Source: an uncultured Bacteroidia bacterium (GTDB lineage Bacteria > Bacteroidota > Bacteroidia > Bacteroidales > UBA932). From it: a stretch of 64,000 nucleotides of DNA. The translations under genes and the position numbers were made by a program. Of this stretch, positions 1 through 64,000 are shown in pieces. The DNA lies in the NCBI GenBank assembly GCA_902785785.1, contig CADAAA010000008.1:1-64000 (forward strand), read 5' to 3'. Under the pieces are notes generated by a model, which was given only the letters and a program-made list of their open reading frames with translations, was not told the DNA's origin and did no database searches. Position 1 is the first letter of the stretch, and the number at the start of each line of letters is the position of its first letter.

Positions 1-91
1 CAAGGCGGCTTCGCCCTCTCCGTTCATCGACCCCTGTCAAGGGGATTCCAACCACTATCTTCGTTTTAATGGGAGAAGATACATACCTATT

Positions 92-161
92 TCCAACCAG
101 ATATTGCAGTGTGAGGATGTTTCCTATCCTTCAAAGAAAGAGTCCAACCTCATATTGCAGT
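92..161. repeat. Imperfect 19-bp direct repeat
   Basis: Bases 92-110 and 143-161 are the same 19-mer with two differences, 51 bases apart. The second copy runs into the aldo/keto reductase fragment. It may be a scar of local duplication; no mobile element is visible around it. Confidence 0.45.
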
Positions 162-274
162 TAGCCGATTATTCAGCCAAGAGGGCCAAGGAGAGCGTGT
201 ATGAGAGCATGGAGCGCCTGAACATCGACCACATCGACCTTATCAATGTCCACGATATCGAGTTCCAGGCCTCC
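158..274 (+). pseudogene. Aldo/keto reductase fragment
   Basis: The translated stretch contains ADYSAKRAKESV followed by ERLNIDHIDLINVHDIEF, which is characteristic of the middle of aldo/keto reductases of the L-fucose/D-threo-aldose dehydrogenase type. Only about 38 residues match. The N-terminal catalytic Tyr region, the C-terminal NADP-binding part and any start codon are absent, and the frame runs into unrelated sequence after the match. This is a decayed piece of a gene with no function to expect. It marks the beginning of a degenerate stretch that extends to about 1.3 kb. Confidence 0.6.
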
Positions 275-806
275 CTGCCCGGCGGCACTTTCATCTGCAC
301 TGGACACCGTCGATTAGACATCAAACGTAAGGTAATCACCATTGGCATGACTGTTCTCCACTTTGTTCCGGGCTTGCCCGGATTATGCCACCTTTTAAGG
401 GTGGTTGGTAACTTAATACCCACTTCCCTATAAGGGAAGAGGAGCGTTGCCAGGCAATCAGCAAGCTGGGGTTGGCAGAAATCCGGTTTGATATAGCGCT
501 TCTGAAAGCCCCCTCGAGAAGGAGCTTGTGCCAACCCTTCTTTGGCACATTTGGAAAAATCTCCTTCCGGGCTTGCCCGGTTGATGGACACTGAAAATAG
601 GGATTGGTAACTTAATTTGTAGGCCGACTCCCGTCGCCTACTATAGGGCCGAATCATGGCAAGCCCTTTCTGGCACGTTATCCTTTTCATACGTTGAATT
701 CTTTTCGTTACTGGCATTGTCCTTTCAGGACGGTCAGATGTGACGATAGCTCGCACCTTCGCAGGCCGAGCCCATCGTGCACCATATTTCTCTTTTGACC
801 CGCAGA
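275..806. other. Non-coding degenerate stretch
   Basis: No convincing gene is seen on either strand. Open frames here give low-complexity translations that do not resemble protein families. The stretch holds the two palindromic repeat units and one copy (541-550, inverted) of a 10-base word that recurs near 1.03-1.26 kb. Confidence 0.5.
366..616. repeat. Pair of palindromic intergenic units 199 bp apart
   Basis: The palindrome CCGGGCTTGCCCGG occurs at 368-381 and 567-580. Each copy is followed, at the same distance of 39 bases counted from the preceding TT, by TTGGTAACTTAAT (405-417 and 604-616). The DNA between the paired blocks differs, so two independently decayed copies of an intergenic unit (REP- or MITE-like) are more likely than one tandem duplication. 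No transposase is present. Confidence 0.55.
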
Positions 807-1037
807 TTATTTGCGGGACGATTGGTAATCGTCGGCCAGCCTGCGGGCCGTGTCGACGTCAAAGACGATCCGTCGCCCGATCCGGGAGACGACGGCAGGG
901 CGGAGGATTCCACCGCCTTCGGAGGAGCCATCTTCTTCTCGTGGCGTACGCATCAATGCATAGACCGTGGAGTCGGAACACCCGAGTTCTACGGCAAGGA
1001 TTATCCAACGCGCGTTTTGCCGGAATGTGCCAAACAC
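807..1037 (-). CDS. Possible small helix-turn-helix protein, probably a remnant
   Basis: A 76-residue frame contains AVELGCSDSTVYALMR, which fits the recognition-helix region of an excisionase/MerR-like helix-turn-helix, followed by IGRRIVFDVDTARRLADDY, resembling the usual C-terminal part of such domains (GRRxxFD). The first ten residues do not look like a normal N-terminus, so a longer gene has probably lost its start. It stands alone between decayed sequences. It could instead be a chance reading frame in GC-rich DNA. Confidence 0.3.
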   Translation of the reverse strand: MFGTFRQNARWIILAVELGCSDSTVYALMRTPREEDGSSEGGGILRPAVVSRIGRRIVFDVDTARRLADDYQSSRK

Positions 1038-1108
1038 GGGAAAGGGAATGTGCCAAACATCTGTCTGACAAGCCCTTCGCCCAAGTGCATGTTAGGAAGA
1101 AGCATTTG

Positions 1109-1136
1109 AAAAGCCAAACGAAGAGCTGGCTTTTTT
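1109..1136. terminator. Bidirectional terminator-like hairpin
   Basis: AAAAGCCA at 1109-1116 pairs with TGGCTTTT at 1127-1134 across a 10-base loop. The right arm runs into a T tract and the left arm is an A tract, so it could stop transcription in either direction. No intact gene lies directly upstream on either strand, so it is likely left over from a lost gene. Confidence 0.45.
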
Positions 1137-1211
1137 GCGAAAACCCGCCTTTTTTCCCCGGCGAGTATCAAAATGGTACTCTGAAATGATACTCAGATTT
1201 CCGCAATTGAC

Positions 1212-1242
1212 AAAAAAGTCCTCTCCCGTTTCCAGGAGAGGA
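1212..1242 (-). terminator. Intrinsic terminator of the ORF6N gene
   Basis: Read on the minus strand, TCCTCTCC (1235-1242) pairs with GGAGAGGA (1219-1226) over a short loop, and the tract TTTTTT (1212-1217) follows after two bases. It lies 50 bases beyond the ancestral stop codon of the ORF6N gene at 1292. Confidence 0.75.
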
Positions 1243-1291
1243 TAAACCGATGTGCCAAAGATGAACTAAAGATATGGACACTCGCTGCCGA

Positions 1292-2184
1292 CTAAATCCG
1301 GCTGATCAGATCCTGCGGAGTTATGTCTTGCATAAGAGAAAAGGCAAACCACTTCTTTCCCAGGTCCTTTAGTGATGCCCCAATATGATAGACTTTTTCA
1401 TCAATGATCAAAAACCTGTCGTGGGCTTTGTTAAAAGCTTGGACTTCAATGGGAGGATACTGTGAATATCCAATTGGAACTGTGCCGAAACTTGCTTGGT
1501 GTAGATTGTTGCTTTCACAGAAGGCCCTCGTTTATCAAGCATCGTCAATACGGTCTCATCTGCATAATTGTCAATCAGAACTATCTCCTTCTTTGCGCTT
1601 TTGATGAGCCCGGCGACAAACCGATAGGCATCGAAGATCTGGCCATCGAAGAAGATGTTTTGTTTCGGGATGACAGATTGCTCTTCCAGCTTGTCGAAAA
1701 TCTGTTCAATCTTATGATCGGTCTCCAGCTGCTTGAGTTCCATTCGGTCAAGTCTCTGAAAAACCTGAGCATTCGATAGCAGGAAATGACGCATTGCGAC
1801 AAATGCGTTCATGATGCGTATACTAATGTCTACCGCAGTATCGCTATGGAGCACGGCTGACAACATAGCCACCCCTTGTTCCGTGAAGGCGTATGGGCAG
1901 AAAGAACTATGTTTCAAGGTCTTAAACCTATCGCAATTTGCGATAAGTTCATCGGTCTCCTGCTGATTCAATTGAAAGCGGAAAGCTTCTGGGAATCTAC
2001 GGGCGTTACGCTTGACTTGCTCATTCAAACGTGCAGTCTGGACACCATAAAGTTCGGCCAAATCTCGGTCAAGAATGACCTGCACATCCCTTATCGTCAG
2101 AATCCGACTCTCAACCGAGAGTTGAGGAAGGTGGTCGCAATTTGCGACATCCTTTTGAGTAGTTTGCAGCGACTTCTTTGCCAT
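1292..2184 (-). pseudogene. ORF6N-domain protein with PLD-like C-terminus, frameshifted
   Basis: The N-terminal part carries the ORF6N DNA-binding domain typical of Bacteroidota (IRDVQVILDRDLAELYGV, then RFPEAFRFQLNQQE, and YAFTEQGVAMLSAVL). A coiled-coil region follows (about residues 140-175), then a phospholipase-D-like region starting QNIFFDGQIFDAYRF. The frame opened at 2184 breaks near position 1460: it continues as an unrelated tail ending at 1408, while the expected sequence YPPIEVQAFNKAHDRFLIID, with its HKD-like motif (His-x-Arg-x4-Asp), and HIGASLKDLGKKW resume in another frame and end at 1292. A small deletion around 1455-1470 therefore removes the catalytic-like motif from the product. 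These proteins are common in mobile regions, and a regulatory or nucleic-acid-directed role is inferred only. A good terminator follows. Confidence 0.8.
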
Positions 2185-2350
2185 AGCACGTTCTTTTATG
2201 CGAAGTTAATCATTTTTCTCTAACAGCCCATTGAACTTCGTCATCGAGGTGGCCTTGATATCACACTCTATTAAAGTCAGTTCAGATTTCGATACAAGCT
2301 ACAAGAAGGAATAATAACACTCAATCCAATCAAAAAAGAGAGCAGTAGAG

Positions 2351-2380
2351 TTGAATCGCCGGTGGTTTTTGTTATCTTTG
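2351..2380 (+). promoter_or_regulatory. Bacteroidota promoter
   Basis: TTG at 2351-2353, 19 bases, then TATCTTTG at 2373-2380 fits the sigma-ABfr consensus closely. The predicted transcription start falls at about 2385-2387, essentially on the ATG of the small secreted protein gene, implying a leaderless message or a coding start other than the one chosen. Confidence 0.7.
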
Positions 2381-2386
2381 CACTGC

Positions 2387-2791
2387 ATGAAACTCGTTGT
2401 ACTCATATTATCCTTTCTACTCTCCTTCCTCTCCGGAGGAAGAACAGAGGTAGTTAATACGAGTTCACAGGATAATGGGCGGTACAGTGTATCCGAAAGT
2501 CAATCAACAGAGAAGACTGCAGATTATACCCAAAACAGGGAGCTCTGCATAACGGCTGCGCAAGGATATACTTTTGCAGGAGGTGGCAATTCTAATTCTG
2601 TTTCGATCCGTGTCACCCAGTCCGGAAAACGGACCTCACCTCAGGTACGCTCCACTTTTCGAATCATCAAAGGTGGAAAAATCATTGATAACAACCATTT
2701 ACATCCATTCCTCGCCCAATCAATCGTGCATCAGGCGGGAATGTATATTTCTGATAGATACCTGTTTTCCATTTGCAGCCTCCGGCTATAG
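2387..2791 (+). CDS. Small secreted hypothetical protein ending in an FSICSLRL-type tail
   Basis: A 134-residue product starting MKLVVLILSFLLSFLSGG has a clear hydrophobic signal segment, then a low-complexity Ser/Thr-rich stretch, and a C-terminal part IIDNNHLHPFLAQSIVHQAG ending RYLFSICSLRL. I recall similar short Bacteroidales proteins of unknown function with this kind of tail, but no function is known to me. The longer frame from 2351 begins inside the promoter, so 2387 is preferred. The promoter sits so close to the ATG that translation may start on a leaderless transcript. It lies 58 bases before the CaCA antiporter gene and may share its transcript. It could also be a transcribed leader rather than a true protein gene. 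Confidence 0.5.
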   Translation: MKLVVLILSFLLSFLSGGRTEVVNTSSQDNGRYSVSESQSTEKTADYTQNRELCITAAQGYTFAGGGNSNSVSIRVTQSGKRTSPQVRSTFRIIKGGKIIDNNHLHPFLAQSIVHQAGMYISDRYLFSICSLRL

Positions 2792-2849
2792 CAGATTGTC
2801 AATGCTCTTTTGACAATCGGACAGTTATCTAATAATCAGAACAACCATC

Positions 2850-3800
2850 ATGACAATTATCTGGCTGCTGGTCGGCCTGGGGCTTATCGTCCTGGGTGCT
2901 GACTGGCTCGTTGAAGGCGCTTCCTCCATCGCCAGGAGGGCTGGCGTCAGCGAATTCGTAATCGGCCTCACCATCGTTGGCTTTGGGACTTCGTGTCCGG
3001 AACTCGTGGTAAGCCTCACGGGAGCATTTGAGGGAAATGCCGATATCGCCGTCGGCAATGTTATCGGCTCCAATATCTTCAATGTCCTGTTTATATTGGG
3101 CCTTACGGCGTTGTTATGCCCGGTCACTATGACTCAGGACAACCGCAAGAAGGATATCCCGCTTACGCTTGCTGTTACGGTTCTCTATCTGGCGATAGGC
3201 CTGAACCGCACACTTTGGGGCATCGGCCAGACCGACAGTCTTTCCCGCTGGGAAGGTGCGCTGCTCCTTGCCATTTTCGCTGCATATATAGTCCATTCAT
3301 TCGTCACCGGCAAACCCGCAGAAGATGCAGCCGAATCCAAATCCCGGAAACTGTGGCTGGCCATTCTCATGGTCCTTGCCGGGCTCTCCGGACTGATAGT
3401 CGGAGGCAATCTGTTCGTGAATTCTGCCACGGATCTAGCTCGGATGCTCGGTGTCAGCGACAAATTCATCGCCGTTACGATTCTGGCCGGAGGCACATCC
3501 CTCCCGGAACTGGCCACCAGTCTCGTGGCCGCCCTCAAGGGACGGGACCAACTGGCCCTCGGCAACATCCTTGGTTCTAACGTCTTCAATATCCTCCTGA
3601 TTCTGGGCTCATCTGCCCTCATTACACCGCTTTCCTTAGCATCTGTGACATATGTCGATGCTTTGGTTCTCACGCTAAGTATGATCCTGTTGCTCCTTTG
3701 GGCTTACACAGGCCGAAGAGAGCGGATCGACCGCTGGGAAGGCGCACTAATGCTCCTGGTTTTCGGAGCCTATTACACTTATTTGTTTATCAACTTATAA
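2850..3800 (+). CDS. Calcium/sodium antiporter, CaCA family (YrbG type)
   Basis: This is an inner-membrane cation exchanger, 316 residues, the usual length for the family. The two inverted alpha-repeats that form the ion pathway are both intact: GFGTSCPELVVSLTGAFEG with GNVIGSNIFNVLFILG, and AGGTSLPELATSLVAALKG with GNILGSNVFNILLILG. About ten membrane segments are visible, split by a short charged loop near residues 150-165. It is the first transporter of a tightly packed run: the next gene starts two bases after its stop, and the run ends with a CPA1 antiporter, so coupled calcium, sodium, potassium or proton homeostasis is likely. The actual ion preference cannot be read from the sequence. 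Confidence 0.9.
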   Translation: MTIIWLLVGLGLIVLGADWLVEGASSIARRAGVSEFVIGLTIVGFGTSCPELVVSLTGAFEGNADIAVGNVIGSNIFNVLFILGLTALLCPVTMTQDNRKKDIPLTLAVTVLYLAIGLNRTLWGIGQTDSLSRWEGALLLAIFAAYIVHSFVTGKPAEDAAESKSRKLWLAILMVLAGLSGLIVGGNLFVNSATDLARMLGVSDKFIAVTILAGGTSLPELATSLVAALKGRDQLALGNILGSNVFNILLILGSSALITPLSLASVTYVDALVLTLSMILLLLWAYTGRRERIDRWEGALMLLVFGAYYTYLFINL

Positions 3801-3802
3801 TC

Positions 3803-4252
3803 ATGCAAATCAAATTCAAAAAGGTTCACACAAAAAAGGACCTAATCATATCTGCCATTGTACTGGCCGCCGGCATCGGCCTCTATTTCATCAACGCCGG
3901 ACTCGGCATTTTCCTGGCCGTCTGCGGTCTCTTGATGTTGCTCTTCTATAAAGAAGGCTATACGCGGGAAGGGGAAGATGTTGCTCTACGGAAGGAGGCT
4001 TTTGATATTGCCCATTCTTGTAAAGACTCCTTGAAGGGGTTCCTCGAAGGCAAGGATGTCGAGCCTGAAGTGAAAACCAATATCAATGGCGGTATTATCC
4101 GACTGGAAGTATTCTACAATGCGACGGCACCCATTGCATATGCTCAACTCTTTGACTTTTCCAATTACACATATAAGCCCGCAACGGAAATCGTAGAACT
4201 GCGCGGTGATAGAGCGGAAAAACTCATAAACAAACTTAAAAGCATCGCGTAA
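3803..4252 (+). CDS. Two-helix membrane protein of unknown function (paralogue 1)
   Basis: A 149-residue protein. The N-terminal FKKVHTKKDLIISAIVLAAG and the following LGIFLAVCGLLMLLFYK form two hydrophobic helices (about residues 14-32 and 36-53). A soluble domain of about 95 residues, probably cytoplasmic by the positive-inside rule, ends in EIVELRGDRAEKLINKL. The same plan and closely related sequence recur in the next two genes. I do not recognise a named family. The start at 3803 is two bases after the antiporter stop, indicating translational coupling. A role as a small accessory or sensor subunit of the flanking antiporters is an inference from position only. Confidence 0.8.
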   Translation: MQIKFKKVHTKKDLIISAIVLAAGIGLYFINAGLGIFLAVCGLLMLLFYKEGYTREGEDVALRKEAFDIAHSCKDSLKGFLEGKDVEPEVKTNINGGIIRLEVFYNATAPIAYAQLFDFSNYTYKPATEIVELRGDRAEKLINKLKSIA

Positions 4253-4701
4253 TGGGTACAACTGAAGAAATCAAGATCAAGAAGGTTCATACTTTTCTTG
4301 ACCTTGCCATTGCTAGTATCGTCCTTGCAGCAGGTATCGGGCTTTACTTTCTTCTTCCCGGCTGGGGCATACTGTTCTGCTTTATCGGTGTTCTACTGTT
4401 TGTTTTCTACAAAAGGGAGGACAAACGCGTAGGAGAGGCCACGCTACTTAAAGAGAAGACTCTGGATATTGATCCAGAGTATCGAAGTGGAATCATTGAC
4501 TTCCTGGAGGATAATACTGATGTCCTGGATTTTGAGACAACTTCTGAAGCGGACCATCTCTATCTGGAAGTCTATTTCAATGCCGAAAAGCCTGTAGCCT
4601 ATGTAAGGCTCTATGATGTGGCGGAGAATCGTTTCGATGCAGCAACCGAAATGATTGAGCTCCGTGATTCCATGGCTGAAAAACTCATCAGCAAACTATG
4701 A
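4252..4701 (+). CDS. Two-helix membrane protein of unknown function (paralogue 2)
   Basis: A 149-residue protein clearly homologous to its upstream neighbour: IKIKKVHTFLDLAIASIVLA with AAGIGLYFLLPGWGILF at the N-terminus and a soluble tail ending EMIELRDSMAEKLISKL. Two membrane helices are followed by an acidic domain. Its start overlaps the previous stop (TAATG), so the two are translationally coupled. The C-terminal domain shares Tyr/Phe-rich beta-strand-like segments (YLEVYFNAEKPVAYVRLYD) with paralogue 1 (LEVFYNATAPIAYAQLFD), indicating that the soluble part is a conserved fold and not just a linker. Function unknown. Confidence 0.8.
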   Translation: MGTTEEIKIKKVHTFLDLAIASIVLAAGIGLYFLLPGWGILFCFIGVLLFVFYKREDKRVGEATLLKEKTLDIDPEYRSGIIDFLEDNTDVLDFETTSEADHLYLEVYFNAEKPVAYVRLYDVAENRFDAATEMIELRDSMAEKLISKL

Positions 4702-5156
4702 AAGAGCAGCAGGTAAAGAAAACGTTCCTGCCACAGGATATCGTGGTTCTCACGGTTATCTTTGCGGCAGGAGCCGCCTGCTTCCTTCTGGGAGAAGGTT
4801 GGGGCGGTCTTGGAGCAACCATCATCCTTTGCGGAGCAATGATGGTGCCTTTCTATCACCACGGCTATCGGCTTGAAGGCCAGAAAGGTCTTTTCCGGCT
4901 CAAGGAAATCTCTCTCTCAAGAGAGAACAAGAACGATATTCTGGCCTATCTGAAAGGCAGCATTGACACAGTTGACCTTCATAGTTGGCAGCCAGGTGGA
5001 GCCCTTGTCGATGTTTATTATCGCAAAGGTGAAGACCGTGGGTTTGCCCGATACTTTGATTATGTAGACTTCTCGCATGGAATTGAATACCCCCTTTATG
5101 AAGTAACAATGCGGCAAGTCTCCACTCTGGAATCCTTTGCTATAGACAAGAAATGA
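4698..5156 (+). CDS. Two-helix membrane protein of unknown function (paralogue 3)
   Basis: The 152-residue third member of the tandem family is more diverged. Two helices (IVVLTVIFAAGAACFLLGEG and LGATIILCGAMMVPFY) precede a soluble domain with RENKNDILAYLKG, GALVDVYYRKGEDRGFARY and EVTMRQVSTLESFAIDKK. The segment order is the same as in the two upstream copies. It overlaps the preceding gene by four bases (ATGA) and the downstream CPA1 antiporter by four bases, so all are read as one unit. Divergence among the copies suggests hetero-oligomers or different partners rather than simple dosage. Function unknown. Confidence 0.8.
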   Translation: MKEQQVKKTFLPQDIVVLTVIFAAGAACFLLGEGWGGLGATIILCGAMMVPFYHHGYRLEGQKGLFRLKEISLSRENKNDILAYLKGSIDTVDLHSWQPGGALVDVYYRKGEDRGFARYFDYVDFSHGIEYPLYEVTMRQVSTLESFAIDKK

Positions 5157-6748
5157 TCACTCTCTTCCTCATCCTCATCGGAATCATCATCCTGCTGTGC
5201 ATTTGGCTGAACAATGTCTCTGCCCGAATCGGCATCCCCACCCTCCTGGCTTTCATCGTGCTAGGAATGATCTTCGGCAATAATGGCCTGGTGCCTCTGC
5301 ATTTCGAAGATCACGTCTTCGCCAAGGAAACCTGTACCGTAGCCCTCATATTCATTATGTTTTATGGCGGATTCGGCACACGATGGGATTCTGCCAAACC
5401 AGTTGTAAGGGAAGCAACGCTATTGGCTTCGTTGGGTGTAATCCTCACAGCGGGCCTGACAGGTTTGTTCTGTCATTTTGCCCTTCGGTGGGGATGGGGA
5501 GATAGTTTTCTGCTTGCCTCCGTTGTGAGTTCTACCGATGCTGCTTCCGTTTTCTCCATACTCCGGTCTAAAAAGTTGGGACTCCGGAACAATACCGCCC
5601 CAATACTGGAGATGGAGAGCGGTAGCAACGATCCCTTTGCCTACATGCTCACTGCGCTGATGCTAAGTATTATGAATGGAAATGCGACAGGGATTGGCAT
5701 TTCATGGATGCTCTTTGCGCAACTGGCATTCGGGGCTGGATGCGGAGTCGGCATCGCCAATCTCGCCTCCTGGATTTTGGAGCGTTTTCGAATCAAAGGA
5801 GAAGGCTATGATTCATTGTTCATTCTCTCTGTCGCAATCCTATCATACGCCATTCCCGATCTAATCGGAGGGAATGGATATCTGAGTGCATACATCGTGG
5901 GCATTATGCTGGGAAACAGTGATTTCCCCGGGAAAAAAGCGTTGGTAAATTTCTTCGATGGAGTCACCGGTCTTATGCAAGTGCTCATCTTTTTCCTGCT
6001 TGGTCTGCTTGCTCGTCCACTGTTTCTCCACCGGGCAATTCTCCCGGCTCTCGCTATTTTCGCATTCATGCTTCTGGTCGCCAGGCCCCTGTCTGTTATG
6101 AGCATCCTCACACCATTCCGGAAATATCGATTCAAACAACAGGTGCTGGTTGCTTTTGTGGGGCTAAGAGGAGCGGCCTCCATCGTGTTCGCCATCATGG
6201 CCATGACCGACAACCCTCTTGTGGAGAACGACATCTTCAACATCGTCTTCTGCTTGGTTCTTCTCTCAATCTCCATACAAGGCTCTCTGATTCCGCGGGT
6301 GGCAAGGAAACTGGATATGGTTGATGAGAACGCCAATGTTATGAGAACCTTCAATGACTACTCAGAGGGAACACAGATGCAGTTTGGCAGCATCGATATA
6401 GTCCCAGAAAGCAGCTGGAGCGGCAAAAGGGTGATAGACATCGGTCTCCCGAAAAATGTCCTTCTGGCCTTGGTGCTCAGAAAAGGAGAACGTCTTATCC
6501 CGCGCGGAGACACAATCCTCCAAGCCGGCGATAAGGTCATCGTGGTGACAAAGACCTTCGAAGACACGAAGACATATCTTGTAGAAAAGACGGTCAAAAA
6601 AGGCGGGAAACGCGATGGTCACACCATTGGAGAATTATCCGGAGAGAGTCTGGTCCTGCTCATCCGCAGAAATGGGGAGGATATCATACCTTCTGGAGAG
6701 ACTCGAACACTCGCTGGTGACGTTCTGGTCATTTTGAATGCAAAATAG
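5153..6748 (+). CDS. CPA1-family potassium (or sodium)/proton antiporter with RCK-C domains
   Basis: A 531-residue inner-membrane antiporter. Residues 1 to about 385 form the transport domain of about 12 helices, with the CPA1 signatures SSTDAASVFSILRSKKLG and MESGSNDPFAYMLTALML containing the ion-binding Asp pair. Two TrkA/RCK-C-like segments follow (about 395-460: SGKRVIDIGLPKNVLLALVL and GDTILQAGDKVIVV; about 480-531: GESLVLLIRRNG and GETRTLAGDVLVIL). These normally bind a ligand such as a nucleotide and gate transport. Length and domain order match the NhaP2/CvrA group, which exports K+ in exchange for H+. It is the last gene of the antiporter operon and overlaps the upstream two-helix gene. 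The ion chosen is inferred from the family. Confidence 0.88.
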   Translation: MITLFLILIGIIILLCIWLNNVSARIGIPTLLAFIVLGMIFGNNGLVPLHFEDHVFAKETCTVALIFIMFYGGFGTRWDSAKPVVREATLLASLGVILTAGLTGLFCHFALRWGWGDSFLLASVVSSTDAASVFSILRSKKLGLRNNTAPILEMESGSNDPFAYMLTALMLSIMNGNATGIGISWMLFAQLAFGAGCGVGIANLASWILERFRIKGEGYDSLFILSVAILSYAIPDLIGGNGYLSAYIVGIMLGNSDFPGKKALVNFFDGVTGLMQVLIFFLLGLLARPLFLHRAILPALAIFAFMLLVARPLSVMSILTPFRKYRFKQQVLVAFVGLRGAASIVFAIMAMTDNPLVENDIFNIVFCLVLLSISIQGSLIPRVARKLDMVDENANVMRTFNDYSEGTQMQFGSIDIVPESSWSGKRVIDIGLPKNVLLALVLRKGERLIPRGDTILQAGDKVIVVTKTFEDTKTYLVEKTVKKGGKRDGHTIGELSGESLVLLIRRNGEDIIPSGETRTLAGDVLVILNAK

Positions 6749-6750
6749 AG

Positions 6751-6873
6751 CCACTCCTCTACTTCATCCACGACGTTCGGCGAGATGCCCAAGGACAGGG
6801 TGGTGACGATGAAAGTACGACGTCCGGTGTGGGTGTCTTTGATGCATTCTGCCACTGCATTCCGGCAGCTTTG
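6751..6873 (-). pseudogene. Tyrosine recombinase (integrase) C-terminal fragment
   Basis: The minus strand reads AECIKDTHTGRRTFIVTTLS followed by LGISPNVV. This resembles the HxGRR...SLGIxxxVV stretch around the second catalytic Arg of Bacteroidota phage-type integrases, where the normal continuation is MKWTGHSD. The rest of the catalytic domain, including the Tyr, is missing. The fragment lies immediately after the antiporter stop and directly abuts a truncated lipoprotein gene, so it probably marks an old insertion or deletion junction. Confidence 0.5.
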
Positions 6874-6876
6874 TAA

Positions 6877-7382
6877 AGAAAGTGTACTATTCTGTTTTGC
6901 CTTGCCGTAGTGGTAGTTCTGGCCACATCCTGCAAGATAGACAGGGATTACGACCTCGACCGGCCTGTCGACACGCATATGGTTCTGCTGGGCAACGACT
7001 ACATCTCTTTTGACGAAAACGGCAACATAGTGCTTGACTTCACCGACAACCCCGAGTTGGTGTTCCAGTTCGATCTCAAAGGCCTGAAGATGAAAAACAG
7101 GATCGATCTTGACTCCCCTTTCGGCTTGGTAATCGATATGGACATCGCCAACACCACTCCCTTTTCCTTCACCGTTGAAGCGACAATGATAGAATCTCTT
7201 GGGGTCAAAGTGGACGAGTACAGAAGGCCGGACAGAAACACACTGTCACCAAGGATGAGGTGCTTGAGATCAATTCCCTGAGCCTGAACATCCCCGAAGG
7301 CATCCCTGTATCGCCGGAATGGATCTCGATCATCAACCCTATTATCAAGTTCGTTAAGCTGTTCACAGGGAAGGAGAAATGA
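6877..7382 (+). pseudogene. Truncated, frameshifted lipoprotein gene (partner of a DUF5723-type gene)
   Basis: The readable part starts inside a signal peptide (LAVVVVLATSC lipobox) with no ATG; the frame upstream meets a stop at 6874 and the integrase fragment. It continues KIDRDYDLDRPVDT, as in lipoproteins encoded next to DUF5723 outer-membrane proteins. After residue VEATMIESLGVKVDE the frame is lost near 7220; the expected continuation (TKDEVLEINSLSLNIPEG and INPIIKFVKLF) resumes in another frame and ends at 7380-7382, overlapping the next ATG. Loss of the start together with a frameshift means no functional product. Confidence 0.65.
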
Positions 7383-7762
7383 AGATGAGACGGCACATCA
7401 TCACCATAGCGGTATTCCTTGCAATGGCTGGCGTCCTGAATGCGCAGAATTTCCGTGGAGGATACTTCCTGGACGGCTATATGTACGCATATAAACTCAA
7501 TCCCGCCAGCGCTCTCGGGTCTGTGGTCATGTTCATCCCACAGGACAAGAAGAAGAATTCTGTAGATCCGCTGACCGCCGGCTTGAACTCATACGGTATG
7601 TCATACGGAGCGGCAGCGCTCGTCAATACCGACGTACTACAATTCTTCGTCGGGACGGACGCATATGTCTCAGAGATGACACCCCAGCTGGTTCCTCTCT
7701 CCAAACTTAACCACAATATAGTCCTGGGACTTGGTATCCCGCTTCACAAACGCAAGCTGTAG
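7379..7762 (+). pseudogene. Internally deleted DUF5723-like outer-membrane protein
   Basis: The 127-residue frame begins with a normal signal peptide (MKMRRHIITIAVFLAMAG ending LNAQ) and the family's opening NFRGGYFLDGYMYAYKLNPA. At about residue 48 it jumps to what looks like the last beta-strands of the same family (FFVGTDAYVSEMTPQLVPLS, then HNIVLGLGIPL). Full-length members are about 450 residues, so several hundred residues of the beta-barrel are missing by an in-frame deletion. The product is probably not functional. With the preceding lipoprotein remnant it is the ruin of a two-gene operon. Confidence 0.6.
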
Positions 7763-7769
7763 AGTCTCT

Positions 7770-9080
7770 TTATTCCGCGTCCGGCTGCTGGCCGTCGTGG
7801 GCTTTCCACATACACTCGGTAACCTTCATGTCCGAGAACACGGCTGTAAAAGAGGAATCCTCAGGTGAGCAGGCATAGATACCGAAGCTTATCCTGTCGG
7901 AAGCAGCATCCATGTGACAGATGCGCATCTGGCTGAAATCCACGCCGTTGTTGGAACATTCGATGCAGAAGTCATCCCCCCTACGGGAGAAACGGTACCA
8001 CATGGTTTTCACATTGGCCGGTATGGCCGTGGTGGCCCAGTCTGACCAGCCGTTATTGGTGACCACGCTGCCCAGATGCTGGAACTCCTCATTCTCGAAC
8101 TCTACTGAGCCCTTGAGCCAGTTGTCGCTGTTCAGATACATCACGATGCCGCACTGATCGAAACGGTGATGGCTCTGCGAAAAGTCCGTCTTGACGACGA
8201 AACTGAAGTATTTCTCCCTGGTCTTGATCTGGAACACAGGTGCATTGTCGTTGCGGAAATGATAGTACGTACGCTGCCAAAGGTCCGTGTGGGGAGCAGT
8301 TGTAACATACAGTTTGTCCCCCTTGACCTCGCATCCGGCAGGCTCGCGCGTCCAGTTGAAAGCATTCAGGTCCAGCTTGCCGTTTCCGGACAATGCCTCA
8401 GCGACGATGTCCGGCGCAGGGCCGTCGGTCACCTCCAGGATCTGCTCGCAGATGCTTTCCATACCGGCGATGGAAGGGTGTCCGTTCTGTTTGTCAATAT
8501 CATGCAACTCGATGAGCGGGACGCCATAGTGCTGGCAGACGACACGCATGGATTCGTTGATCTCCTCGCGGAGCTCCGAGTTCAGCAACGAATAGATAAC
8601 AGCCTTGGGATAAAGCTTCTGCAAGGTATCCAGCAGACAGGCCAGAGCAGGGCGGAAAGATTTGCAGTCGTCCTTCGTCCAGCCGGAATACTGGTACTCC
8701 CCGATCGGGGAACGCTGCCAGGCGTCGTTCGTGCCGCCGAACACGAAGATGATATCTGGATCGCCGAGCATGTCCACGCGGCTCAGGAAACATGACGCAC
8801 TCACGTCCCTGTTGAAGAAGCCGGTTCCGCAGATAGTGGTGCCGCCCCAGGAATTGTTCTTCTCCAGCTGATAGCCCTTTTCCTTGATGAAGAGGCTCCA
8901 CCATGTCTGCTCCACCTCCTTGAGGTCATTGTTCGGGTCGGGATAGAACGGAGCATATCCCTCGGGATTGTAATCCTTGAAGGTTGAATAGGAGTCTCCC
9001 AGGATGGAAACCTTCTTTGTCTGCGCAGATGCGGCTATCGCAGCAAATGCCAGCAGGGTCAATACTAAAGCTTTTTTCAT
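7770..9080 (-). CDS. Secreted SGNH hydrolase with C-terminal DUF1349 domain
   Basis: Begins at MKKALVLTLLAFAAIAASAQ (a signal peptide). The frame extends 25 residues further upstream but without signal character, so 9080 is chosen. The SGNH blocks are visible: GDSYSTF (catalytic Ser), the Gly of NSWGGTTICG, GGTNDAW, and the DxxH-like NGHPSIAG near residue 200. Residues of about 235-425 form a concanavalin-like DUF1349 domain (WLKGSVEFENEEFQHLGSVV, MWYRFSRRGDDFCIE) that usually binds carbohydrate. It is probably an extracytoplasmic esterase acting on acylated glycans. It is the last gene of the minus-strand run holding the steroid-type reductases, 76 bases after the short-chain dehydrogenase, so it may be transcribed with them. 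The substrate is unknown. Confidence 0.82.
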   Translation of the reverse strand: MKKALVLTLLAFAAIAASAQTKKVSILGDSYSTFKDYNPEGYAPFYPDPNNDLKEVEQTWWSLFIKEKGYQLEKNNSWGGTTICGTGFFNRDVSASCFLSRVDMLGDPDIIFVFGGTNDAWQRSPIGEYQYSGWTKDDCKSFRPALACLLDTLQKLYPKAVIYSLLNSELREEINESMRVVCQHYGVPLIELHDIDKQNGHPSIAGMESICEQILEVTDGPAPDIVAEALSGNGKLDLNAFNWTREPAGCEVKGDKLYVTTAPHTDLWQRTYYHFRNDNAPVFQIKTREKYFSFVVKTDFSQSHHRFDQCGIVMYLNSDNWLKGSVEFENEEFQHLGSVVTNNGWSDWATTAIPANVKTMWYRFSRRGDDFCIECSNNGVDFSQMRICHMDAASDRISFGIYACSPEDSSFTAVFSDMKVTECMWKAHDGQQPDAE

Positions 9081-9156
9081 TTTATAACAGAATTTAGTTG
9101 TTCTCAATTTCGAGGGGAGAGCCTTCCGTTCCAGCCTCCCGGCGATGTAATCCATA

Positions 9157-9963
9157 CTACATTGAAAGTATACGTTCGGTTTCTTCCCAGATGCGGAGGT
9201 CCAGGTTGGGATCCTCGAACCGCGCAGGGATGTCCATGATTTTCCGTCCGACGAAATAACGGTTCCGCCCGTCAGAAGCCAGGGCTGAAAGGGCCGGCTG
9301 CACTCCCCTTTCGGGAGACTTGCAAAACGGGCGGAACAGGATGTCGGCCAGAGGGTCGAACCAGTGCCCGAGGTCTATCATGTTGGAATTGACGATGCCG
9401 GGGTCGGCAAGGTTGATATGGAGCCCGGGATTGCGCCGGGCGAGCTCACGGGAAAACCGCAGCAAGGCAAGTTTCGACCGGGCATAGGTCCCGAGTTGGG
9501 AGAATTCATCAGCCGAGGGGCGCAGCGATTTTTCGGTCACGGAAACGTACCGGCATGTCAGCGAAATCATGTTCACGATACTCGCCTCCGGATCCATTAA
9601 TGGTAACAGGAGACGGGTAAGCAGAAACGGCCCGAAGTAATTGACAGCGAACGTGTTCTCCAGAGCGTCACCGGTAAGCGAATAGCCACGGCTGATAACG
9701 CCGGCGTTGTTGAAAAGCGCGGATACCTGCTCTTGGCCGAGGCTGTCGGCAAAAGCCCTTACGGAGTCGAGCGAGGAGAGGTCGAGCCGGCCGATGGAGA
9801 TATCGGCCCCTGGCAGATCCGCAAGAATGCGGCTCCGCACGGCCTCGGCCTTCTCAAGGTTCCGGCAGGCCATCACCACGCTCCGGCCGTCACGGGCGAG
9901 AGCGCGTACCGCTGCCTCGCCCATCGCGCCGGAGGCGCCTGTCACTATCGTCCTATTTCCCAT
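9157..9963 (-). CDS. Short-chain dehydrogenase/reductase
   Basis: A 268-residue cytoplasmic NAD(P)-dependent oxidoreductase. The Rossmann motif TGASGAMGEAAV lies at the N-terminus, RNLEKAEAVRS suggests NADP preference, LFNNAGVISRG is the NNAG motif, and YARSK holds the catalytic Tyr and Lys. The sequence resembles the retinol-dehydrogenase/protochlorophyllide-reductase-like branch of the family. It overlaps the upstream PCMD-domain gene by 11 bases and belongs to the same operon as a 5-alpha-reductase-like protein, a flavin-dependent ene-reductase and another short-chain dehydrogenase. A hydroxysteroid dehydrogenase role is plausible but is inferred from these neighbours, not from a specific signature. 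Confidence 0.85.
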   Translation of the reverse strand: MGNRTIVTGASGAMGEAAVRALARDGRSVVMACRNLEKAEAVRSRILADLPGADISIGRLDLSSLDSVRAFADSLGQEQVSALFNNAGVISRGYSLTGDALENTFAVNYFGPFLLTRLLLPLMDPEASIVNMISLTCRYVSVTEKSLRPSADEFSQLGTYARSKLALLRFSRELARRNPGLHINLADPGIVNSNMIDLGHWFDPLADILFRPFCKSPERGVQPALSALASDGRNRYFVGRKIMDIPARFEDPNLDLRIWEETERILSM

Positions 9964-10915
9964 ACTCCATCCTTAGATTGTCCACCCAGAGTGTATTGCC
10001 GGGAGCGCCTGTAAAACCTCCCTGGCAACCGGAAGCGATATGCAGGACCGCGTGGGTGCAAGGCGTGTCAGGAGATGCCCAGCCTTCCTCGCGTATGGGT
10101 ACCCGCTTGCCCCTGCTGTTGACGGCATACAATGTCTTTTCGCCGGAGATCAAACCCATATAGGACTTGTAGCCGGACTGGGTGCGGGCATCGCCGTAAA
10201 GCACGGGGATGCGGCAGTCCTTGACCCAGCCCTGCGTGCTCCTGTCGATGCGCATGACGGCAGTTCCGACACGCTCCGCGTGTATATTGCCGTCAGCATC
10301 CTCCCAGCGGCGCTGGAGCAGCAGGAGCACCTGGCAGGGATCATCCCCTGCGAACTCCGTCTTGCGGAAAGTGGTCCCGCGGACCAACTTCCCAGTGGCC
10401 GGAAGATAGGCTTTGTAGTCCAGCAGAAGTGCGTCCGGCCGTCCGGTAAACGGTATCCCCCAGTCCATGTTGGCATAAGGGTCCTTTACGCCCGTGATGG
10501 GCTCGAACATCTTTCCCCAATACAGCGAACCTGTGGCCAGCACCTGGATCTCCACCACGCCGGCCACGCGGCAGGAGGCGAATACGGTCGAGAGCTTGGC
10601 ACAACGGCCGGAAGGGCCGTTGTCTGGCTCGACCGAGAGGCTGGTCTTGGTCACGCCGGACACCCTGGCATACGCATTGGAGCTAGCCCAGGGCGTCTTC
10701 GAATAGTCATATACCTTGTTCCCTTCGATGACCTCGGCAGGGCCCGGGAGATAGAGCGTTTTCACTTCACCGCCGAGAATGGCGGACTCCTTGATATGGC
10801 GCACGGTCCAATGCTCGAAATCCCCGAACCTGAGCTTTTCGATACGCTGCGCGGACAGCGGCATGACGCCCGCCAAGAGGAGCAGGATGCTTATTTTAAC
10901 TTTTTCCATAGCCAA
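9953..10915 (-). CDS. Secreted PCMD-type (putative carbohydrate metabolism) domain protein
   Basis: A 320-residue exported protein with signal peptide VKISILLLLAGVMPLSAQ. The pattern resembles the PCMD domain of Bacteroidota: FEHWTVRHIKESAILGG at the start, GPSGRCAKLSTVF, ATGSLYWGKMF, the MDWGIPFTGRPDALLLDYKA core, and WVDNLRMEYGK at the end. Such proteins are thought to bind or process carbohydrate, but no reaction is established. Both ends overlap neighbours (25 bases with the upstream dehydrogenase, 11 with the downstream one), showing tight co-translation. An exported carbohydrate-type domain inside a steroid-reductase-like operon is unexpected and could hint at a glycosylated substrate. 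Confidence 0.7.
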   Translation of the reverse strand: MAMEKVKISILLLLAGVMPLSAQRIEKLRFGDFEHWTVRHIKESAILGGEVKTLYLPGPAEVIEGNKVYDYSKTPWASSNAYARVSGVTKTSLSVEPDNGPSGRCAKLSTVFASCRVAGVVEIQVLATGSLYWGKMFEPITGVKDPYANMDWGIPFTGRPDALLLDYKAYLPATGKLVRGTTFRKTEFAGDDPCQVLLLLQRRWEDADGNIHAERVGTAVMRIDRSTQGWVKDCRIPVLYGDARTQSGYKSYMGLISGEKTLYAVNSRGKRVPIREEGWASPDTPCTHAVLHIASGCQGGFTGAPGNTLWVDNLRMEYGK

Positions 10916-11655
10916 GCGACCAAAGATCCCGGAAGCGCAGCGATAACGGCCGGGAGCCAGACATTCATGAATGCAGGGCTCAGCACCCGTCTTCCGCGGT
11001 ACATTGCCCTCAGGCTGCGCCGTACCAGCCAGCGCGGAGTGCGGATGAGACCGACACGTACCCCGAGCTTCATCAGTTTCGGATCAAGCCTGTACAGAGG
11101 CGTGGCGATCGCGGCAGGACAGACTGTTGTCATCCCCACACCGTAGGGCTTCAACTCATATGAGAGCGAGCGCCCGAAACTGCGGAGATATGCCTTGGAT
11201 GCGGAGTACACAGTGATGCCGGGAACAGGAAGCCTAGCAGCCATGGAGGAGACATTGAGGATATAGCCGCCCCCCCGCTCCTTCATGGCGCTGCCGAAGA
11301 GCAAGCACATACGTGTGACGGTATTGACATGCAGGTCCAGCATAGCCTGCACCTTGTCCAGGTCCGCCACCTCCAACTCCTTGAAGAAGAACATCCCCGC
11401 GTCATTGACCAGAACGTCCGGAAGTATCCCCTCTGAAGCACAGCGGGAGTACAACTCATCGGCAGCTTTCGGCTGCGCAAGGTCCTGGAATATGGTCCTG
11501 ACCTTCACCGGGAACTCTGCCGAAAGTTCCGCCGATGCGGAAGCCAGCTGGTCCTCGCGGTTGCTCACGAGCAGCAAATCATACCCGCGGGCTGCGAGTC
11601 CGCGGGCGAATTCAAGCCCCATCCCGGAGCTTCCACCCGTTATCAGTGCGACCAT
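10891..11655 (-). CDS. Short-chain dehydrogenase, candidate 3-beta-hydroxysteroid dehydrogenase
   Basis: A 254-residue enzyme: TGGSSGMGLEFARGLAARG is the cofactor motif, VNDAGMFFF takes the place of NNAG, VSSMAARLPVPGITVYSASK carries the catalytic Ser, Tyr and Lys, and KPYGVGMTTVCPAAIATPLY is the loop after the active site. The C-terminus is hydrophobic (VWLPAVIAALPGSLVAWLW), which suggests membrane association. Size and sequence style match the dehydrogenase found beside 5-alpha- and 5-beta-reductase genes in gut Bacteroidota that make isoallolithocholic acid. Here it overlaps the flavin reductase by 13 bases, and the 5-alpha-reductase gene is next beyond it. Direct activity on the 3-position is inferred from this arrangement. 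Confidence 0.8.
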   Translation of the reverse strand: MVALITGGSSGMGLEFARGLAARGYDLLLVSNREDQLASASAELSAEFPVKVRTIFQDLAQPKAADELYSRCASEGILPDVLVNDAGMFFFKELEVADLDKVQAMLDLHVNTVTRMCLLFGSAMKERGGGYILNVSSMAARLPVPGITVYSASKAYLRSFGRSLSYELKPYGVGMTTVCPAAIATPLYRLDPKLMKLGVRVGLIRTPRWLVRRSLRAMYRGRRVLSPAFMNVWLPAVIAALPGSLVAWLWKKLK

Positions 11656-12893
11656 CTCTCCTCAGCCTTGTCAATCTCGCGGCGCAGTGCGGGCGGCAGT
11701 TCGCCCGCGCAGCGGTTGCATTTCATTTCCAGGGTATACATCCTGCCGATGCAGTAGTTGGAGTGGCGGCATTCACTGCGCTCCACCTCACCACTCTTCA
11801 ACTTATTTACGAAATCGGTGTCGCGGACAAGCGCCCGCGCCATCTGCACGGCCGCGAATCCGCAGCCGAGCACTTTCTCGATGGATTCACGCGACACCAT
11901 GCCGCCCACATAGACCAGCGGCAGGCTGAGCTCCTTGCGGAACTCCAAGGCATCTTCCAGGAAATAAGCGTCCTTGTACGGGACCGTGGGGATGATCACA
12001 TGCCCGAACAGGCGCACCATCGCCTTGAGCCACCAGAACTTCTTCATGTCCATATAATGCGCCAGGGTGCGGATGGGCATGGCTCCGCGCATCACTTCCA
12101 TAGGCGCCTTGCTCACGAATCCCGCAGAAAGGACGATGGCATGGACGCCGAGCCGTTCGAGCTCCCTCGCGACCTCCAGGCATTCCGCACGCTGCATTCC
12201 CCTGCGGAAGCCGTCGTGCATGTTCATCTTGACCAGCACTCCCATATCGTCTCCCGCCTCCTTCATGACGCGCTGGATGACCATGCGCATCAGGCGCATG
12301 CGGTTCTCGAGCGAACCCCCGAAACGGTCATGCCGGTGGTTGGTGTAAGGAGAGAGGAACTGGCTGATCAGATAGCCGTGGCCGGCGTGGATCTCGACGC
12401 AGTCGAAACCAGCCCGGCGCGCCAGGCAGACTGCGTTGCCGAAATCGTCCACCAGAGCATCTATCTCCTCCTCGCGCAGCGCACGCGCAAATGTCGGAGA
12501 ATAAAGGTTGAATCCTCCCGACGCCCCTACGGGCATGCATCCGCAGGTGGACCTGTGCGTCATGTTGCCGCAATGCCCGAGCTGGATAGACGCCTTCGCC
12601 CCCTGGGCATGCACGGCGTCGGTGATCTCCTTCAGCTCGGGTACGATCTCCTCACGCATCCACAGTTGTCCGTCGAACGACAGTCCGCTCCGGTTCACGG
12701 AGGCATATGCCAATGTGGTCATCCCGACTCCTCCCCTGGCAACGGCGACATGATAGTCCATCAGGTCCTTCGAGGGCCTGTTGCCATAGGCCATGTTCTC
12801 AAATGCAGCCGAACGGATGATGCGGTTGCGAAGGGTGACAGGGCCTATACTTACCGGAGTAAAGATATCTGATTCAATAGCTTGCATTCTCAT
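11643..12893 (-). CDS. Old Yellow Enzyme-type flavin oxidoreductase, candidate 5-beta-reductase
   Basis: A 416-residue, single-domain FMN enzyme with family landmarks FTPVSIGPVTLRNRIIRSA, IQLGHCGN, EIHAGHGYLISQFLSPYTNH and DRFGGSLENRMRLM, plus a C-terminal Cys-rich stretch (SECRHSNYCIGRMY, MKCNRC) that could hold an iron-sulfur cluster as in the 2,4-dienoyl-CoA reductase branch. There is no C-terminal FAD/NAD module, so electrons come directly from NAD(P)H or a partner. It reduces activated C=C bonds. With a 5-alpha-reductase-like gene directly upstream and a hydroxysteroid-type dehydrogenase downstream, Delta4-3-ketosteroid 5-beta-reduction is the best guess. The start ATGA overlaps the upstream stop, which fixes 12893. 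Confidence 0.85.
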   Translation of the reverse strand: MRMQAIESDIFTPVSIGPVTLRNRIIRSAAFENMAYGNRPSKDLMDYHVAVARGGVGMTTLAYASVNRSGLSFDGQLWMREEIVPELKEITDAVHAQGAKASIQLGHCGNMTHRSTCGCMPVGASGGFNLYSPTFARALREEEIDALVDDFGNAVCLARRAGFDCVEIHAGHGYLISQFLSPYTNHRHDRFGGSLENRMRLMRMVIQRVMKEAGDDMGVLVKMNMHDGFRRGMQRAECLEVARELERLGVHAIVLSAGFVSKAPMEVMRGAMPIRTLAHYMDMKKFWWLKAMVRLFGHVIIPTVPYKDAYFLEDALEFRKELSLPLVYVGGMVSRESIEKVLGCGFAAVQMARALVRDTDFVNKLKSGEVERSECRHSNYCIGRMYTLEMKCNRCAGELPPALRREIDKAEERWSH

Positions 12894-13663
12894 CAGAAGA
12901 TAAAGGGAATGATCCGTTTGGTCTTTTCCGGATCGAATTCGCCGGGGAAATCACGCGCATACATGTCATGGATACGGGCAGCACGCGGAGCGAGGTTGGC
13001 GAAGGTCCAGAGCGCGAATACCGCACCGGACCAGGACCATGTAAGGATGGCGAAACCTGTCCACTCGACAAACTCGCCGAAGTAATTGGCGCTGGTCACA
13101 TACTTGAACATCCCGCCTTTGGGCAGGTAGTGCGCCGTATCTCCCGGTTTGCGAAGATTCCTTATGATGGAGTCCGAACGGATATTGACCGCCATCCCGT
13201 AGAAGAATACGGCTGTTCCGAAAAGGAAAGGCAGGCTTCCCAACCAGTTGGAAGGATAATATTCGGCCGGAGACAGGTAGAATATCCATCCGCCCTGCAT
13301 GAGCGCGTTGAGGGTGTTGAACAGTGCCCCCATCAATATGATGCTGAGGGGCATCGTACCGTTCCCCCTTATCTGCAACGGGAAGATGAACGAACGGTGG
13401 AAATAATGAAGCTCGAAAAGCAAAAGGAACACCAGCCGCACCGGATCGGTCCTCCGGTCGGAGAGCCACCACAGCAGAAGCATGGCCACGAAGACAGGTG
13501 CCTCCATGAGCATCCAGCCGAGACGGTTCCCCAATCCGGGGCCCCATTTCGGCTGGTAGAACTTCCCGTATCCGGCGTCGACGAAGAACAGGCTGATGAA
13601 CACCACGACGGCGATCAGCGCCATCACGATCAGGAAGACCTGGAATGCATGCAGTGAGACCAC
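12893..13663 (-). CDS. Membrane steroid 5-alpha-reductase-family protein
   Basis: A 256-residue integral membrane protein with six to seven helices. The C-terminal half has the family's NADPH-binding features: NIRSDSIIRNLRKPGD, PKGGMFKYVTSANYFGE, FVEWTGFAILTWSW and RAARIHDMYARDFPGEF, with Asn/Tyr/Glu positions as in eukaryotic 5-alpha-reductases. The family reduces the Delta4 bond of 3-oxosteroids to the 5-alpha configuration. It sits 6 bases after an alpha/beta-hydrolase gene and overlaps the flavin reductase by one codon position (ATGA). This enzyme, the flavin reductase and the short-chain dehydrogenase reproduce the three-gene set known from gut Bacteroidota that convert 3-oxo-Delta4-lithocholate. 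The substrate in this organism is not proven. Confidence 0.88.
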   Translation of the reverse strand: MVSLHAFQVFLIVMALIAVVVFISLFFVDAGYGKFYQPKWGPGLGNRLGWMLMEAPVFVAMLLLWWLSDRRTDPVRLVFLLLFELHYFHRSFIFPLQIRGNGTMPLSIILMGALFNTLNALMQGGWIFYLSPAEYYPSNWLGSLPFLFGTAVFFYGMAVNIRSDSIIRNLRKPGDTAHYLPKGGMFKYVTSANYFGEFVEWTGFAILTWSWSGAVFALWTFANLAPRAARIHDMYARDFPGEFDPEKTKRIIPFIF

Positions 13664-13669
13664 GCCGCC

Positions 13670-14749
13670 CTACCAGTTCTTCCTGTCGAAGGTCCACTCG
13701 GGATAGAGGGTCTTCTCGTACTCGTCATTCATGAACAGGGCCGAATCGGCCGTCTTGCCCTTGAGCTGCCAGTTGAGCCACATGCGGGCCACGACGGCGA
13801 AAGCGCCGGCATTCTTCTCGTAATATGTGCCGTGATGGCCGTCCAGGGTGGAAATCTTCACCACAGGGATGTCATCCGCAATCCTGCCCCAGTCGCCGTT
13901 GGCGTTCTCGAAAGCGACGTCAGCGGTACCGCCGTTGATGTAGAGCATCGGGGTGTGGAGATTGGCGAGGGAGCCCTTGGAGGCGCCGCTCATCGACATC
14001 TCACCGATACCGGAATTGAATATCATACAGGTCTTGATCCTGGGATCGTGGGCGACGGCGAGCACCTGAGCGCCACCGCAGGACTGTCCCATAGCGGCGA
14101 CCTTCTCAAGGTCGACGAGATGATAGTACTCACTCTCGGGATTGGCATTCTGGTCCGTGAGCCAGTCCAAAGCCTCCAGAAGCTGCCTGGCATATGTACG
14201 GAACGGAGCCGGAGCGGGTTCGGCGTTCTTCTTGTTCCTGTTCTTCTTGGCAGCTGCGGCGGCGGCCTTCTGCGCGGCTTCGCGCTCGGCGGCCTGCGCC
14301 GCCAGCTCAGCCTCGGTGTAAGGGGTCAGCCTCTCTCCGTTCCCCATAATGGCTACGGGCTTGGTCTCGGGATACCATCCTCTCACCACGCCTTTCCACT
14401 GCTCGTAGAAACGCTCGTCCGGCATGTCCTCGTAAGGTCCGATGGCAAGGATGAGGTAGCCGTACGAGGCGACTTCACTCAGGAGACGGCTCATCTCGAG
14501 GCTGTTGTTGGCGCAGGCGCCGTTGGCATAAAGGAGTACCGGGATCTTGCCGTTGGCGGCTACATAGCCTTTGAGGTCCAGAGGACGGTAGATCATGTGC
14601 GTAGGAAGGCTGGCGTCGCCTATGGCAGCGGACTTGTACTCTCCCGTTCCTCCGTTTTCAATGACCTGGAGCTGGTCGGTCTGGGCTGAGCAGAGCGCAC
14701 CGGCGGCGACAAAAGCCAGCGCAAGTGCAAGAAGTTTCTTAGTGATCAT
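13670..14749 (-). CDS. Secreted alpha/beta-hydrolase
   Basis: A 359-residue exported hydrolase with signal peptide (KKLLALALAFVAAGALCSAQ) and nucleophile elbow MGQSCGGAQVLA; the Ser is followed by Cys. PVLLYANGACANNS gives the oxyanion region, MLYINGGTADVAFEN carries a likely acid Asp, and DGHHGTYYEKNAG the His. Residues of about 148-175 are an Ala/Lys/Glu-rich insertion (EREAAQKAAAAAAKKNRNKK, then NAEPAPAPF), predicted helical and very basic, which normal members lack. It heads the steroid-reductase run, 31 bases below the GH120 gene and 6 above the 5-alpha-reductase gene. An esterase that frees an acyl or ester-conjugated substrate is plausible. The closest relatives act as esterases or dienelactone-type hydrolases. 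Confidence 0.78.
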   Translation of the reverse strand: MITKKLLALALAFVAAGALCSAQTDQLQVIENGGTGEYKSAAIGDASLPTHMIYRPLDLKGYVAANGKIPVLLYANGACANNSLEMSRLLSEVASYGYLILAIGPYEDMPDERFYEQWKGVVRGWYPETKPVAIMGNGERLTPYTEAELAAQAAEREAAQKAAAAAAKKNRNKKNAEPAPAPFRTYARQLLEALDWLTDQNANPESEYYHLVDLEKVAAMGQSCGGAQVLAVAHDPRIKTCMIFNSGIGEMSMSGASKGSLANLHTPMLYINGGTADVAFENANGDWGRIADDIPVVKISTLDGHHGTYYEKNAGAFAVVARMWLNWQLKGKTADSALFMNDEYEKTLYPEWTFDRKNW

Positions 14750-14780
14750 TTTATCAATCGTTTATTATTAATTGTCTTGA

Positions 14781-16817
14781 CTATAATACCTTGATCTCGC
14801 CGGAGGCTTCGGCGAACGGTCCGGGAAGGACCTCGGATCCCCTGGGCTTGCCGTTGTAATCCACGTTGAAAGTGATGGGGCTTCCATCGGGATTCTCGAA
14901 TGCCTGGTCAGGCTCGAATGCCTTGCCGAGACAAGCGGTATCCAGTAACTCTCCCCTGAAGGATGCTATGGCATCGAACAGGTCGGTCTCAAGGAAATAT
15001 CCGCCGTCCTTCTCCACCAGTTCCACCTTGACGGGCTTCTCGCTGACGAGCTTGACGGATTCCTTCTCCCAGGCCTTGGCGCCTCCGATATAGGCATTGC
15101 CCGCTGCCCACACAGGCAGATGGCTGAAATGCGGCTCCATGCAGACATACATGTTGGCAGGGGCTTCCAGGTGGAACTGCTTGATCCATTCCTCATAGGT
15201 CGGGTAACCGTCGAACACGAAGGTGCCGGACCGGAGGTTGATGCTCTGCTGCTCTCCGCCGAGGTCTCCGGACGAATGCGAGTCCTCGGCAGGATAGTGC
15301 TGGATGAAGATATTGTTGTAGAAACGGTCGTCGCCGTGAAGGATGGTCATGAATCCCATCACCTCCGTGCGGTGCGGAATGTGATACGGGGTATAGCGCT
15401 CCTCCTTGTTGCCTTTGACAAAGAAGGCCGTACCGGAACCGACATCGGCTATGGAGCCGAGACAGAGATTGTGTACGAAGGCGACGCCCTCGGTAGGCAT
15501 GCGGATGGCGCACTTGGAGAGCATGACGTTGTTATCGATAAGGGTCGGGCCATGGGCTACCTCGACGAAGATATCCTGATTGGCCATCATGCTGCTGGCC
15601 TCGGGACATGAGTCAGGTATATGATTGTCGTGCAAGAGGTTGCAGGTGATGCGCGTGCCCTGCGCCTCCCAGTCGCACCAGATGCCCATGGTGCAATGAT
15701 GGATGTGGTTGCGACGGAAAGTCACGTCGATGGCGGCGTGAAGCTTGATACCGGCGATCTCGGCTCCGCCGAGCTCCTGCATGTTGTTGATGTTGTGGAT
15801 ATGGTTGTCCTCGATGGTGCTGAAGACACATCCCATGCGGCCGACGATGCCGGTCTGCTCGCAGTGGTGGATGTGGCAGCGGCGGACAATGTGGTGGCCG
15901 ATATTCTCCTTGAGCCACCCGTGATACTGGCCGCGGCAGACGGTGTCACGCTCCATCTGGGTGGGACTCTTGACATACTTGGTGGTAAAGAAATGGTCAT
16001 TCTCGGGGTCGAGATACTTGCCGAGAGAGATGCCGCAGCACTTGCTGTCGGATATCTCGCAATCCTCGATGACCCAGCACTTTGACCAGTGGGGGCCGAC
16101 CATTCCGTCCTGGAACGCTGCAGGCGGGGCCCAGGTCGTGGCGGCCTTGTCCACCTTGAAGCCGCTGAAGGTGATGTATCCTACACCTGTCTTCGAGGGG
16201 AAGAAACAACGCCTCCGGACATTGATGTCGACCTGCTCCGCATTGGGATCCAGTCCCTGGAAATTAGCATATATGACCGTGCATCCGCCATCCTGCTCTG
16301 TATACCACTTATAGATGGTCCGTTCCGGCTCCCAGGAGGGCTTGAACACCTCTCCCTTGATGCAATCCTCCAGCGTGTCGGCCTCGTAGAGCTGGCGGCC
16401 GTTGAGATATACTGCACCAGTATGCTTGGTAGGCGGTGCGAAATACCAGTCGCCCCCGACGAAAGTCGTGTAGGGATTGTAGTCGCCGAAGAGTTTGTTG
16501 TCCACGCGGCATACCCAGACATTGCCCTTGAAAGGCTTCCAGTCCTTGATAATCTCGGCGCCTGTGATCTCGGCTCCGAGAGGCTCCGCACTGCGGTATG
16601 TGATACGCGCATCCTCGGTGCCCGCATTCTTGGGATCGACATACTCGCGATAGATACCCGGTGCGACGAGCACCTCGTCGCCGGGAAGGGCGACTTGAGC
16701 AGCATCATTGATATGCTTGAAAGGATTATTGACTGATCCGTCTCCCCCCGCAGGGGCGTTGATGTCAACGTAAATGGTCTTTGCCTGCCTTCCGCAGGCT
16801 GATGAAGGTGATGTCAT
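14781..16817 (-). CDS. GH120 beta-xylosidase
   Basis: A 678-residue right-handed beta-helix enzyme. The sequence follows GH120 closely: YREYVDPKNAGTEDARITYR, IYANFQGLDPNAEQVDINVR, WAPPAAFQDGMVGPHWSKCW, and the active-site strands IWCDWEAQGTRI and QDIFVEVAHGP. By recall of the Thermoanaerobacterium XylC structure, Asp382 here is the nucleophile and Glu419 the acid/base. GH120 removes terminal xylose from xylo-oligosaccharides or xylosides. A longer frame starts at a TTG (16838) inside the promoter -7 box, so the ATG at 16817 is chosen; this leaves no obvious signal peptide, hinting at an intracellular enzyme. Promoter TTG-N20-TATATTTG lies just upstream. It is 31 bases before the alpha/beta-hydrolase of the steroid-type operon and close to xylan genes on the other side. 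Confidence 0.88.
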   Translation of the reverse strand: MTSPSSACGRQAKTIYVDINAPAGGDGSVNNPFKHINDAAQVALPGDEVLVAPGIYREYVDPKNAGTEDARITYRSAEPLGAEITGAEIIKDWKPFKGNVWVCRVDNKLFGDYNPYTTFVGGDWYFAPPTKHTGAVYLNGRQLYEADTLEDCIKGEVFKPSWEPERTIYKWYTEQDGGCTVIYANFQGLDPNAEQVDINVRRRCFFPSKTGVGYITFSGFKVDKAATTWAPPAAFQDGMVGPHWSKCWVIEDCEISDSKCCGISLGKYLDPENDHFFTTKYVKSPTQMERDTVCRGQYHGWLKENIGHHIVRRCHIHHCEQTGIVGRMGCVFSTIEDNHIHNINNMQELGGAEIAGIKLHAAIDVTFRRNHIHHCTMGIWCDWEAQGTRITCNLLHDNHIPDSCPEASSMMANQDIFVEVAHGPTLIDNNVMLSKCAIRMPTEGVAFVHNLCLGSIADVGSGTAFFVKGNKEERYTPYHIPHRTEVMGFMTILHGDDRFYNNIFIQHYPAEDSHSSGDLGGEQQSINLRSGTFVFDGYPTYEEWIKQFHLEAPANMYVCMEPHFSHLPVWAAGNAYIGGAKAWEKESVKLVSEKPVKVELVEKDGGYFLETDLFDAIASFRGELLDTACLGKAFEPDQAFENPDGSPITFNVDYNGKPRGSEVLPGPFAEASGEIKVL

Positions 16818-16835
16818 AATAAATGTGGTTTTCCC

Positions 16836-16866
16836 CAAATATACTCATTCCACGGCACATTTTCAA
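16836..16866 (-). promoter_or_regulatory. Promoter of the GH120 gene
   Basis: On the minus strand TTG (16864-16866), 20 bases, TATATTTG (16836-16843). Transcription should start near 16830, about 13 bases before the ATG at 16817. This rules out the longer TTG start. Confidence 0.75.
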
Positions 16867-16878
16867 GGATTGGCGTTT

Positions 16879-16907
16879 TTGTTTTAAAGTCAGATTGCGT
16901 ATCTTTA
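16879..16907 (+). promoter_or_regulatory. Promoter toward the small exported protein and GH-A lipoprotein
   Basis: TTG (16879-16881), 18 bases, TATCTTTA (16900-16907), one mismatch to the TAnnTTTG box. It is back-to-back with the GH120 promoter, so the two transcription units diverge from a region of about 60 bases and could share a regulator. Confidence 0.55.
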
Positions 16908-16929
16908 CACAGACAATGACACTAAGGCT

Positions 16930-17163
16930 ATGAAACTCCCTGTGAAAAAACCACTTCTCTCATTCCTCTTCCTGCTGGCTGCATTGACGTGCCTCGCGCA
17001 AGGCGTTCCGGCACTCGAACAGCTCAAGGCGGATCCCGTCCTTGTGAAATGCATGCTCAACGGTTTCGAGGCTTCCCTACCCATTGCCACCGACATGTTC
17101 CCCTACTACAGGTGGAATGACCTTAGAGATTTCTACACAGCAAGATGCAACTCGAACAAATGA
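16930..17163 (+). CDS. Short exported protein, probably a truncated gene
   Basis: A 77-residue product with a strong signal peptide (PLLSFLFLLAALTCLAQG) followed by only about 50 residues: LEQLKADPVLVKCMLNGFEA and TDMFPYYRWNDLRDFYTARC. The mature part reads like a piece of a folded domain with aromatic residues, not a linker, and stops abruptly 19 bases before the GH-A lipoprotein gene. I do not recognise the family. It has its own promoter, so it may be translated. It is either a small secreted protein or the front of a gene whose remainder was lost. Confidence 0.5.
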   Translation: MKLPVKKPLLSFLFLLAALTCLAQGVPALEQLKADPVLVKCMLNGFEASLPIATDMFPYYRWNDLRDFYTARCNSNK

Positions 17164-17182
17164 TCAATCAATATATACCATC

Positions 17183-18376
17183 ATGAGACAAAGTTTATTA
17201 GTTTTGGCACTTTTGGGGGCAGGCCTCCTTTCCTGCTCCACACCTGTTCAGAAAGTTGACAAGTATGCCGTCGACTGTACCACGATACGCGGTTTCAACT
17301 ATACTCCCGCGACCGTGGCAGAGCCGCGCCATCATGTCGACACATGGGTGAAGTACAACGAGTCCGTCATAGATTTCGATCTTGATCTCGCCCAGGGTCT
17401 CAAGCTCAACATGGCGCGCGTATTCGTTCCTTACCAGTGCTTCACAGAGTTGGGTGACACTTTGACGACCAGGCTCAGGGACTTCGCCAAGCGTTGTGAG
17501 GCGCGCGGCATCGGCTTCGTCCCTGTCGTCGGCAGCGGACGCTGGACACGTGATTCGACCTTGCTGTCGCAGGCTGACGAGTGGGTAGACTTCCTCGTGG
17601 CGGCCCTCAAGGACGAGCCCAGCCTGATGATGTGGGACCTGATGAACGAGCCCGACCTCAACAGGAGGATGAAGGAGTCCAATTTCGAGAACTGCAAGCT
17701 GATGTACAGGCTGTTCAAGGAAAAGGATCCCGACACTCCCCTTACGATCGGCATGGAGAAGGTCTCCTGCATGATCGAAATGGCCGACTATGCGGACATC
17801 CTGCAGTTCCACAACTATTCGGAGACACGGGACATGGTCCGTGACACCATAGCCAAGGCCAAGGCTTTCGCGGCCAGCGTCGGCAAGCAGGTATTCAATG
17901 GAGAGATGGGCTGCATCGCACGTGCAAATCCCTATGACGTGACTCTCGAGGAGCACATGAAGGCAGACATGGGCTGGTGCATCTGGGAGCTCATGATCGT
18001 CGAGAAAGGCTGGGGCACGGTGCACGGTGTCTTCTACGAAGACGGTACCGTCCGCGATCCTTCCATCCCCGCCGCCATCCTCGGCTATTTCCGCAACAGG
18101 GAGGATCCATTCCCTTATTTCCCTGACAAGGAGGACAAGATCGGCAGCTTCCTCACCCGCTTCGACCAGTGGAAGAAAGACGGAGCGAAGGACTTCGAGA
18201 CGGGCATCCACATCGCTGAAGTGGGAGCCAACATGCTCGAGTCGGCTCAGCTCGCCCCTATGTACGAAGCCCCGACATGGCAGGTCGAACAGTTGAGGAA
18301 AAGCGGAGACGTCAAGGCCCTGCGGACCTTGCTTGAAAAGTACGCCTCAATCCTGAAACCTTATAAGAAACAATAA
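17183..18376 (+). CDS. Clan GH-A glycoside hydrolase lipoprotein (GH5-like)
   Basis: A 397-residue lipoprotein: LALLGAGLLSCS gives the lipobox Cys at 18. The TIM-barrel shows WDLMNEPDLN with the acid/base Glu156 (preceded by the usual Asn) and KQVFNGEMGC with the nucleophile Glu241, the retaining clan GH-A pair. IRGFNYTPAT and KLNMARVFVPY are the first strands and WCIWELMIVEKGWGTVHGVF the last. This suggests an endo- or exo-acting enzyme on a beta-glycan (cellulase/mannanase/xylanase-like), held on the cell surface or facing the periplasm; the exact family cannot be fixed. The start at 17183 is preferred over an upstream in-frame ATG because the signal peptide begins here. A bidirectional terminator follows. 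Confidence 0.8.
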   Translation: MRQSLLVLALLGAGLLSCSTPVQKVDKYAVDCTTIRGFNYTPATVAEPRHHVDTWVKYNESVIDFDLDLAQGLKLNMARVFVPYQCFTELGDTLTTRLRDFAKRCEARGIGFVPVVGSGRWTRDSTLLSQADEWVDFLVAALKDEPSLMMWDLMNEPDLNRRMKESNFENCKLMYRLFKEKDPDTPLTIGMEKVSCMIEMADYADILQFHNYSETRDMVRDTIAKAKAFAASVGKQVFNGEMGCIARANPYDVTLEEHMKADMGWCIWELMIVEKGWGTVHGVFYEDGTVRDPSIPAAILGYFRNREDPFPYFPDKEDKIGSFLTRFDQWKKDGAKDFETGIHIAEVGANMLESAQLAPMYEAPTWQVEQLRKSGDVKALRTLLEKYASILKPYKKQ

Positions 18377-18410
18377 AAAACGGGAGCTTTCGAAGCTCCC
18401 GTTTTTTTTT
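18373..18410. terminator. Bidirectional terminator
   Basis: A 10-base stem (18380-18389 with 18392-18401, core CGGGAGC/GCTCCCG) has an A tract on the left and a run of ten T on the right. It ends the GH-A gene on the plus strand and, from the other side, the SusC-to-GH10 operon, whose last stop codon lies at 18409-18411. Confidence 0.9.
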
Positions 18411-19572
18411 ATTTGGGTATCGCAATCACACGATAGAACGCATCGTGCGGTGTAAGGTCCCTGCGGAATAACAACGGATAGTTGGTACGGCCGGGAACCG
18501 GATAACCGTTCTTCCATGAGCCTCCGTCCTGGACTCCCCAGAAAGTTACACGGTCGATCACGTCACGGTGGTCGTAGAAGATCTTGAAGAGCTCCTCATA
18601 CCTGTCGGCGAGCTGTTTCTCCACCTCGGCAGGGAGACCGTCCCTGTAGGGATCAAGGTACTCCTTGAACTCCTCGAGCTGGAACTGAGGATCCGACATG
18701 ACCTGGCCGATGACCTGGCCTTCCCTTGTAAGAGGGAGCACGTCGATGTCGATCTCGGTGATCATCACCTTGACGCCAAGCGCAGCAATCTTCTCGATAG
18801 CATCCACCACATACTGGTTCTTCGGATAGTTGAGTCCCCAGTGAGCCTGGATGCCGACGCCGTCGATACGGATGCCTTCTTCCTTCAGCATCTTCACGAT
18901 GTGAAGGACACCCTCAAGTTTGGAAGGACGCCATACATTGAACTCGTTGTAGTAGAGCTCGGTGTCCGGAGCATACTGCTCGGCGAAGCGGAAAACTGTC
19001 TTGACGATCTCGTCACCATACTCCTCGCCACCGAAAGCGTGGACCCAGCCCTTGTCGCGGTATCCGCCCTGTTCGGAGACGATCTCATTGATAACGTCCC
19101 ACGCGTCTACCCTGCCTTTAAAGTGGGTGCAGACGGTCTCGATATAGCTCCGGAGAGTCTCTACGAGCTCATCGTGACTCTTGGGATTGCCCTTCTCATC
19201 ATTCCAGAAGAATTCGGGAGTCTGATTGTGCCAGCACAGCGTGTGTCCCATAGTGAACATCCCATGCTCTTTGGCAAAATCGACATAGCGGTCGGCGCGT
19301 TCCCAGTTCCAGACATCCGGTCTGGGATGAAGGGACTCGGGCTTGAGTTCATTACCCGGGGTAAGCGAATTGAAGTGCTTGAGGATCAAGGCCTCATATT
19401 CGGGGTTGCGTCCGCTCACCTCAAACGAGCTGACGGCTGCACCGATCTTGAAGGCGTCCTTGTAAACATCCTTGAGTCCCGGTATCTCGGCCGGTTCCTT
19501 CGGTGCGGAGGAACAGGAGATGAGGGCAATCACGGCTGCCAGGACGATGCCCGTTCTGTTGAAAGCTTTCAT
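18409..19572 (-). CDS. GH10 endo-1,4-beta-xylanase lipoprotein
   Basis: A 387-residue lipoprotein (lipobox ALISC, Cys20). The GH10 barrel is complete: NSLTPGNELKPESLH, MGHTLCWHNQTPEFF, WDVINEIV with acid/base Glu163, YYNEFNVWRP, GVGIQAHWGLNYP, and MITEIDIDVL with nucleophile Glu273, followed by VTFWGVQDGGSW. It cleaves the xylan backbone to xylo-oligosaccharides, most likely at the cell surface. It is the last gene of the operon running SusC, SusD, accessory protein, GH43, accessory protein, GH43, GH10, with a 6-base gap to the GH43. This makes xylan (probably arabino- or glucuronoxylan) the likely substrate of the whole locus. Confidence 0.95.
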   Translation of the reverse strand: MKAFNRTGIVLAAVIALISCSSAPKEPAEIPGLKDVYKDAFKIGAAVSSFEVSGRNPEYEALILKHFNSLTPGNELKPESLHPRPDVWNWERADRYVDFAKEHGMFTMGHTLCWHNQTPEFFWNDEKGNPKSHDELVETLRSYIETVCTHFKGRVDAWDVINEIVSEQGGYRDKGWVHAFGGEEYGDEIVKTVFRFAEQYAPDTELYYNEFNVWRPSKLEGVLHIVKMLKEEGIRIDGVGIQAHWGLNYPKNQYVVDAIEKIAALGVKVMITEIDIDVLPLTREGQVIGQVMSDPQFQLEEFKEYLDPYRDGLPAEVEKQLADRYEELFKIFYDHRDVIDRVTFWGVQDGGSWKNGYPVPGRTNYPLLFRRDLTPHDAFYRVIAIPK

Positions 19573-19578
19573 AAAGGT

Positions 19579-21030
19579 TTATTTAACAGGTGAATAACAT
19601 CTGAAATCCCATTTGGAATTGTCGCTCTTGAAATCGAACGGAGCAAGCGTCGGGGAGCAGTCACCAAGGGAGACAAGAGCATAGGGCTCGTCGTGTCCGG
19701 GGATGGACTTCGGCATGATGCGGTAAGTTCCGTCGGTCAGCTGGTCGATACGCCATAGCTGCTCGGGAGCGCCGGTGAATGCCGGGACGGTCTCGACCTC
19801 AGCCTTGTCGTTTGCAGCCAGGGCGCGGTCAGTACCCGCGATGACAATCTTGTAGTAAGGACCGCCGAGATAGCCGCCGGCCTCGGGAACGGGGATAACG
19901 CTCCACCTCTGCCAAGGCCTGCCCATATAGTAGCCGTTCCTGGCCCCGATGACGCCTTCCGGCCAAGTGCCGGCGACATCTTCGAGTTTCTGCTCCTCAA
20001 GTACGACGTTGGGTTGAGGTTCATTGCCTCTGCCGAGGCCGCGCATCGCGCCCTGGGCGCGGATGAAGTCCACCTCAAGCTCGAGGGCGTAACCGCTTCG
20101 GACTGACTGGATCTCATACGTACCCTCGCGGAAAGCCTCGCCGGCCACCGGCCAGCCGTCTTTCCACAGGAGCGGGCGGATAGCCAGTACGCTCCTGCCG
20201 CTCTGGTCCATGTCGGCCTCCCAGTGGAAAGACATCTTCTCAACGCCTTCCTCCTCGATGTAACGTCCGAAATGGCCGGGGCCTACAAGCCTGCCTTCGG
20301 TAGTGACGACGGACTTGCCGCCGCCCTGGATCATGGAACGTCCGACATTGTCGATGAACGGTCCGTTGACGTTGCGCGAGCGTCCTACCACGATATTGTA
20401 GGTGGAGTTGACTCCGTCGCAGCAGGTTCCGTGAGTACCGAGAAGGTAATACCAACCGTCACGGTACATCATGGTCGAAGCTTCCATGTTCCTTCCGACG
20501 TCGATGGCTTCATTGCCCTCTACACGGAATCCGGTCTTGGGATCGAGCTCGACCTGGCGGATATGTCCGAAATAAGTACCGCAAGTAAGCCAGAGCCTGC
20601 CTGTGGTCGGATCCAGCAGGACTCCAGGATCGATGGCGTTGAAGTCCTCATCCACAAGCGATTCGCAAACCATCACGGGCTCGGAGTAAGCGAAGTCCGG
20701 GGAATCCGGATCGAGCGTCTTGTTCCACATCGTCATGATCTTGCTGGCGTGACCGCCACCCATTCCACCTCCTGTCGTTCCGTAGATGATAAGATAACGG
20801 TCTCCGATCTTAATGGCATCGGGAGCTGCACCGCCGCCTGGCCTGACGGCCCCGCTGTGCCAACTCCAGCCATCCTCTGAGATGAGACCGCCGCCGCCGG
20901 TACCGAAGGTGAAATACTTGCCGTCGCTCTTTACGATGGACGACGGATCATGGATATAGGGAGCACCCGTCTGGGCGTGCAACGATACTCCGGTGAGGAG
21001 TAAAATGCAAATGAATACTATCCTTTTCAT
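19579..21030 (-). CDS. GH43 enzyme with C-terminal beta-rich domain (copy A)
   Basis: A 483-residue secreted enzyme. The signal peptide ends LHAQ; the five-blade propeller begins PYIHDPSSIVKSDGKYFTFG with catalytic base Asp28. AIDPGVLLDPTTGRLWLTCG holds the pKa-modulating Asp, NMEASTMMYRDGWYYLLG the general-acid Glu, and GTCCDGVNSTYNIVVGRSR is typical of the arabinanase/xylosidase-like GH43 branch. The C-terminal ~150 residues (GAPEQLWRIDQLTDGTYRIM) read like a trefoil or beta-sandwich binding module with QLWR-type repeats. It probably releases arabinose or xylose units from (arabino)xylan. A close paralogue (copy B) lies 800 bases upstream in the operon, each preceded by a paralogous accessory protein. 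Confidence 0.9.
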   Translation of the reverse strand: MKRIVFICILLLTGVSLHAQTGAPYIHDPSSIVKSDGKYFTFGTGGGGLISEDGWSWHSGAVRPGGGAAPDAIKIGDRYLIIYGTTGGGMGGGHASKIMTMWNKTLDPDSPDFAYSEPVMVCESLVDEDFNAIDPGVLLDPTTGRLWLTCGTYFGHIRQVELDPKTGFRVEGNEAIDVGRNMEASTMMYRDGWYYLLGTHGTCCDGVNSTYNIVVGRSRNVNGPFIDNVGRSMIQGGGKSVVTTEGRLVGPGHFGRYIEEEGVEKMSFHWEADMDQSGRSVLAIRPLLWKDGWPVAGEAFREGTYEIQSVRSGYALELEVDFIRAQGAMRGLGRGNEPQPNVVLEEQKLEDVAGTWPEGVIGARNGYYMGRPWQRWSVIPVPEAGGYLGGPYYKIVIAGTDRALAANDKAEVETVPAFTGAPEQLWRIDQLTDGTYRIMPKSIPGHDEPYALVSLGDCSPTLAPFDFKSDNSKWDFRCYSPVK

Positions 21031-21045
21031 AATCTCAGTTCTTTA

Positions 21046-21831
21046 TCAGTTGCACGTAATGGTATATCCGGTTACAGGTTTTCCGGTGTCATCGATGAAA
21101 CGGGCGCAGAATTCGCTCATGCCGGGGCCGTTCATGGTGACGCCGCGAAGGATGTTCTTACCTTTCTTCAGGGTGACACGGTCGGATACGGCGCTGTCGA
21201 CTCCCATGTGGCGGTCACCCGCCAGCAGCAGCACCTCCTCGCCGTTGACCCACCATCTCGCAGCCTTGTTCGAGCCGACTGCAAGCCTGACGTTCTCGAT
21301 GTCTTCCTCGCAGTTAATGACGGTCACGGTCCAGAAGATGACGCCGTAACGGTCCTTGTCGAGGCCGGTAGCGAAGCGGAAGAGCTTGACGAAGAAATGG
21401 TCGCTGTCAAGGGCGTGCCAGGTCAATGTCGCCTTGACGAATTTCGGCTGGTCCTGCTGCGGCCGTGCAGCGGGACGGTTCGAACTCAGGTTTACCGGAG
21501 GCTGATACTCCATGGTGACCTTGACCTTGTCTCCGTCTTTGGGAAGGACTGTCAGCTGGTCAGGAAAGTACTCCACGCTGAGATTCTCACGGGTATAGGA
21601 GTCTGTAAAAACCCTGTTCGTGGGATTGGGCTTGCTGATCGGCTCGAGTATCATCCAGCGACGGATGAACCCTTCCGCATCCGGAGTAGCCGAAGGAGTG
21701 GTGACGGGCTTGAAATAGCCTTTCAGTGCCTCTGCCACGTCGATCTTGGAGTTCTTCTTCTGCGCCTGCACCTGGACCGCTGTGACCGCCATCAAGGCCA
21801 GGAGCAGAAGGATTCTGAAACTTCTTTTCAT
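21046..21831 (-). CDS. Exported accessory protein (copy A)
   Basis: A 261-residue exported protein with signal peptide (ILLLLALMAVTAVQVQAQ). It resembles the N-terminal non-catalytic domain found in front of Bacteroidota xylan esterases: EGFIRRWMILEPI, FFVKLFRFATGLDKDRYGVI, FWTVTVINCEEDIENVRLAV, RWWVNGEEVLLLAGDR, LKKGKNILRGVTMNGPG. That pattern suggests a galactose-binding-like beta-sandwich that presents substrate. No catalytic Ser or acid pair is evident, so a carbohydrate-binding helper is more likely than an enzyme. It contains an Asn/Pro/Arg/Gln-rich loop (PAARPQQDQPKF) absent from its paralogue at 23274-23987. It lies between the two GH43 genes with gaps of 4 and 15 bases. Confidence 0.72.
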   Translation of the reverse strand: MKRSFRILLLLALMAVTAVQVQAQKKNSKIDVAEALKGYFKPVTTPSATPDAEGFIRRWMILEPISKPNPTNRVFTDSYTRENLSVEYFPDQLTVLPKDGDKVKVTMEYQPPVNLSSNRPAARPQQDQPKFVKATLTWHALDSDHFFVKLFRFATGLDKDRYGVIFWTVTVINCEEDIENVRLAVGSNKAARWWVNGEEVLLLAGDRHMGVDSAVSDRVTLKKGKNILRGVTMNGPGMSEFCARFIDDTGKPVTGYTITCN

Positions 21832-21835
21832 TGTA

Positions 21836-23272
21836 TCAATGTTTTAATAGGTTCCACTTGGAGTTGTCGCTGTCAGGGTTGAATACGCCAAGTGACGGCG
21901 TACTGTCGGCAACGGAGACGAGAACGAGCTCCTCGTCCGTACCGGGAACGGATTTGGGCATTATCCTGTATGTCCCGTCGGTCAGGCGGTCGATTCTCCA
22001 CAATTGCTCGGGAGCACCGGTGAACTCGGGGACCGTGACAATCTCCTTGCCGGCAGTCGCGGCAAGAGCGCGGCCAGTTCCGGCGATGGTGATCTTGCAG
22101 TAAGCGCCGCCGATGAAACCGCCAAGTTCAGGGACTTCGGTAATTTCCCAGGCCTGGTGAGGCCTGAAGAGTTCGGGACCGATGCGGAGAGAAATCTCCC
22201 CTTCCGGCCATGTGCCGATGACATCTTCCAGTTTCTGGTCCTCAAGGGCCACGACATTGTCGTCACCGTTGCGGTTGAAACCTCTCATGCCACCGGCCAT
22301 CGGGACATTGTTGACGGCGAGTTCCAGTGCATAACCCCTCCTCTCGGAGACAAGGCTGTACTCTCCGTTCTCGAAAGGCTCACCGGCCACGGGCCAGCCG
22401 TCTTTCCACATCAGTGGACGGATGGCAAGTACGCTCCTGCCGCTGCGGTCGAGATCTCCCTCGAAATGGAACGACATCTTCTCGATGCCCTTGCCGACGA
22501 TGAAACGGCCGAAATGGCCGGCACCGATACGGCGGGGCTCGGAAGCGAGAACAAGCTTTCCTCCTCCATGGATCATGTCACGGCCGACATTGTCCACATA
22601 GGGCCCGGTAGGGCTCTTGGAACGGCCGACAATGATTTCGTAAGTGGAGTTGACCCCGCTGCAGCAGGTGCCGTGGGTTGCGAGCAGATAATACCAGCCG
22701 TCGTTGTAAGTCATCTCTCCGGCTTCGCAGGAGAGCGCTACATCGACAGGCTCGCTGATGGGCTGAGCAGTCTTGGGATCGAGCTCCCTGATACGCAGAT
22801 AGCCGAAATATGTGCCGTAGACAAGCCAGAGCCTGCCGTCGGGGCCCATCATGAGTCCGGGGTCTATGCCGTCGCAATCCTCATAGCCGTTCGACCCGCC
22901 AAGGTCCATCGGCTCAGAGTACTCGAAATCAGGGGATTCGGGATCCAGCGTCTTATTCCACATCGCATACACGTGGGAACTGTAACGAAGGCCGGAACCA
23001 TTGCCGGTAGAATAGACGACAAGATAGCGGTCACCGATCTTAATAGCATCGGGGGCGACTCCGCCGCCGGGGCGGACTCCGCCGCTGTGCCAATTCCAAC
23101 CGTCCTCGGAGATAAGGCCTCCGCTTCCGGTTCCGAACGTATAATACTTGCCGTCGCATTCGACGACGGTGGAAGGGTCATGGATGTACGGACTCCCTAT
23201 CTGTGCGGAAGCCACGATGGAGAGGAACAATGCCGTGAGGGCGGTAAGCCCGGATAATGCTGTCTTCTTCAT
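21836..23272 (-). CDS. GH43 enzyme with C-terminal beta-rich domain (copy B)
   Basis: A 478-residue paralogue of the downstream GH43. The signal peptide ends VASAQ; PYIHDPSTVVECDGKYYTFG gives catalytic Asp32, GIDPGLMMGPDGRLWLVYG the second Asp, and CEAGEMTYNDGWYYLLATHG the Glu region, followed by TCCSGVNSTYEIIVGRS. Here the Glu is followed by AGEM in place of the AST of copy A, a change near the catalytic Glu that may alter specificity. The C-terminal module (GAPEQLWRIDRLTDGTYRIM) is nearly the same in both. Adjacent genes are 1 and 4 bases away. The pair likely arose by tandem duplication of a two-gene block and may have split between arabinose- and xylose-releasing roles. Confidence 0.9.
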   Translation of the reverse strand: MKKTALSGLTALTALFLSIVASAQIGSPYIHDPSTVVECDGKYYTFGTGSGGLISEDGWNWHSGGVRPGGGVAPDAIKIGDRYLVVYSTGNGSGLRYSSHVYAMWNKTLDPESPDFEYSEPMDLGGSNGYEDCDGIDPGLMMGPDGRLWLVYGTYFGYLRIRELDPKTAQPISEPVDVALSCEAGEMTYNDGWYYLLATHGTCCSGVNSTYEIIVGRSKSPTGPYVDNVGRDMIHGGGKLVLASEPRRIGAGHFGRFIVGKGIEKMSFHFEGDLDRSGRSVLAIRPLMWKDGWPVAGEPFENGEYSLVSERRGYALELAVNNVPMAGGMRGFNRNGDDNVVALEDQKLEDVIGTWPEGEISLRIGPELFRPHQAWEITEVPELGGFIGGAYCKITIAGTGRALAATAGKEIVTVPEFTGAPEQLWRIDRLTDGTYRIMPKSVPGTDEELVLVSVADSTPSLGVFNPDSDNSKWNLLKH

Positions 23273-23273
23273 A

Positions 23274-23987
23274 TCACTTCTTCTTTTTAGGGAGTTCGCA
23301 AGAAAGCTTATAGCCTGTGACGGGGCGGCCGTTGCCGTCCACGAAACGCAGGCAGAATGTGGCCATTCCCTGGCCGTTGAGCACTGCTCCGCGAAGTATG
23401 TTCCTGCCCTTCTTGAGCGTCAACCTCTGCGACATGCAGTCGTCCACGATAAGGTCACGGTCGTTGGTGAGCCTGAGGACCTCCTCGCCGTTCAGATACC
23501 AGACGGCTCCGGAGTTCACTCCGCCAGCCAGCCGGACATCCTCGATATCCTCTTCGCAGTCGATGATGGCCACAGCCCAGTACATCTGCTGGAAGTACTC
23601 CTTGCCGTAGCCTTCGGCGAAGCGCAACAGGTTGACAAAGAATTTCTTTGAATCAAGCGAGTGCCAAAGGAGGGTGGACTTGCCATATTTGACTTTGGAA
23701 CCGTCCACGGGTATGACCGTGAACTGGTCCTTAAAGTATTCCTCGGACATGGTTTCCATGAGGAAGTTGTCCGTGAGCTGGGCATTGCTGCTGAAATTCT
23801 TTGCGATGGGTTCCAGGATAGTCCACCTGCGTATGAAGCCTTCAGAGTCCGGAGTAATAGGTTCTGCTGTAGCGGGAGCGAAGTAATGGCCGAGCTCCGC
23901 CCTCTCCCCTTCCCCTGCGGCGAAAGCCTGCAGGGAAAGAAGAGAAGCCGAAACAAGGCAAAGGATAGTTTTTACCCAGTGATACAT
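23274..23987 (-). CDS. Exported accessory protein (copy B)
   Basis: A 237-residue paralogue of the protein at 21046-21831. It has a signal peptide (ILCLVSASLLSLQAFAAG) and then the shared landmarks EGFIRRWTILEPIAKNFSSN, FFVNLLRFAEGYGKEYFQ, YWAVAIIDCEEDIEDVRLAG, VWYLNGEEVLRL and LKKGRNILRGAVLNGQGM. It is shorter because it lacks the proline-rich loop of copy A and ends in a Lys-rich tail (ELPKKKK). No catalytic residues are evident. It stands between SusD (25 bases) and GH43 copy B (1 base), so it is translated with the polysaccharide-uptake genes. Binding of decorated xylan or help to the GH43 partner is inferred from pairing alone. Confidence 0.72.
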   Translation of the reverse strand: MYHWVKTILCLVSASLLSLQAFAAGEGERAELGHYFAPATAEPITPDSEGFIRRWTILEPIAKNFSSNAQLTDNFLMETMSEEYFKDQFTVIPVDGSKVKYGKSTLLWHSLDSKKFFVNLLRFAEGYGKEYFQQMYWAVAIIDCEEDIEDVRLAGGVNSGAVWYLNGEEVLRLTNDRDLIVDDCMSQRLTLKKGRNILRGAVLNGQGMATFCLRFVDGNGRPVTGYKLSCELPKKKK

Positions 23988-24012
23988 GATAATTCCCTAT
24001 TAACCAATATTA

Positions 24013-25767
24013 TTACCAACCGGGATTCTGAACTATGTTGGGATTGATGGAAGTCTCGAGATCCGGGAACGGGAAGAGCTCGTGCTTGCCGGTCTTGAAG
24101 CCGTGCTCCTTGCCGTTGCCATAAGCGGGATCGTCGTTGAAGTTGTGCATGGTCACGACAGCATGATGCTCGGGAGTAGGATTCTCAGCATAGAAGAAAC
24201 TGTCCTTGAGGGTAGGAACCTCGGAACCTGCCTTCTTCATGCCGTCGAGGTCGCCCCAGCGGAGGCAGTCGGCGTAGCGGCAGCATTCTGTCCACAGCTC
24301 GAACTTCTTCTCCCTCTTGACGTTCTCGAGAGTGAGAGAGGTGACAGGGGCGGTGCCGCCGGCACGCCTCTGAATGTCATTCAGGGCCTTGAGGCCGCTT
24401 CCGTCGGTATCGCCGACGCGGGCGCAGCACTCAGCATACATAAGGAGGACTTCAGCATAGCGGAAGAAGAGATAGTTCGCCTCGCTCCAGCCGGAGTGTC
24501 CCTTGACGTCGTTGGGGCTGACGATTCTCTTGTACTGCAGATACTCGCCGTTGCCATAGACGCCGCGGAGGTCGCTGACACCCCTGAGGGGATCCTGGGT
24601 CTTGGGACCAACGACTTCCTGGCCGTTGACAGTCCACTTGGCATTGTTCTCATCGACATCCTGGGTGTAGTCAAGCTCGTACAGGACCTCGTCGTAGGAA
24701 AGGATGGAACCCTTGCGCCTGTAGGAGTCTCCGTCGTTCGCGACGAATTCCCTGGCGAAATCGACATTGACGCCGAGTCCGCCCCAGCCGTTCTTGTTCA
24801 TACCGACCTGGATAGGTACACGGGCGAAACGGTCACCTCGCCAGCACCACATATTGGCCTGCTGCCAGGTGGAATAGTTGTACATTACAGTGAAGGAAGA
24901 TACATTGGGATTGTAGGCGACATTGCTCTCGAAGATCTTCTCCTCGTTGCCATCACCCTCGACGTGGAACAGCTCGCTCCAGCGCTCGCCGGGTACAAGG
25001 GCATACTTGCCGGAATCGATGATCTTCTTGAGGACGGTCTTGGCCTTCGCATATTCCCCGAGGAAGAGGAGGCACTTGCCCTGGACGGTCCAGGCGAGAC
25101 CCTTGGTAGCGTGGAAGGTACCATCCTTGTCGGCAGTGCTCTTCCTCTCATCAAGATACGGAGCGGACTCTTCGCACTCCTTGGCACACCACTCGAGAAG
25201 GCCCTTCTGGCCGCCCTCATAGTTGCCGGGCTTGTCACTGCCTTCGAGGACGTGGTCCACGAGCGGAGGATTGCCCCAGTATATGGCAAGAGTCATATAG
25301 AGGAAGGCGCGAATGACCCTGGCCTCGGAGATGACCCTGTCCTTGACAGCGCTCTCGCCATACTTGAAGTTGTCAGTGACGAGGTTGGTGTAATAGATGG
25401 CAAGGTAGGAATTCCTGTAGAGGGTGGAGATGATGTAGTTGCTCGGATCGTAGCGGAACTCGTCCATCTCGGCCTGCCAGTCGTTGTTGCCGTACTCCTT
25501 GCAAGCGGCGTAGACGTCGTCACCGGGAAGGTTCTGGGCGAACATGTAGGCGGTGAAGATGTTCTGACCGATGGCCTTGATGGAACACATGTTGGTCGCG
25601 AATCCGTGATAAACGGAAGTCAGGGCAGATTCGGCATCCTCATCTGTCTGATAGAAGGACTCCATAGGGATCACACCTTTCTGCGGGATCTCAAGCAGTT
25701 CCTCGTTGCAGGAAGTGGTGAAAAGACCTGCAAGACCAATCATTATGATGAATAAAGACTTTTTCAT
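24013..25767 (-). CDS. SusD/RagB-family glycan-binding lipoprotein
   Basis: A surface lipoprotein of about 584 residues: KKSLFIIMIGLAGLFTTSC gives the lipobox Cys, then NEELLEIPQKG, the standard opening of the family. Tetratricopeptide-like helices follow (NSYLAIYYTNLVTDNFKYGE, ARVIRAFLYMTLAIYWGNPP), and the C-terminal region has FRYAEVLLMYAECCARVGD, ALNDIQRRAGG and REKKFELWTECCRYADCLRW. It captures oligosaccharides and closes over the partner SusC barrel. The start at MKK (25767) is preferred to the ATG three codons earlier. It is placed directly after SusC (15-base gap) and in front of xylan-acting enzymes, so xylan fragments are the expected ligand. Confidence 0.95.
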   Translation of the reverse strand: MKKSLFIIMIGLAGLFTTSCNEELLEIPQKGVIPMESFYQTDEDAESALTSVYHGFATNMCSIKAIGQNIFTAYMFAQNLPGDDVYAACKEYGNNDWQAEMDEFRYDPSNYIISTLYRNSYLAIYYTNLVTDNFKYGESAVKDRVISEARVIRAFLYMTLAIYWGNPPLVDHVLEGSDKPGNYEGGQKGLLEWCAKECEESAPYLDERKSTADKDGTFHATKGLAWTVQGKCLLFLGEYAKAKTVLKKIIDSGKYALVPGERWSELFHVEGDGNEEKIFESNVAYNPNVSSFTVMYNYSTWQQANMWCWRGDRFARVPIQVGMNKNGWGGLGVNVDFAREFVANDGDSYRRKGSILSYDEVLYELDYTQDVDENNAKWTVNGQEVVGPKTQDPLRGVSDLRGVYGNGEYLQYKRIVSPNDVKGHSGWSEANYLFFRYAEVLLMYAECCARVGDTDGSGLKALNDIQRRAGGTAPVTSLTLENVKREKKFELWTECCRYADCLRWGDLDGMKKAGSEVPTLKDSFFYAENPTPEHHAVVTMHNFNDDPAYGNGKEHGFKTGKHELFPFPDLETSINPNIVQNPGW

Positions 25768-25782
25768 ATTGCTCATTGGTAA

Positions 25783-28700
25783 TTAGAAGGTTATGGAAAC
25801 ACCGCCGACAATCTTCCTGGATGTGGGATAGGAACCGAGGTCCATACCCATGTTGGTGGAGGTTCCGGAGGTTGCGGTCTCAGGATCGAATCCAGGATAC
25901 TTGGTGAAGGTGAAGTAGTCGTCGATGGAGACATAGACTCTTGCCCTGTTGATGAAGATCTTCTTGGTCAGGGACGAAGGGAGGGAATAACCGAGCTGAA
26001 TCTGCTTGATCTTGAAATAGCTTCCGTCGAACATGGCGCCGGAGGATGCCCAGAACGGCCAAGAGTTGGCTACGGAGAGGCAGCTGGGTAGATAGGCGTC
26101 CTTGTTGGACTCGGTCCAGGCGTTCTCGTAGAAGTAACGGAGGGAGTTGCGCATGTTGGAGTCGGCCTGGTAGAACATGTTCATGATGTTGTTGCCGATG
26201 GTGCCGGTTCCATAGATGCTGAGGTCAAAGCCCTTGTAGTCGAAATTGAGGGTGAGGCCGTAGGTGTAGTCAGGAATACCCTTACCGATGTACTTTCTGT
26301 CGCCGTCTGTCACCTTGTTGCCCACGAGTGTCTGGCCTTCGGCATCCTCGAACATAGGCTGGCCGCTGTCATGGTCCGCACCCAGATACTTGTAGCCGCG
26401 GAAGTACCAGATAGGATATCCGACCTCGAAGGCGGTAGTGAACGGGTTGTTGTAGGAGAGGCCACCGTTCTCAAGACGGTAGATGGAAGGATCGAGGAAG
26501 GTCACTTCATTGTGGAGCTTGGAGAGGTTGCCGCTGATGGAGTAGCCGAAGTCGCCGATATTGTCTTTCCAGCTGAGTTCGAACTCAAGACCGGTATTGA
26601 GGACGGAACCGGCATTGACATAAGTGCTGTTCACACCGATCTCGGGGATAGGGGCGATGCTCACAAGGAGGTCCTTGGTCCTCTTGTCGAAGTAGTCGAA
26701 ACCGAAGGTGAGGCGGTTGTTGAAGAAACGTGCATCGAGACCGAGGTCAAGCTGCTCGGAGGTCTCCCACTTCAGGCTGGGATTGGCTAGTCCGTTAGGA
26801 GCGGAACCGTAGGAGAAGGTGGGGTCGTCGTAGTGGAACTGATACATCTTGGAGTTGTATCCGATGCTGGTGGCATACTGGTATCCGCTCAGCACGTTGA
26901 CGTTACCGTTGCGGCCCCAGGAAGCGCGGAACTTGAGGAAGGAGACGATGTCACGGTTGACGTTATCCTTGAACCAGCGTTCGTTGCTGACGGTCCAGCC
27001 GGCGGAGAAGGACGGGAAGTAGCCCCAGCGTGAAGCCTTGGACAACTTGGAGGAGTCGAAGGCATCAGCGCGGAAGTTAACCTGGAAGCTGTAACGGTTG
27101 TCGTAAGTGTAGGTCAGACGGCCGAAATAAGCAAGGCTGGCGGACCTGCCGGGGGCGTTGCTGAACGTCCTGGTAGTATTGTCATTGGTATTCACATAGT
27201 TGAGATACCTGAAGTTGGGCTCGTATCCGGTGAGGATATCGGGACCGGAAGCAGAGGCGCTGACATTGTCGCTCTTGTTCTCAGTGTAGGACATACCGGC
27301 CATGAGGGTGATGGCATGCTTCCTGAGATTGAGGACGTAGTTGGCGAAGTTCTCCCACTGATAATACCTGCTGGTATTGGCACTGGCGGAGATGCTGTAG
27401 TTGTCAGTGTAAGCGAGCTTGGTAGCATAGTAAGGCTCGCTGTAGCTGTGCGAAGACGACTGGGCGGCCCTGTAACCGAAGCGGGAAGTGAAAGTGAATC
27501 CCTTGAAAGGAGTGAAGTTGGCGTAAAGGGTACCGCGGAAGTTGAGGCCTTCGTTGGTGGAGTCGGTCTTGTCCCTCTGGATGAACGGGCTTCCGTTGTC
27601 GTCATCGACATACTTGGAAGTGGCGTACCAATATCCGGTGACAGGGTCCTTCATGATGTTCTGTCCCTTCTCGTAAGCCTCGAGCATACCGGGAGCGAAC
27701 TGCTGGGGATCAGTATAATAGACAGGTGTAAGAGGGTCGATGGTGAGGACGGAGCCGAGCATGGAGCCATAGCGTCCCTGCTGGGAGACGCCCTTGGAGG
27801 AACGGCTCTCCATGGAGGTGTTGACACCGACCTGGATCCAGTCGTAGATCTGGTAGTCGGCATTGATCTGGGCGCTCAGACGGGTGTACTCATCCTTGTC
27901 ACCTACGATGATACCGTTGTTCTTGAGGTAGTTGAGGGAGGTGAAGAAGTGACCCTTGTTGTTGCCGCCCTGGAAGGAGAGTGAGTGCTGGGGAGAAAGA
28001 GTCGGCTCAAACACGACGTCGAACCAGTCGGTATCGGTACCGTCATACTTGTTGGCTGCCATAGCGCCTTCCATGTCGATACCGGAAGCCTGCTTGTAAG
28101 CGATCCAGTCCTTCGCACGGAAGATCTCAGCCTTCTTGCCAAGGGTCTGGCGGGTCAGTTTATAATCATAGGTAATGCTGGAGCGGCCGTTGTTGGCGGA
28201 ACCGCTCTTCGTAGTGATGAGCACGACACCGTTACCGGCCTGTGCACCATAGATGGCGGCGGAAGCAGCGTCCTTCAGGACCTCCATGCTCTGGATCATG
28301 GAAGGATCGAGATAGCTGATATTGTCAACCTTCAATCCATCGACGATGAGGAGAGGTCCGATGTTGCCGGAGTTGGAGGAATAACCGCGGACGCGGATGG
28401 CTGCCGAAGCACCAGGGGCACCGGAACTGTTGATGATGTGGATACCGGCGGCTTTTCCCTGAAGGGCGGCGGCGGCGTCGGAAGTGGACCTGTTCTGGAA
28501 CTCTTCCTCACGGATGGAGGAAACAGAGCCGGTGAGGTCGCTCTTTCTCTGTACGCCGTATCCGATAACGACCGTTTCCTCAAGGAACTCGGTATCCTCC
28601 TGAAGGACGATGTTGTAGACGGCCTGGTTGCCGACCACGAACGTCTGGGTGGAATAACCGATGCAGGAAACGCTGAGTGTGGAACCGTTAGGGACAGTCA

Positions 28701-28908
28701 GCGAGAAGTTTCCGTCAACGTCCGTGACGGTTCCCGTAGTACTGTTGCCCACCAGCATGACTGATGCGCCGATTACAGGCTGGCCTGTACCATCAAGCAC
28801 GGTGCCGGTGATGGCCCTCTGCTGTGCGAAAGCGCTCACCTGGCCGAAGATCGCTGCGATCGCCAATATGGCGAAAATGCGAAACTTGCTCTGAATTAGG
28901 TGTTTCAT
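25783..28908 (-). CDS. SusC/RagA TonB-dependent outer-membrane transporter
   Basis: About 1041 residues. The signal peptide (IFAILAIAAIFGQVSAFAQQ) is followed by a carboxypeptidase-like regulatory domain (ITGTVLDGTGQPVIGASVML), a TonB-box region (EETVVIGYGVQRKSDLTGSV), the plug domain with the SusC signature LLIVDGLKVDNISYLDPSMI and SIEVLKD-like SMEVLKDAASAAIYG, and the 22-strand barrel ending IVGGVSITF. It imports oligosaccharides bound by SusD using TonB energy. A longer reading frame to 29001 lacks signal character; the ATG at 28908 precedes MKHLIQSKF and fits the leader length. It is the first gene of a seven-gene operon ending at GH10 and is transcribed divergently from the hybrid regulator. 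Confidence 0.96.
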   Translation of the reverse strand: MKHLIQSKFRIFAILAIAAIFGQVSAFAQQRAITGTVLDGTGQPVIGASVMLVGNSTTGTVTDVDGNFSLTVPNGSTLSVSCIGYSTQTFVVGNQAVYNIVLQEDTEFLEETVVIGYGVQRKSDLTGSVSSIREEEFQNRSTSDAAAALQGKAAGIHIINSSGAPGASAAIRVRGYSSNSGNIGPLLIVDGLKVDNISYLDPSMIQSMEVLKDAASAAIYGAQAGNGVVLITTKSGSANNGRSSITYDYKLTRQTLGKKAEIFRAKDWIAYKQASGIDMEGAMAANKYDGTDTDWFDVVFEPTLSPQHSLSFQGGNNKGHFFTSLNYLKNNGIIVGDKDEYTRLSAQINADYQIYDWIQVGVNTSMESRSSKGVSQQGRYGSMLGSVLTIDPLTPVYYTDPQQFAPGMLEAYEKGQNIMKDPVTGYWYATSKYVDDDNGSPFIQRDKTDSTNEGLNFRGTLYANFTPFKGFTFTSRFGYRAAQSSSHSYSEPYYATKLAYTDNYSISASANTSRYYQWENFANYVLNLRKHAITLMAGMSYTENKSDNVSASASGPDILTGYEPNFRYLNYVNTNDNTTRTFSNAPGRSASLAYFGRLTYTYDNRYSFQVNFRADAFDSSKLSKASRWGYFPSFSAGWTVSNERWFKDNVNRDIVSFLKFRASWGRNGNVNVLSGYQYATSIGYNSKMYQFHYDDPTFSYGSAPNGLANPSLKWETSEQLDLGLDARFFNNRLTFGFDYFDKRTKDLLVSIAPIPEIGVNSTYVNAGSVLNTGLEFELSWKDNIGDFGYSISGNLSKLHNEVTFLDPSIYRLENGGLSYNNPFTTAFEVGYPIWYFRGYKYLGADHDSGQPMFEDAEGQTLVGNKVTDGDRKYIGKGIPDYTYGLTLNFDYKGFDLSIYGTGTIGNNIMNMFYQADSNMRNSLRYFYENAWTESNKDAYLPSCLSVANSWPFWASSGAMFDGSYFKIKQIQLGYSLPSSLTKKIFINRARVYVSIDDYFTFTKYPGFDPETATSGTSTNMGMDLGSYPTSRKIVGGVSITF

Positions 28909-28955
28909 AAAATAGAATTGAGTATTGGTTAAAATAAGTGTGATTTCAACTGGAC

Positions 28956-28963
28956 CAAAATTA
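28956..28963 (-). promoter_or_regulatory. -7 box of the SusC operon
   Basis: TAATTTTG read on the minus strand, about 48 bases before the SusC ATG. No TTG is found 18-21 bases upstream, which fits a promoter that depends on the adjacent activator. Confidence 0.5.
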
Positions 28964-29114
28964 CCGTTATATATATTTATGGAATGCCATTTACGAATCA
29001 TTTAATATAAAACGGTTTAACACTTACCCGGCTTTTTTACGAATTGATCCGCTATTTACAATACCAAACCAAAAGGTTTTACTTTTCACTATCTTTATCT
29101 GAAAATATCATTTT

Positions 29115-29138
29115 CGGCTAATAAGATGTAATTAGCCG
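29115..29138. promoter_or_regulatory. Perfect inverted repeat, candidate operator
   Basis: CGGCTAAT (29115-29122) and ATTAGCCG (29131-29138) are exact reverse complements with 8 bases between them. No T tract follows, so it is not a terminator. Its position between the divergent SusC and regulator genes makes a dimeric regulator-binding site plausible. Confidence 0.45.
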
Positions 29139-29200
29139 CCAAAGATTCATTTTTTATATATCGCCGCGTTATTGTTATACCTTCTTTTATAATGAAGTCC

Positions 29201-29208
29201 TAACTTTG
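29201..29208 (+). promoter_or_regulatory. -7 box of the hybrid regulator gene
   Basis: TAACTTTG matches TAnnTTTG exactly and lies 19 bases before the ATG. A well-spaced TTG is missing, so the promoter is likely weak or activated. Confidence 0.55.
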
Positions 29209-29227
29209 TGAAGCTTATTGATCCGAT

Positions 29228-32200
29228 ATGAAGAATTTCAGACTGACGATACTCGCGATCCTGCTTTGCTGCACCGTCTCAAATGCCGCTCAGCCGCATC
29301 ATTTCTATGCCCGCTTCACCAGTTGGGAAGGCCTGCCCGAGGCATACATATCTTCCGTCTGCCAGGACGCTTTCGGCCGTATCTGGGTGGGATCCAAAGA
29401 CGGTGTCTTCTACTATACCGGTGAGGAGTTCGTACCGTTTTCAAATTCCGACTATCTCGGGCAGTGTGCCCCTAACACTTTGGCTGTTAGCCTCGATGCC
29501 GATGGTTGCGTATGGATACTCTCCCAGCATGGCACCGGATACTATGATATCTACTCGGACAGCTTCACTCTTATCGAGGACCTGCAGGATACTGTCGTCA
29601 ATGACATCGACATAACGGCCGACGGTGCCGTATGGCTTACATCTTCAAACGGCATATTGAAGTATGACAAGGCCACAGGTGATGTTTCCAACATGACGGA
29701 GTCCACGTCTTTCTCCCCATTCAGGGCATGTGTCACATCAGACGGCAACCTTGTATTCACGGCGCGCAACAACAGCATTTACGTACTCAACACCACTTCC
29801 GGGAATGTAAAATCCGTACGGACTGACCGTCCCGGAGCGAGTTTCCAGTTCATAGAGAGTTTAGGCGATTCCAAACTGCTTGTCAGCAACGGCCTTCACG
29901 AAGTCTGCCTTGCCGACCTTGATTCCGGTTCCACCGAGTCCCTCATAGATGACAATCTCATCCTGAACAAGGCCGAAGTACAATGCCTCCTCCATGAGGA
30001 TGGCCTGTACTGGATCGGCACGACATACGGTCTGCTCATCTATGATCCGGACACGCGTTCAGTAGAGAAACAGTTCCCGGATGAGCTGAACATCGCCACC
30101 CTCGGAGGCGAGAGTGTCCGTTGCCTGTTCAGCGACAGGTATGGTAATGTCTGGGCAGGGACTTGGAATGGAGGTCTTAGATGCTGGATGACATACGAGG
30201 TCGGCTTCAGCCGCTTTGTCTCCGATGACACGCCACATACCCTCGTCGGCAACACCGTCCGCGCGGTCTGTGACGGACCGGACGGAATGGTATGGATCGG
30301 AAGTGAGGAGGGATATCTCTGTCGCTTCAACCCTAAGGACCAGTCGTTTGCCGATTTCACGCCTTATGCCGGCGTAGCTTTCGGAACGGCTATCACCGAC
30401 CTTACACGCATCGGTTCCATGATTTGGATCACTTCATATGGAGACGGGATCACCGCTTTCGATCCCATAGCAGGAAAGGCTGTGAGAAAGTATCATCTGC
30501 CAAGCAATGACTGCATGACCATCATGAAGGCCAGCGACGGCTGCATCTACGCAGGCACCAGGGAGGGCATGTATCGCTTCAATGCTTCAGCCGACGCTTT
30601 CGAGCTTGTCGACGTGGTCGGCAAGCCGTTCGTCCACAGTATCATTGAAGATAAGGGCGAGCGTCTGGTCATCAGTACTTTCTATCAGGGATTCGGTATC
30701 TATGACCTCCCGACAGGTTCATACAGGAAGGTCCAGGCAGCCCAGGGCGAAGCCATTACAAGCTTTACGTTGGATTCACGCGGAGCACTCTGGGCTACGA
30801 CGGACGGAGCCGGAGTATGCAAGATTGACATATCTGCCGACGGCAACACCGTGGAGGTCAAGCATTTTGACAAGTCTAACGGCCTGCCGTCCAACTCCGT
30901 AGGAAGCATTACCGAGGATGAGGACGGTCATTTCTGGATTGCCACCACGATGGGTCTGGTAGACTTCGACCCCAAGGAAGAAAGAGTACTCGGAACCTTT
31001 ATGCAGGCCGACAATGTCATCGGAAAGCATTTCACTTTCGGGAGCAATTACAAGTCTCCTGACGGCCTCGTTTTCCTCGGTACCAACGAAGGCTTGCTTA
31101 TGTTCGAGCCCGAATACATTCAGGAAAGGTTCGGCCACTCCCCCATCAGGATCACGGACATCACGCTCGGCTCGTCCAGAGGAAGCGCCGTCGCATCCCA
31201 GAAGGGCCGTTCATCCATCACGTCCGAGTCCATACGCGTCAAGCAGAAGGATGCTGCCTTCATCTCCATCACCTACTCGGCCATGAACTATGCGAGCCCA
31301 AATATCGAGAGATATGAGTGTCAGCTGGTCAAGAGAGGGTTCCGGAACAATATCGTGACGGACGAAAACCATATTGCCTATGCCGGCCTGAGGCCCGGCG
31401 CCTACCGCTTCACCGTCAATTTCGCCGACAGTGAAGATGAGTCGACAGAAGCTGCCCTGGACATATCAGTCGTTGCCCCATGGTATCGTTCCAAACTGGC
31501 ATGGCTGATCTACATGCTTCTTCTGGCCGGATTGGTTTTCAGTTATTTCCACCAGAAGAACAGGAAACGCGAGGCTGAGGCCCAGCGCCGTCTCGAACTT
31601 GTGGAAGCCAAGAAAGAAAAGGATCTCGCACACGAGAAGATGGATTTCTTCACCAATATCGCCCACGAGATCCGGACCCCTGTGTCTGTGCTGCAGATCC
31701 TGCTGGACAAGACCGTTTCCGAACGCAAGGTCACTGAAGGCGTCAAGGATGACATGAATGCCATGCGCCTCAATGTCGAGAGGCTCAAGAAACTCTGCGA
31801 CGACCTTCTGGACTTCCGCAAGATGGACAGCGGCCGCACACACCTTGTATTCACGACCGAGGATATCTGCGCCATCGTGCGCAAATCTATCAACTCCTTC
31901 GAGACGGCTGCCAAGGCACGCGGACTCGAGTTCACCTCCTCTTTCTCCAATGACTCCATCATGGCGGTCTGCGATGCCGACGCTATCGAAAGCGTTGTCT
32001 GCAACCTGCTTTCCAACTCCATAAAGTACTCCAATTCCAAGATCGACGTCGATGTCAAGGAAGAGAATGAAAAGGTTGTCATACGCGTGGAAAACGACGG
32101 TGTGCGCGTACCGGAAGAGGAAAGCGAGCTCATATTCGAGGCCTTCTACCAGAGCAAGTCCCTGGAGAAGAACGGCACGGGACTCGGTCTAACCTATTCG

Positions 32201-33133
32201 CGCAAGATCGCTTCGCTCCATCAGGGCAGGCTCTATCTAGACACTTCAGTCAAGGACCTGAACTCGTTTGTCCTTGAAATCCCCGAGAAAGCGGTCCAGG
32301 AGACCCGCAGCGAAACTCCTGCCGCCAAGGTGCCGTCCATACCGGAGGACGACATTCCGGACATGCCCGGCCAGAAAGCCGTCGTACTCGTAGTCGAGGA
32401 CAACGATACCATGCGCGACCTCATCCGCGACGCCCTGGTCAAGGACTATGATATCCTTTCAGCCGGTGACGGCGAAGAAGCCCTTTCCATTGTAAGGAAT
32501 TCCCGCGTGGACCTCGTCGTAAGCGACATCATGATGCCTAAGATGGACGGATGCGAGCTCTGCAACGCCATCAAGGAGGATATCAGCCTGAGCCATATCC
32601 CCGTATTGCTCCTTACCGCAGCCGTTGGAGTCGAAACGCATATACGTTCGCTCAAGTCTGGAGCCGACGCATACATCGAGAAACCCTTCAAGATGGATGT
32701 CCTGAAAGCCAACATCAGCAACCTATTCCGCAACAGGGATATCAGGAACGAGCAGTTCTCATCCTCTCCCCTTTCGCATTACAGTTTCTCGAGCGTAAGC
32801 AAGATCGAGGAGGATTTCATGAACTCGCTGCATTCATTCATACAGGACCACATTTCGGAAACCGAGCTTACCATAGACAGGCTGGCGGATGCCATGGCGG
32901 TATCACGCGCCACCCTTACCCGCAAGGTCAAGGCCAATACCGGTCTGACCGTGAACGAATACGTCAGGATCAGCCGCCTCAAGAAGGCCGTCGAACTCCT
33001 TGCGGAGAACAACTACCGCATCAACGAAGTCGCATACCTCGTCGGGTATTCCTCCCCTTCGTATTTCACGCTCAGTTTCCAGAAACAGTTCGGCAAGCTG
33101 CCTTCAGAATTCATCAAGAATAAAACACAATAA
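29228..33133 (+). CDS. Hybrid two-component system regulator (HTCS)
   Basis: A 1301-residue one-protein sensor, kinase and transcription factor. Signal peptide (about 1-20); periplasmic two-propeller sensor of repeated blades (IWVGSKDGVFYYTGEEFVPF, YWIGTTYGLLIYDPDTRS, HFWIATTMGLVDFDP), then a Y_Y_Y domain (about 670-745); one membrane helix (LAWLIYMLLLAGLVFSYFH, about 757-775); HisKA with FFTNIAHEIRTPVSVL (His813); HATPase with GTGLGLTYSRKIASLHQG; receiver domain from VVLVVEDNDTMRDLI with phospho-acceptor Asp1100 in VVSDIMMPKMDG; AraC-type helix-turn-helix at about 1200-1298 (LADAMAVSRATLTRKVKANT, AYLVGYSSPSYFTLSFQKQF). It should sense an oligosaccharide in the periplasm and activate the divergent SusC operon. 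Unusually, it is followed by rpiB and six more genes on the same strand with 12 bases or less between genes. Confidence 0.96.
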   Translation: MKNFRLTILAILLCCTVSNAAQPHHFYARFTSWEGLPEAYISSVCQDAFGRIWVGSKDGVFYYTGEEFVPFSNSDYLGQCAPNTLAVSLDADGCVWILSQHGTGYYDIYSDSFTLIEDLQDTVVNDIDITADGAVWLTSSNGILKYDKATGDVSNMTESTSFSPFRACVTSDGNLVFTARNNSIYVLNTTSGNVKSVRTDRPGASFQFIESLGDSKLLVSNGLHEVCLADLDSGSTESLIDDNLILNKAEVQCLLHEDGLYWIGTTYGLLIYDPDTRSVEKQFPDELNIATLGGESVRCLFSDRYGNVWAGTWNGGLRCWMTYEVGFSRFVSDDTPHTLVGNTVRAVCDGPDGMVWIGSEEGYLCRFNPKDQSFADFTPYAGVAFGTAITDLTRIGSMIWITSYGDGITAFDPIAGKAVRKYHLPSNDCMTIMKASDGCIYAGTREGMYRFNASADAFELVDVVGKPFVHSIIEDKGERLVISTFYQGFGIYDLPTGSYRKVQAAQGEAITSFTLDSRGALWATTDGAGVCKIDISADGNTVEVKHFDKSNGLPSNSVGSITEDEDGHFWIATTMGLVDFDPKEERVLGTFMQADNVIGKHFTFGSNYKSPDGLVFLGTNEGLLMFEPEYIQERFGHSPIRITDITLGSSRGSAVASQKGRSSITSESIRVKQKDAAFISITYSAMNYASPNIERYECQLVKRGFRNNIVTDENHIAYAGLRPGAYRFTVNFADSEDESTEAALDISVVAPWYRSKLAWLIYMLLLAGLVFSYFHQKNRKREAEAQRRLELVEAKKEKDLAHEKMDFFTNIAHEIRTPVSVLQILLDKTVSERKVTEGVKDDMNAMRLNVERLKKLCDDLLDFRKMDSGRTHLVFTTEDICAIVRKSINSFETAAKARGLEFTSSFSNDSIMAVCDADAIESVVCNLLSNSIKYSNSKIDVDVKEENEKVVIRVENDGVRVPEEESELIFEAFYQSKSLEKNGTGLGLTYSRKIASLHQGRLYLDTSVKDLNSFVLEIPEKAVQETRSETPAAKVPSIPEDDIPDMPGQKAVVLVVEDNDTMRDLIRDALVKDYDILSAGDGEEALSIVRNSRVDLVVSDIMMPKMDGCELCNAIKEDISLSHIPVLLLTAAVGVETHIRSLKSGADAYIEKPFKMDVLKANISNLFRNRDIRNEQFSSSPLSHYSFSSVSKIEEDFMNSLHSFIQDHISETELTIDRLADAMAVSRATLTRKVKANTGLTVNEYVRISRLKKAVELLAENNYRINEVAYLVGYSSPSYFTLSFQKQFGKLPSEFIKNKTQ

Positions 33134-33145
33134 CCTTAAGTATCT

Positions 33146-33604
33146 ATGAGAGTTGTAATTGACTGTGACGATGCCGCCATCGACCTGAAGAAAACCATCG
33201 TGGCGCATCTTGAGAAAAGTGGAGTCGAGGCCGTGGATCTCGACTATCTCGGATCCCATCCCGGCGCGTACTATCCCGAAATCGGATACAATCTCGCCCT
33301 GAAGATCCAGGACGGTTCCTTTGAAAGGGGCATCCTCATCTGCGGCACAGGCCTCGGAATGGCCATGATAGCCAACAAGGTCAGAGGCGTCTATGCCGGA
33401 GTCTGCCACGACGTCTTTTCGGCCGAGAGGCTCCGCAAGAGCAACGACGCCCAGGTCCTGACCATGGGCGCCCGCGTCATCGGCCCCGAACTTGCCAAGA
33501 CCATCGTGACCGCCTGGCTCGCATCGGAGTTCCAGGGTGGCGGCTCGCAGCCCAAGGTCGACCAGATGCATGCACTTGAGAAACAATCGTTTGAATCCAA
33601 ATAA
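33146..33604 (+). CDS. RpiB/LacAB-family sugar-phosphate isomerase
   Basis: A 152-residue cytoplasmic isomerase. VVIDCDDAAIDLKKTIVAHL is the N-terminal strand and phosphate region, GILICGTGLGMAMIANKVRG has the catalytic Cys66, and CHDVFSAERLRKSNDAQVL with GARVIGPELAKTIV completes the fold. The SDHAG-type motif of true ribose-5-phosphate isomerases is replaced by CDDAA, so another phosphosugar is likely. Next to DhaK/DhaL-type kinase genes, the best-known precedent is D-erythrulose-4-phosphate isomerase of tetritol pathways, giving erythrose-4-phosphate. It starts 12 bases after the hybrid regulator stop and is the first enzyme of the operon. Ribose-5-phosphate or another isomerisation cannot be ruled out. 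Confidence 0.85.
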   Translation: MRVVIDCDDAAIDLKKTIVAHLEKSGVEAVDLDYLGSHPGAYYPEIGYNLALKIQDGSFERGILICGTGLGMAMIANKVRGVYAGVCHDVFSAERLRKSNDAQVLTMGARVIGPELAKTIVTAWLASEFQGGGSQPKVDQMHALEKQSFESK

Positions 33605-33614
33605 CCACACAATT

Positions 33615-34622
33615 ATGCAAAAGATCATCAATGACCCGTCATGCGTCGTCGACGAAATGCTCCAGGGCTTCGTCAAAGCGCATCAGGACATCGTCTCAAC
33701 CACCGAGAACGAGCGCGTCCTGAAATACAAGGCCTGCCCCGTCGAGGGTAAGGTTGGTATCGTCACCGGCGGCGGATCCGGCCACAAGCCGGCCTTCATC
33801 GGCTATATCGGCAAGAACATGTGCGATGCCGTCGCCATCGGAGAACTCTTCTCCTCGCCGCCCGCACAGATGTTCTACGATGCCATCCACGAGGCTGACG
33901 CCGGCAAGGGCGTCGCCATCCTTTACGGCAACTATGCCGGCGACAACATGAATGTCGCCATGGCCATGGAACTGGCAGAGGATGACGGTATCAAGGTCGG
34001 CAAGGTCGTCGCTAACGACGACGTTCCTTCGTCCCCCAAGGAGACCCGTGAGAAGAGGCGCGGAGTCGCGGGAGAGATCCTGATGTGGAAGGTCGGAGGC
34101 GCCAAGGCCGCGATGGGCGGAAGCCTGGACGAGGTCCTTGCAGCCGCGCAGAAGGCCATCGACAACACCCGCAGCATGGGTGTCGGTCTCAGCCCCTGCA
34201 CCATCCCCGAAGTGGGTCACCCCAATTTCACCATCGAGCCCGGATACATGGAGGTCGGTATCGGCCACCACGGTGAGCCCGGCATCGAGGTCGCGAAGCT
34301 TGAAACCGCCGGGCAGATTGCGAAGCGCATGTGCGACGTCATCCTGCCCGACCTGCCTTTCGCTTCCGGCGATGAGGTCGTCGTCCTCGTCTCGGGCCTC
34401 GGTTCCACTCCCCTCCTCGAGCAGTATATCTTCTACGGAGAGGTCGAGAAGATCCTCACGGAGAAAGGGATCAAGGTTCACCAGGCCCTTGTAGGCAATT
34501 ATTTCACATCGCTTGAGATGGCCGGCATCACGCTCACGCTCATGAAACTGGACGACGAGCTCAAGGAGTGCTTCGACCTCGAATGCAACTCCGTCGGTCT
34601 CACCCAATATCCCAAAGACTGA
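33615..34622 (+). CDS. Dihydroxyacetone-kinase-type subunit DhaK
   Basis: 335 residues, the usual DhaK size. NDPSCVVDEMLQGFVKAH opens the family, VTGGGSGHKPAFIGYIGK is the conserved Gly-rich loop, LYGNYAGDNMNVAMAMELA and VVANDDVPSSPKETREKRRG are further blocks, and EVGIGHHGEPGIE contains the active-site His (about 218/219) that binds the ketone of the substrate as a hemiaminal. It works with DhaL (6 bases downstream) to phosphorylate a small ketose. The ATG at 33615 is chosen; a longer frame has no similarity. Because the operon lacks DhaM, ATP is the likely donor. With an RpiB-type isomerase as partner, a tetrulose such as erythrulose is a better candidate than dihydroxyacetone. Confidence 0.92.
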   Translation: MQKIINDPSCVVDEMLQGFVKAHQDIVSTTENERVLKYKACPVEGKVGIVTGGGSGHKPAFIGYIGKNMCDAVAIGELFSSPPAQMFYDAIHEADAGKGVAILYGNYAGDNMNVAMAMELAEDDGIKVGKVVANDDVPSSPKETREKRRGVAGEILMWKVGGAKAAMGGSLDEVLAAAQKAIDNTRSMGVGLSPCTIPEVGHPNFTIEPGYMEVGIGHHGEPGIEVAKLETAGQIAKRMCDVILPDLPFASGDEVVVLVSGLGSTPLLEQYIFYGEVEKILTEKGIKVHQALVGNYFTSLEMAGITLTLMKLDDELKECFDLECNSVGLTQYPKD

Positions 34623-34628
34623 GAGACA

Positions 34629-35270
34629 ATGGAAAAGTTCACCCAAGAAGCGGGTAGCCTGGTCGTTGACAGGCTCATACTCGCCATCCAAGAAAACAAG
34701 CAGTACCTGAGCGACATCGACGGAGCCATCGGCGACGGCGACCATGGTATCAACATGAACAAGGGATTCACCCTCTGCCGTGAGGCCCTTGACAAGCAGC
34801 CCGGAGACTTCACATACGGGCTGAAAACACTCGGCAAGATCCTCATGATGAAGATCGGAGGTTCGATGGGTCCCCTCTACGGCAAGTTCTTCCTTTCCAT
34901 AGGTAAGGCTCTCGAAGGCGTGCCCGAGATAGGTCGCGACGAATTCGGCCAGGCGCTCAAGGCTGCCCTCAATGCCATCCACGCCATCTCTCCCGCCCAG
35001 GTTGGAGACAAGACACTGATGGATGTCCTCATCCCTGCGGACGAGGCATACAGCGGCGCAGCTGCCGAGGGCCTCTCCTTCGAGGCGGCCCTCGACGCCA
35101 TGGACGCCGCAGCCCTCAAGGGCCGCGACAGCACCGTGGACATGGTCGCCAAACTCGGCCGCTCAAGCCGGCTCGGAGAACGCTCCAGAGGCGTGATGGA
35201 TGCAGGCTCGGCATCATGCTACCTGATCCTCCACACCATGGCAGACACTATCAAGGAACTCCTCGCATAG
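34629..35270 (+). CDS. Dihydroxyacetone-kinase-type subunit DhaL
   Basis: A 213-residue nucleotide-binding subunit. DIDGAIGDGDHGINMNKG carries the Asp residues that coordinate two Mg ions with the nucleotide, followed by KILMMKIGGSMGPLYGKFFL, the phosphate-binding GGSMG turn, DKTLMDVLIPADEAY and GRSSRLGERSRGVMDAGSAS near the C-terminus. All features of the DhaL four-helix-type barrel are present. It transfers phosphate to the ketose held by DhaK. Gaps of 6 bases on both sides place it in the same message as dhaK and the GntP permease. No PTS component (DhaM) is encoded nearby, consistent with direct ATP use as in Citrobacter-type enzymes. Confidence 0.92.
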   Translation: MEKFTQEAGSLVVDRLILAIQENKQYLSDIDGAIGDGDHGINMNKGFTLCREALDKQPGDFTYGLKTLGKILMMKIGGSMGPLYGKFFLSIGKALEGVPEIGRDEFGQALKAALNAIHAISPAQVGDKTLMDVLIPADEAYSGAAAEGLSFEAALDAMDAAALKGRDSTVDMVAKLGRSSRLGERSRGVMDAGSASCYLILHTMADTIKELLA

Positions 35271-35276
35271 CGGGTT

Positions 35277-36611
35277 ATGCTGATAGTTCTCCTCATCCTG
35301 GCTATCGCCTTCATCGTCATATCGACGACGAAGTTCAAGCTGCACCCGTTCCTGGCCCTCATCATCGCGGCTATCGGATACGGACTGTGCTCCGGCATAC
35401 CGCTCGACAAGATCATCTCGTCGGTCAACAACGGATTCGGCAGCACTGTCAGTTCCATCGGCATCGTGATTGTGATCGGATGTATCATCGGGACCTTCCT
35501 CGAAGAGTCCGGAGGCGCATATGTGATGGCCCGGAGTGTATTGGGACTCGTTGGAGAGAAGCGCGTACCGCTGGCGATGCTTATCCTCGGATATTTCATC
35601 TCCATCCCGGTCTACGCGGATTCCGGCTTCGTGATCCTCACTCCGCTGAACCGCGCACTCTCCAAGAAAGCCGGGATCACCCTGGCGGCCACTGCGTGCG
35701 CCCTCGGCCTCGGTCTCACCATCACCCACTGCCTGATCCCTCCTACCCCCGGACCTATCGCAGCCGCGGGCATCATGGAAGCCGACCTCGGCCTGGTCAT
35801 CCTCACCGGCATAGCAGCCAGCATCCTGCCGCTGCTCGTCGCTTGGTTGTTCGTAACCAAATGGGCTACACGCACTTATATAGACCCAGACCCCAACGAA
35901 ACGGATGCCGACATCGTCGAGAAAGTCAAACATGCCCCTTCCGCCACGAGGTCCTTCCTTCCCGTAGTGATCCCCCTTCTGCTGATTGTCCTCAGGTCGG
36001 TGTCCACCTTCCCGTCCGCTCCCTTCGGAGAAGGGACCTTTGCCAAGATAGTCGGTTTCATCGGCGAGCCTGTTGTGGCCCTTCTCATAGGAATGGTCCT
36101 GGCATTCACCCTGCCGAAGAAGTTCGACAAGGAGATGCTCTCGTCTACCGGTTGGGTCGGCAAGTCGCTCAGTTCGGCCGCCATCATCATCATGATCACG
36201 GCTGCCGGCGGTTCCTTCGGAATGATCCTCAGGGATTCGGGCATCGCGGATGTGCTCAGTGAGTCCCTCTCCCGTTTCAACCTCGGTATCTGGCTGCCGT
36301 TCCTGATCGCTTTCGCGCTTAAGACCGCCCAGGGTTCATCTACCGTAGCCATCATCACTACCGCATCGATCATTGCACCTCTCATGGGTGTCATGGGTTT
36401 CGTCGCTCCGCTCGAAAAAGCCATCCTGGTGACGGCACTCTGCTCCGGCGCCATGATGGTCTCGCACGTCAACGACAGTTTCTTCTGGGTGGTGACCCAG
36501 ATGTCCGGAATGAACATCAAGACCGGATACAAGCTCCACACCCTCGGTACATTCTGCTGCGGACTGGCGGCAATGCTGACCATGTCCGCCATGTATGCTA
36601 TATTTTGCTGA
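35277..36611 (+). CDS. GntP-family sugar-acid permease
   Basis: A 444-residue inner-membrane symporter with about 12-14 helices. Family hallmarks are visible: KFKLHPFLALIIAAIGYGL, GFGSTVSSIGIVIVIGCIIG, YFISIPVYADSGFVILTPLN, THCLIPPTPGPIAAAGIMEA, and AALKTAQGSSTVAIITTAS-type FALKTAQGSSTVAIITTASI near the end. Members import gluconate, glycerate, threonate and related sugar acids with protons. Its presence between DhaL and a GarR/LtnD-type dehydrogenase implies that the operon handles an imported C4-C6 sugar acid or a related polyol. The exact ligand cannot be read from sequence. 6- and 7-base gaps join it to its neighbours. Confidence 0.9.
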   Translation: MLIVLLILAIAFIVISTTKFKLHPFLALIIAAIGYGLCSGIPLDKIISSVNNGFGSTVSSIGIVIVIGCIIGTFLEESGGAYVMARSVLGLVGEKRVPLAMLILGYFISIPVYADSGFVILTPLNRALSKKAGITLAATACALGLGLTITHCLIPPTPGPIAAAGIMEADLGLVILTGIAASILPLLVAWLFVTKWATRTYIDPDPNETDADIVEKVKHAPSATRSFLPVVIPLLLIVLRSVSTFPSAPFGEGTFAKIVGFIGEPVVALLIGMVLAFTLPKKFDKEMLSSTGWVGKSLSSAAIIIMITAAGGSFGMILRDSGIADVLSESLSRFNLGIWLPFLIAFALKTAQGSSTVAIITTASIIAPLMGVMGFVAPLEKAILVTALCSGAMMVSHVNDSFFWVVTQMSGMNIKTGYKLHTLGTFCCGLAAMLTMSAMYAIFC

Positions 36612-36618
36612 TTGAGAA

Positions 36619-37617
36619 ATGAACAAGAAATCAATACTCGAAATCCAATCCGTCTATACCGCCAATGCATTTGCAATTGACGGTGTGACATATATAGGCG
36701 CCGGATCGGAGACTACTCCGGCCGTCTATGTGCACGACCTCCAGGCAAGCACTTCCAGCTTTGTCAACGGATGCCCCGGCGGAGTCATGAGCTTCGTCCC
36801 CGTTCCTGGCCATCCCGACCTTTTCTACTCCATCATGGGCCTTTTCCCTCCTTTCGTCGGAATGGAGGCGGGCGTCTTCATGCACCGCCGTACCGGCGAG
36901 GTCTGGGAGACTTCCAAGGCTATGGCACTCCCCTTCGCACATCGCTGCGACATCCTTGAAAAGGAAGGCAGGAACTGGCTTTTCGCCGCATCCTGCAGCA
37001 AGTTCAAGGCGGAACCCGCCGACTGGTCGCAGAGCGGCGAACTCTATGTGATCCCGCTCGATGAGGTCACGGGCCTTCCCGGCACGCCGGAGCTTGTCTA
37101 TGACAAGATCTGGAGGCATCACGGGATGCTCAAGGCCAATGTCGCCGGAGACGACACCCTCCTTTTCTCAGGAGCCGAAGGCGTGTTCTATATGGTCCGC
37201 GAGGACGGCAAGTGGGCCGTCCGCAGGCTGTTCGACCACGAAGTCAGCGAGTTCGGCCTGATCGACATCGACGCTGACGGTGTGGACGAGCTCGTGACCA
37301 TCGAGCCTTTCCACGGCAATACCCTGAACGTCTACAAGAAGGATGGAGAAGGCTGGAACAAGATATTCACGGACGAACTGTGGTTCGGCCACGGCCTGAG
37401 CTGCGGCATGTTCAAGGGAGAACCGGTGATCGTAGTCGGCAACCGCCGCGGCCCCCTCACGCTTAACCTGTACAGATATAAAGCCGACGGATCCTTTACC
37501 AAGGAAATACTCGAAGAGCAGGCCGGACCTACACAGACCCTGGTCTTCACGGCGAACGGCACCGACTATATCCTCAGCGCCAATCAGCTGAAGAACGAAG
37601 TAGCACTTTATTATTAA
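36619..37617 (+). CDS. Cytoplasmic beta-propeller-like protein of unknown function
   Basis: 332 residues without a signal peptide or membrane helix. It is built from repeated four-strand blades: IDGVTYIGAGSETTPAVYVH, GNWLFAAS-type RNWLFAASCSKFKA, DDTLLFSGAEGVFYMVRED, LIDIDADGVDELVTIEPFHG (an FG-GAP/VCBS-like calcium loop DIDADGVDE), EPVIVVGNRRGPLTLNLYRY and TDYILSANQLKNEVALYY. His/Asp clusters in the blade loops (FAHRCDILE, WRHHGMLKAN) could form a metal site. Such a fold inside a sugar-acid operon suggests a lactonase, epimerase or hydrolase, but I do not recognise the family and no enzyme activity should be assumed. The gaps of 7 and 9 bases show it belongs to the operon. Confidence 0.72.
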   Translation: MNKKSILEIQSVYTANAFAIDGVTYIGAGSETTPAVYVHDLQASTSSFVNGCPGGVMSFVPVPGHPDLFYSIMGLFPPFVGMEAGVFMHRRTGEVWETSKAMALPFAHRCDILEKEGRNWLFAASCSKFKAEPADWSQSGELYVIPLDEVTGLPGTPELVYDKIWRHHGMLKANVAGDDTLLFSGAEGVFYMVREDGKWAVRRLFDHEVSEFGLIDIDADGVDELVTIEPFHGNTLNVYKKDGEGWNKIFTDELWFGHGLSCGMFKGEPVIVVGNRRGPLTLNLYRYKADGSFTKEILEEQAGPTQTLVFTANGTDYILSANQLKNEVALYY

Positions 37618-37626
37618 TCATAAGCA

Positions 37627-38532
37627 ATGGACAACAAATCTAAGCAAATAGGCCTCGTCGGACTTGGCGTTATGGGCAAGCCGATGGCCAAGAACCTCCT
37701 CAAGGGAGGCTTCAACCTTACAGTTTTCGACATCAAGCCGGAGCCGGTGCAGGAAGTCGTGGCGCTGGGCGCCAAATCGGCCGCCAGCCCCGCCGAGCTC
37801 GCCGCCAAATGCGACATCATCATCACGATGCTGCCCAACTCCCCCCACGTGGAGAGTGTGGTGTGCGGCCCCAACGGCATCCTCGAGGGCGTACGCCCCG
37901 GTTCCATCTACATTGATATGAGCTCCATCTCCCCCGTCGTCTCCAAGAAGCTCTGCGCCATCGTGGCGGAGAAGGGAGTCGAGATGCTCGACGCTCCCGT
38001 CAGCGGCGGCGAACCCAAGGCCATCGACGGCACTATGTCCATTATGGTCGGAGGCAAGGAGGAAGTGTTCGAGTCCGTCAAGGACGTCCTGCACGCGATG
38101 GGCGCCGCCGTCACCCTCGTCGGCGAGATCGGCAGCGGCAACACCTGCAAGCTCGCGAACCAGATTATGGTAGCCCTCCATCTCTCGGCCGTCGCCGAGG
38201 CTATGGTGTTCGCCGAGAAGGCCGGCGTGGACCCCGAGAAGGTCTATCAGGCCATCCGCGGAGGCCTTGCCGGCAGTACCGTGCTCGACGCCAAGATGCC
38301 TATGATCCTCGACCGCAACTTCAAGCCCGGCGGCCCGATCTGGATGCACACGAAGGACCTTCTGAACGTCCGCGATGCAGCCCTCGCCATCGACGCCCCC
38401 ATTCCCCTTACCACCCAGGTCCTGGAGGCATTCAAGGCCTGCAAGTGCGACGGGCACGTCAACGACGATCACTGCGGAGTCATCCAGTATTGGGAGAAGC
38501 TCGCGAATGTGACCGTAAAACGCCGCAAATAA
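37627..38532 (+). CDS. 3-hydroxyisobutyrate-dehydrogenase-family (GarR/LtnD-like) oxidoreductase
   Basis: A 301-residue NAD(P)-dependent beta-hydroxyacid dehydrogenase. GLVGLGVMGKPMAKNLLKGG is the dinucleotide-binding start, DAPVSGGEPKAIDGTMSIMV the substrate-binding loop, GSGNTCKLANQI carries the catalytic Lys, and NFKPGGPIWMHTKDLL closes the active site. Relatives reduce tartronate semialdehyde (GarR) or oxidise L-threonate (LtnD) and D-apionate. Together with GntP and DhaKL it suggests oxidation or reduction of a C3-C5 sugar acid that ends as a tetrulose phosphate. The GH3 gene begins only 2 bases after its stop, a coupling that links this catabolic set to polysaccharide breakdown. Confidence 0.87.
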   Translation: MDNKSKQIGLVGLGVMGKPMAKNLLKGGFNLTVFDIKPEPVQEVVALGAKSAASPAELAAKCDIIITMLPNSPHVESVVCGPNGILEGVRPGSIYIDMSSISPVVSKKLCAIVAEKGVEMLDAPVSGGEPKAIDGTMSIMVGGKEEVFESVKDVLHAMGAAVTLVGEIGSGNTCKLANQIMVALHLSAVAEAMVFAEKAGVDPEKVYQAIRGGLAGSTVLDAKMPMILDRNFKPGGPIWMHTKDLLNVRDAALAIDAPIPLTTQVLEAFKACKCDGHVNDDHCGVIQYWEKLANVTVKRRK

Positions 38533-38534
38533 TT

Positions 38535-40718
38535 ATGAAAGCCAAAACTATGGTCCTGTCCGTCGTGGCAGGACTTTTCCTGACTACAGGAGCATTTGCC
38601 CAGCAGTCGTCCAAGGAGGCCGCGATGCACAAGAAGGCGGCCGACCTGATCTCGCAGATGACGCTGGATGAGAAGATAGGGATGATGATGAACAGCACTC
38701 CCGGCGTGGAGAGGCTGGGCATCAAGCCTTACGACTGGTGGAACGAAGCTCTCCACGGAGTGGCCCGCAACGGCCGCGCCACCGTGTTTCCAGAGCCCAT
38801 CGGCCTGGGAGCCACATTCGATCCCGAGCTCGTGAAGAGGATCGGCGACATAGTCTCCGACGAAGGCCGCGCCAAGTTCGACAAGGCCCGCGAAATGGAG
38901 AACTACAGCCGCTTCACGGGACTGACTTTCTGGGCTCCGAACGTGAACATTTTCAGGGATCCCAGATGGGGCCGCGGTATGGAGACCTATGGAGAGGATC
39001 CGTTCCTTACCGGAACGCTCGGAACCGCCTATGTAAAAGGCATCCAGGGAGATGATCCTTTCTACCTGAAGGCCGCCGCCTGCGCCAAGCATTTCGCCGT
39101 GCATTCCGGTCCTGAGTCCGTACGTCACAGCTTCAACGCCGTTCCTTCGATGAAGGACCTGTACGAGACCTATCTTCCCGCTTTCGAGAAGCTGGTGAAG
39201 GATGCAGACGTGGAGGTGGTGATGGGAGCCTACAACCGCGTGTTCGGCGAGAGCGCGTCCGGCAGCACGTTCCTTCTGACCAACCTGCTTCGGGAGACAT
39301 GGGGATTCGACGGGCACATCGTGTCAGACTGCGGGGCTGTAGATGACATCTACGGCGGCCACCATATCGCGAAGGACGCGGCTGAAGCCAGCGCCATCGC
39401 GATCAAGGCCGGCCTCAACCTGGAGTGCGGCAACTCTTTCCGCAGCCTCAAGACAGCCATCGAGCGCGGACTCCTCACTGAGGATGACATCGACAAGGCA
39501 CTTGAGCCTCTGCTGATGACCCAGCTCAGGCTCGGCATCCTGTTCAACGACCCTGATTGCCCGTATTACGGCATCCCGACATCCGTCATCGGAAGCGCCG
39601 AGCATTATGCCGTCGCCCGCCAGGCTGCAGTCGAGTCCATGGTCCTTCTCAAGAATGACAACGACCTCCTTCCCTTGCGCAAGGATATCCAGAACGTTTA
39701 CGTGACCGGAACAGCCGCTACTGATACATACTCCATGATGGGCAATTATTACGGTATTTCCGACCACTACAGCACCTATCTCCAGGGTATCGTGAGCAAG
39801 GTCAGCGACGGAACCAATGTCAATTACAAGCCGGCTTACACCATCGTACCTACCAGGGATGTCAACCCCGGCAACTATGCCACCGCACAGGCCGCACAGG
39901 CTGACTACACCATAATGTTCTTGGGAAACAACGGAACCACCGAAGGCGAGGAGAGCGACGCCATCAGCTCACCCAGCATCGGTGACCGCCTGAGCATAGA
40001 CCTCCCTGACAACCAGCTGTCCTTCTTCAGGAAAGTTGTGGAGATGCGTGGCAAGAACAACCACCTGATCGTAGTGGTCACTGGTGGAAGCCCTGTCAAT
40101 CTCCAGGAGATCGCCGCTGGTGCCGATGCCGTAATCATGGCCTGGTATCCCGGACAGGAAGGCGGCGACGCCCTTGCGGAGCTCCTCTTCGGAGAGAAGA
40201 ACTTCAGCGGCAGGCTGCCCATTACCTTCCCCATATCCACCCGTGCGCTTCCCGCATTCAGCGACTACACGATGCAGGGACGCACCTACAAGTATATGGC
40301 AGGCAATACGATGTATCCCTTCGGATACGGCCTCTCATACGGCAGCAGCCAGTTCGGTGACCTGAGCGTACTCACCAAGAAGCCCAAGCTCGGCAATCCC
40401 ATCGAGTTCGAGATTCCTGTCACCAATACCGGCAATGTAGAGCGCACTGAGACCGTACAGCTCTATGTTTCCACCCCCAACGCCGGACAAGGAGCTCCTT
40501 TCAGCCAGCTCAAGGCCTTCCAGAGGATTACACTCAGGCCTGGCGAGACCCGCACGGTACGCTTTACCGTTACCCCTGACCAGATGGAAGAGTTCGCACG
40601 TGACGGAAGTACCAAACTTCTCAAGGGGAACTACAAGTTCACTGTCGGAGCAGCAGCTCCCACCCATAGGTCCGAGGAGCTGGGCGTTCCGCTCAAGAGC
40701 GTAAGCGTCAAGCTTTAA
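38535..40718 (+). CDS. GH3 beta-glycosidase (xylan beta-xylosidase type)
   Basis: 727 residues with signal peptide (VLSVVAGLFLTTGAFAQQ). N-terminal barrel: DEKIGMMMNSTPGVERLGI, WWNEALHGVARNG, DPRWGRGMETYGEDPFLTG, CAKHFAVHSGPES and nucleophile Asp265 in HIVSDCGAVDDI. The alpha/beta sandwich follows (VESMVLLKNDNDLLPL) and a fibronectin-III-like domain ends the protein (YPFGYGLSYGSSQF, ERTETVQLYVSTP). The WWNEALHGVAR and HSGPES motifs are those of xylosidase/arabinosidase GH3 enzymes. It should cut non-reducing xylose from oligosaccharides in the periplasm. The ATG at 38535 is 2 bases after the GarR/LtnD-type gene, so it is the last gene of the regulator-headed operon; a terminator follows directly. 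Confidence 0.93.
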   Translation: MKAKTMVLSVVAGLFLTTGAFAQQSSKEAAMHKKAADLISQMTLDEKIGMMMNSTPGVERLGIKPYDWWNEALHGVARNGRATVFPEPIGLGATFDPELVKRIGDIVSDEGRAKFDKAREMENYSRFTGLTFWAPNVNIFRDPRWGRGMETYGEDPFLTGTLGTAYVKGIQGDDPFYLKAAACAKHFAVHSGPESVRHSFNAVPSMKDLYETYLPAFEKLVKDADVEVVMGAYNRVFGESASGSTFLLTNLLRETWGFDGHIVSDCGAVDDIYGGHHIAKDAAEASAIAIKAGLNLECGNSFRSLKTAIERGLLTEDDIDKALEPLLMTQLRLGILFNDPDCPYYGIPTSVIGSAEHYAVARQAAVESMVLLKNDNDLLPLRKDIQNVYVTGTAATDTYSMMGNYYGISDHYSTYLQGIVSKVSDGTNVNYKPAYTIVPTRDVNPGNYATAQAAQADYTIMFLGNNGTTEGEESDAISSPSIGDRLSIDLPDNQLSFFRKVVEMRGKNNHLIVVVTGGSPVNLQEIAAGADAVIMAWYPGQEGGDALAELLFGEKNFSGRLPITFPISTRALPAFSDYTMQGRTYKYMAGNTMYPFGYGLSYGSSQFGDLSVLTKKPKLGNPIEFEIPVTNTGNVERTETVQLYVSTPNAGQGAPFSQLKAFQRITLRPGETRTVRFTVTPDQMEEFARDGSTKLLKGNYKFTVGAAAPTHRSEELGVPLKSVSVKL

Positions 40719-40720
40719 TG

Positions 40721-40747
40721 AAAAGAGCCTGCTGAGCAGGCTCTTTT
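40721..40747. terminator. Bidirectional terminator between convergent genes
   Basis: AAAAGAGCCTGC (40721-40732) pairs perfectly with GCAGGCTCTTTT (40736-40747) over a three-base loop, with T runs extending on the plus side and A on the minus side. It separates the GH3 gene from the convergent CE15-like gene. Confidence 0.93.
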
Positions 40748-40748
40748 T

Positions 40749-42095
40749 TTATAAGTACTTGGCGAAGAAGTCCAGGAAATACGGCCAGTTCGGTCCGGCC
40801 TCATGGCCGCCGGTATGCTGGCGGAAAGCGATGTCTCCGTCCAGAAGCACGTTGACGCCGGGGAAAAGATCGGTACCAAGCCCCTTGAGTCCAAGGAACT
40901 CATAGATTGGCGAGGCTTTCGCCGCACTGATGAAAGATCCGTTCATGTCGACCCATTGTTCGGGTTCGGAAACAGAACCGATGGAAATGAATATCGGCCT
41001 GGGCGCGCAGATACCTATCAATTCATGCTGATCTACCGGAAGGTCATCCCAGGAACGGTTCACGTCGGAATACTTGATCATGTTTCCCGCCACCCAATGG
41101 TAGGAGTCCCAGGCACAGGTATTGTCGAGGGTCTCGCCACAGTCGCGGCGCCAGCCGCCTGCGCCGCCACGGCCCGACGAGCAGACCATCGCCGTGGCGA
41201 TGCGCTCGTCGAATGCCATCGTCACAAGCGCAGCCTTGCCGTAGCGCGACACACCTTCGACAGCCACCTTGGCAGCATTGAAACGGTCCTCTGTCTCGAA
41301 ATAGTCTATCAGCTTGGACACTCCCCAGCCCCACGCACGCAGGACGCCCCAGTCATCGGGCTTTCGGTATTGTCCTTTGTTGCAAAGGCCTATGATGCCT
41401 TCGCGAAGACCGTAGCCGCCATCTGGCTGGACGGTATTGGGCAGGATCTGGGCTGCGGCCCAGCCGCGCTCCAGGACCTGCTGCTGCCACGTCGTCCCTC
41501 CGCCCCAGGCAAAGGGCTTTCCCAACATGTATGAGAAATCCAGCACTACAGGGAGATTATTCCCGCTGCCCTTGCGCCACATCACCTGCGCCTGGATCTC
41601 GACGGAGACAGCCGGATACGACGAATTGTCAACAACCCCGCGAAGCTCACGGATGACTATCGGCATCCCCTCCAGCTCCTCGTCGTACTCCCTGACCACT
41701 TCCCAGTCCACAGCCGGGACATTGTCCGGAATACGGCCGTAAACCTCTCTCTCGAACACTTCCTTAAGTTCAGGTTTACGGATCTTGTACCACATCCGCG
41801 CGTTCCTTACCTTACGGCCATCGAAGGTAACGAAAGGATCCGGATAGAAAGGGAAAGGATTGGCTTTGAGCTCGTCGTAGTTAGGCCTCAACGCCGGATC
41901 TTCCGCCTGTCCGTCGCGGCGAGGCTTGGTCTCCCGCACACCTATCTTAGCCTTCATGTCCTCATAGTCGGCCATGGTGACGCGGTTGAGGCTGTCACGG
42001 TCGACATTGCGTCCACCCTGGGCTGACGCGACACAGGACACAAGCAGCATCAAAGCTGCAATCAAATCGAACGATCTTCCCATCGTCAATGCCAA
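40749..42095 (-). CDS. CE15-like glucuronoyl methylesterase
   Basis: 448 residues with a signal peptide (FDLIAALMLLVSCVASAQ); an alternative ATG at 42083 would give the same signal. The nucleophile motif GVSRYGKAALVTMAFDERI (Ser283) is the GxSRxGK signature of CE15. CSSGRGGAGGWRRDCGETLD supplies the Arg and Glu that contact the uronic acid, and FRQHTGGHE provides the His. These enzymes cut the ester between 4-O-methyl-glucuronic acid of xylan and lignin alcohols. In this xylan region it indicates that glucuronoxylan with lignin ester bonds is a target. It lies 14 bases after the sialate-esterase-like gene and should be co-transcribed with it. Confidence 0.88.
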   Translation of the reverse strand: MALTMGRSFDLIAALMLLVSCVASAQGGRNVDRDSLNRVTMADYEDMKAKIGVRETKPRRDGQAEDPALRPNYDELKANPFPFYPDPFVTFDGRKVRNARMWYKIRKPELKEVFEREVYGRIPDNVPAVDWEVVREYDEELEGMPIVIRELRGVVDNSSYPAVSVEIQAQVMWRKGSGNNLPVVLDFSYMLGKPFAWGGGTTWQQQVLERGWAAAQILPNTVQPDGGYGLREGIIGLCNKGQYRKPDDWGVLRAWGWGVSKLIDYFETEDRFNAAKVAVEGVSRYGKAALVTMAFDERIATAMVCSSGRGGAGGWRRDCGETLDNTCAWDSYHWVAGNMIKYSDVNRSWDDLPVDQHELIGICAPRPIFISIGSVSEPEQWVDMNGSFISAAKASPIYEFLGLKGLGTDLFPGVNVLLDGDIAFRQHTGGHEAGPNWPYFLDFFAKYL

Positions 42096-42109
42096 CGTAG
42101 GATCAAGGA

Positions 42110-43591
42110 CTATTCAAGCGTCAGGTAGAACGGTACAAGAGGCAGTCCTTCGACGCCATGGATATTGCCGGGCTTGAAATCCGCCCAGCCGTAGCGGACG
42201 GCGCGCGGATCCTGGACTTCGTCAATGGCGATGCTCATCGTGCCACGGTTGAACGTGACATCCGTCACCGGATACCAGACGCCGTCCGCACCGCAGACTT
42301 CAAGTCCCTCTATCTCATGCAGGCGGTCTATGCCAGCCGGGCAATTCTCTATTCTCACATTGATCTCGTTCGGTGGAACCGGACGGGCGAAAGGTGTCGG
42401 GCGCTCGCCCTCCTTCGGAGGCTGGCGCTTGAACACCTCCGTAGCCTCCGGCGAGTCGCACGCCACGCGCTTGAAGCCGTATTCGCGGTTCAACGCAAGA
42501 TATGCCAGACGGTTTCCTACCGGTTCCTTCTTCGCAGGATGGATATTGTCCGCCTCGAAAGGCTCAACCAAGTCATTGGTACAGATTATCCCAGCGTTCG
42601 GGATAGCCTTTGCAGCATCGTGCTGTGCCTTGCGCAGACGCGCACCGCTGTCACCGTTGGCCGGGTCGTACAGATAGGGGGCGATCTCCACCATGTAGAA
42701 CGGCATAGATGCGTCCTTGTCCCCCCAGTCCTTCCTCCACAGGTTGACGAGGTCGGACATTCGGGCTACGAATTGGTCTTCCTTGCCCACGTTGGAGCAT
42801 CCCTGGTACCAAATGAAACCGCGTCCGGTGTAGCCTCGGACAGGAACCTCCATGGCATAGTACATCTGGAACGGACGCTGGTAGAAGATCATCTTGTTGA
42901 CTCCTTCCGGAGAAAGGTCTTCAGTGCCATAGGAAGCCAGTATCTCACGAGGAAGCCAGCTCTCCACGCGTGCACCTCCCCTTGCAAACGAGACGATGCC
43001 GATAGGGATATCCAACACCTGGTTGAGCTTGCGGGCGAAGAAATAGCCGACGGCACTCATCTCAGGAATGGTATTGGGATCGGCTCCCTGCCAGCCATCG
43101 GTAAGCCTGATCTCGGCGAGAGGTTCGTCGGACTGGTCAGCACGGGCATAGAACATACGGATACGGTCCCAAGCCGGAGCCTGGGTCAGCAACTCGTTAT
43201 ACCCCTCTATCGGGCAATTGTCAAATCCGCGGATCGGAACCTCCATGTTGGACTGGCCGGAGGCCAGCCATACCTCGCCGACGAGCACATCATTGATGGT
43301 CAGGGAACCGCCGTCACCCTTGATGTCGATCGTATATACCGTATAACCGGCTGCAGGAGTCTTGACATACGCAGTCCACTGGCCTTTGGCATCCGCCTTG
43401 GCCTGGTATGCCTTTCCGTCCCAGGAAGGGATGACGGTAACGGCAGCACCCGGGCTGGCGAAGCCCCATACGGCGGCATCTGCATTCTGTTGAAGGACCA
43501 TATGGTCCCCCGTAGGATGACGCAGGGCCAATTCAGCCCGAGCGCTCATGCCGGCAAGCAGCATGAGCGCAATGATAAAGCATCTTTTCAT
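42110..43591 (-). CDS. Sialate O-acetylesterase-like SGNH esterase
   Basis: 493 residues with signal peptide (CFIIALMLLAGMSARAELAL). Block I VWLASGQSNMEVPIRGF gives the catalytic Ser, GRGFIWYQGCSN corresponds to the FxWYQGExN block (the usual Glu is Cys here), and NIHPAKKEPVGNRLAYLAL contains the DxxH-like His. An N-terminal beta-domain (LRHPTGDHMVLQQNADAAVW) is typical of the family. Beside CE15 and xylanases it is most likely a xylan acetyl esterase, not one acting on sialic acid. It is the upstream gene of a two-gene unit with the CE15-like gene; the rubredoxin gene ends 11 bases ahead of it on the same strand, so read-through from the rubredoxin promoter is possible. Confidence 0.85.
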   Translation of the reverse strand: MKRCFIIALMLLAGMSARAELALRHPTGDHMVLQQNADAAVWGFASPGAAVTVIPSWDGKAYQAKADAKGQWTAYVKTPAAGYTVYTIDIKGDGGSLTINDVLVGEVWLASGQSNMEVPIRGFDNCPIEGYNELLTQAPAWDRIRMFYARADQSDEPLAEIRLTDGWQGADPNTIPEMSAVGYFFARKLNQVLDIPIGIVSFARGGARVESWLPREILASYGTEDLSPEGVNKMIFYQRPFQMYYAMEVPVRGYTGRGFIWYQGCSNVGKEDQFVARMSDLVNLWRKDWGDKDASMPFYMVEIAPYLYDPANGDSGARLRKAQHDAAKAIPNAGIICTNDLVEPFEADNIHPAKKEPVGNRLAYLALNREYGFKRVACDSPEATEVFKRQPPKEGERPTPFARPVPPNEINVRIENCPAGIDRLHEIEGLEVCGADGVWYPVTDVTFNRGTMSIAIDEVQDPRAVRYGWADFKPGNIHGVEGLPLVPFYLTLE

Positions 43592-43602
43592 AACGAGTGG
43601 TT

Positions 43603-43761
43603 TCAGGCCTCTGAGAACTCTTCCTTACCTGCTCCGCAGAGCGGACAGACGAAATCGGCGGGAACATCCTCCCAAGGGGTTCCGGGGGCTATGCCTCCTT
43701 CGGGATATCCGGCTTCGGGATCATACTCCCAGCCGCACAGGTTGCATACATACTTGGTCAT
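43603..43761 (-). CDS. Rubredoxin
   Basis: A 52-residue protein with both iron-binding pairs: [18 protein letters not shown] and [14 protein letters not shown], i.e. CxxCG near each end, plus the aromatic core residues Tyr and Trp of the family ([18 protein letters not shown]). It carries single electrons in the cytoplasm. The divergently transcribed neighbour is a flavodiiron protein, the usual electron acceptor of rubredoxin in O2 or NO reduction. Its own promoter matches the consensus well. It is too short for length-filtered gene prediction and easily missed. Confidence 0.95.
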
Positions 43762-43794
43762 GGCAGTGCAATTTTATGGTTGTCTATGTATGTA

Positions 43795-43824
43795 CAAATA
43801 TAGTTATCCAAGTCCATTTCTCAA
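43795..43824 (-). promoter_or_regulatory. Rubredoxin promoter
   Basis: Minus strand TTG (43822-43824), 19 bases, TATATTTG (43795-43802), about 34 bases before the ATG at 43761. An excellent match to the Bacteroidota consensus. Confidence 0.8.
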
Positions 43825-43834
43825 AACAGTTTGC

Positions 43835-43842
43835 TATATTTG
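43835..43842 (+). promoter_or_regulatory. -7 box of the flavodiiron gene
   Basis: TATATTTG, 23 bases before the ATG at 43865. No TTG at standard spacing is present. It overlaps the -33 region of the divergent rubredoxin promoter closely enough that the two may compete or be co-regulated. Confidence 0.6.
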
Positions 43843-43864
43843 CACAACTCAACAACCACGTATC

Positions 43865-45049
43865 ATGACAGTATCCCTGAACAGCATGGTCAAGTATATC
43901 GGAGTCGATGATCTCGACCTTGACCTTTTCGAAAGCCAGTATGTCGTACCCGAAGGAATGTCCTACAACTCCTATGTGATCCTTGACGACAGGATCGCCA
44001 TCATGGACACTGCTGACATCCGCAAGGAAGAGCAGTGGAAGGCCAATCTCGCCGAGGCCCTGGGAGGCCGCAAGCCCGATTATCTGGTCGTGCACCACAT
44101 GGAACCCGACCATTCCGCCCTCGTGGCGTGGGTACTGGATGCTTATCCGGGGATCACTCTCGTATCGAGCGCAAAGGCCGTCCAGATGCTGGGACAGTTC
44201 TTCGAGGGGATTGACCTCGAAGGACGCACCAAGGTCGTCAAGGAAGGCGATGTCATCGATCTCGGAACCCACACACTGCGCTTCTTTGCCGCGCCCATGG
44301 TGCACTGGCCTGAGGTCATGGTATCGTTCGATGCCGCCGACGGAGCGCTCTACAGCGCAGATGCTTTCGGCAAGTTCGGCGCCCTGTCCAAATGCGGCTT
44401 CTACGGCCGTGACGATGACGACTGGGCTTGCGAAGGACGCCGCTACTATTTCAACATCGTGGGCAAATACGGCGCTCAGGTCCAAGCCTTGCTGCGCAAG
44501 CTCTCAGACCTGCCTGTCAAGACCATACGCCCGCTTCACGGACCTGTCCTTGAGGATAACTTGGGACAGTACGTCTCCCTGTATGACACCTGGAGCAAAT
44601 ATGCACCGGAGAGCGAAGGCGTGTTCATCGCCTGCGCATCCATCCACGGAGGCACGCTCAAAGCAGCGGAGAAGCTCGCCGACATCCTTCGCGCCAAGGG
44701 TGCAAAGAAGGTCGTCCTCAGCGACCTCTGCCGCTCCGATGTCGCGGAAAATGTCGAGGATGCCTTCCGCTACCCGACCATGGTCATTGCTGCATCATCG
44801 TATGATGCAGGACTCTTTACTCCTATGTATGAGTTCCTTCACAGGCTTCAGATCAAGGGTTACTCCAACCGTCGTGTCGCAATCGTCGAGAACGGTTCAT
44901 GGGCACCTTCCGCTGCCCGCGTAATGGTAGAGATGGTCGGTGCCATGAAGAACATCGAGCTCGTGGACCAGGTCGTCACCATCCGGAGCCGCATGAAAGC
45001 CTCGGACATCCCCGCCCTCGAATCCCTCGCCGACGCCGTCCTCGCATAG
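43865..45049 (+). CDS. Flavodiiron protein (A-type flavoprotein, FprA-like)
   Basis: 394 residues. The N-terminal metallo-beta-lactamase-like domain has the diiron ligands in HHMEPDHSALVAW and MVHWPEVMVSFD, and IRPLHGPVLEDN contributes the last His. The C-terminal flavodoxin domain (from about 250: GVFIACASIHGGTLKAAEKL, ASSYDAGLFTPMYEFLHRL, VENGSWAPSAARVM) binds FMN. It reduces O2 to water or NO to N2O, protecting the anaerobe. Electrons would come from the rubredoxin encoded just across the divergent promoter. A much longer in-frame frame reaching back to 42158 is antisense to the esterase gene and is not coding; the ATG at 43865 follows the promoter. Confidence 0.93.
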   Translation: MTVSLNSMVKYIGVDDLDLDLFESQYVVPEGMSYNSYVILDDRIAIMDTADIRKEEQWKANLAEALGGRKPDYLVVHHMEPDHSALVAWVLDAYPGITLVSSAKAVQMLGQFFEGIDLEGRTKVVKEGDVIDLGTHTLRFFAAPMVHWPEVMVSFDAADGALYSADAFGKFGALSKCGFYGRDDDDWACEGRRYYFNIVGKYGAQVQALLRKLSDLPVKTIRPLHGPVLEDNLGQYVSLYDTWSKYAPESEGVFIACASIHGGTLKAAEKLADILRAKGAKKVVLSDLCRSDVAENVEDAFRYPTMVIAASSYDAGLFTPMYEFLHRLQIKGYSNRRVAIVENGSWAPSAARVMVEMVGAMKNIELVDQVVTIRSRMKASDIPALESLADAVLA

Positions 45050-45065
45050 GATAGCGCTGCCTCTA

Positions 45066-45143
45066 AAGTCAGGCAATATCCCCCCTGAAAAGCTTTTCCG
45101 AAGGGAAGAATCACAGCTTTTCAGGGGGGATATCGCCTGACTT
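45066..45143. repeat. 29-bp inverted repeat between convergent genes
   Basis: Arms 45066-45094 and 45115-45143 are reverse complements at 28 of 29 positions with a 20-base loop. The core GGGGGG/CCCCCC flanked by GAAAAGCT makes a very stable hairpin. There is no T tract at either end, so it is not a classic intrinsic terminator, though it lies where one is expected, between the flavodiiron gene and glmS. Confidence 0.85.
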
Positions 45144-45156
45144 GACAGTAACTATA

Positions 45157-47001
45157 CTATTCTACCGTGACGGATTTCGCGAGGTTGCGGGGCTGATCGA
45201 CATTGCGGCCCTTGTAGACTGCGATATAGTATGCCAGCAACTGCAGAGGCACAGAGACTATGATCGGCATCAGACAGTCGATTACGGCCGGCACTTCAAT
45301 GACGTAGTCGGTTATGCCGGGCACAGTTGCATCCCCCTTGGCCATCACAGCTATCACCTTACCGCCGCGGGCTTTGACCTCTTCGATATTGCTGAGCGTC
45401 TTCTCGTAAGTCACATCCGGAGTCACGATGGCGACGGTCGGCATCTCGGCGTCGATGAGCGCGATGGGCCCGTGCTTCATCTCCGCGGCAGGATAGCCCT
45501 CAGCATGGATGTAGCTGATTTCCTTAAGCTTAAGCGCGCCTTCAAGTGCAGTCGGATAGTTATATCCGCGACCGAGATAAATGAAATTGTGCGCGTAAGT
45601 GAATATCTTGGCAAGGTCGGCGACCTGACCGCTGAGCTCCAGGACCTCCTTGAGCTTTTCCGGCAGCGAGAGCAGGCCTTGTGCCACTTCATCGTAGTAC
45701 TCCTTGCTGACAGTCCCCTTCCTTTCCGCGATGGCAAGTGCCATCATGGCCATGACCGTCACCTGGCCGGTAAAGGCCTTGGTGGACGCGACGCCGATCT
45801 CCGGACCGACATGCACGTAAGTGCCGCTGTCCGTCGCACGGGCTATGCTGGACCCGATCACGTTGCATATACCATAGACGAAGGCGCCTGCCTTGCGCGC
45901 AAGTGAAATGGCTGCCAGCGTATCCGCGGTCTCTCCCGACTGCGACACGGCTATCACGATATCGTCCGGGAAGAGCACGGGATTGCGGTAACGGAACTCC
46001 GATGCATATTCCACTTCAGCCGGAATGCGGCAGATATTCTCGAAAAGCTGCTTTCCGATGAGCGACGCGTGCCAGGAAGTGCCGCAGGCCACGAAGACCA
46101 CACGGCGCGCGGCCAGCCAGCGGTCGATGTTGTCCCTGATACCAGAGAGTATGACACGGCCGCTGTCCGCATTGACGCGGCCGCGGATGCAGTCCACGAT
46201 GGTGCGCGGCTGCTCGTTGATCTCCTTGAGCATGAAGGTGGGATACCCGCCTTTCTCAAGGTCAGAAATGGAGATGTCGAGCTTGGTAACCCTGTACTCT
46301 GCTTCCTCATTGTCCAAAGTGACAAGCTGCAAAGGTTTTCCCCTTTCGATCACCGCGATCTCACCGTCTTCGACATAAACTATGTCATGGGTATACTCCA
46401 CGATCGAGGAAGCATCGGAGCTGATGAAATACTCACCCTTCCCCACTCCGATGGCCATTGGACTGCTCTGGCGTGCGGCGATTATCTTGTCGTTGTTGCC
46501 CTTTTCCACCACGGCTATTGCGTAAGCCCCGACCACCTTCTTGAGAGCGAGCCTGACCGCTTCCTCGAGGGTGCATCCCTCCGTATCACGGACATATTCG
46601 ATAAGGTTCACAAGCACCTCCGAATCAGTCTCACTGCGGAAAGTGACCCCGGCCGCAGTCAGCGCATCCTTCAGCACGCGGTAATTCTCGATGATGCCGT
46701 TATGGATCATCGCGATCCGTCCGTCCGCCGAGAAATGCGGATGGGCGTTGGTATCGTTCGGCTCGCCGTGCGTAGCCCAGCGGGTATGGGCAATGCCTAC
46801 CGTCCCTGCAGTATCCTTGTCGGCAAGGAAATGCTCCAGGGCATCGATCTTCCCCTTGCACTTGTACACGTTGAGCGAGCCGTCGCCGCCCACAAGGGCG
46901 ACACCGGCGCTGTCATAACCGCGGTACTCGAGCCTGCGAAGTCCCTTGATCAGTATGGGACAGGCATCCCTGTCACCGATATAACCTACGATTCCACACA
47001 T
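45157..47001 (-). CDS. glmS: Glutamine-fructose-6-phosphate aminotransferase
   Basis: 614 residues, full length. MCGIVGYIGDRDACPILIKG exposes Cys2, the glutamine-hydrolysing nucleophile, after Met removal; TRWATHGEPNDTNAHPH and HNGIIENY complete the amidotransferase site. Two SIS domains follow (VACGTSWHASLIGKQLFE, AVSQSGETADTLAAISLARK, YLGRGYNYPTALEGALKLKE) and the C-terminus ends NLAKSVTVE as usual. It makes glucosamine-6-phosphate for cell wall and lipopolysaccharide using glutamine nitrogen. It is the last gene of the glutamine/ammonia operon, 3 bases after guaA. No glmS ribozyme is visible upstream. Confidence 0.97.
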   Translation of the reverse strand: MCGIVGYIGDRDACPILIKGLRRLEYRGYDSAGVALVGGDGSLNVYKCKGKIDALEHFLADKDTAGTVGIAHTRWATHGEPNDTNAHPHFSADGRIAMIHNGIIENYRVLKDALTAAGVTFRSETDSEVLVNLIEYVRDTEGCTLEEAVRLALKKVVGAYAIAVVEKGNNDKIIAARQSSPMAIGVGKGEYFISSDASSIVEYTHDIVYVEDGEIAVIERGKPLQLVTLDNEEAEYRVTKLDISISDLEKGGYPTFMLKEINEQPRTIVDCIRGRVNADSGRVILSGIRDNIDRWLAARRVVFVACGTSWHASLIGKQLFENICRIPAEVEYASEFRYRNPVLFPDDIVIAVSQSGETADTLAAISLARKAGAFVYGICNVIGSSIARATDSGTYVHVGPEIGVASTKAFTGQVTVMAMMALAIAERKGTVSKEYYDEVAQGLLSLPEKLKEVLELSGQVADLAKIFTYAHNFIYLGRGYNYPTALEGALKLKEISYIHAEGYPAAEMKHGPIALIDAEMPTVAIVTPDVTYEKTLSNIEEVKARGGKVIAVMAKGDATVPGITDYVIEVPAVIDCLMPIIVSVPLQLLAYYIAVYKGRNVDQPRNLAKSVTVE

Positions 47002-47004
47002 GGT

Positions 47005-48525
47005 TTACTCCCATTCTATGGTCGCCGGCGGTTTCGAAGATATGTCATAGCATACCCGGTTCACACCCTTGACATTGTTAATGATCTCATTGCTTACGTT
47101 GCGCAGGAAATCCGTCGGAAGTTCGGCCCAGTCGGCCGTCATCGCGTCAGTACTCGTCACTGCTCGAAGAACTACGGCATGGTCGTATGTACGCTCGTCA
47201 CCCATGACTCCCACCGTGCGGACGGGCAGGAGTATAGCGCCTGCCTGCCAGATGCGGTCATACAGACCGTATTCGCGCAGGCTGCGCATGAACACGTCAT
47301 CCACGTCCTGAAGTATGCGGACTTTCTCCGGCGTGATATCCTCCAGGATGCGAACTGCGAGTCCCGGTCCCGGGAAAGGTTGGCGGAACACCATGTGCTT
47401 CGGCATGCCGAGGCTAAGCCCGACAGCACGTACCTCGTCCTTGAAAAGCCATTTCAGAGGCTCGCAAAGGCTGAGCTTCATATCCTTCGGAAGTCCTCCG
47501 ACATTGTGGTGGCTCTTGATGACCTTGCCCGTGATGTTGCAACTCTCGATACGGTCGGGATAGATGGTCCCCTGGGCAAGCCACTTCGCGCCTTCTATCC
47601 TGGCGGCTTCGGCGTTGAAAACCTCAACGAACTTCCGGCCTATGATCTTGCGTTTCTTCTCGGGGTCGGACACTCCTGCAAGGGCTGACAGGAACTCCTT
47701 TGAAGCATCGACTCCCGTCACGTTGAGCCCCAGTTCCTTATAGTCCGAAAGGACATCTTCGAACTCATGCTTGCGCAGCAGGCCATGGTTCACGAAGATA
47801 CAGTTCAACCTGTCCCCGATGGCGCGGTTCAGGAGTACAGCTGCTACCGATGAGTCCACGCCGCCGCTAAGCCCGAGGACGACCTTGTCGTCACCGAGCA
47901 TAGTCCGCAATTCCTGAACGGAACTCTCCACAAAGGAGTCGGGTGTCCATTCGCGGCGGCTGCCGCAGATCCCGACGACGAAATTCTCCAGCAACTGCCC
48001 GCCCTGAAGGGTGTGCATAACCTCAGGATGGAACTGTACTCCCCAGACAGGAGCGTTCCCGCTCTCGAAAGCAGCAAACCTCACGCTGTCCGTCGAGGCC
48101 ACCAGACGGTATCCCTCCGGCAACGCGGTGATACTGTCACCGTGGCTCATCCACACTTGCGAAGGGGCTTCGACGCCCTTGAACAAGCGGCAGGCCGGAT
48201 CGATGAATGACAGCCCCGCACGGCCATATTCACGCGTACCCACAGGCTCCACACGCCCGCCCAAGGTATAGCTCAGGAGCTGCGCCCCATAGCATATGCC
48301 AAGCACGGGCAGACGGCCGAGAAAACGCGAAAGATCGGGCCTTGCAGCGTCATCGGCATAGACACTCAGCGGTGAACCGCTGAGTATGACGCCGATGACA
48401 TCGCCGTCATCTTCCGGGTAGCGGTCATACGGGAGGATTTCACAGAAGGTTCCAAGCTCCCTGACCCTCCTGCCTATGAGCTGGGTGGTCTGGGAGCCGA
48501 AATCAAGTATGATTATTCTTTGCAT
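47005..48525 (-). CDS. guaA: GMP synthase (glutamine-hydrolysing)
   Basis: 506 residues with all expected modules. Class I amidotransferase: [16 protein letters not shown] holds the Cys nucleophile, VQFHPEV the His-Glu pair. ATP-pyrophosphatase domain: [19 protein letters not shown] is the PP-loop; [13 protein letters not shown] and [12 protein letters not shown] follow. The dimerisation domain ends [14 protein letters not shown]. It converts XMP to GMP with glutamine nitrogen. It overlaps the upstream receiver/PEP-synthase-like gene by 13 bases and is 3 bases from glmS, so the two glutamine-using enzymes are translated together at the end of an operon whose first gene is glutamine synthetase. 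Confidence 0.97.
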
Positions 48526-51449
48526 TTGATCATTGCCCTGTTCGTCTTTCCGTCGATACAGACCAGGAGGTCGGAAGGGAAGCGCACATGGCGCAGGTAT
48601 GCGGTCTCAGAGACCGCAGGGAGAGCGTCAAGCACGCTGAAATCCAGACTATCCTCTGTGTGCGCGAAAGGATTGACGTTGATGTATCCTACGTTGAAGG
48701 ATGTAAGATTCTGGAAGAAATGCGTTCCCTGGCTCGGATCTATCTGGAAGTCAGGTAGCGAACACTCGACGATGGCCTTGGCCTCGGAGATATCGCTCCA
48801 GCGTACCGGCACGCCCAGCGAAGGCTGGCTCGTACCCCATCGGCCGAAGCCGATAAGTATGTAGCCCTTTCCTTCTTCCAGCATCCTGGTATTGACAGCG
48901 GACACTTCGTTCGCCATGTCATGGGTCTTAAGCACATCCCACGCATCTTTCTTCAGATAAACGACGTCGGAGACGCCCTCCACCCAGCCGGTACCAAGGG
49001 CGCAGCCAGAGGTCAAGAAAGCGCCGTCCGTGTCGATCTTGTCCCAGTTGACATCCGCAAAACGGGTGTCAACCGAGATCGGACGGACCTGCAGTACGTT
49101 GAACAACGTACGCCCGTCCGGATCGAAGTCGGCCGCAAACTCGATCTCTACGTTGCACTTCATCTCTTCCTTGGCTATCTGCAACAGGCGGTCCACGATG
49201 TCGGCCACCGGAACCGTGTTGTATTTCAGCATCTGGGCGAAGGTGATATACTTAGGTCCCTCCGGGAATGCCGAATCGATCATCCTCATATTGGAGAGAT
49301 CCCATGTGGACACGACCTTCGAGAACGATTTGAACTTATAGCAATCCACAATGTTCAGTCTCTCAAGGTTGACGGCGTCGTCGACGGAAGTCCTGAAATG
49401 CTCCGGCTGCATGCTGAGCGCCAGCATGGACTTCTGCGTATCCGTCATAGCCAGTTCGGGCGTAGAGAGCTGCAACGCATGCTTGGGATACTTCGGGGAG
49501 AAACGCAGCACCTGCTCACCGTCCACGACGGCCTTTCCGAGGCCATAGGCGATCTTGACTATGCCGTCTTCGGCCTCCTCATGTCCGACAGGATAGAAGT
49601 TGATGGACCGGGCTACACCGGACAATGTCGGGAAGAAATACCCGCCGTCCTCGCTGCCGCAAACCTCCTGGATGACAATGGCCATCTTCTCCTCGGAAAT
49701 GACGTTTCCGGACGAGAGGATATAACTCTTGGCTGACGAGAAGAACACGCTCGCATACACGCTCTTGATAGCCTTGGAGAGCAGGCGGAGCTGCTGCGTG
49801 CTATGCTCGGCCCATGGGATCATATACGTCGAATAAACGCCCGCAAACGGCTGATGGTAAGAGTCTTCCAAACGCGAGGAAGAACGCACCGCCAACGGAC
49901 GGCGTACAACCTTGATGAATGCCTTGAGCGAATCCATCAGTTCCTTCGGAAGGTTGGAAGATACGAACTCCGACAGCAGGTCGCTGTCGCTCATGTCGGA
50001 ATCAATGACGTACTTGAGGCCGTTCTCGGAGATGAAACGGTCGAACCAGTCGGTCGTGATGACCAGGGTACGGGGCACCATCACGTGCACGTCCTCCCAC
50101 TGGTCGTAGAGGTTGTATTTCTCGAGGATGTTGTTCAGGAACGCCAGTCCGCGCGCCTTGCCTCCGATGGATCCGGTACCCAGACGCGAGAACCAGATGG
50201 TGTCGTTGAAAGTCTGGGGATCGAACGCCGCCACCACTCCCAGCGCCTGCGAAATGCGGTAGTCGTGGATGATCTTGAGATCGTAGCGGCGGTGCGACTC
50301 TATGTCCTCATAATCCTCGGAGCGGATGGGATTCAACGCCCTTCCGAGCTTGAATATACCCCTGGAATAGAGCCACTTGGAGAGATAGTTCTTGTCCGCA
50401 AGGGCCTTGAAGACACCGGGAGGGATAGTGCCAAGGAGCCTCTCGAACTCATAGAGGTTCCTGGCGCGGCCGATCTCGATGCCCGTCGAAGGATCGACTG
50501 CCACGAAGTCACCGAAACCGAACTCGCGTTCGATGTACTCCTCGAGCTCCTGAAGGAGCATCTTGGAGCTCTTGCGGATGAATCCGACACCGAGCCCCGC
50601 AGCCACGGACCTCATGCTCTCCTGGGAAGACTGCATGAGGATGGGCATGCGGGAATTGTCCGTATGGATAAGCTTGCAGAGATCCACTCCTGCGTCGATC
50701 TTCTCCTCGGAGGGACTGTCGCCCTTGTGAAGGACGAATCCCACGTCGGTGATGACGCCGAGCAGGTTGGATTTGTATTTCCGGTACAGCGCGACAGCAT
50801 CGTCGTAGTTGGTGGCCATGAGGATCTTAGGTCTGGCGCGTTTCCGCGCTACCTGCTGCTGCTCGTTCAGGGTGTCCTTGATGGACTCCTTGTTCTGCTG
50901 CAGCACCATGCGGTACAACGCAGGGAGATACGTCGAATAGTAACGTATCGAATCCTCAACGAGCAGGATGCCCTGCACGCCGCAGCCGAGCATGTCGTCC
51001 TCGGCATTGATCTGGTCCTCCAGGAGCTTGATGATCGCGATGATAAGGTCCGTGGAGTTGTTCCAGCAGAAGACATAGTCGATGCTGGAGCGCCCGAAGG
51101 CCTCGATCTTGCGGTACACCTCCCTGGAGAAAGACGACAGGAGGACGATCGGCATGTCCGGATCGTACCCCTTCGCCTTTTCGGAAAAATCGAAAACGCT
51201 GATCTCCCCGACGTAATACATGGTGACCACAAGGTCGAAGCGCTCTCCCCCCTCGAAGAGGTTGAGCGCTTCGGCAGTGGTCTCCACCCGTCGGATCTGC
51301 GGCGGGTTGCTGAGGCCGAGTTCCGCATACTCCTGCGCGATCTGCGTTTCGATACGGCCGTCCTCCTCGAGGGAGAAGCTGTCGTAACTGTTGCATATCA
51401 GCAGGATGCTGCGGATACGCCTCGACATGAGTGTCGTGCTGTTCTTCAT
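48513..51449 (-). CDS. Receiver-like/PEP-synthase-N-like protein of unknown function
   Basis: 978 residues, cytoplasmic. The first ~150 residues look like a response-regulator fold ([58 protein letters not shown]); a second receiver-like segment spans about 160-300 ([45 protein letters not shown]). From about 420 a PPDK/PEP-synthase N-terminal ATP-grasp domain appears: [68 protein letters not shown]. The phospho-histidine swivelling domain and the PEP-binding barrel of true PEP synthase are absent. A phosphotransfer or signalling role is possible. Placement between gdhA (9 bases) and guaA (13-base overlap) points to nitrogen metabolism. Annotation as PEP synthase would be wrong. Confidence 0.78.
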
Positions 51450-51458
51450 TTATACTTT

Positions 51459-52817
51459 TTATACAAGTCCCTGGTCGACCATTGCGTTGGCGACCTTGAT
51501 GAAGCCGGCGATGTTGGCGCCCTTCACGTAGTTGATGTACCCGTCCTCCTCGGTGCCGTACTTGAGGCAGGCAGCGTGGATGTCGGACATGATCCTGTGG
51601 AGCTGGGCGTCGACCTCCTCGGCCGTCCACTTCTGGCGGATGGAATTCTGGGTCATCTCAAGACCGGAGGTAGCCACGCCGCCGGCGTTGGAAGCCTTTC
51701 CGGGAGAATAGAGGATCTTTGCAGCCTGGAACGCCTCGATAGCCTCAGGAGTGCTGGGCATGTTGGCTCCCTCGGTCACGCAGAAGCAGCCGTTGGCAAG
51801 AAGGGTCTTGGCAGCCTCGCCGTTAAGCTCGTTCTGGGTAGCGCAAGGCATGGCGATGTCGCACTTGATGCCCCAGGGCTTGGCACCGTCACCGGTATAC
51901 TGGGCGTTGGGATACTGCTTGACATACTCCTTGATACGTCCGCGAAGGGCATTCTTGAGGTGCTTCACGTAAGCAATCTTCTCCTCGTTGAATCCGTCCG
52001 GATCATAGATGAAGCCGTCGGAGTCGGAGAGGGTGACGACCTTGGCGCCGAGACGCATGGCCTTTTCGGCCGCGTGCTGGGCGACATTGCCGGCGCCGGA
52101 GACGACGACGGTCTTGCCCTCGAAGGTCTCGCCGCGGGTGGCGAGCATCTCCTGGGCGAAATAACAGGCGCCGTAACCGGTGGCCTCGGGACGCAGCAGG
52201 CTGCCACCCCAGGCGAGGCCCTTTCCGGTAAGGGTGCCGGTGAACTCATCGCGGAGACGCTTGTACTGGCCGAAGAGGAAGCCGATCTCACGGCCGCCGA
52301 CACCGATGTCGCCGGCAGGGACGTCGGTGTCCTGGCCGATGTGGCGCTGGAGCTCGGTCATGAAGCTCTGGCAGAAACGCATGACCTCGGCGTCGGACTT
52401 TCCGCGCGGGTTGAAGTCGGAACCGCCCTTGCCGCCGCCCATGGGAAGGGTGGTGAGGCTATTCTTGAAAGTCTGCTCGAAAGCGAGGAACTTCATGATA
52501 CTGAGGTTGACGCTGGCATGGAAGCGGATACCGCCCTTGTAGGGGCCGAGGGCGCTGTTCATCTGCACGCGGAAACCGCGGTTGATGTGGATCTCGCCCT
52601 TGTCATCGGTCCAGGGAACCCGGAACATGATGACGCGCTCGGGCTCGACGATACGCTCCATGATCTTGTTGTCCAGGAGGTGGGGATAGGCTTCGAGGAC
52701 GGGAACGACGCTGGTCAGGACTTCCTTGACAGCCTGATGGAACTCGGTCTCACCGGGATTCTTCGCAATGAGTTCGGTCATGAAGGACTGAACGTACTTT
52801 TCAGCAAACTTAGTCAT
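51459..52817 (-). CDS. gdhA: NADP-type glutamate dehydrogenase
   Basis: 452 residues, a standard hexameric class. MKFLAFEQTFKNSLTTLPMG with GGGKGGSDFNPRGKSDAEVM contains the catalytic Lys, VPAGDIGVGGREIGFLFGQY follows, VVSGAGNVAQHAAEKAMRLG is the cofactor motif, and PCATQNELNGEAAKTLLANG plus GKASNAGGVATSGLEMTQNS complete the active site. It fixes ammonia onto 2-oxoglutarate when ammonia is plentiful, complementing glutamine synthetase in the same operon. The cofactor is inferred as NADP from overall similarity to biosynthetic enzymes. It lies 39 bases after ddh and 9 before the receiver/PEP-synthase-like gene. Confidence 0.95.
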   Translation of the reverse strand: MTKFAEKYVQSFMTELIAKNPGETEFHQAVKEVLTSVVPVLEAYPHLLDNKIMERIVEPERVIMFRVPWTDDKGEIHINRGFRVQMNSALGPYKGGIRFHASVNLSIMKFLAFEQTFKNSLTTLPMGGGKGGSDFNPRGKSDAEVMRFCQSFMTELQRHIGQDTDVPAGDIGVGGREIGFLFGQYKRLRDEFTGTLTGKGLAWGGSLLRPEATGYGACYFAQEMLATRGETFEGKTVVVSGAGNVAQHAAEKAMRLGAKVVTLSDSDGFIYDPDGFNEEKIAYVKHLKNALRGRIKEYVKQYPNAQYTGDGAKPWGIKCDIAMPCATQNELNGEAAKTLLANGCFCVTEGANMPSTPEAIEAFQAAKILYSPGKASNAGGVATSGLEMTQNSIRQKWTAEEVDAQLHRIMSDIHAACLKYGTEEDGYINYVKGANIAGFIKVANAMVDQGLV

Positions 52818-52856
52818 AATTCGTTTTATTATTAATGGTTACACTACTAACTGTTT

Positions 52857-53756
52857 CTATACAAGCTGGCGCACGAGCGTTTCGCGGTCACCGGCGAGAT
52901 AATCGATCACGGGGATTTCGATCATGGTATAGCATCCCGGACGCTGGCGCAGGGCGGCGCGTGCCGCCATCACGAGCACCTGGCCCGTAAGGGCGGGATT
53001 GTTGATGCTCATGTCGAACTCGAAGTGCTGGTTGTGGGTCTTGCCGGAAACGCCCTTGCGGACAAGATTGACGCCGTGTCCCACGTCGTTGAGGTCATCC
53101 ACGCAGTCGACCTGCTGCACATGGGTCTCGTCATGGACGAAATACGGATCGGCCTTGATGGCGGCTTCGACCTTCTTGAAATCTACGCCTTCCTCCAGCT
53201 CGACATACACCATGCGGCGGTGCAGGCCGGTGCCGATCGGGATAGTGACGCTGAGCGCGTCCTTGACGCCTTCGATAGCCCTTACGGCCACAGAGTGGCC
53301 CATGGAGCGGCCGGGGCCGAAATTGGTGTAAGTGACGCCCTTAGGGGCGAGGCCCTGCAAAAGGGCGCGGACGACGGAATCGGAGCCCGGATCCCATCCG
53401 GCGGAGATGACGCTGACCGCGCCGTTGGCTTCGGCCAGGGGGCCGAGCGCTGCGCGGAGCGCGACGATGTCCGTGTGGATGTCGAAGCTGTCCACGGTGT
53501 TGATACCCATCGCAAGATACTTCTCCGCATTCTCCTTGACTTTGCGCGAAGGTGTTGCAAGGATAGCGACGTCCACATGGTCGAGTTCCCTTATATCGGA
53601 AACCACCTTATAGGAGGCAAGCTCGGGGAAGCCTTCGGCCGATCCGCTCCTGCGGACAACGCCGACGCACTCCATGTCCGGGGCGGCCTCGACCGCCTCG
53701 AGCGAGTACTTGCCGATATTGCCGTAACCGACAATCGCAACTTTGATCTTTTCCAT
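52857..53756 (-). CDS. ddh: meso-Diaminopimelate dehydrogenase
   Basis: 299 residues. [20 protein letters not shown] is the NADP-binding start, [20 protein letters not shown] and [10 protein letters not shown] follow, [20 protein letters not shown] is the substrate-binding stretch, and [40 protein letters not shown], and [20 protein letters not shown] are family landmarks. It makes diaminopimelate directly from tetrahydrodipicolinate with free ammonia, supplying lysine and peptidoglycan. Like the genes around it, it uses ammonia as a substrate, which explains its place between glutamine synthetase (29 bases) and glutamate dehydrogenase (39 bases). Confidence 0.95.
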
Positions 53757-53785
53757 GTCTATTATTGTTAAGAGGTTTACACTGA

Positions 53786-55966
53786 CTAACTTATAAACAG
53801 CAGTTCACGGTACTTCGGGAGAGGCCAGAGCCTGTTGTCCACGATCTCCTCGAGGCGGTCGATGGGCTTGCGCAGGCTGTTCAGGCTCTCCGCGATGTCA
53901 CGGTAGGCGGAAGCCCGCTCATACGAATCTTCGATGGCATTCGCGGCCTTACGGGCCTTGTGCATCACATCAACGCGGGTGCGGATCTCCTCGATAAGGG
54001 CGGACATCTCCATGACGAGATTGCGCTCGGTATCACAGCCTTCGAGGCGGCCGAACACTTCCTTCGTCAGGGAAAGCTCCTTGAGCAGGTGAGTCTTGTA
54101 CTCTATGGCGGTAGGGACGATATGGTTGGCCGCCATACGCGCCATCACGCGGGACTCGATCTGCACCTTCTTGCAGTATGTCTCCCACTTGACATCGCAG
54201 CGCGCGGCAATTTCCTTTTCAGTGAAGACACCGGTTTCGGCGAAAAGCGAGATGGCTTCAGGACGAAGGTAGGCCTTGATCATGTCCGGAACCTTGGTCT
54301 CGATGTCGAGTCCGCGGCGGGCCGCTTCCTTCTTCCATTCCTCGCTGTAGCCGTTTCCGTCGAAGCAGACGACATCAAGTATGGAGGCGATGATGGGCTT
54401 GAGCGTATCCATGACAGCCACATCCATGGCTTTGCCACTGGCAAGGGTCTTGTCCACGTCGAGTTTGAAAGCAGTCAGCTGCTGCGCAACGGCCGCGTTG
54501 AGCGTAGCCATGGCCTCGCCGCAGTTGGCCGAGGACCCGACTGCACGGAACTCGAAACGGTTTCCAGTGAAAGCGAATGGAGAAGTGCGGTTGCGGTCGG
54601 TATTGTCCACGAAGATCTCAGGAATCTCAATGAGGCCAACTCCCCTGCCTTTCTTGCCGGCAATCTCGATAGGAGTGTCGGAGGGAAGGTCAAGCAGCTT
54701 GCGGAGCACGCCGGTCATTGTACGGCCGAGGAAAGCAGATACAATCGCCGGAGGAGCCTCGTTGGCTCCAAGGCGGTGTGCATTGGTGGCGCTGGCGATG
54801 CTGGCCTTCAGCAGGGCATTGTGCCTCTGCACGGCTGCAAGGACATTGACGAAGAAGGTGACGAACTGGAGATTGCCCATGGCATCCTTGCCGGGAGCCA
54901 GGAGGGGAACTCCCGTATCAGTACCGAGCGACCAGTTGTTGTGCTTGCCGGAGCCGTTGATGCCCTCGAAAGGCTTCTCGTGCAGCAACACCACGAATCC
55001 ATGCCTGCGGGCGATGGAGTTCATGAGGTTCATCACCATCTGGTTCTGGTCGTTGGAGAGGTTGCACTCACCGTAGATCGGAGCGAGCTCGAACTGGTTG
55101 GGCGCGACTTCGTTGTGGCGCGTCTTGAGCGGAATACCCAGCCGGTGACCGGCAATCTCGAGCTCACGCATGAACGCTGCCACGCGCGAAGGGATCGCAC
55201 CGAAATAATGGTCGTCCAGCTGCTGGTTCTTGGAGGACATGTGTCCCATCAGGGTGCGCCCGGTAATCATGAGATCCGGACGGGCGGCGTAGAGCGACTC
55301 GTCCACAAGGAAATACTCCTGCTCCCAGCCGAGATAGCAGAATACCTTCCTGACCTCAGGGTCGAACATCTGGCAAATGGGCAGGGCCGCATCGGTGACG
55401 GCCTTGAGGGCCTTCTTGAGCGGGGTCTTGTAGTCCAGGGCCTCTCCCGTATATGAGATGAATACAGTAGGGATACAAAGGGTATCGTCCTGGATGAAGA
55501 CCGGAGAGGTGGGGTCCCAGGCCGTGTAGCCGCGGGCCTCGAAGGTGGCACGGATGCCGCCGCTGGGGAATGAGGATGCGTCCGGCTCCTGCTGGGCAAG
55601 GGACTTGCCGTCGAACTGCTCGATCACGCCGCCGTGACCGTCGTATTCAATCAAGGAATCATGCTTCTCCGCAGTACCTTCCGTAAGGGGCTGGAACCAA
55701 TGCGTCACATGAGTGACGTGATGGTCCAACGCCCACTCCTTCATGCCGCGGGCAACGCCGTCGGCAGTCTCCCTGTCAAGGGGCTTGCTGTTGTCGATGC
55801 AGTCGAGGAGGGCTTTCAGCACGTCGGGCTTGAGATACTTGCGCATTTTCGGGCGGTCGAAGACGAGCTCTCCGTAGTACTCCGAGATCTTCTTTTCGGG
55901 GACTTCCACGGGAAGCGCCTTCCTCTCGAAGGAAGACCTGACCAAGTCCAGTCTGTTGCTTTCCAT
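53786..55966 (-). CDS. glnN: Type III glutamine synthetase
   Basis: 726 residues, the long GSIII class typical of Bacteroidales. The N-terminal GSIII region ([40 protein letters not shown]) precedes the catalytic core with [60 protein letters not shown] and [20 protein letters not shown], the metal- and glutamate-binding segments. It condenses glutamate and ammonia with ATP. It is the first gene of a six-gene operon for ammonia and glutamine use. The leader is about 190 bases and ends with an intrinsic terminator about 13 bases before the ATG, so readthrough is probably controlled. Confidence 0.97.
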
Positions 55967-55978
55967 ATTGATCTTAAA

Positions 55979-56012
55979 TTAAAAAACCGATTCTTCGTGC
56001 TGGAAGAACCGG
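55979..56012 (-). terminator. Attenuator-like terminator in the glnN leader
   Basis: On the minus strand CCGGTTCTTC (56003-56012) pairs with GAAGAATCGG (55987-55996), ten pairs with one G-U, loop of six, then TTTTTT. It lies inside the glnN leader, 12 bases before the ATG, downstream of the promoter. No coding gene is seen in the leader, so its likely job is conditional termination of the operon. Confidence 0.75.
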
Positions 56013-56161
56013 ATAATATGCTTTTACAAGTAATCTGCTGCAAATGGCTCGCTATCCAACCGGGTGGATACGACAACAGACGCCCTGCCAGGACTGGGCC
56101 TGGGAGCGCTTCTGCTTTTTCTGGAAACCATTTAACATATCTTTGTCTAACCAACTACTTA

Positions 56162-56190
56162 CAAAGTTAGAAAAAATTTTTAAAAACCAA
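56162..56190 (-). promoter_or_regulatory. glnN operon promoter
   Basis: Minus strand TTG (56188-56190), 18 bases, TAACTTTG (56162-56169). The predicted start is near 56156, giving a leader of about 190 bases. Confidence 0.7.
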
Positions 56191-56231
56191 AATATCTTGC
56201 GTTTTTTTTCACTTCACCACTCTACTTCTTG

Positions 56232-56264
56232 AAAAAAAGGACCTGCGGGAAATACCCGCAGGTC
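56232..56264 (-). terminator. Terminator of the nrdD-nrdG unit
   Basis: On the minus strand GACCTGCGGG (56255-56264) pairs perfectly with CCCGCAGGTC (56240-56249), followed by CC and seven T. It begins one base after the nrdG stop codon and isolates the unit from the glnN promoter. Confidence 0.93.
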
Positions 56265-56265
56265 T

Positions 56266-56799
56266 TCAGTCTTGACGCTGTGATTCGAGGCCCCTGTGCC
56301 AGAAACGAGGCGTAATGTCGATGAAACGGCGTCCGGAGGCGCGCATGCGGAACTCGGACCCCTCCGGGGCCGGTTCGTCCGCGCCGAGGACGCGGTACAG
56401 CCGCTGGTTCGTCCCGGGATTGTTCAGCGGCCCGTTCTCAGGGATGTAAGGACCGACCTTGATGTAGTCGAAAGCCTCCCAGTAAGGGCCGTCGACCTCG
56501 CGGCGTCCGCTGTACAGGGCCGGGATGAGTCCCAGGGCCCGGACATGCGCCGCGAGCTCCAGCAACCGCTCCGGATCCCTCCCCTCTCCGAGGAAAAGGA
56601 AACAGTCGATGCCGAAATTGTCCGAGACCAACTGAGAGATGATCTCAGGAGTCAGCTCCTCTCCTATGTCCTCCTTCAGGAAAGGAGAATGGCAGTCAAC
56701 GCAATTGCCCCGGCAGTTGGATATGTCCACTGCCAGGGTAACGCGGTCGGGTATCTCCTCCAGTACGACGGAGGTCATTTCCGGGACATACTTGATCAT
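56266..56799 (-). CDS. nrdG: Anaerobic ribonucleotide reductase activating protein
   Basis: 177 residues from the ATG at 56799 (a longer frame upstream overlaps nrdD and is unlike the family). VDISNCRGNCVDCHSPFL contains the radical-SAM CxxxCxxC motif for a 4Fe-4S cluster; GEGRDPERLLELAAHVRALG and LYSGRREVDGPYWEAFDYIK follow the family. It uses S-adenosylmethionine to create the glycyl radical on NrdD. The SAM-binding Gly motif appears as FLGEGRDPE, not the commoner GGEP, and the C-terminus is longer and rich in charged residues. A four-base overlap with nrdD shows coupled translation. Confidence 0.9.
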   Translation of the reverse strand: MIKYVPEMTSVVLEEIPDRVTLAVDISNCRGNCVDCHSPFLKEDIGEELTPEIISQLVSDNFGIDCFLFLGEGRDPERLLELAAHVRALGLIPALYSGRREVDGPYWEAFDYIKVGPYIPENGPLNNPGTNQRLYRVLGADEPAPEGSEFRMRASGRRFIDITPRFWHRGLESQRQD

Positions 56800-58970
56800 C
56801 TCTCGATGTAGAAGCGCTGGTGAGCCTCCTCCTGACGCATCTCGCTGAAGGACGAGATCCTCTTGAGGTAGCCGATGACGCGCGTCAGATAGTCGAGGTT
56901 GGTGCTGCCGCACTTGGGACAGACGCTGAGGGTATCCTTGCTGATGTATCCGCAGTCATTGCATACGGTGTTGCGGCAGTTGAAGGTGAAGTAGTTGGTG
57001 CCGTAATGCGCAGCGGTATTGAGAAGCCTGCGGTACTGGTCCTTGCTCAGATGCTCGGCGATGTTCATGTGCAGGGCTGATCCTCCGTCAAGATACTTGA
57101 CGAAGTCCTCGCCGTGGAGCTTGAACTTGTCGATCATCGAGAGGCTCTCATCCTCGGGATTGTAGAAGTAGGAACTGTACATGTTGTGCTTGGGCGACAC
57201 GAAGTAACCGTCCTTCTTGTCCCACTTGTAGTTCTTGCCGGAGAGGTTCTCGCCGGGGACGAACTCTGTGTTGAACATGCAGTCCTTCGTACGGTCCTTG
57301 CTGTTGCAGACGTTGATGGTCTCGAGCAGGGTGTTGACGAACTCCTTGTAATCGGCATTGGGCGAAACCTCCAGCCCGAGGAACTCGGCGGCGTCAGTCA
57401 GACCGTTGACGCCGACGGTCAGGTACTGCTTGCGCATGTCGATGAATCCGGCGCGGTAGACGTCCAGCATGTCAGCCTTGAGGAAGTCCTTGATAATCTC
57501 GTTGAAGGCAGTCTGGTACTTGTGTACGCGTACGGTCTCCTCGGTAACGGCCTCACGGATGTAGGCATACATGAGTTCCTTGTCGTACTGGTCCTTCCTG
57601 AGTGCGATTCCGGGAGCGATGGCTTCGTTCTCCTCCTGACGGAAATACTTGCGGGCCGCATCCTGGATGAGGCGGTTGAGGTTGATGGTCATGACTGACT
57701 TGGAGCCTGTGGCGACCGAAGCGGTACCCATCGAATACTGGTGGGTGGTGTGGTTGTGCCCGTCGTCCTTCTGGATCTCGTTGCGCAGGCGGCAGCAGCT
57801 CGAGAGGCTGTCCGGGCTGTTGGAGATGTAGCAGAAGAAGCTGTGGCCCTTGGCCCACATCTCAGCCGTGAAATCAGCATACTCCTTATCAGCGTAGTCG
57901 TCACCGCCGTCGGTAAGCAGAGCCATGGTCTCGACGGGGAAGGTCAGGATATAGTGGTTGCGCTCCTCGTTGAACCACTGCATGAAATGCTTCTGCAGCC
58001 ATGACAGGGTCTCCCAGATAGGAGCGGTCCCGTCAGGGAAACGGAAATCTCCGAACACGCCGTCGAAATAAGGCTTGTCGAAATAGCCGATGTTCCAGAA
58101 CACGGTCTGGTAGCCGCGGTTGCCGGCCGGCATGTTCATGGAATGGACCACCTGCTGGAAGCAGTTGTCGATGACCTTCAGCAGCGTGCGCTGCTTGGTA
58201 TTGTTCTCCACGACGTCATCGAGCCTGTGGATGTAGTCATCGCCGTAATCCTTGCGGATGAAGTAGTCGAGGTACATGAGGAACTCGGGGGTAGCCACGG
58301 CGCCCATGAACTGGGACGACACGGAATACACCAAGTTTATGAACTCTCCGCAGAAGGACTTGAGGTCGGTCGGGGCGATGGACACTCCGCCGAGCTCACG
58401 CAGGCCGGAGATCAGGAACGGGTACATGGTGATGGCCACGCAGTAGGGATAGCCGGGAGTGCCGCTCTCGTCATGCTTGTACAGCACGTGCGACTCCAGG
58501 TCGGCGATGTACTGCTGGGCGAGGTTGCGCCCGTACAGGGACTTGATCTTGTCCTGCATGATGTAGCGGTTCTGCTTGATGTTGTTCTCCTTGTAGAGCT
58601 CGTTGCCGAGGGTCACGATGTTCTTGTGCGTGATGTTGGCGTTGGAGTCGAACTTGGAGCCGGTAGCGGCGTTGGAAGCCTTGATGTAGTCCTTGATGAA
58701 GTCGTTCTTCTTGCGCAGGTCCATGCCGCGGTCGAAGGTCTCGATATACTCGAGGGCTACCTTCTTGTTGATGGACATGAGCGACTCCACGACCTGGCGG
58801 CGGATCTCCTGGCTGGAGATCTTGTCGTAGGTGTAGAGGTTGTCGACAATCGAAACGACCACGTCTTCGGGACATGGCTGGCCCGTGGTCACATATGCCA
58901 GCCGGATGCCGTTCATCAGTTTTTCCCGGTCAAACTCCTCATAGGAGCCATTGGTTTTACGGACTTCCAT
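56796..58970 (-). CDS. nrdD: Anaerobic ribonucleoside-triphosphate reductase
   Basis: 724 residues from the ATG at 58970. An ATP-cone (VRKTNGSYEEFDREKLMNGI, about residues 3-95) is the allosteric site. The 10-stranded barrel includes SQFMGAVATPEFLMYLDYFI and NSPDSLSSCCRLRNEIQ with substrate-site Cys residues. Near the end CNDCGYISKDTLSVCPKCG binds Zn, and RVIGYLKRISSF contains the glycyl-radical Gly. It makes deoxynucleotides without oxygen. Its leader is about 120 bases. Together with nrdG and the following terminator it forms a two-gene unit. Confidence 0.97.
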   Translation of the reverse strand: MEVRKTNGSYEEFDREKLMNGIRLAYVTTGQPCPEDVVVSIVDNLYTYDKISSQEIRRQVVESLMSINKKVALEYIETFDRGMDLRKKNDFIKDYIKASNAATGSKFDSNANITHKNIVTLGNELYKENNIKQNRYIMQDKIKSLYGRNLAQQYIADLESHVLYKHDESGTPGYPYCVAITMYPFLISGLRELGGVSIAPTDLKSFCGEFINLVYSVSSQFMGAVATPEFLMYLDYFIRKDYGDDYIHRLDDVVENNTKQRTLLKVIDNCFQQVVHSMNMPAGNRGYQTVFWNIGYFDKPYFDGVFGDFRFPDGTAPIWETLSWLQKHFMQWFNEERNHYILTFPVETMALLTDGGDDYADKEYADFTAEMWAKGHSFFCYISNSPDSLSSCCRLRNEIQKDDGHNHTTHQYSMGTASVATGSKSVMTINLNRLIQDAARKYFRQEENEAIAPGIALRKDQYDKELMYAYIREAVTEETVRVHKYQTAFNEIIKDFLKADMLDVYRAGFIDMRKQYLTVGVNGLTDAAEFLGLEVSPNADYKEFVNTLLETINVCNSKDRTKDCMFNTEFVPGENLSGKNYKWDKKDGYFVSPKHNMYSSYFYNPEDESLSMIDKFKLHGEDFVKYLDGGSALHMNIAEHLSKDQYRRLLNTAAHYGTNYFTFNCRNTVCNDCGYISKDTLSVCPKCGSTNLDYLTRVIGYLKRISSFSEMRQEEAHQRFYIER

Positions 58971-59097
58971 TGTGTGTATCTTTCTATATGTTATTACCTT
59001 GATGCCGTGGTTAGCAGGGCGGCGGTGCACCGGCCGGGGCCGAAAGGAAACAGACTGCCCGGAAGCAATCTGTCAACCTTGCACACATCCCTCACTA

Positions 59098-59105
59098 CAA
59101 AAATA
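59098..59105 (-). promoter_or_regulatory. -7 box of nrdD
   Basis: TATTTTTG on the minus strand, about 128 bases before the nrdD ATG. No well-spaced TTG is visible. Confidence 0.5.
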
Positions 59106-59296
59106 GAAAGGTTTTGCGCATATAGTGAAAAATACTTTTAAAAGTTATTAACAAATGAATCAACAAAGAAGTTATATTATTGATTATCAGCCATTCCGAT
59201 AAAAAACCAATTTAGAAGGATTAAAAATAGAACTTTTTGGAGACAAGCGGCTGCGTACTTCTTGAGGAAGCGGTTACGAAGATAAGAAAAAACTCT

Positions 59297-59304
59297 TAAA
59301 TTTG
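59297..59304 (+). promoter_or_regulatory. -7 box of the methyltransferase gene
   Basis: TAAATTTG, 21 bases before the ATG at 59325. A GTG-initiated longer frame starting at 59304 begins on this box and is therefore unlikely. Confidence 0.6.
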
Positions 59305-59324
59305 TGTCGGAACGGAAACATAAC

Positions 59325-60263
59325 ATGGAGAAAAAGTCTAAACAACGTGCCGGAAGGAACAGGACGATAGCATTGTCGGAGGAGGATGACTACCGGCTCG
59401 GGCCGAAGGTCCTCCTGCCGGGAGACCTGACGGAGACGCTCCCATTCGCCGACGTGCTTATCAACGGTGACATCCTCAATGTCCTCTGCCTGCTGCCGGA
59501 CGCCTTCGCCGACCTCGTCATCGTCGACCCTCCCTACAATCTCACTAAGACCTTCCGCTCCACACGCTTCTCAGCGATGCCGCAGCAGGACTACGAAGAC
59601 TATCTCCGGACCTGGTTCCACGGCGTATGCACGAAGCTCAAGCCCGGAGGTTCGTTGTATCTCTGCGGCGACTGGAAGTGCTCGTCCTCCCTTCAGCGCG
59701 TCATGGAAGAGGAGCTGACCGTCCTGAACCGTATCACATGGCAGCGTGAAAAGGGCCGGGGAGCCTCTTCCAACTGGAAAAACGCCATGGAAGACATTTG
59801 GTTCGGAGTTAACGACCCGAATCACTACTATTTCGACGTCGACGCTGTCAAGCTGAAACGGCGCGTCCTCGCCCCGTACCGCGAGAACGGCATACCGAAA
59901 GACTGGGAGGACACCGCCGAGGGCAAATACCGGCTGACGCATCCTTCCAATTTCTGGGACGACATCAGCGTTCCTTTCTGGTCCATGCCCGAGAATACCG
60001 AGCATCCCGCCCAGAAGCCTGAAAAGCTAATGGCCAAGCTCATCCTAGCATCTTGTCCCGAGGGAGGAGTGGTCTTCGACCCTTTCGCCGGCAGCGGCTC
60101 CGCCTGCGTGACGGCGAAGAAGCTCGGCCGACACTACGTCGGGGTCGAGATCGACCGTGGGTACTGCCTTCTCGCCGCCAAGCGGCTGGAAATGGCGGAC
60201 ACGGACAAACGTATCCAGGGCTTCAGCGAAGGATGCTTCTGGGAGCGTAATTCATTGAAGTGA
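59325..60263 (+). CDS. DNA methyltransferase (N6-adenine/N4-cytosine type), orphan
   Basis: 312 residues from the ATG at 59325. The catalytic motif VIVDPPYNLTKTFRS (Asp-Pro-Pro-Tyr) comes before the AdoMet motif VFDPFAGSGSACVTAKKLGR with YVGVEIDRGYC at the end, which is the beta-type order. FLSGD-like YLCGDWKCSSSLQRVMEEEL and NRITWQREKGRGASSNWKNA lie between. It adds a methyl group to adenine N6 or cytosine N4 in a specific sequence, which cannot be predicted here. No restriction enzyme or specificity subunit is nearby, so it is probably an orphan enzyme for regulation, replication timing or anti-restriction. Its stop codon abuts the stop of the convergent esterase gene. Confidence 0.88.
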   Translation: MEKKSKQRAGRNRTIALSEEDDYRLGPKVLLPGDLTETLPFADVLINGDILNVLCLLPDAFADLVIVDPPYNLTKTFRSTRFSAMPQQDYEDYLRTWFHGVCTKLKPGGSLYLCGDWKCSSSLQRVMEEELTVLNRITWQREKGRGASSNWKNAMEDIWFGVNDPNHYYFDVDAVKLKRRVLAPYRENGIPKDWEDTAEGKYRLTHPSNFWDDISVPFWSMPENTEHPAQKPEKLMAKLILASCPEGGVVFDPFAGSGSACVTAKKLGRHYVGVEIDRGYCLLAAKRLEMADTDKRIQGFSEGCFWERNSLK

Positions 60264-60956
60264 TCAGGCCTCGGAAAGAATCGAGGCAAGGGCTTTCTCA
60301 AGCCGCGGCAGCGGTGCGGAGAAATGCGTACCGGGGTTGAACTCGAACACAACGGGAATCTGCTGTGCTGCAATGGTTTCGGCCACCTCGCGGGTAGCAT
60401 CCTCGACCTTGGCGACACGGGCATTCATTGTATTCTTCTCGCGCTCTCCCAGCGACAGATAGACCTTCCGGACCGAAGGGGAAACCTTATGCTTGGCCAC
60501 CCACTCCGGGAAGCCGTCGTACCACATCGAGCCGGAGACGGACGCGACTTCGGAGAAAGCGTCCGACTTGTGCGCCGCCCAGACGGCGAAAAGCCCTGAC
60601 AGGGAGATACCGACAAGTGAGCGCCGGGGAGCGGCAATCTTGAGAGGAGCCTCGACGAACGGGAAATAGTCGGTCAGCAAGCCAAGGAGGGTCATCCCTG
60701 CGCTTCCCTTGAACCACTCCCCTTTCTTAAGTCCTTCGGCGGGCCATGGAGAGAAGCAGTCGTCCCAGTCGAAACCGGATACATGAACGATCGTACAGTC
60801 GAAACTTACGGACATGTCATCCAGCCACTTAAGCTCTTCCTTCGACGGGGCTTCAGGCATGAGAAGATAGCATATCCTATCCGATCCTGCAGTGGCGAGG
60901 TCGAACTGAAGGGAGTGGTATATGCGCGTCTGAAGCATGCCCGAACAGTTTTCCAT
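60264..60956 (-). CDS. Alpha/beta-hydrolase, esterase-D-like
   Basis: 230 residues from the ATG at 60956. The longer frame from 60980 begins upstream of the predicted transcription start and is rejected. LVGISLSGLFAVWAAHKSDA is the GxSxSG nucleophile elbow, SVSGSMWYDGFPEWVAKH follows as in putative ferri-siderophore or S-formylglutathione-type esterases, VYLSLGEREKNTMN supplies an acid position, and NPGTHFSAPLPRLEKAL the catalytic His. No signal peptide, so cytoplasmic. The substrate is unknown. It converges with the methyltransferase gene with no bases between the two stop codons. Confidence 0.8.
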   Translation of the reverse strand: MENCSGMLQTRIYHSLQFDLATAGSDRICYLLMPEAPSKEELKWLDDMSVSFDCTIVHVSGFDWDDCFSPWPAEGLKKGEWFKGSAGMTLLGLLTDYFPFVEAPLKIAAPRRSLVGISLSGLFAVWAAHKSDAFSEVASVSGSMWYDGFPEWVAKHKVSPSVRKVYLSLGEREKNTMNARVAKVEDATREVAETIAAQQIPVVFEFNPGTHFSAPLPRLEKALASILSEA

Positions 60957-60966
60957 CAGTCTTTCA

Positions 60967-60996
60967 CAAAAATAATACAATGAAAAGAAAAATCAA
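60967..60996 (-). promoter_or_regulatory. Promoter of the esterase gene
   Basis: Minus strand TTG (60994-60996), 19 bases, TATTTTTG (60967-60974). Transcription should begin near 60961, five bases before the ATG at 60956, i.e. a near-leaderless message. Confidence 0.65.
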
Positions 60997-61063
60997 ACAA
61001 GTATTTTCACTAACTTAGCACGTCAAAGAGTATGTTTTATCCAATTATTCAAGTATAACAGAA

Positions 61064-61642
61064 ATGGAAAACACCAAGAAACCTTTGGTCCTCAATCACG
61101 CTGCTGTGCTGGTTGTCGACATGCTTCAGGACTTCGTTTACGGCGCCCTCACTTGTGAAAGGGCCGTCAACATCGTTCCCGCCACCGCTAAACTTCTCGA
61201 CGCTGCCCGCGAAGCCGGCATCCCCGTCATCTTCTGCAATGACTGCCACCTGCCGAAGATCGACCGCGAACTCGAGATCTGGGGCGAGCACGCCATGGCA
61301 GGCACCCCCGGAGCCGAGGTCATCCCCGAGCTTAAACTTTGCGACAAGGACTATGTCGTTCCCAAACGCCGCTACAGCGGATTCTTCCAGACCGATCTCG
61401 ACATCCTCCTCAAGGAGCTCGGCGTCAATACCGTCATCATGACCGGCCTTCACGCCCACATGTGCGTCCGCCACACTTCCGCCGACGCCTTCCAGCTCGG
61501 CTACGATGTCGTCGTCGCCAAGGAAGCCACAGACTCGTTCACCGAGCAGGATTACGTCTACGGTATCGACTACCTCAAGACCTGCTACGGTGCAGATGCT
61601 TACTCCAACGACGAGCTCATCGCTGCATTCAAAGCCCTCTAA
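61064..61642 (+). CDS. Isochorismatase-family cysteine hydrolase
   Basis: 192 residues. The catalytic triad of the family is visible: VLVVDMLQDF (Asp19), VPKRRYSGFFQTDLDILL (Lys101), and MTGLHAHMCVRHTSADAFQL (Cys134). FCNDCHLPKIDRELEIWGEH supplies metal-binding-type His/Asp residues as in nicotinamidases. Family members cleave amide or vinyl-ether bonds in small molecules (nicotinamide, isochorismate, ureidoacrylate). No neighbour reveals the substrate: the upstream gene is divergent and the GH43-like gene 21 bases downstream is unrelated in chemistry. Nicotinamidase is a reasonable but unproven guess. Confidence 0.88.
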   Translation: MENTKKPLVLNHAAVLVVDMLQDFVYGALTCERAVNIVPATAKLLDAAREAGIPVIFCNDCHLPKIDRELEIWGEHAMAGTPGAEVIPELKLCDKDYVVPKRRYSGFFQTDLDILLKELGVNTVIMTGLHAHMCVRHTSADAFQLGYDVVVAKEATDSFTEQDYVYGIDYLKTCYGADAYSNDELIAAFKAL

Positions 61643-61663
61643 CTGACTAACACTCAATAACCA

Positions 61664-63796
61664 ATGAAACACTACAGACTGCTTATCGCGCTTGCAGTGG
61701 CTTGCGCACTGTCTGCCGGCATCTCAGCTAACGCGCAGACCAGGCACACCTTCGCCAATCCCCTCGACGTCCTCGTAGGGCATGAGAGAGGCCTCCGCGG
61801 AGGCGAGCCCGTCGTCCTCATATTCCAGGACGACTACTACCTCTTCGTATCACATCGCAAGGGCTATTTCTATTCCAAGGATTTCCAGAACTGGACCTAT
61901 GTCGACGCGCCGAACTATCCAGCAGGAGTCGTTTCTGTCGTGGAGTTCAACGGCGAGCTCATCGGCTGCTCGATGAACAACCGCAACGTCTACAAGGCCA
62001 TAGATCCCAAGAAGGGAGTCTGGGAGAAGATCGGTGAGCTCAGCAGCGACCGCTACGGCGATGCCAATCTCTTCGCCGATGATGACGGACGCCTGTACCT
62101 GTACTTCGGCTGGTCGCAGATCATGCCGTTCCAGGTGGTGGAGCTCGACACCAAGACCTTCAAGGAGAAGTCCGCACCCAAGCCGCTGTTCTTCAGCGAT
62201 ATCAAGAACCACGGCTTCGAGGTCCGCAAGCCCGAGGATGTCATCTACTCCATCTTCAACGGCCGCCGCGAGTACAATCCCGAGGAACTGCCATGGATCG
62301 AAGGCCCTTGGATGACCAAGCATAATGGCAAGTACTATCTGCAGTATGCCGCCATCGGCCTCGAGTTCATCTCATATTCCCATGGCGTCTATGTCTCCGA
62401 CAGCCCTACCGGCCCGTTCACTTACTCAGAGCATAACCCTCTGACTTTCAAGACCAGCGGTTTCCAGGTAGGTGCCGGACACGGCAGCACTTTCCATGAC
62501 AAGAAGGGCAATCTCTGGACCATCTGCATGATTCCAGCGCACTATGGCGAAGGCGGCCGCGGCTCCGAGCTCGCGATCTTCCCTACCGCCGTGGACAAGG
62601 ACGGAGTGATGTATTCCGATACCGGATACGGCGACTATCCCCAGTACTATCCTGCTGACCGCAAGGTCGGCGGCGCCGACAACTACACCGGCTGGAAACT
62701 CCTCTCCTACAAGAAGCGCACGGAGGTTTCCTCCACCTCCGGCAACTATCTCCCGGTCAACGCCCTCGACGAGGACTTCCTCACCTGCTGGGCAGCTGAG
62801 ACCGGCGATCCCGGCGAGTACTTTATGGTCGACCTCGGCGGCATAGCCAGCGTCAACGCCATCCAGATCAACTGGGACCACATCGGAGCGCAGCAGGCGG
62901 CCCGTCCGGCCGGCGGCATGGGAGCTCCCGGCGCAGCTCCTGCTGCACCCGGCCCTGACACACGCTACCAGTGCTACGAGGTCTCCGTCTCCCCTGACGG
63001 AAACTTCTGGACCAAGGTCATTAGCAAGCCCGAGAACAACCTCGAGCTCAAGCACGACTACAACGAGTTCGACACCCCTGTGAACGCCCGCTACATCAAG
63101 GTGACCAACATCGCCACCTATGACAACGCCAAGTTCAGCATCAAGGATCTCCGCGTCTTCGGTACCACTCCGAACATGAAGACCTCCAAGGTCGCCGACG
63201 TCAAGGTCGTCCGCAATCCTCAGGACCGCCGCGAGGCTGACCTCCTCTGGTCACCCGTTCCGGATGCCGACGGATACGTAGTACGCTACGGCATCGAGCC
63301 TAACAAGCTGTACAACAGTTATATCGTGTACGGCAAGAATACCCTTTACATGCACAGCCTGAACACCGGTCCCGAGTATTATTTCGAGGTCGAGGCCTTT
63401 GACGACGGTCTTCCTACCTATCAGGAGAACACCCTCGCCACCCTTGGCAGCGGCGCCGAAATCCAGATTGCCAAGCGCGGCGACGGTCCCCGCGGCAACT
63501 CCGGCTACCGCCAGGCAGCTGACACCAAGATCCTCATGCTAAAGGACGGTGTGGACGAGTATGTCTTCGACGACATCGATCCCGGCAACTGGGTGCTCAA
63601 CCACTCCTATGGTCCCGTCCTCTGGGCCGGCCAGCTGACCGAGAAGGAGTTGATCTCCAACGCAGCCAACCCGCAGCCCACCGTCACCGCTACCCTCACC
63701 CTTATGGGTGTCGGCACCGAGATCACCAATACCCTCATGATGAAGGTCATCCCCGGAAAGGAGAAGGGCAAGATCGTGGTGTACCGCACCAAATAA
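61664..63796 (+). CDS. Secreted GH43-like propeller protein with discoidin and fibronectin-III domains
   Basis: 710 residues with signal peptide (LLIALAVACALSAGISANAQ). The five-blade propeller (about 30-340) shows DANLFADDDGRLYLYFGW (Asp133, pKa-modulator position) and WIEGPWMTKHNGKYYLQY (Glu213, general-acid position), but the catalytic base position that is normally Asp in ADPV reads GGEPVVLIFQDDYYLF (Glu48). A discoidin (F5/8-type) domain follows (about 350-495: LPVNALDEDFLTCWAAETGD, YIKVTNIATYDNAKF), interrupted by a Gly/Ala/Pro-rich loop (ARPAGGMGAPGAAPAAPGPD), then a fibronectin-III domain (about 510-600). It may be a divergent glycosidase or a carbohydrate-binding protein. It stands apart from the xylan locus. 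Confidence 0.8.
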   Translation: MKHYRLLIALAVACALSAGISANAQTRHTFANPLDVLVGHERGLRGGEPVVLIFQDDYYLFVSHRKGYFYSKDFQNWTYVDAPNYPAGVVSVVEFNGELIGCSMNNRNVYKAIDPKKGVWEKIGELSSDRYGDANLFADDDGRLYLYFGWSQIMPFQVVELDTKTFKEKSAPKPLFFSDIKNHGFEVRKPEDVIYSIFNGRREYNPEELPWIEGPWMTKHNGKYYLQYAAIGLEFISYSHGVYVSDSPTGPFTYSEHNPLTFKTSGFQVGAGHGSTFHDKKGNLWTICMIPAHYGEGGRGSELAIFPTAVDKDGVMYSDTGYGDYPQYYPADRKVGGADNYTGWKLLSYKKRTEVSSTSGNYLPVNALDEDFLTCWAAETGDPGEYFMVDLGGIASVNAIQINWDHIGAQQAARPAGGMGAPGAAPAAPGPDTRYQCYEVSVSPDGNFWTKVISKPENNLELKHDYNEFDTPVNARYIKVTNIATYDNAKFSIKDLRVFGTTPNMKTSKVADVKVVRNPQDRREADLLWSPVPDADGYVVRYGIEPNKLYNSYIVYGKNTLYMHSLNTGPEYYFEVEAFDDGLPTYQENTLATLGSGAEIQIAKRGDGPRGNSGYRQAADTKILMLKDGVDEYVFDDIDPGNWVLNHSYGPVLWAGQLTEKELISNAANPQPTVTATLTLMGVGTEITNTLMMKVIPGKEKGKIVVYRTK

Positions 63797-63799
63797 CAG

Positions 63800-64000
63800 G
63801 TGAAGCTTAAGACACGTACTCTGATTCTGCTGAATATTGCCGTCTTCCTTGCCGGATGGACGGGAATATTCGGCAGAATCATTTCTTTGGCAGGCCTTCC
63901 TCTCGTTTGGTACAGGTCGATGATCGCCCTCGTGACCCTTGCTGCGATACTGCTCCTGGCACGGCGCCTGCGCAGTGTCACCGCCGCCCAGGCAGCCGCC
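63800..64000 (+). CDS. EamA/DMT-family transporter, N-terminal part (cut by window end)
   Basis: The open frame starts at GTG 63800, three bases after the preceding stop. Translation gives KLKTRTLILLNIAVFLAGWT, then GIFGRIISLAGLPLVWYRSM, and IALVTLAAILLLARRL: two membrane helices with the W-Y-R pattern seen at the second helix of drug/metabolite transporters. Only 67 residues are inside the window; a full member has about 290 and ten helices. It probably exports or imports a small metabolite, of unknown kind. The close spacing suggests co-transcription with the GH43-like gene. Confidence 0.72.
   Translation, partial: MKLKTRTLILLNIAVFLAGWTGIFGRIISLAGLPLVWYRSMIALVTLAAILLLARRLRSVTAAQAAA

Follow-up and report, generated by a model that had tools for sequence, protein, structure and literature searches.

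The closest described systems are the steroid clusters of gut Bacteroidota. In the P. merdae-type cluster, a 5-alpha-reductase (5AR) is reported together with an NADH:flavin oxidoreductase and a predicted 3-beta-HSDH, and disruption of the 5AR gene is reported to have abolished alloLCA derivatives (PMC10382948). A homologous cluster is described as giving isoalloLCA in Parabacteroides and other Bacteroidota, and flat bile acids of the isoalloLCA type are described as inhibiting Gram-positive gut pathogens and influencing regulatory T cells (PMC10382948, PMC11271093). The Firmicutes 5-alpha-reductases BaiP/BaiJ differ, according to the authors of PMC9645264, from the membrane-associated Bacteroidetes enzymes. 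BT0416-type enzymes are reported to sulfate planar steroids, the class that 5AR makes (PMC12667688).

The locus analysed here lies in a 64,000-nucleotide stretch of DNA from an uncultured Bacteroidia bacterium (the window) and comprises seven genes running in one direction on the minus strand, in the order alpha/beta-hydrolase, 5AR, ene-reductase (OYE), short-chain dehydrogenase SDR1, PCMD-family protein, short-chain dehydrogenase SDR2 and SGNH hydrolase. Neighbours overlap or are separated by gaps of 1-6 bases: there are 6 bases between hydrolase and 5AR, overlaps of 1 base (5AR/OYE), 13 bases (OYE/SDR1), 19-25 bases (SDR1/PCMD) and 11 bases (PCMD/SDR2), and 1 base between SDR2 and SGNH. The gene set and its placement thus agree with the first-pass annotation. 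A GH120-type gene (14781..16838, minus strand; PF21258, 147.1 bits) heads the co-directional run as an upstream extension, 31 bases from the hydrolase gene. Bacteroidales promoters have a -33/-7 consensus, which matched 4 times in the 64 kb against 1.8 expected, none of them ahead of the operon. The core of 5AR, OYE and two SDRs is a conserved Bacteroidales cassette, and the arrangement exceeds chance because the same gene order recurs across many families of the order.

The 5AR gene (12893..13663, minus strand; GTG start) encodes an SRD5A-type membrane 5-alpha-reductase of 256 aa with three hydrophobic segments above threshold, and it is the sole match to PF02544 in the window's genome (142.8 bits, cut-off 22.6). 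Aligned with human SRD5A2, the protein is identical at 88 of 229 positions, including those opposite E57, Y91, N160, D164, R171, N193, E197, R227 and Y235, which we take to be functionally important sites; H231 is not conserved. The annotation had named a closest relationship to fatty-acid or polyprenoid enzymes as grounds for abandoning a steroid assignment. As far as sequence goes, steroid 5-alpha-reductases are nearest: the best solved relatives are 7c83 (E 1.6e-49) and human SRD5A2 itself (7bw1, E 3.2e-42), and the very-long-chain enoyl-CoA reductase is a far weaker match (E 1.9e-8). This bears on the possibility that the OYE and SDRs act on non-steroid enones or lipids, such as the hydroxycinnamates of arabinoxylan, and that the substrate of 5AR is a polyprenoid or a fatty compound. 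The catalytic breadth of the OYE and SDR families would allow such a role, and the nearby exported esterases could free ferulate; given the much better match of 5AR to SRD5A2-type enzymes, and the fact that Parabacteroides, Bacteroides, Alistipes and Barnesiella keep the cassette without those esterases, we consider it improbable. The 30 highest-scoring PF02544 loci of Bacteroidales form a separate group at 34-41% identity, and none of the 30 shows an OYE match in its short flanks.

The OYE-type ene-reductase (11643..12893, minus strand; 416 aa; PF00724, 192.2 bits), a candidate 5-beta-reductase or Delta4-dehydrogenase, carries an HxxHxY motif at residues 169-174. Its cysteines C375, C381 and C392 are invariant wherever a letter is present (33, 33 and 32 of 34 aligned rows, respectively) and form a C-x5-C-x10-C motif, unlike the C-x2-C-x3-C-x11-C motif of FadH. 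The gene is the direct neighbour of 5AR in 98 of the 115 distinct loci, a non-random sample consisting of 40 hand-chosen from the 5AR matches and the best 80 of 580, minus 5 duplicates. An apparent OYE-SDR1 fusion of 684 aa in one locus (L073) was discarded, as a stop lies between the two genes.

Both dehydrogenases contain the YxxxK motif. SDR1 (10891..11655, minus strand; 254 aa; PF00106, 132.3 bits) has the glycine motif TGGSSGMG and a C-terminal hydrophobic stretch beginning at residue 232; SDR2 (9157..9963, minus strand; 268 aa; PF00106, 82.4 bits) has TGASGAMG. Each occurs in the gene chain in 57 loci of the same non-random 115, and both occur together in 29. The Parabacteroides loci, for which our references were P. 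massiliensis and other Parabacteroides rather than the P. merdae record itself, read 5AR-OYE-SDR2, and the best SDR1 matches in six Parabacteroides-family genomes are at background in five (44.8-48.6 bits; 108.2 in the sixth; self-score 551). For these reasons the counterpart of the published 3-beta-HSDH is most likely the 268-aa SDR2. Consistent with this idea, the three best NCBIfam families of SDR2 (PRK06197, PRK05854 and PRK06196) are also those of the Parabacteroides SDR, so that it is SDR2 and not SDR1 that is of the dehydrogenase type found in that cluster. Named Parabacteroides, Bacteroides and Phocaeicola loci likewise carry the SDR2 type and lack SDR1; a MAG labelled Bacteroides (L125) has both. 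The initial proposal of an isoallo-type cluster therefore holds with respect to a steroid-type 5AR and a resemblance to the P. merdae type, but its assignment of the 254-aa enzyme as 3-beta-HSDH is not supported, and SDR2, there regarded as a second dehydrogenase extending the set, belongs to the conserved core. We propose that SDR1 is an extra hydroxysteroid dehydrogenase, possibly of the 3-alpha type. The SDR1/SDR2 split may explain a difference between species, some of which might be able to begin with 3-alpha steroids while others would be confined to 3-oxo or 3-beta forms. The substrate of SDR family members is not assignable from sequence.

The gene set very probably recasts the A ring of a steroid into its flat form. 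Our favored model, which we regard as likely, is a planar-steroid cassette whose reactions and their directions we infer as follows: (i) OYE would interconvert 5-beta-3-oxo and Delta4-3-oxo steroids; (ii) the membrane 5AR would reduce the Delta4 bond to give the flat 5-alpha form; (iii) SDR2 would convert the 3-ketone to a 3-beta alcohol; (iv) SDR1 would most likely take the opposite end, with oxidation of a 3-alpha alcohol, or else another ring position; and (v) the exported PCMD protein would probably bind planar steroids or deliver them, either in the periplasm or on the cell surface. Overall, the cell would be able to turn either a 3-hydroxy-5-beta steroid or a Delta4-3-ketone into a 3-beta-hydroxy-5-alpha steroid, whether to dispose of electrons or to detoxify the compound. 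Identities to the Parabacteroides proteins are 59% for 5AR and 61% for OYE (both to P. massiliensis) and 40% for SDR2, and the substrate could differ accordingly.

With regard to the substrate, one scenario is that the cassette is strictly for bile acids, with secondary bile acids (LCA, DCA) that neighbours have deconjugated beforehand being flattened to isoallo forms. The isoalloLCA-producing Bacteroidota cluster cited above (PMC10382948, PMC11271093) and the faecal or hindgut titles on many loci speak for this scenario. Its weak points are that the window's genome, at 96% completeness, shows no credible gene for a bile-salt hydrolase, although one may have been missed, and that some relatives at 69-71% 5AR identity bear titles from sheep reticulum or from goat and buffalo abomasum, ahead of bile entry. 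The two PF02275 matches in the genome score 36.6 and 26.6 bits against a bile-salt hydrolase cut-off of 350, and a C45 model fits them better (70.8 and 94.8 bits, cut-off 85). Because no credible bile-salt hydrolase was found and some relatives come from the forestomach, plant sterols are as plausible a substrate as bile acids, and the pathway may serve dietary sterols besides bile acids. The strictly bile-acid scenario is in our view only tentatively tenable.

We also considered that the cassette turns plant sterols or ketones released by cell-wall digestion into stanols and is read here together with xylan-degradation genes. The forestomach titles fit this idea, as does the reported acceptance of beta-sitosterol by BT0416 (PMC12667688). 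The GH120 gene and the exported hydrolase gene precede the cassette at gaps of 31 and 6 bases, and an arabinoxylan-type utilisation locus (18409..29001, minus strand) containing GH10, two GH43, SusD, SusC and two genes without a Pfam match adjoins it. In another genome (G395) a GH10-esterase gene and a PF00756 esterase gene lie on either side of the 5AR-OYE pair. However, the cassette of G407 and G400 sits amid housekeeping genes (topoisomerase, tRNA synthetase). Nine loci of the genus have a window-type 5AR, and not one of them has any of the window's GH43, SusC or SusD genes, so that closeness to xylan genes may be a coincidence in the genomes of fibre degraders. As a conserved partner the xylan locus was not supported: of the genes that neighbour the window's cassette, those of the genus have nearby only a GH10 at 34% (L053) and weak matches to the GH3-type and GCE_fung-type genes. 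On balance, a dietary-sterol cassette seems less likely than not. Upstream of 5AR, an AcrB-type efflux gene has Pfam confirmation only in Parabacteroides L099, with genes of similar size in L071 and L101, and was set aside as a shared feature; Bacteroides L107 has aconitase and citrate synthase genes at that place.

The flanking hydrolases are not part of the cassette, since none of 80 named loci has a counterpart of either near 5AR; nor does any of the 20 loci covered in families f1, f2 and f4. The alpha/beta-hydrolase (13670..14749, minus strand; 359 aa, exported, PETase/lipase-like) falls just under the Pfam cut-offs for PETase (24.3 bits, cut-off 28) and chlorophyllase (22.5, cut-off 26), and its gene is probably co-transcribed with the cassette but lies outside its conserved part. 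The exported SGNH protein with a DUF1349 domain (7770..9155, minus strand; PF16255, 209.6 bits, and PF07081, 204.2 bits) has a further weak GH43_C2 match under the cut-off and is probably a polysaccharide esterase. The earlier suggestion that exported esterases signal esterified steroids is not supported, as these genes have no counterpart near 5AR in the loci just named and adjoin a xylan-type locus here.

The PCMD gene (9953..10915, minus strand; likely start ATG at 10909, giving about 318 aa; PF13201, 73.3 bits, cut-off 28) is the sole PCMD match in the window's genome and encodes a protein with a signal peptide that lacks a lipobox. It belongs to a distinct exported subfamily of short (~317 aa), single-domain proteins; the multi-domain PCMD proteins that these genomes also encode are only 23-33% identical to it, over part of the length. 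Among 200 genomes of the genus, 16 of the 20 window-type copies lie less than 4 kb from 5AR on the same contig, and PCMD stands next to 5AR or SDR1 in 18 of the 115 loci, downstream, upstream or divergent, in separate lineages. Genes of a sister PCMD branch immediately follow a PF13469 sulfotransferase gene in 6 of the 26 neighbourhoods that were compared; in 13 of 393 genomes of the order, spread over five families, the two are no more than about 200 bases apart. This sulfotransferase sits in a sulfotransferase/PAPS operon and is provisionally assigned to the BT0416 kind from family, operon content and taxon. The PCMD tree has one side for each partner, 5AR/SDR1 or sulfotransferase, with L109 as the exception.

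Co-occurrence was assessed by Fisher tests that count each genome as independent and so ignore shared ancestry. In the genus, 90 of 200 genomes matched PCMD; the count covers the 64 that reached 187 bits, all others scoring no more than about 37 bits, and 60 of the 64 have 5AR. In the order, 61 of 393 genomes matched PCMD at E 1e-10, of which 58 were kept (G224, G183 and G336 were partial or weak). For 5AR, 155 of 393 passed the Pfam cut-off and 47 were kept, at about 118-156 bits, leaving out partial and weak matches and the group at about 160 bits and more, which is the kind without OYE. For the sulfotransferase, 72 of 393 matched and the 30 scoring 565 bits or more were kept, the others having 340 or less. 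On these counts 5AR is absent from 23 of the 58 PCMD genomes, which rejects the rule that PCMD never occurs without 5AR; the sulfotransferase is present in 14 of these 23. Twelve of the 47 5AR genomes lack PCMD, and where PCMD and sulfotransferase are both present (27 genomes) they are not adjacent in 14.

A competing explanation treats the PCMD gene as a passenger: it would encode an envelope or carbohydrate protein of general use in gut Bacteroidales and lie near steroid genes by chance. Its Pfam name points that way, as do the solved relatives matched by the subfamily profile (4het, 3hbz and 4jrl, E 7e-8 to 5e-6), which are annotated as putative or hypothetical glycoside hydrolases, the 9 of 58 genomes that carry PCMD with neither 5AR nor a close sulfotransferase, and the disregard of ancestry in the co-occurrence tests. 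Chance proximity is harder to reconcile with the varied arrangements beside 5AR or SDR1 in separate lineages, with the five families in which PCMD closely follows the sulfotransferase, and with the division of the tree by partner. We treat the passenger explanation as possible without leaning toward it. Whether the subfamily is instead an exported part of planar-steroid metabolism, with a 5AR-cassette branch and a sulfonation branch, perhaps a carrier in the periplasm or at the surface that would load flat steroids or release them, and with the chemistry wired to xylan digestion in the window's species, we regard as evenly balanced. A search under the domain name alone found no PCMD-steroid link in the literature, which does not exclude one in earlier print. 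To our knowledge, no protein is known to carry insoluble flat steroids through the envelope of their bacterial producers; PCMD, linked by gene order to enzymes predicted to make and sulfate such steroids, is a direct candidate for such a carrier.

Like the Parabacteroides-type cluster, the window's cassette has genes for an OYE-type flavoprotein and an SDR2-type dehydrogenase after 5AR; it differs in the extra SDR1 and the exported PCMD gene inside the operon, in an SDR2 that is only 40% identical and in a genome without a credible bile-salt hydrolase. BaiP/BaiJ would share with the window's 5AR the proposed stereochemistry of the product. BaiCD and the Clostridium 5-beta-reductase ci2350 are likewise reported as OYE-superfamily enzymes acting on Delta4-3-ketosteroids (PMC11722256). 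The BaiCD model (NF041087) spans 642 positions versus the 416 aa of the window's OYE, which scores 185.5 bits against its cut-off of 825 with the best stretch at residues 9-263. The PCMD protein is above the cut-off of the PF13201 family, yet falls in its short single-domain subfamily. In relation to the BT0416 cluster (CysC, CysD, CysN, SULT), the window's genome has no match at E 1e-10 to the PCMD-linked sulfotransferase, whose tie to BT0416 goes by family, operon and taxon; the likeness is that the sister PCMD gene immediately follows the gene of a PF13469 enzyme in just such an operon.

The 5AR of the window lies in a run of seven minus-strand genes (14749-7770) joined by overlaps or gaps of 1-6 bases, in the order alpha/beta-hydrolase (exported), steroid 5-alpha-reductase (5AR), Old Yellow Enzyme-type ene-reductase (OYE), a first short-chain dehydrogenase (SDR1), PCMD-domain protein, a second dehydrogenase (SDR2) and SGNH/DUF1349 protein (exported). 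The genome is 2.36 Mb in size and 96% complete, and its relatives are named Bacteroidales. Pfam confirms the family of every gene in the run but the alpha/beta-hydrolase, which scores slightly below the PETase and chlorophyllase cut-offs. Besides DUF1349 the SGNH protein has a weak GH43_C2 match; the other exported hydrolase is PETase/lipase-like. The first-pass annotation had counted these exported hydrolases as part of the steroid gene set, a proposal we drop because neither the SGNH protein nor the alpha/beta-hydrolase recurs near 5AR in the other loci compared. A GH120 gene stands ahead of the run after a gap of 31 bases, and SusC, SusD, two GH43 genes and one GH10 gene adjoin it, as does a 1301-aa gene taken for a hybrid regulator from its size and place. 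Elsewhere, 5AR-OYE is flanked by a GH10-esterase and a PF00756 esterase (genome G395), and the cassette has GH9 upstream (G409) or a GH39-type gene downstream (G396). Since its neighbours in G407 and G400 are housekeeping genes, we claim no conserved link between the cassette and polysaccharide genes. The window also holds a GCE_fung-type (glucuronyl esterase) gene and a SASA-type carbohydrate esterase gene (40749-42095 and 42110-43591).

The window's genome has a single PCMD match, inside the 5AR operon, and four other genomes (G407, G400, G409 and G349) have one match each, within the cassette. The protein belongs to an exported subfamily of 306-327 aa with a signal-peptide-like start; no lipobox cysteine was seen in the subfamily rows inspected, and multi-domain PCMD proteins align with the subfamily over part of their length only, at 23-33% identity. 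Window-type PCMD (at least 53% identity) occurs in 20 of 200 genus genomes; in 16 of these 20, a 5AR stands on the same contig no more than 4 kb away, two more have the 5AR on another contig or a fragment, one has a 5AR of another type on a separate contig, and in one no 5AR was found. A second PCMD type, in 44 genus genomes, is near 5AR only in G589; 41 of the 44 carry a 5AR. Among 115 loci compared, which include the best 80 of 580 named relatives, PCMD adjoins the gene chain in 18, in downstream, upstream or divergent positions. In G185 of family f81 it stands immediately behind SDR1, with 5AR some 13 kb away, and G081 is similar; these two genomes each carry two PCMD copies and three PF02544 matches, and their cassette genes are scattered across more than 10 kb.

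A second association of PCMD is with sulfotransferase genes. We compared the neighbourhoods of 26 PCMD copies not beside a 5AR, and in six of them (families f60, f78, f88 and f105) a CysC-CysD-CysN-sulfotransferase operon stands directly ahead of PCMD. At one such locus, L218, the operon encodes an APS kinase, a PAPS-reductase-family protein and a GTPase, the latter two of which we take to be CysD and CysN; L331 is another locus with a sulfotransferase-linked PCMD. The sulfotransferase belongs to PF13469, and we infer that it is of the Bt_0416 kind. Bt_0416-like genes are described in a review as common in Bacteroidetes, with activity confirmed in P. merdae.

Among 393 genomes of the order, 58 are counted as carrying PCMD, 47 a gut-type 5AR and 30 a close sulfotransferase. 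When genomes are taken as independent, ignoring kinship, PCMD is present in 27/30 sulfotransferase genomes and 35/47 5AR genomes, and a 5AR or sulfotransferase is present in 49/58 genomes with PCMD as against 15/335 without it. Each association persists where the other partner is missing: PCMD occurs in 14 of the 17 genomes that have the sulfotransferase but no 5AR, and in 22 of the 34 that have 5AR but no sulfotransferase. The sulfotransferase lies within about 200 bases of PCMD in 13 genomes from five families (f11, f60, f78, f88 and f105); in the other 14 of the 27 genomes having both, it does not. Nine PCMD genomes have neither partner, one of them (G368) from the same genus and rated 100% complete. 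In a quick tree, the 47 PCMD proteins used fall on two sides (SH-aLRT 95): 5AR- or SDR1-linked copies share one side, except that of locus L109, all six sulfotransferase-linked copies fall on the opposite side, and copies without a linked partner fall on both. The one case seen with the two pathways close together is locus L085 (G106; reverse-strand 928-2037 and 8302-9066), where the 5AR cassette follows a sulfotransferase gene on the same strand at a distance of about 6 kb; L085 shares a contig with L102 (MAG labelled Odoribacter).

With regard to the role of PCMD, 47 alignment columns are at least 95% conserved among the 47 proteins and many are polar, which makes a binding or catalytic site plausible; examples of conserved residues are E41, K88, E136, R201, E203, R213, E274, H286 and D310. 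It is possible that PCMD is a hydrolase for steryl glycosides; the nearest solved proteins carry the labels putative or hypothetical glycoside hydrolase. We favor a role for PCMD in carrying or binding planar steroids. As to the substrate of the cassette, we consider dietary sterols as likely as bile acids. Our reasoning for this is that: (i) no credible bile-salt hydrolase was found in the window's genome, where the C45 model is the better fit for both PF02275 matches; and (ii) relatives whose 5AR shows 69-72% identity carry titles that mention sheep reticulum, goat and buffalo abomasum, roe deer duodenum, buffalo cecum and horse faeces.

The assignment of 5AR to the steroid enzymes is borne out by its nearest solved relatives, 7c83 (E 1.6e-49), a bacterial steroid 5-alpha-reductase, and the human enzyme SRD5A2 (7bw1, E 3.2e-42); the match to a very-long-chain enoyl-CoA reductase trails at E 1.9e-8. 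In the alignment with SRD5A2, 88 of 229 positions are identical, including those of E57, Y91, N160, D164, R171, N193, E197, R227 and Y235 in SRD5A2 numbering, among which are catalytic and NADPH-binding residues; H231 and some other checked residues differ.

The OYE is a 416-aa protein, YqjM-like over its first 270 residues, with an HxxHxY motif at residues 169-174. Near its C-terminus a C-x5-C-x10-C motif is conserved in the window protein and its relatives: C375, C381 and C392 are kept wherever a row has a letter (33, 33 and 32 of 34 rows), the L057 row having a gap at the third. The Fe-S site of FadH (2,4-dienoyl-CoA reductase) is a four-cysteine motif. That of OYE resembles it but lacks the second cysteine, so OYE may hold a cluster that uses an unusual ligand, or none at all.

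OYE is present in 33 of 40 5AR loci from sampled genomes and 72 of the 80 best of 580 from named GTDB genomes. In the 115 loci left after removal of five duplicates (again including the best 80 of 580), OYE adjoins 5AR in 98, SDR1 is in the gene chain in 57, SDR2 in 57 and both in 29, and 12 have a 5AR without a partner in reach, some loci being cut by contig ends. Named carriers include Parabacteroides, Bacteroides, Phocaeicola, Coprobacter, Alistipes, Barnesiella, Heminiphilus and a MAG labelled Odoribacter. The 30 top-scoring PF02544 loci of the order (34-41% identity to the window 5AR) had no OYE match in the short flanks searched, and an SDR at 25-26% in three. In L136, L148, L162 and L164 (MAGs labelled Bacteroides and Tannerellaceae) SDR2 comes immediately after 5AR, and no ene-reductase match lies between the two or beyond them; in L054 (8938-9668) the SDR1 match is split in two, by a broken gene or assembly error. 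Upstream of 5AR in Parabacteroides massiliensis (L099:3857-8011) are an AcrB-type RND efflux gene (1035 aa) and a response-regulator gene, possibly a steroid-responsive efflux system; L071 and L101 have genes of similar size to the efflux gene ahead of 5AR.

According to the review PMC10382948, the 5AR gene of P. merdae and other bacteria sits in a cluster with genes for a predicted 3-beta-HSDH and a putative 5-beta-reductase of the NADH:flavin oxidoreductase type, and 5AR disruption in P. merdae prevented formation of alloLCA derivatives. We had regarded the 254-aa SDR1 as the core dehydrogenase of this cluster, a view that gave way because the Parabacteroides loci carry the SDR2 type instead. 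SDR2 is most likely the counterpart of the published 3-beta-HSDH, with SDR1 an extra enzyme, given that: (i) 5AR-OYE-SDR2 is the arrangement in the named Parabacteroides, Bacteroides and Phocaeicola loci among the best 80 of 580; (ii) SDR1 (self-score 551) finds only 44.8-48.6 bits in five of six Parabacteroides-family genomes, the sixth (G419) having a 108-bit, 39% match distant from its 5AR; and (iii) the Parabacteroides SDR and SDR2 have their three best NCBIfam families in common. We equate family f105/genus g107 with the Parabacteroides group on the strength of the 5AR of G476 (first row of alignment A1), which shares 96% identity with the P. massiliensis enzyme. At none of 131 SDR places did SDR1 and SDR2 match with similar strength, and one locus (L125, MAG labelled Bacteroides) has SDR1 besides SDR2. 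We infer that SDR1 may be a 3-alpha-HSDH; a hydrophobic stretch at its C-terminus suggests membrane contact. The core of the cassette is an ordinary member of the known kind of cluster, with the assignment of its dehydrogenases corrected, and is joined by the exported PCMD partner, which probably ties 5-alpha-reduction to steroid sulfonation.
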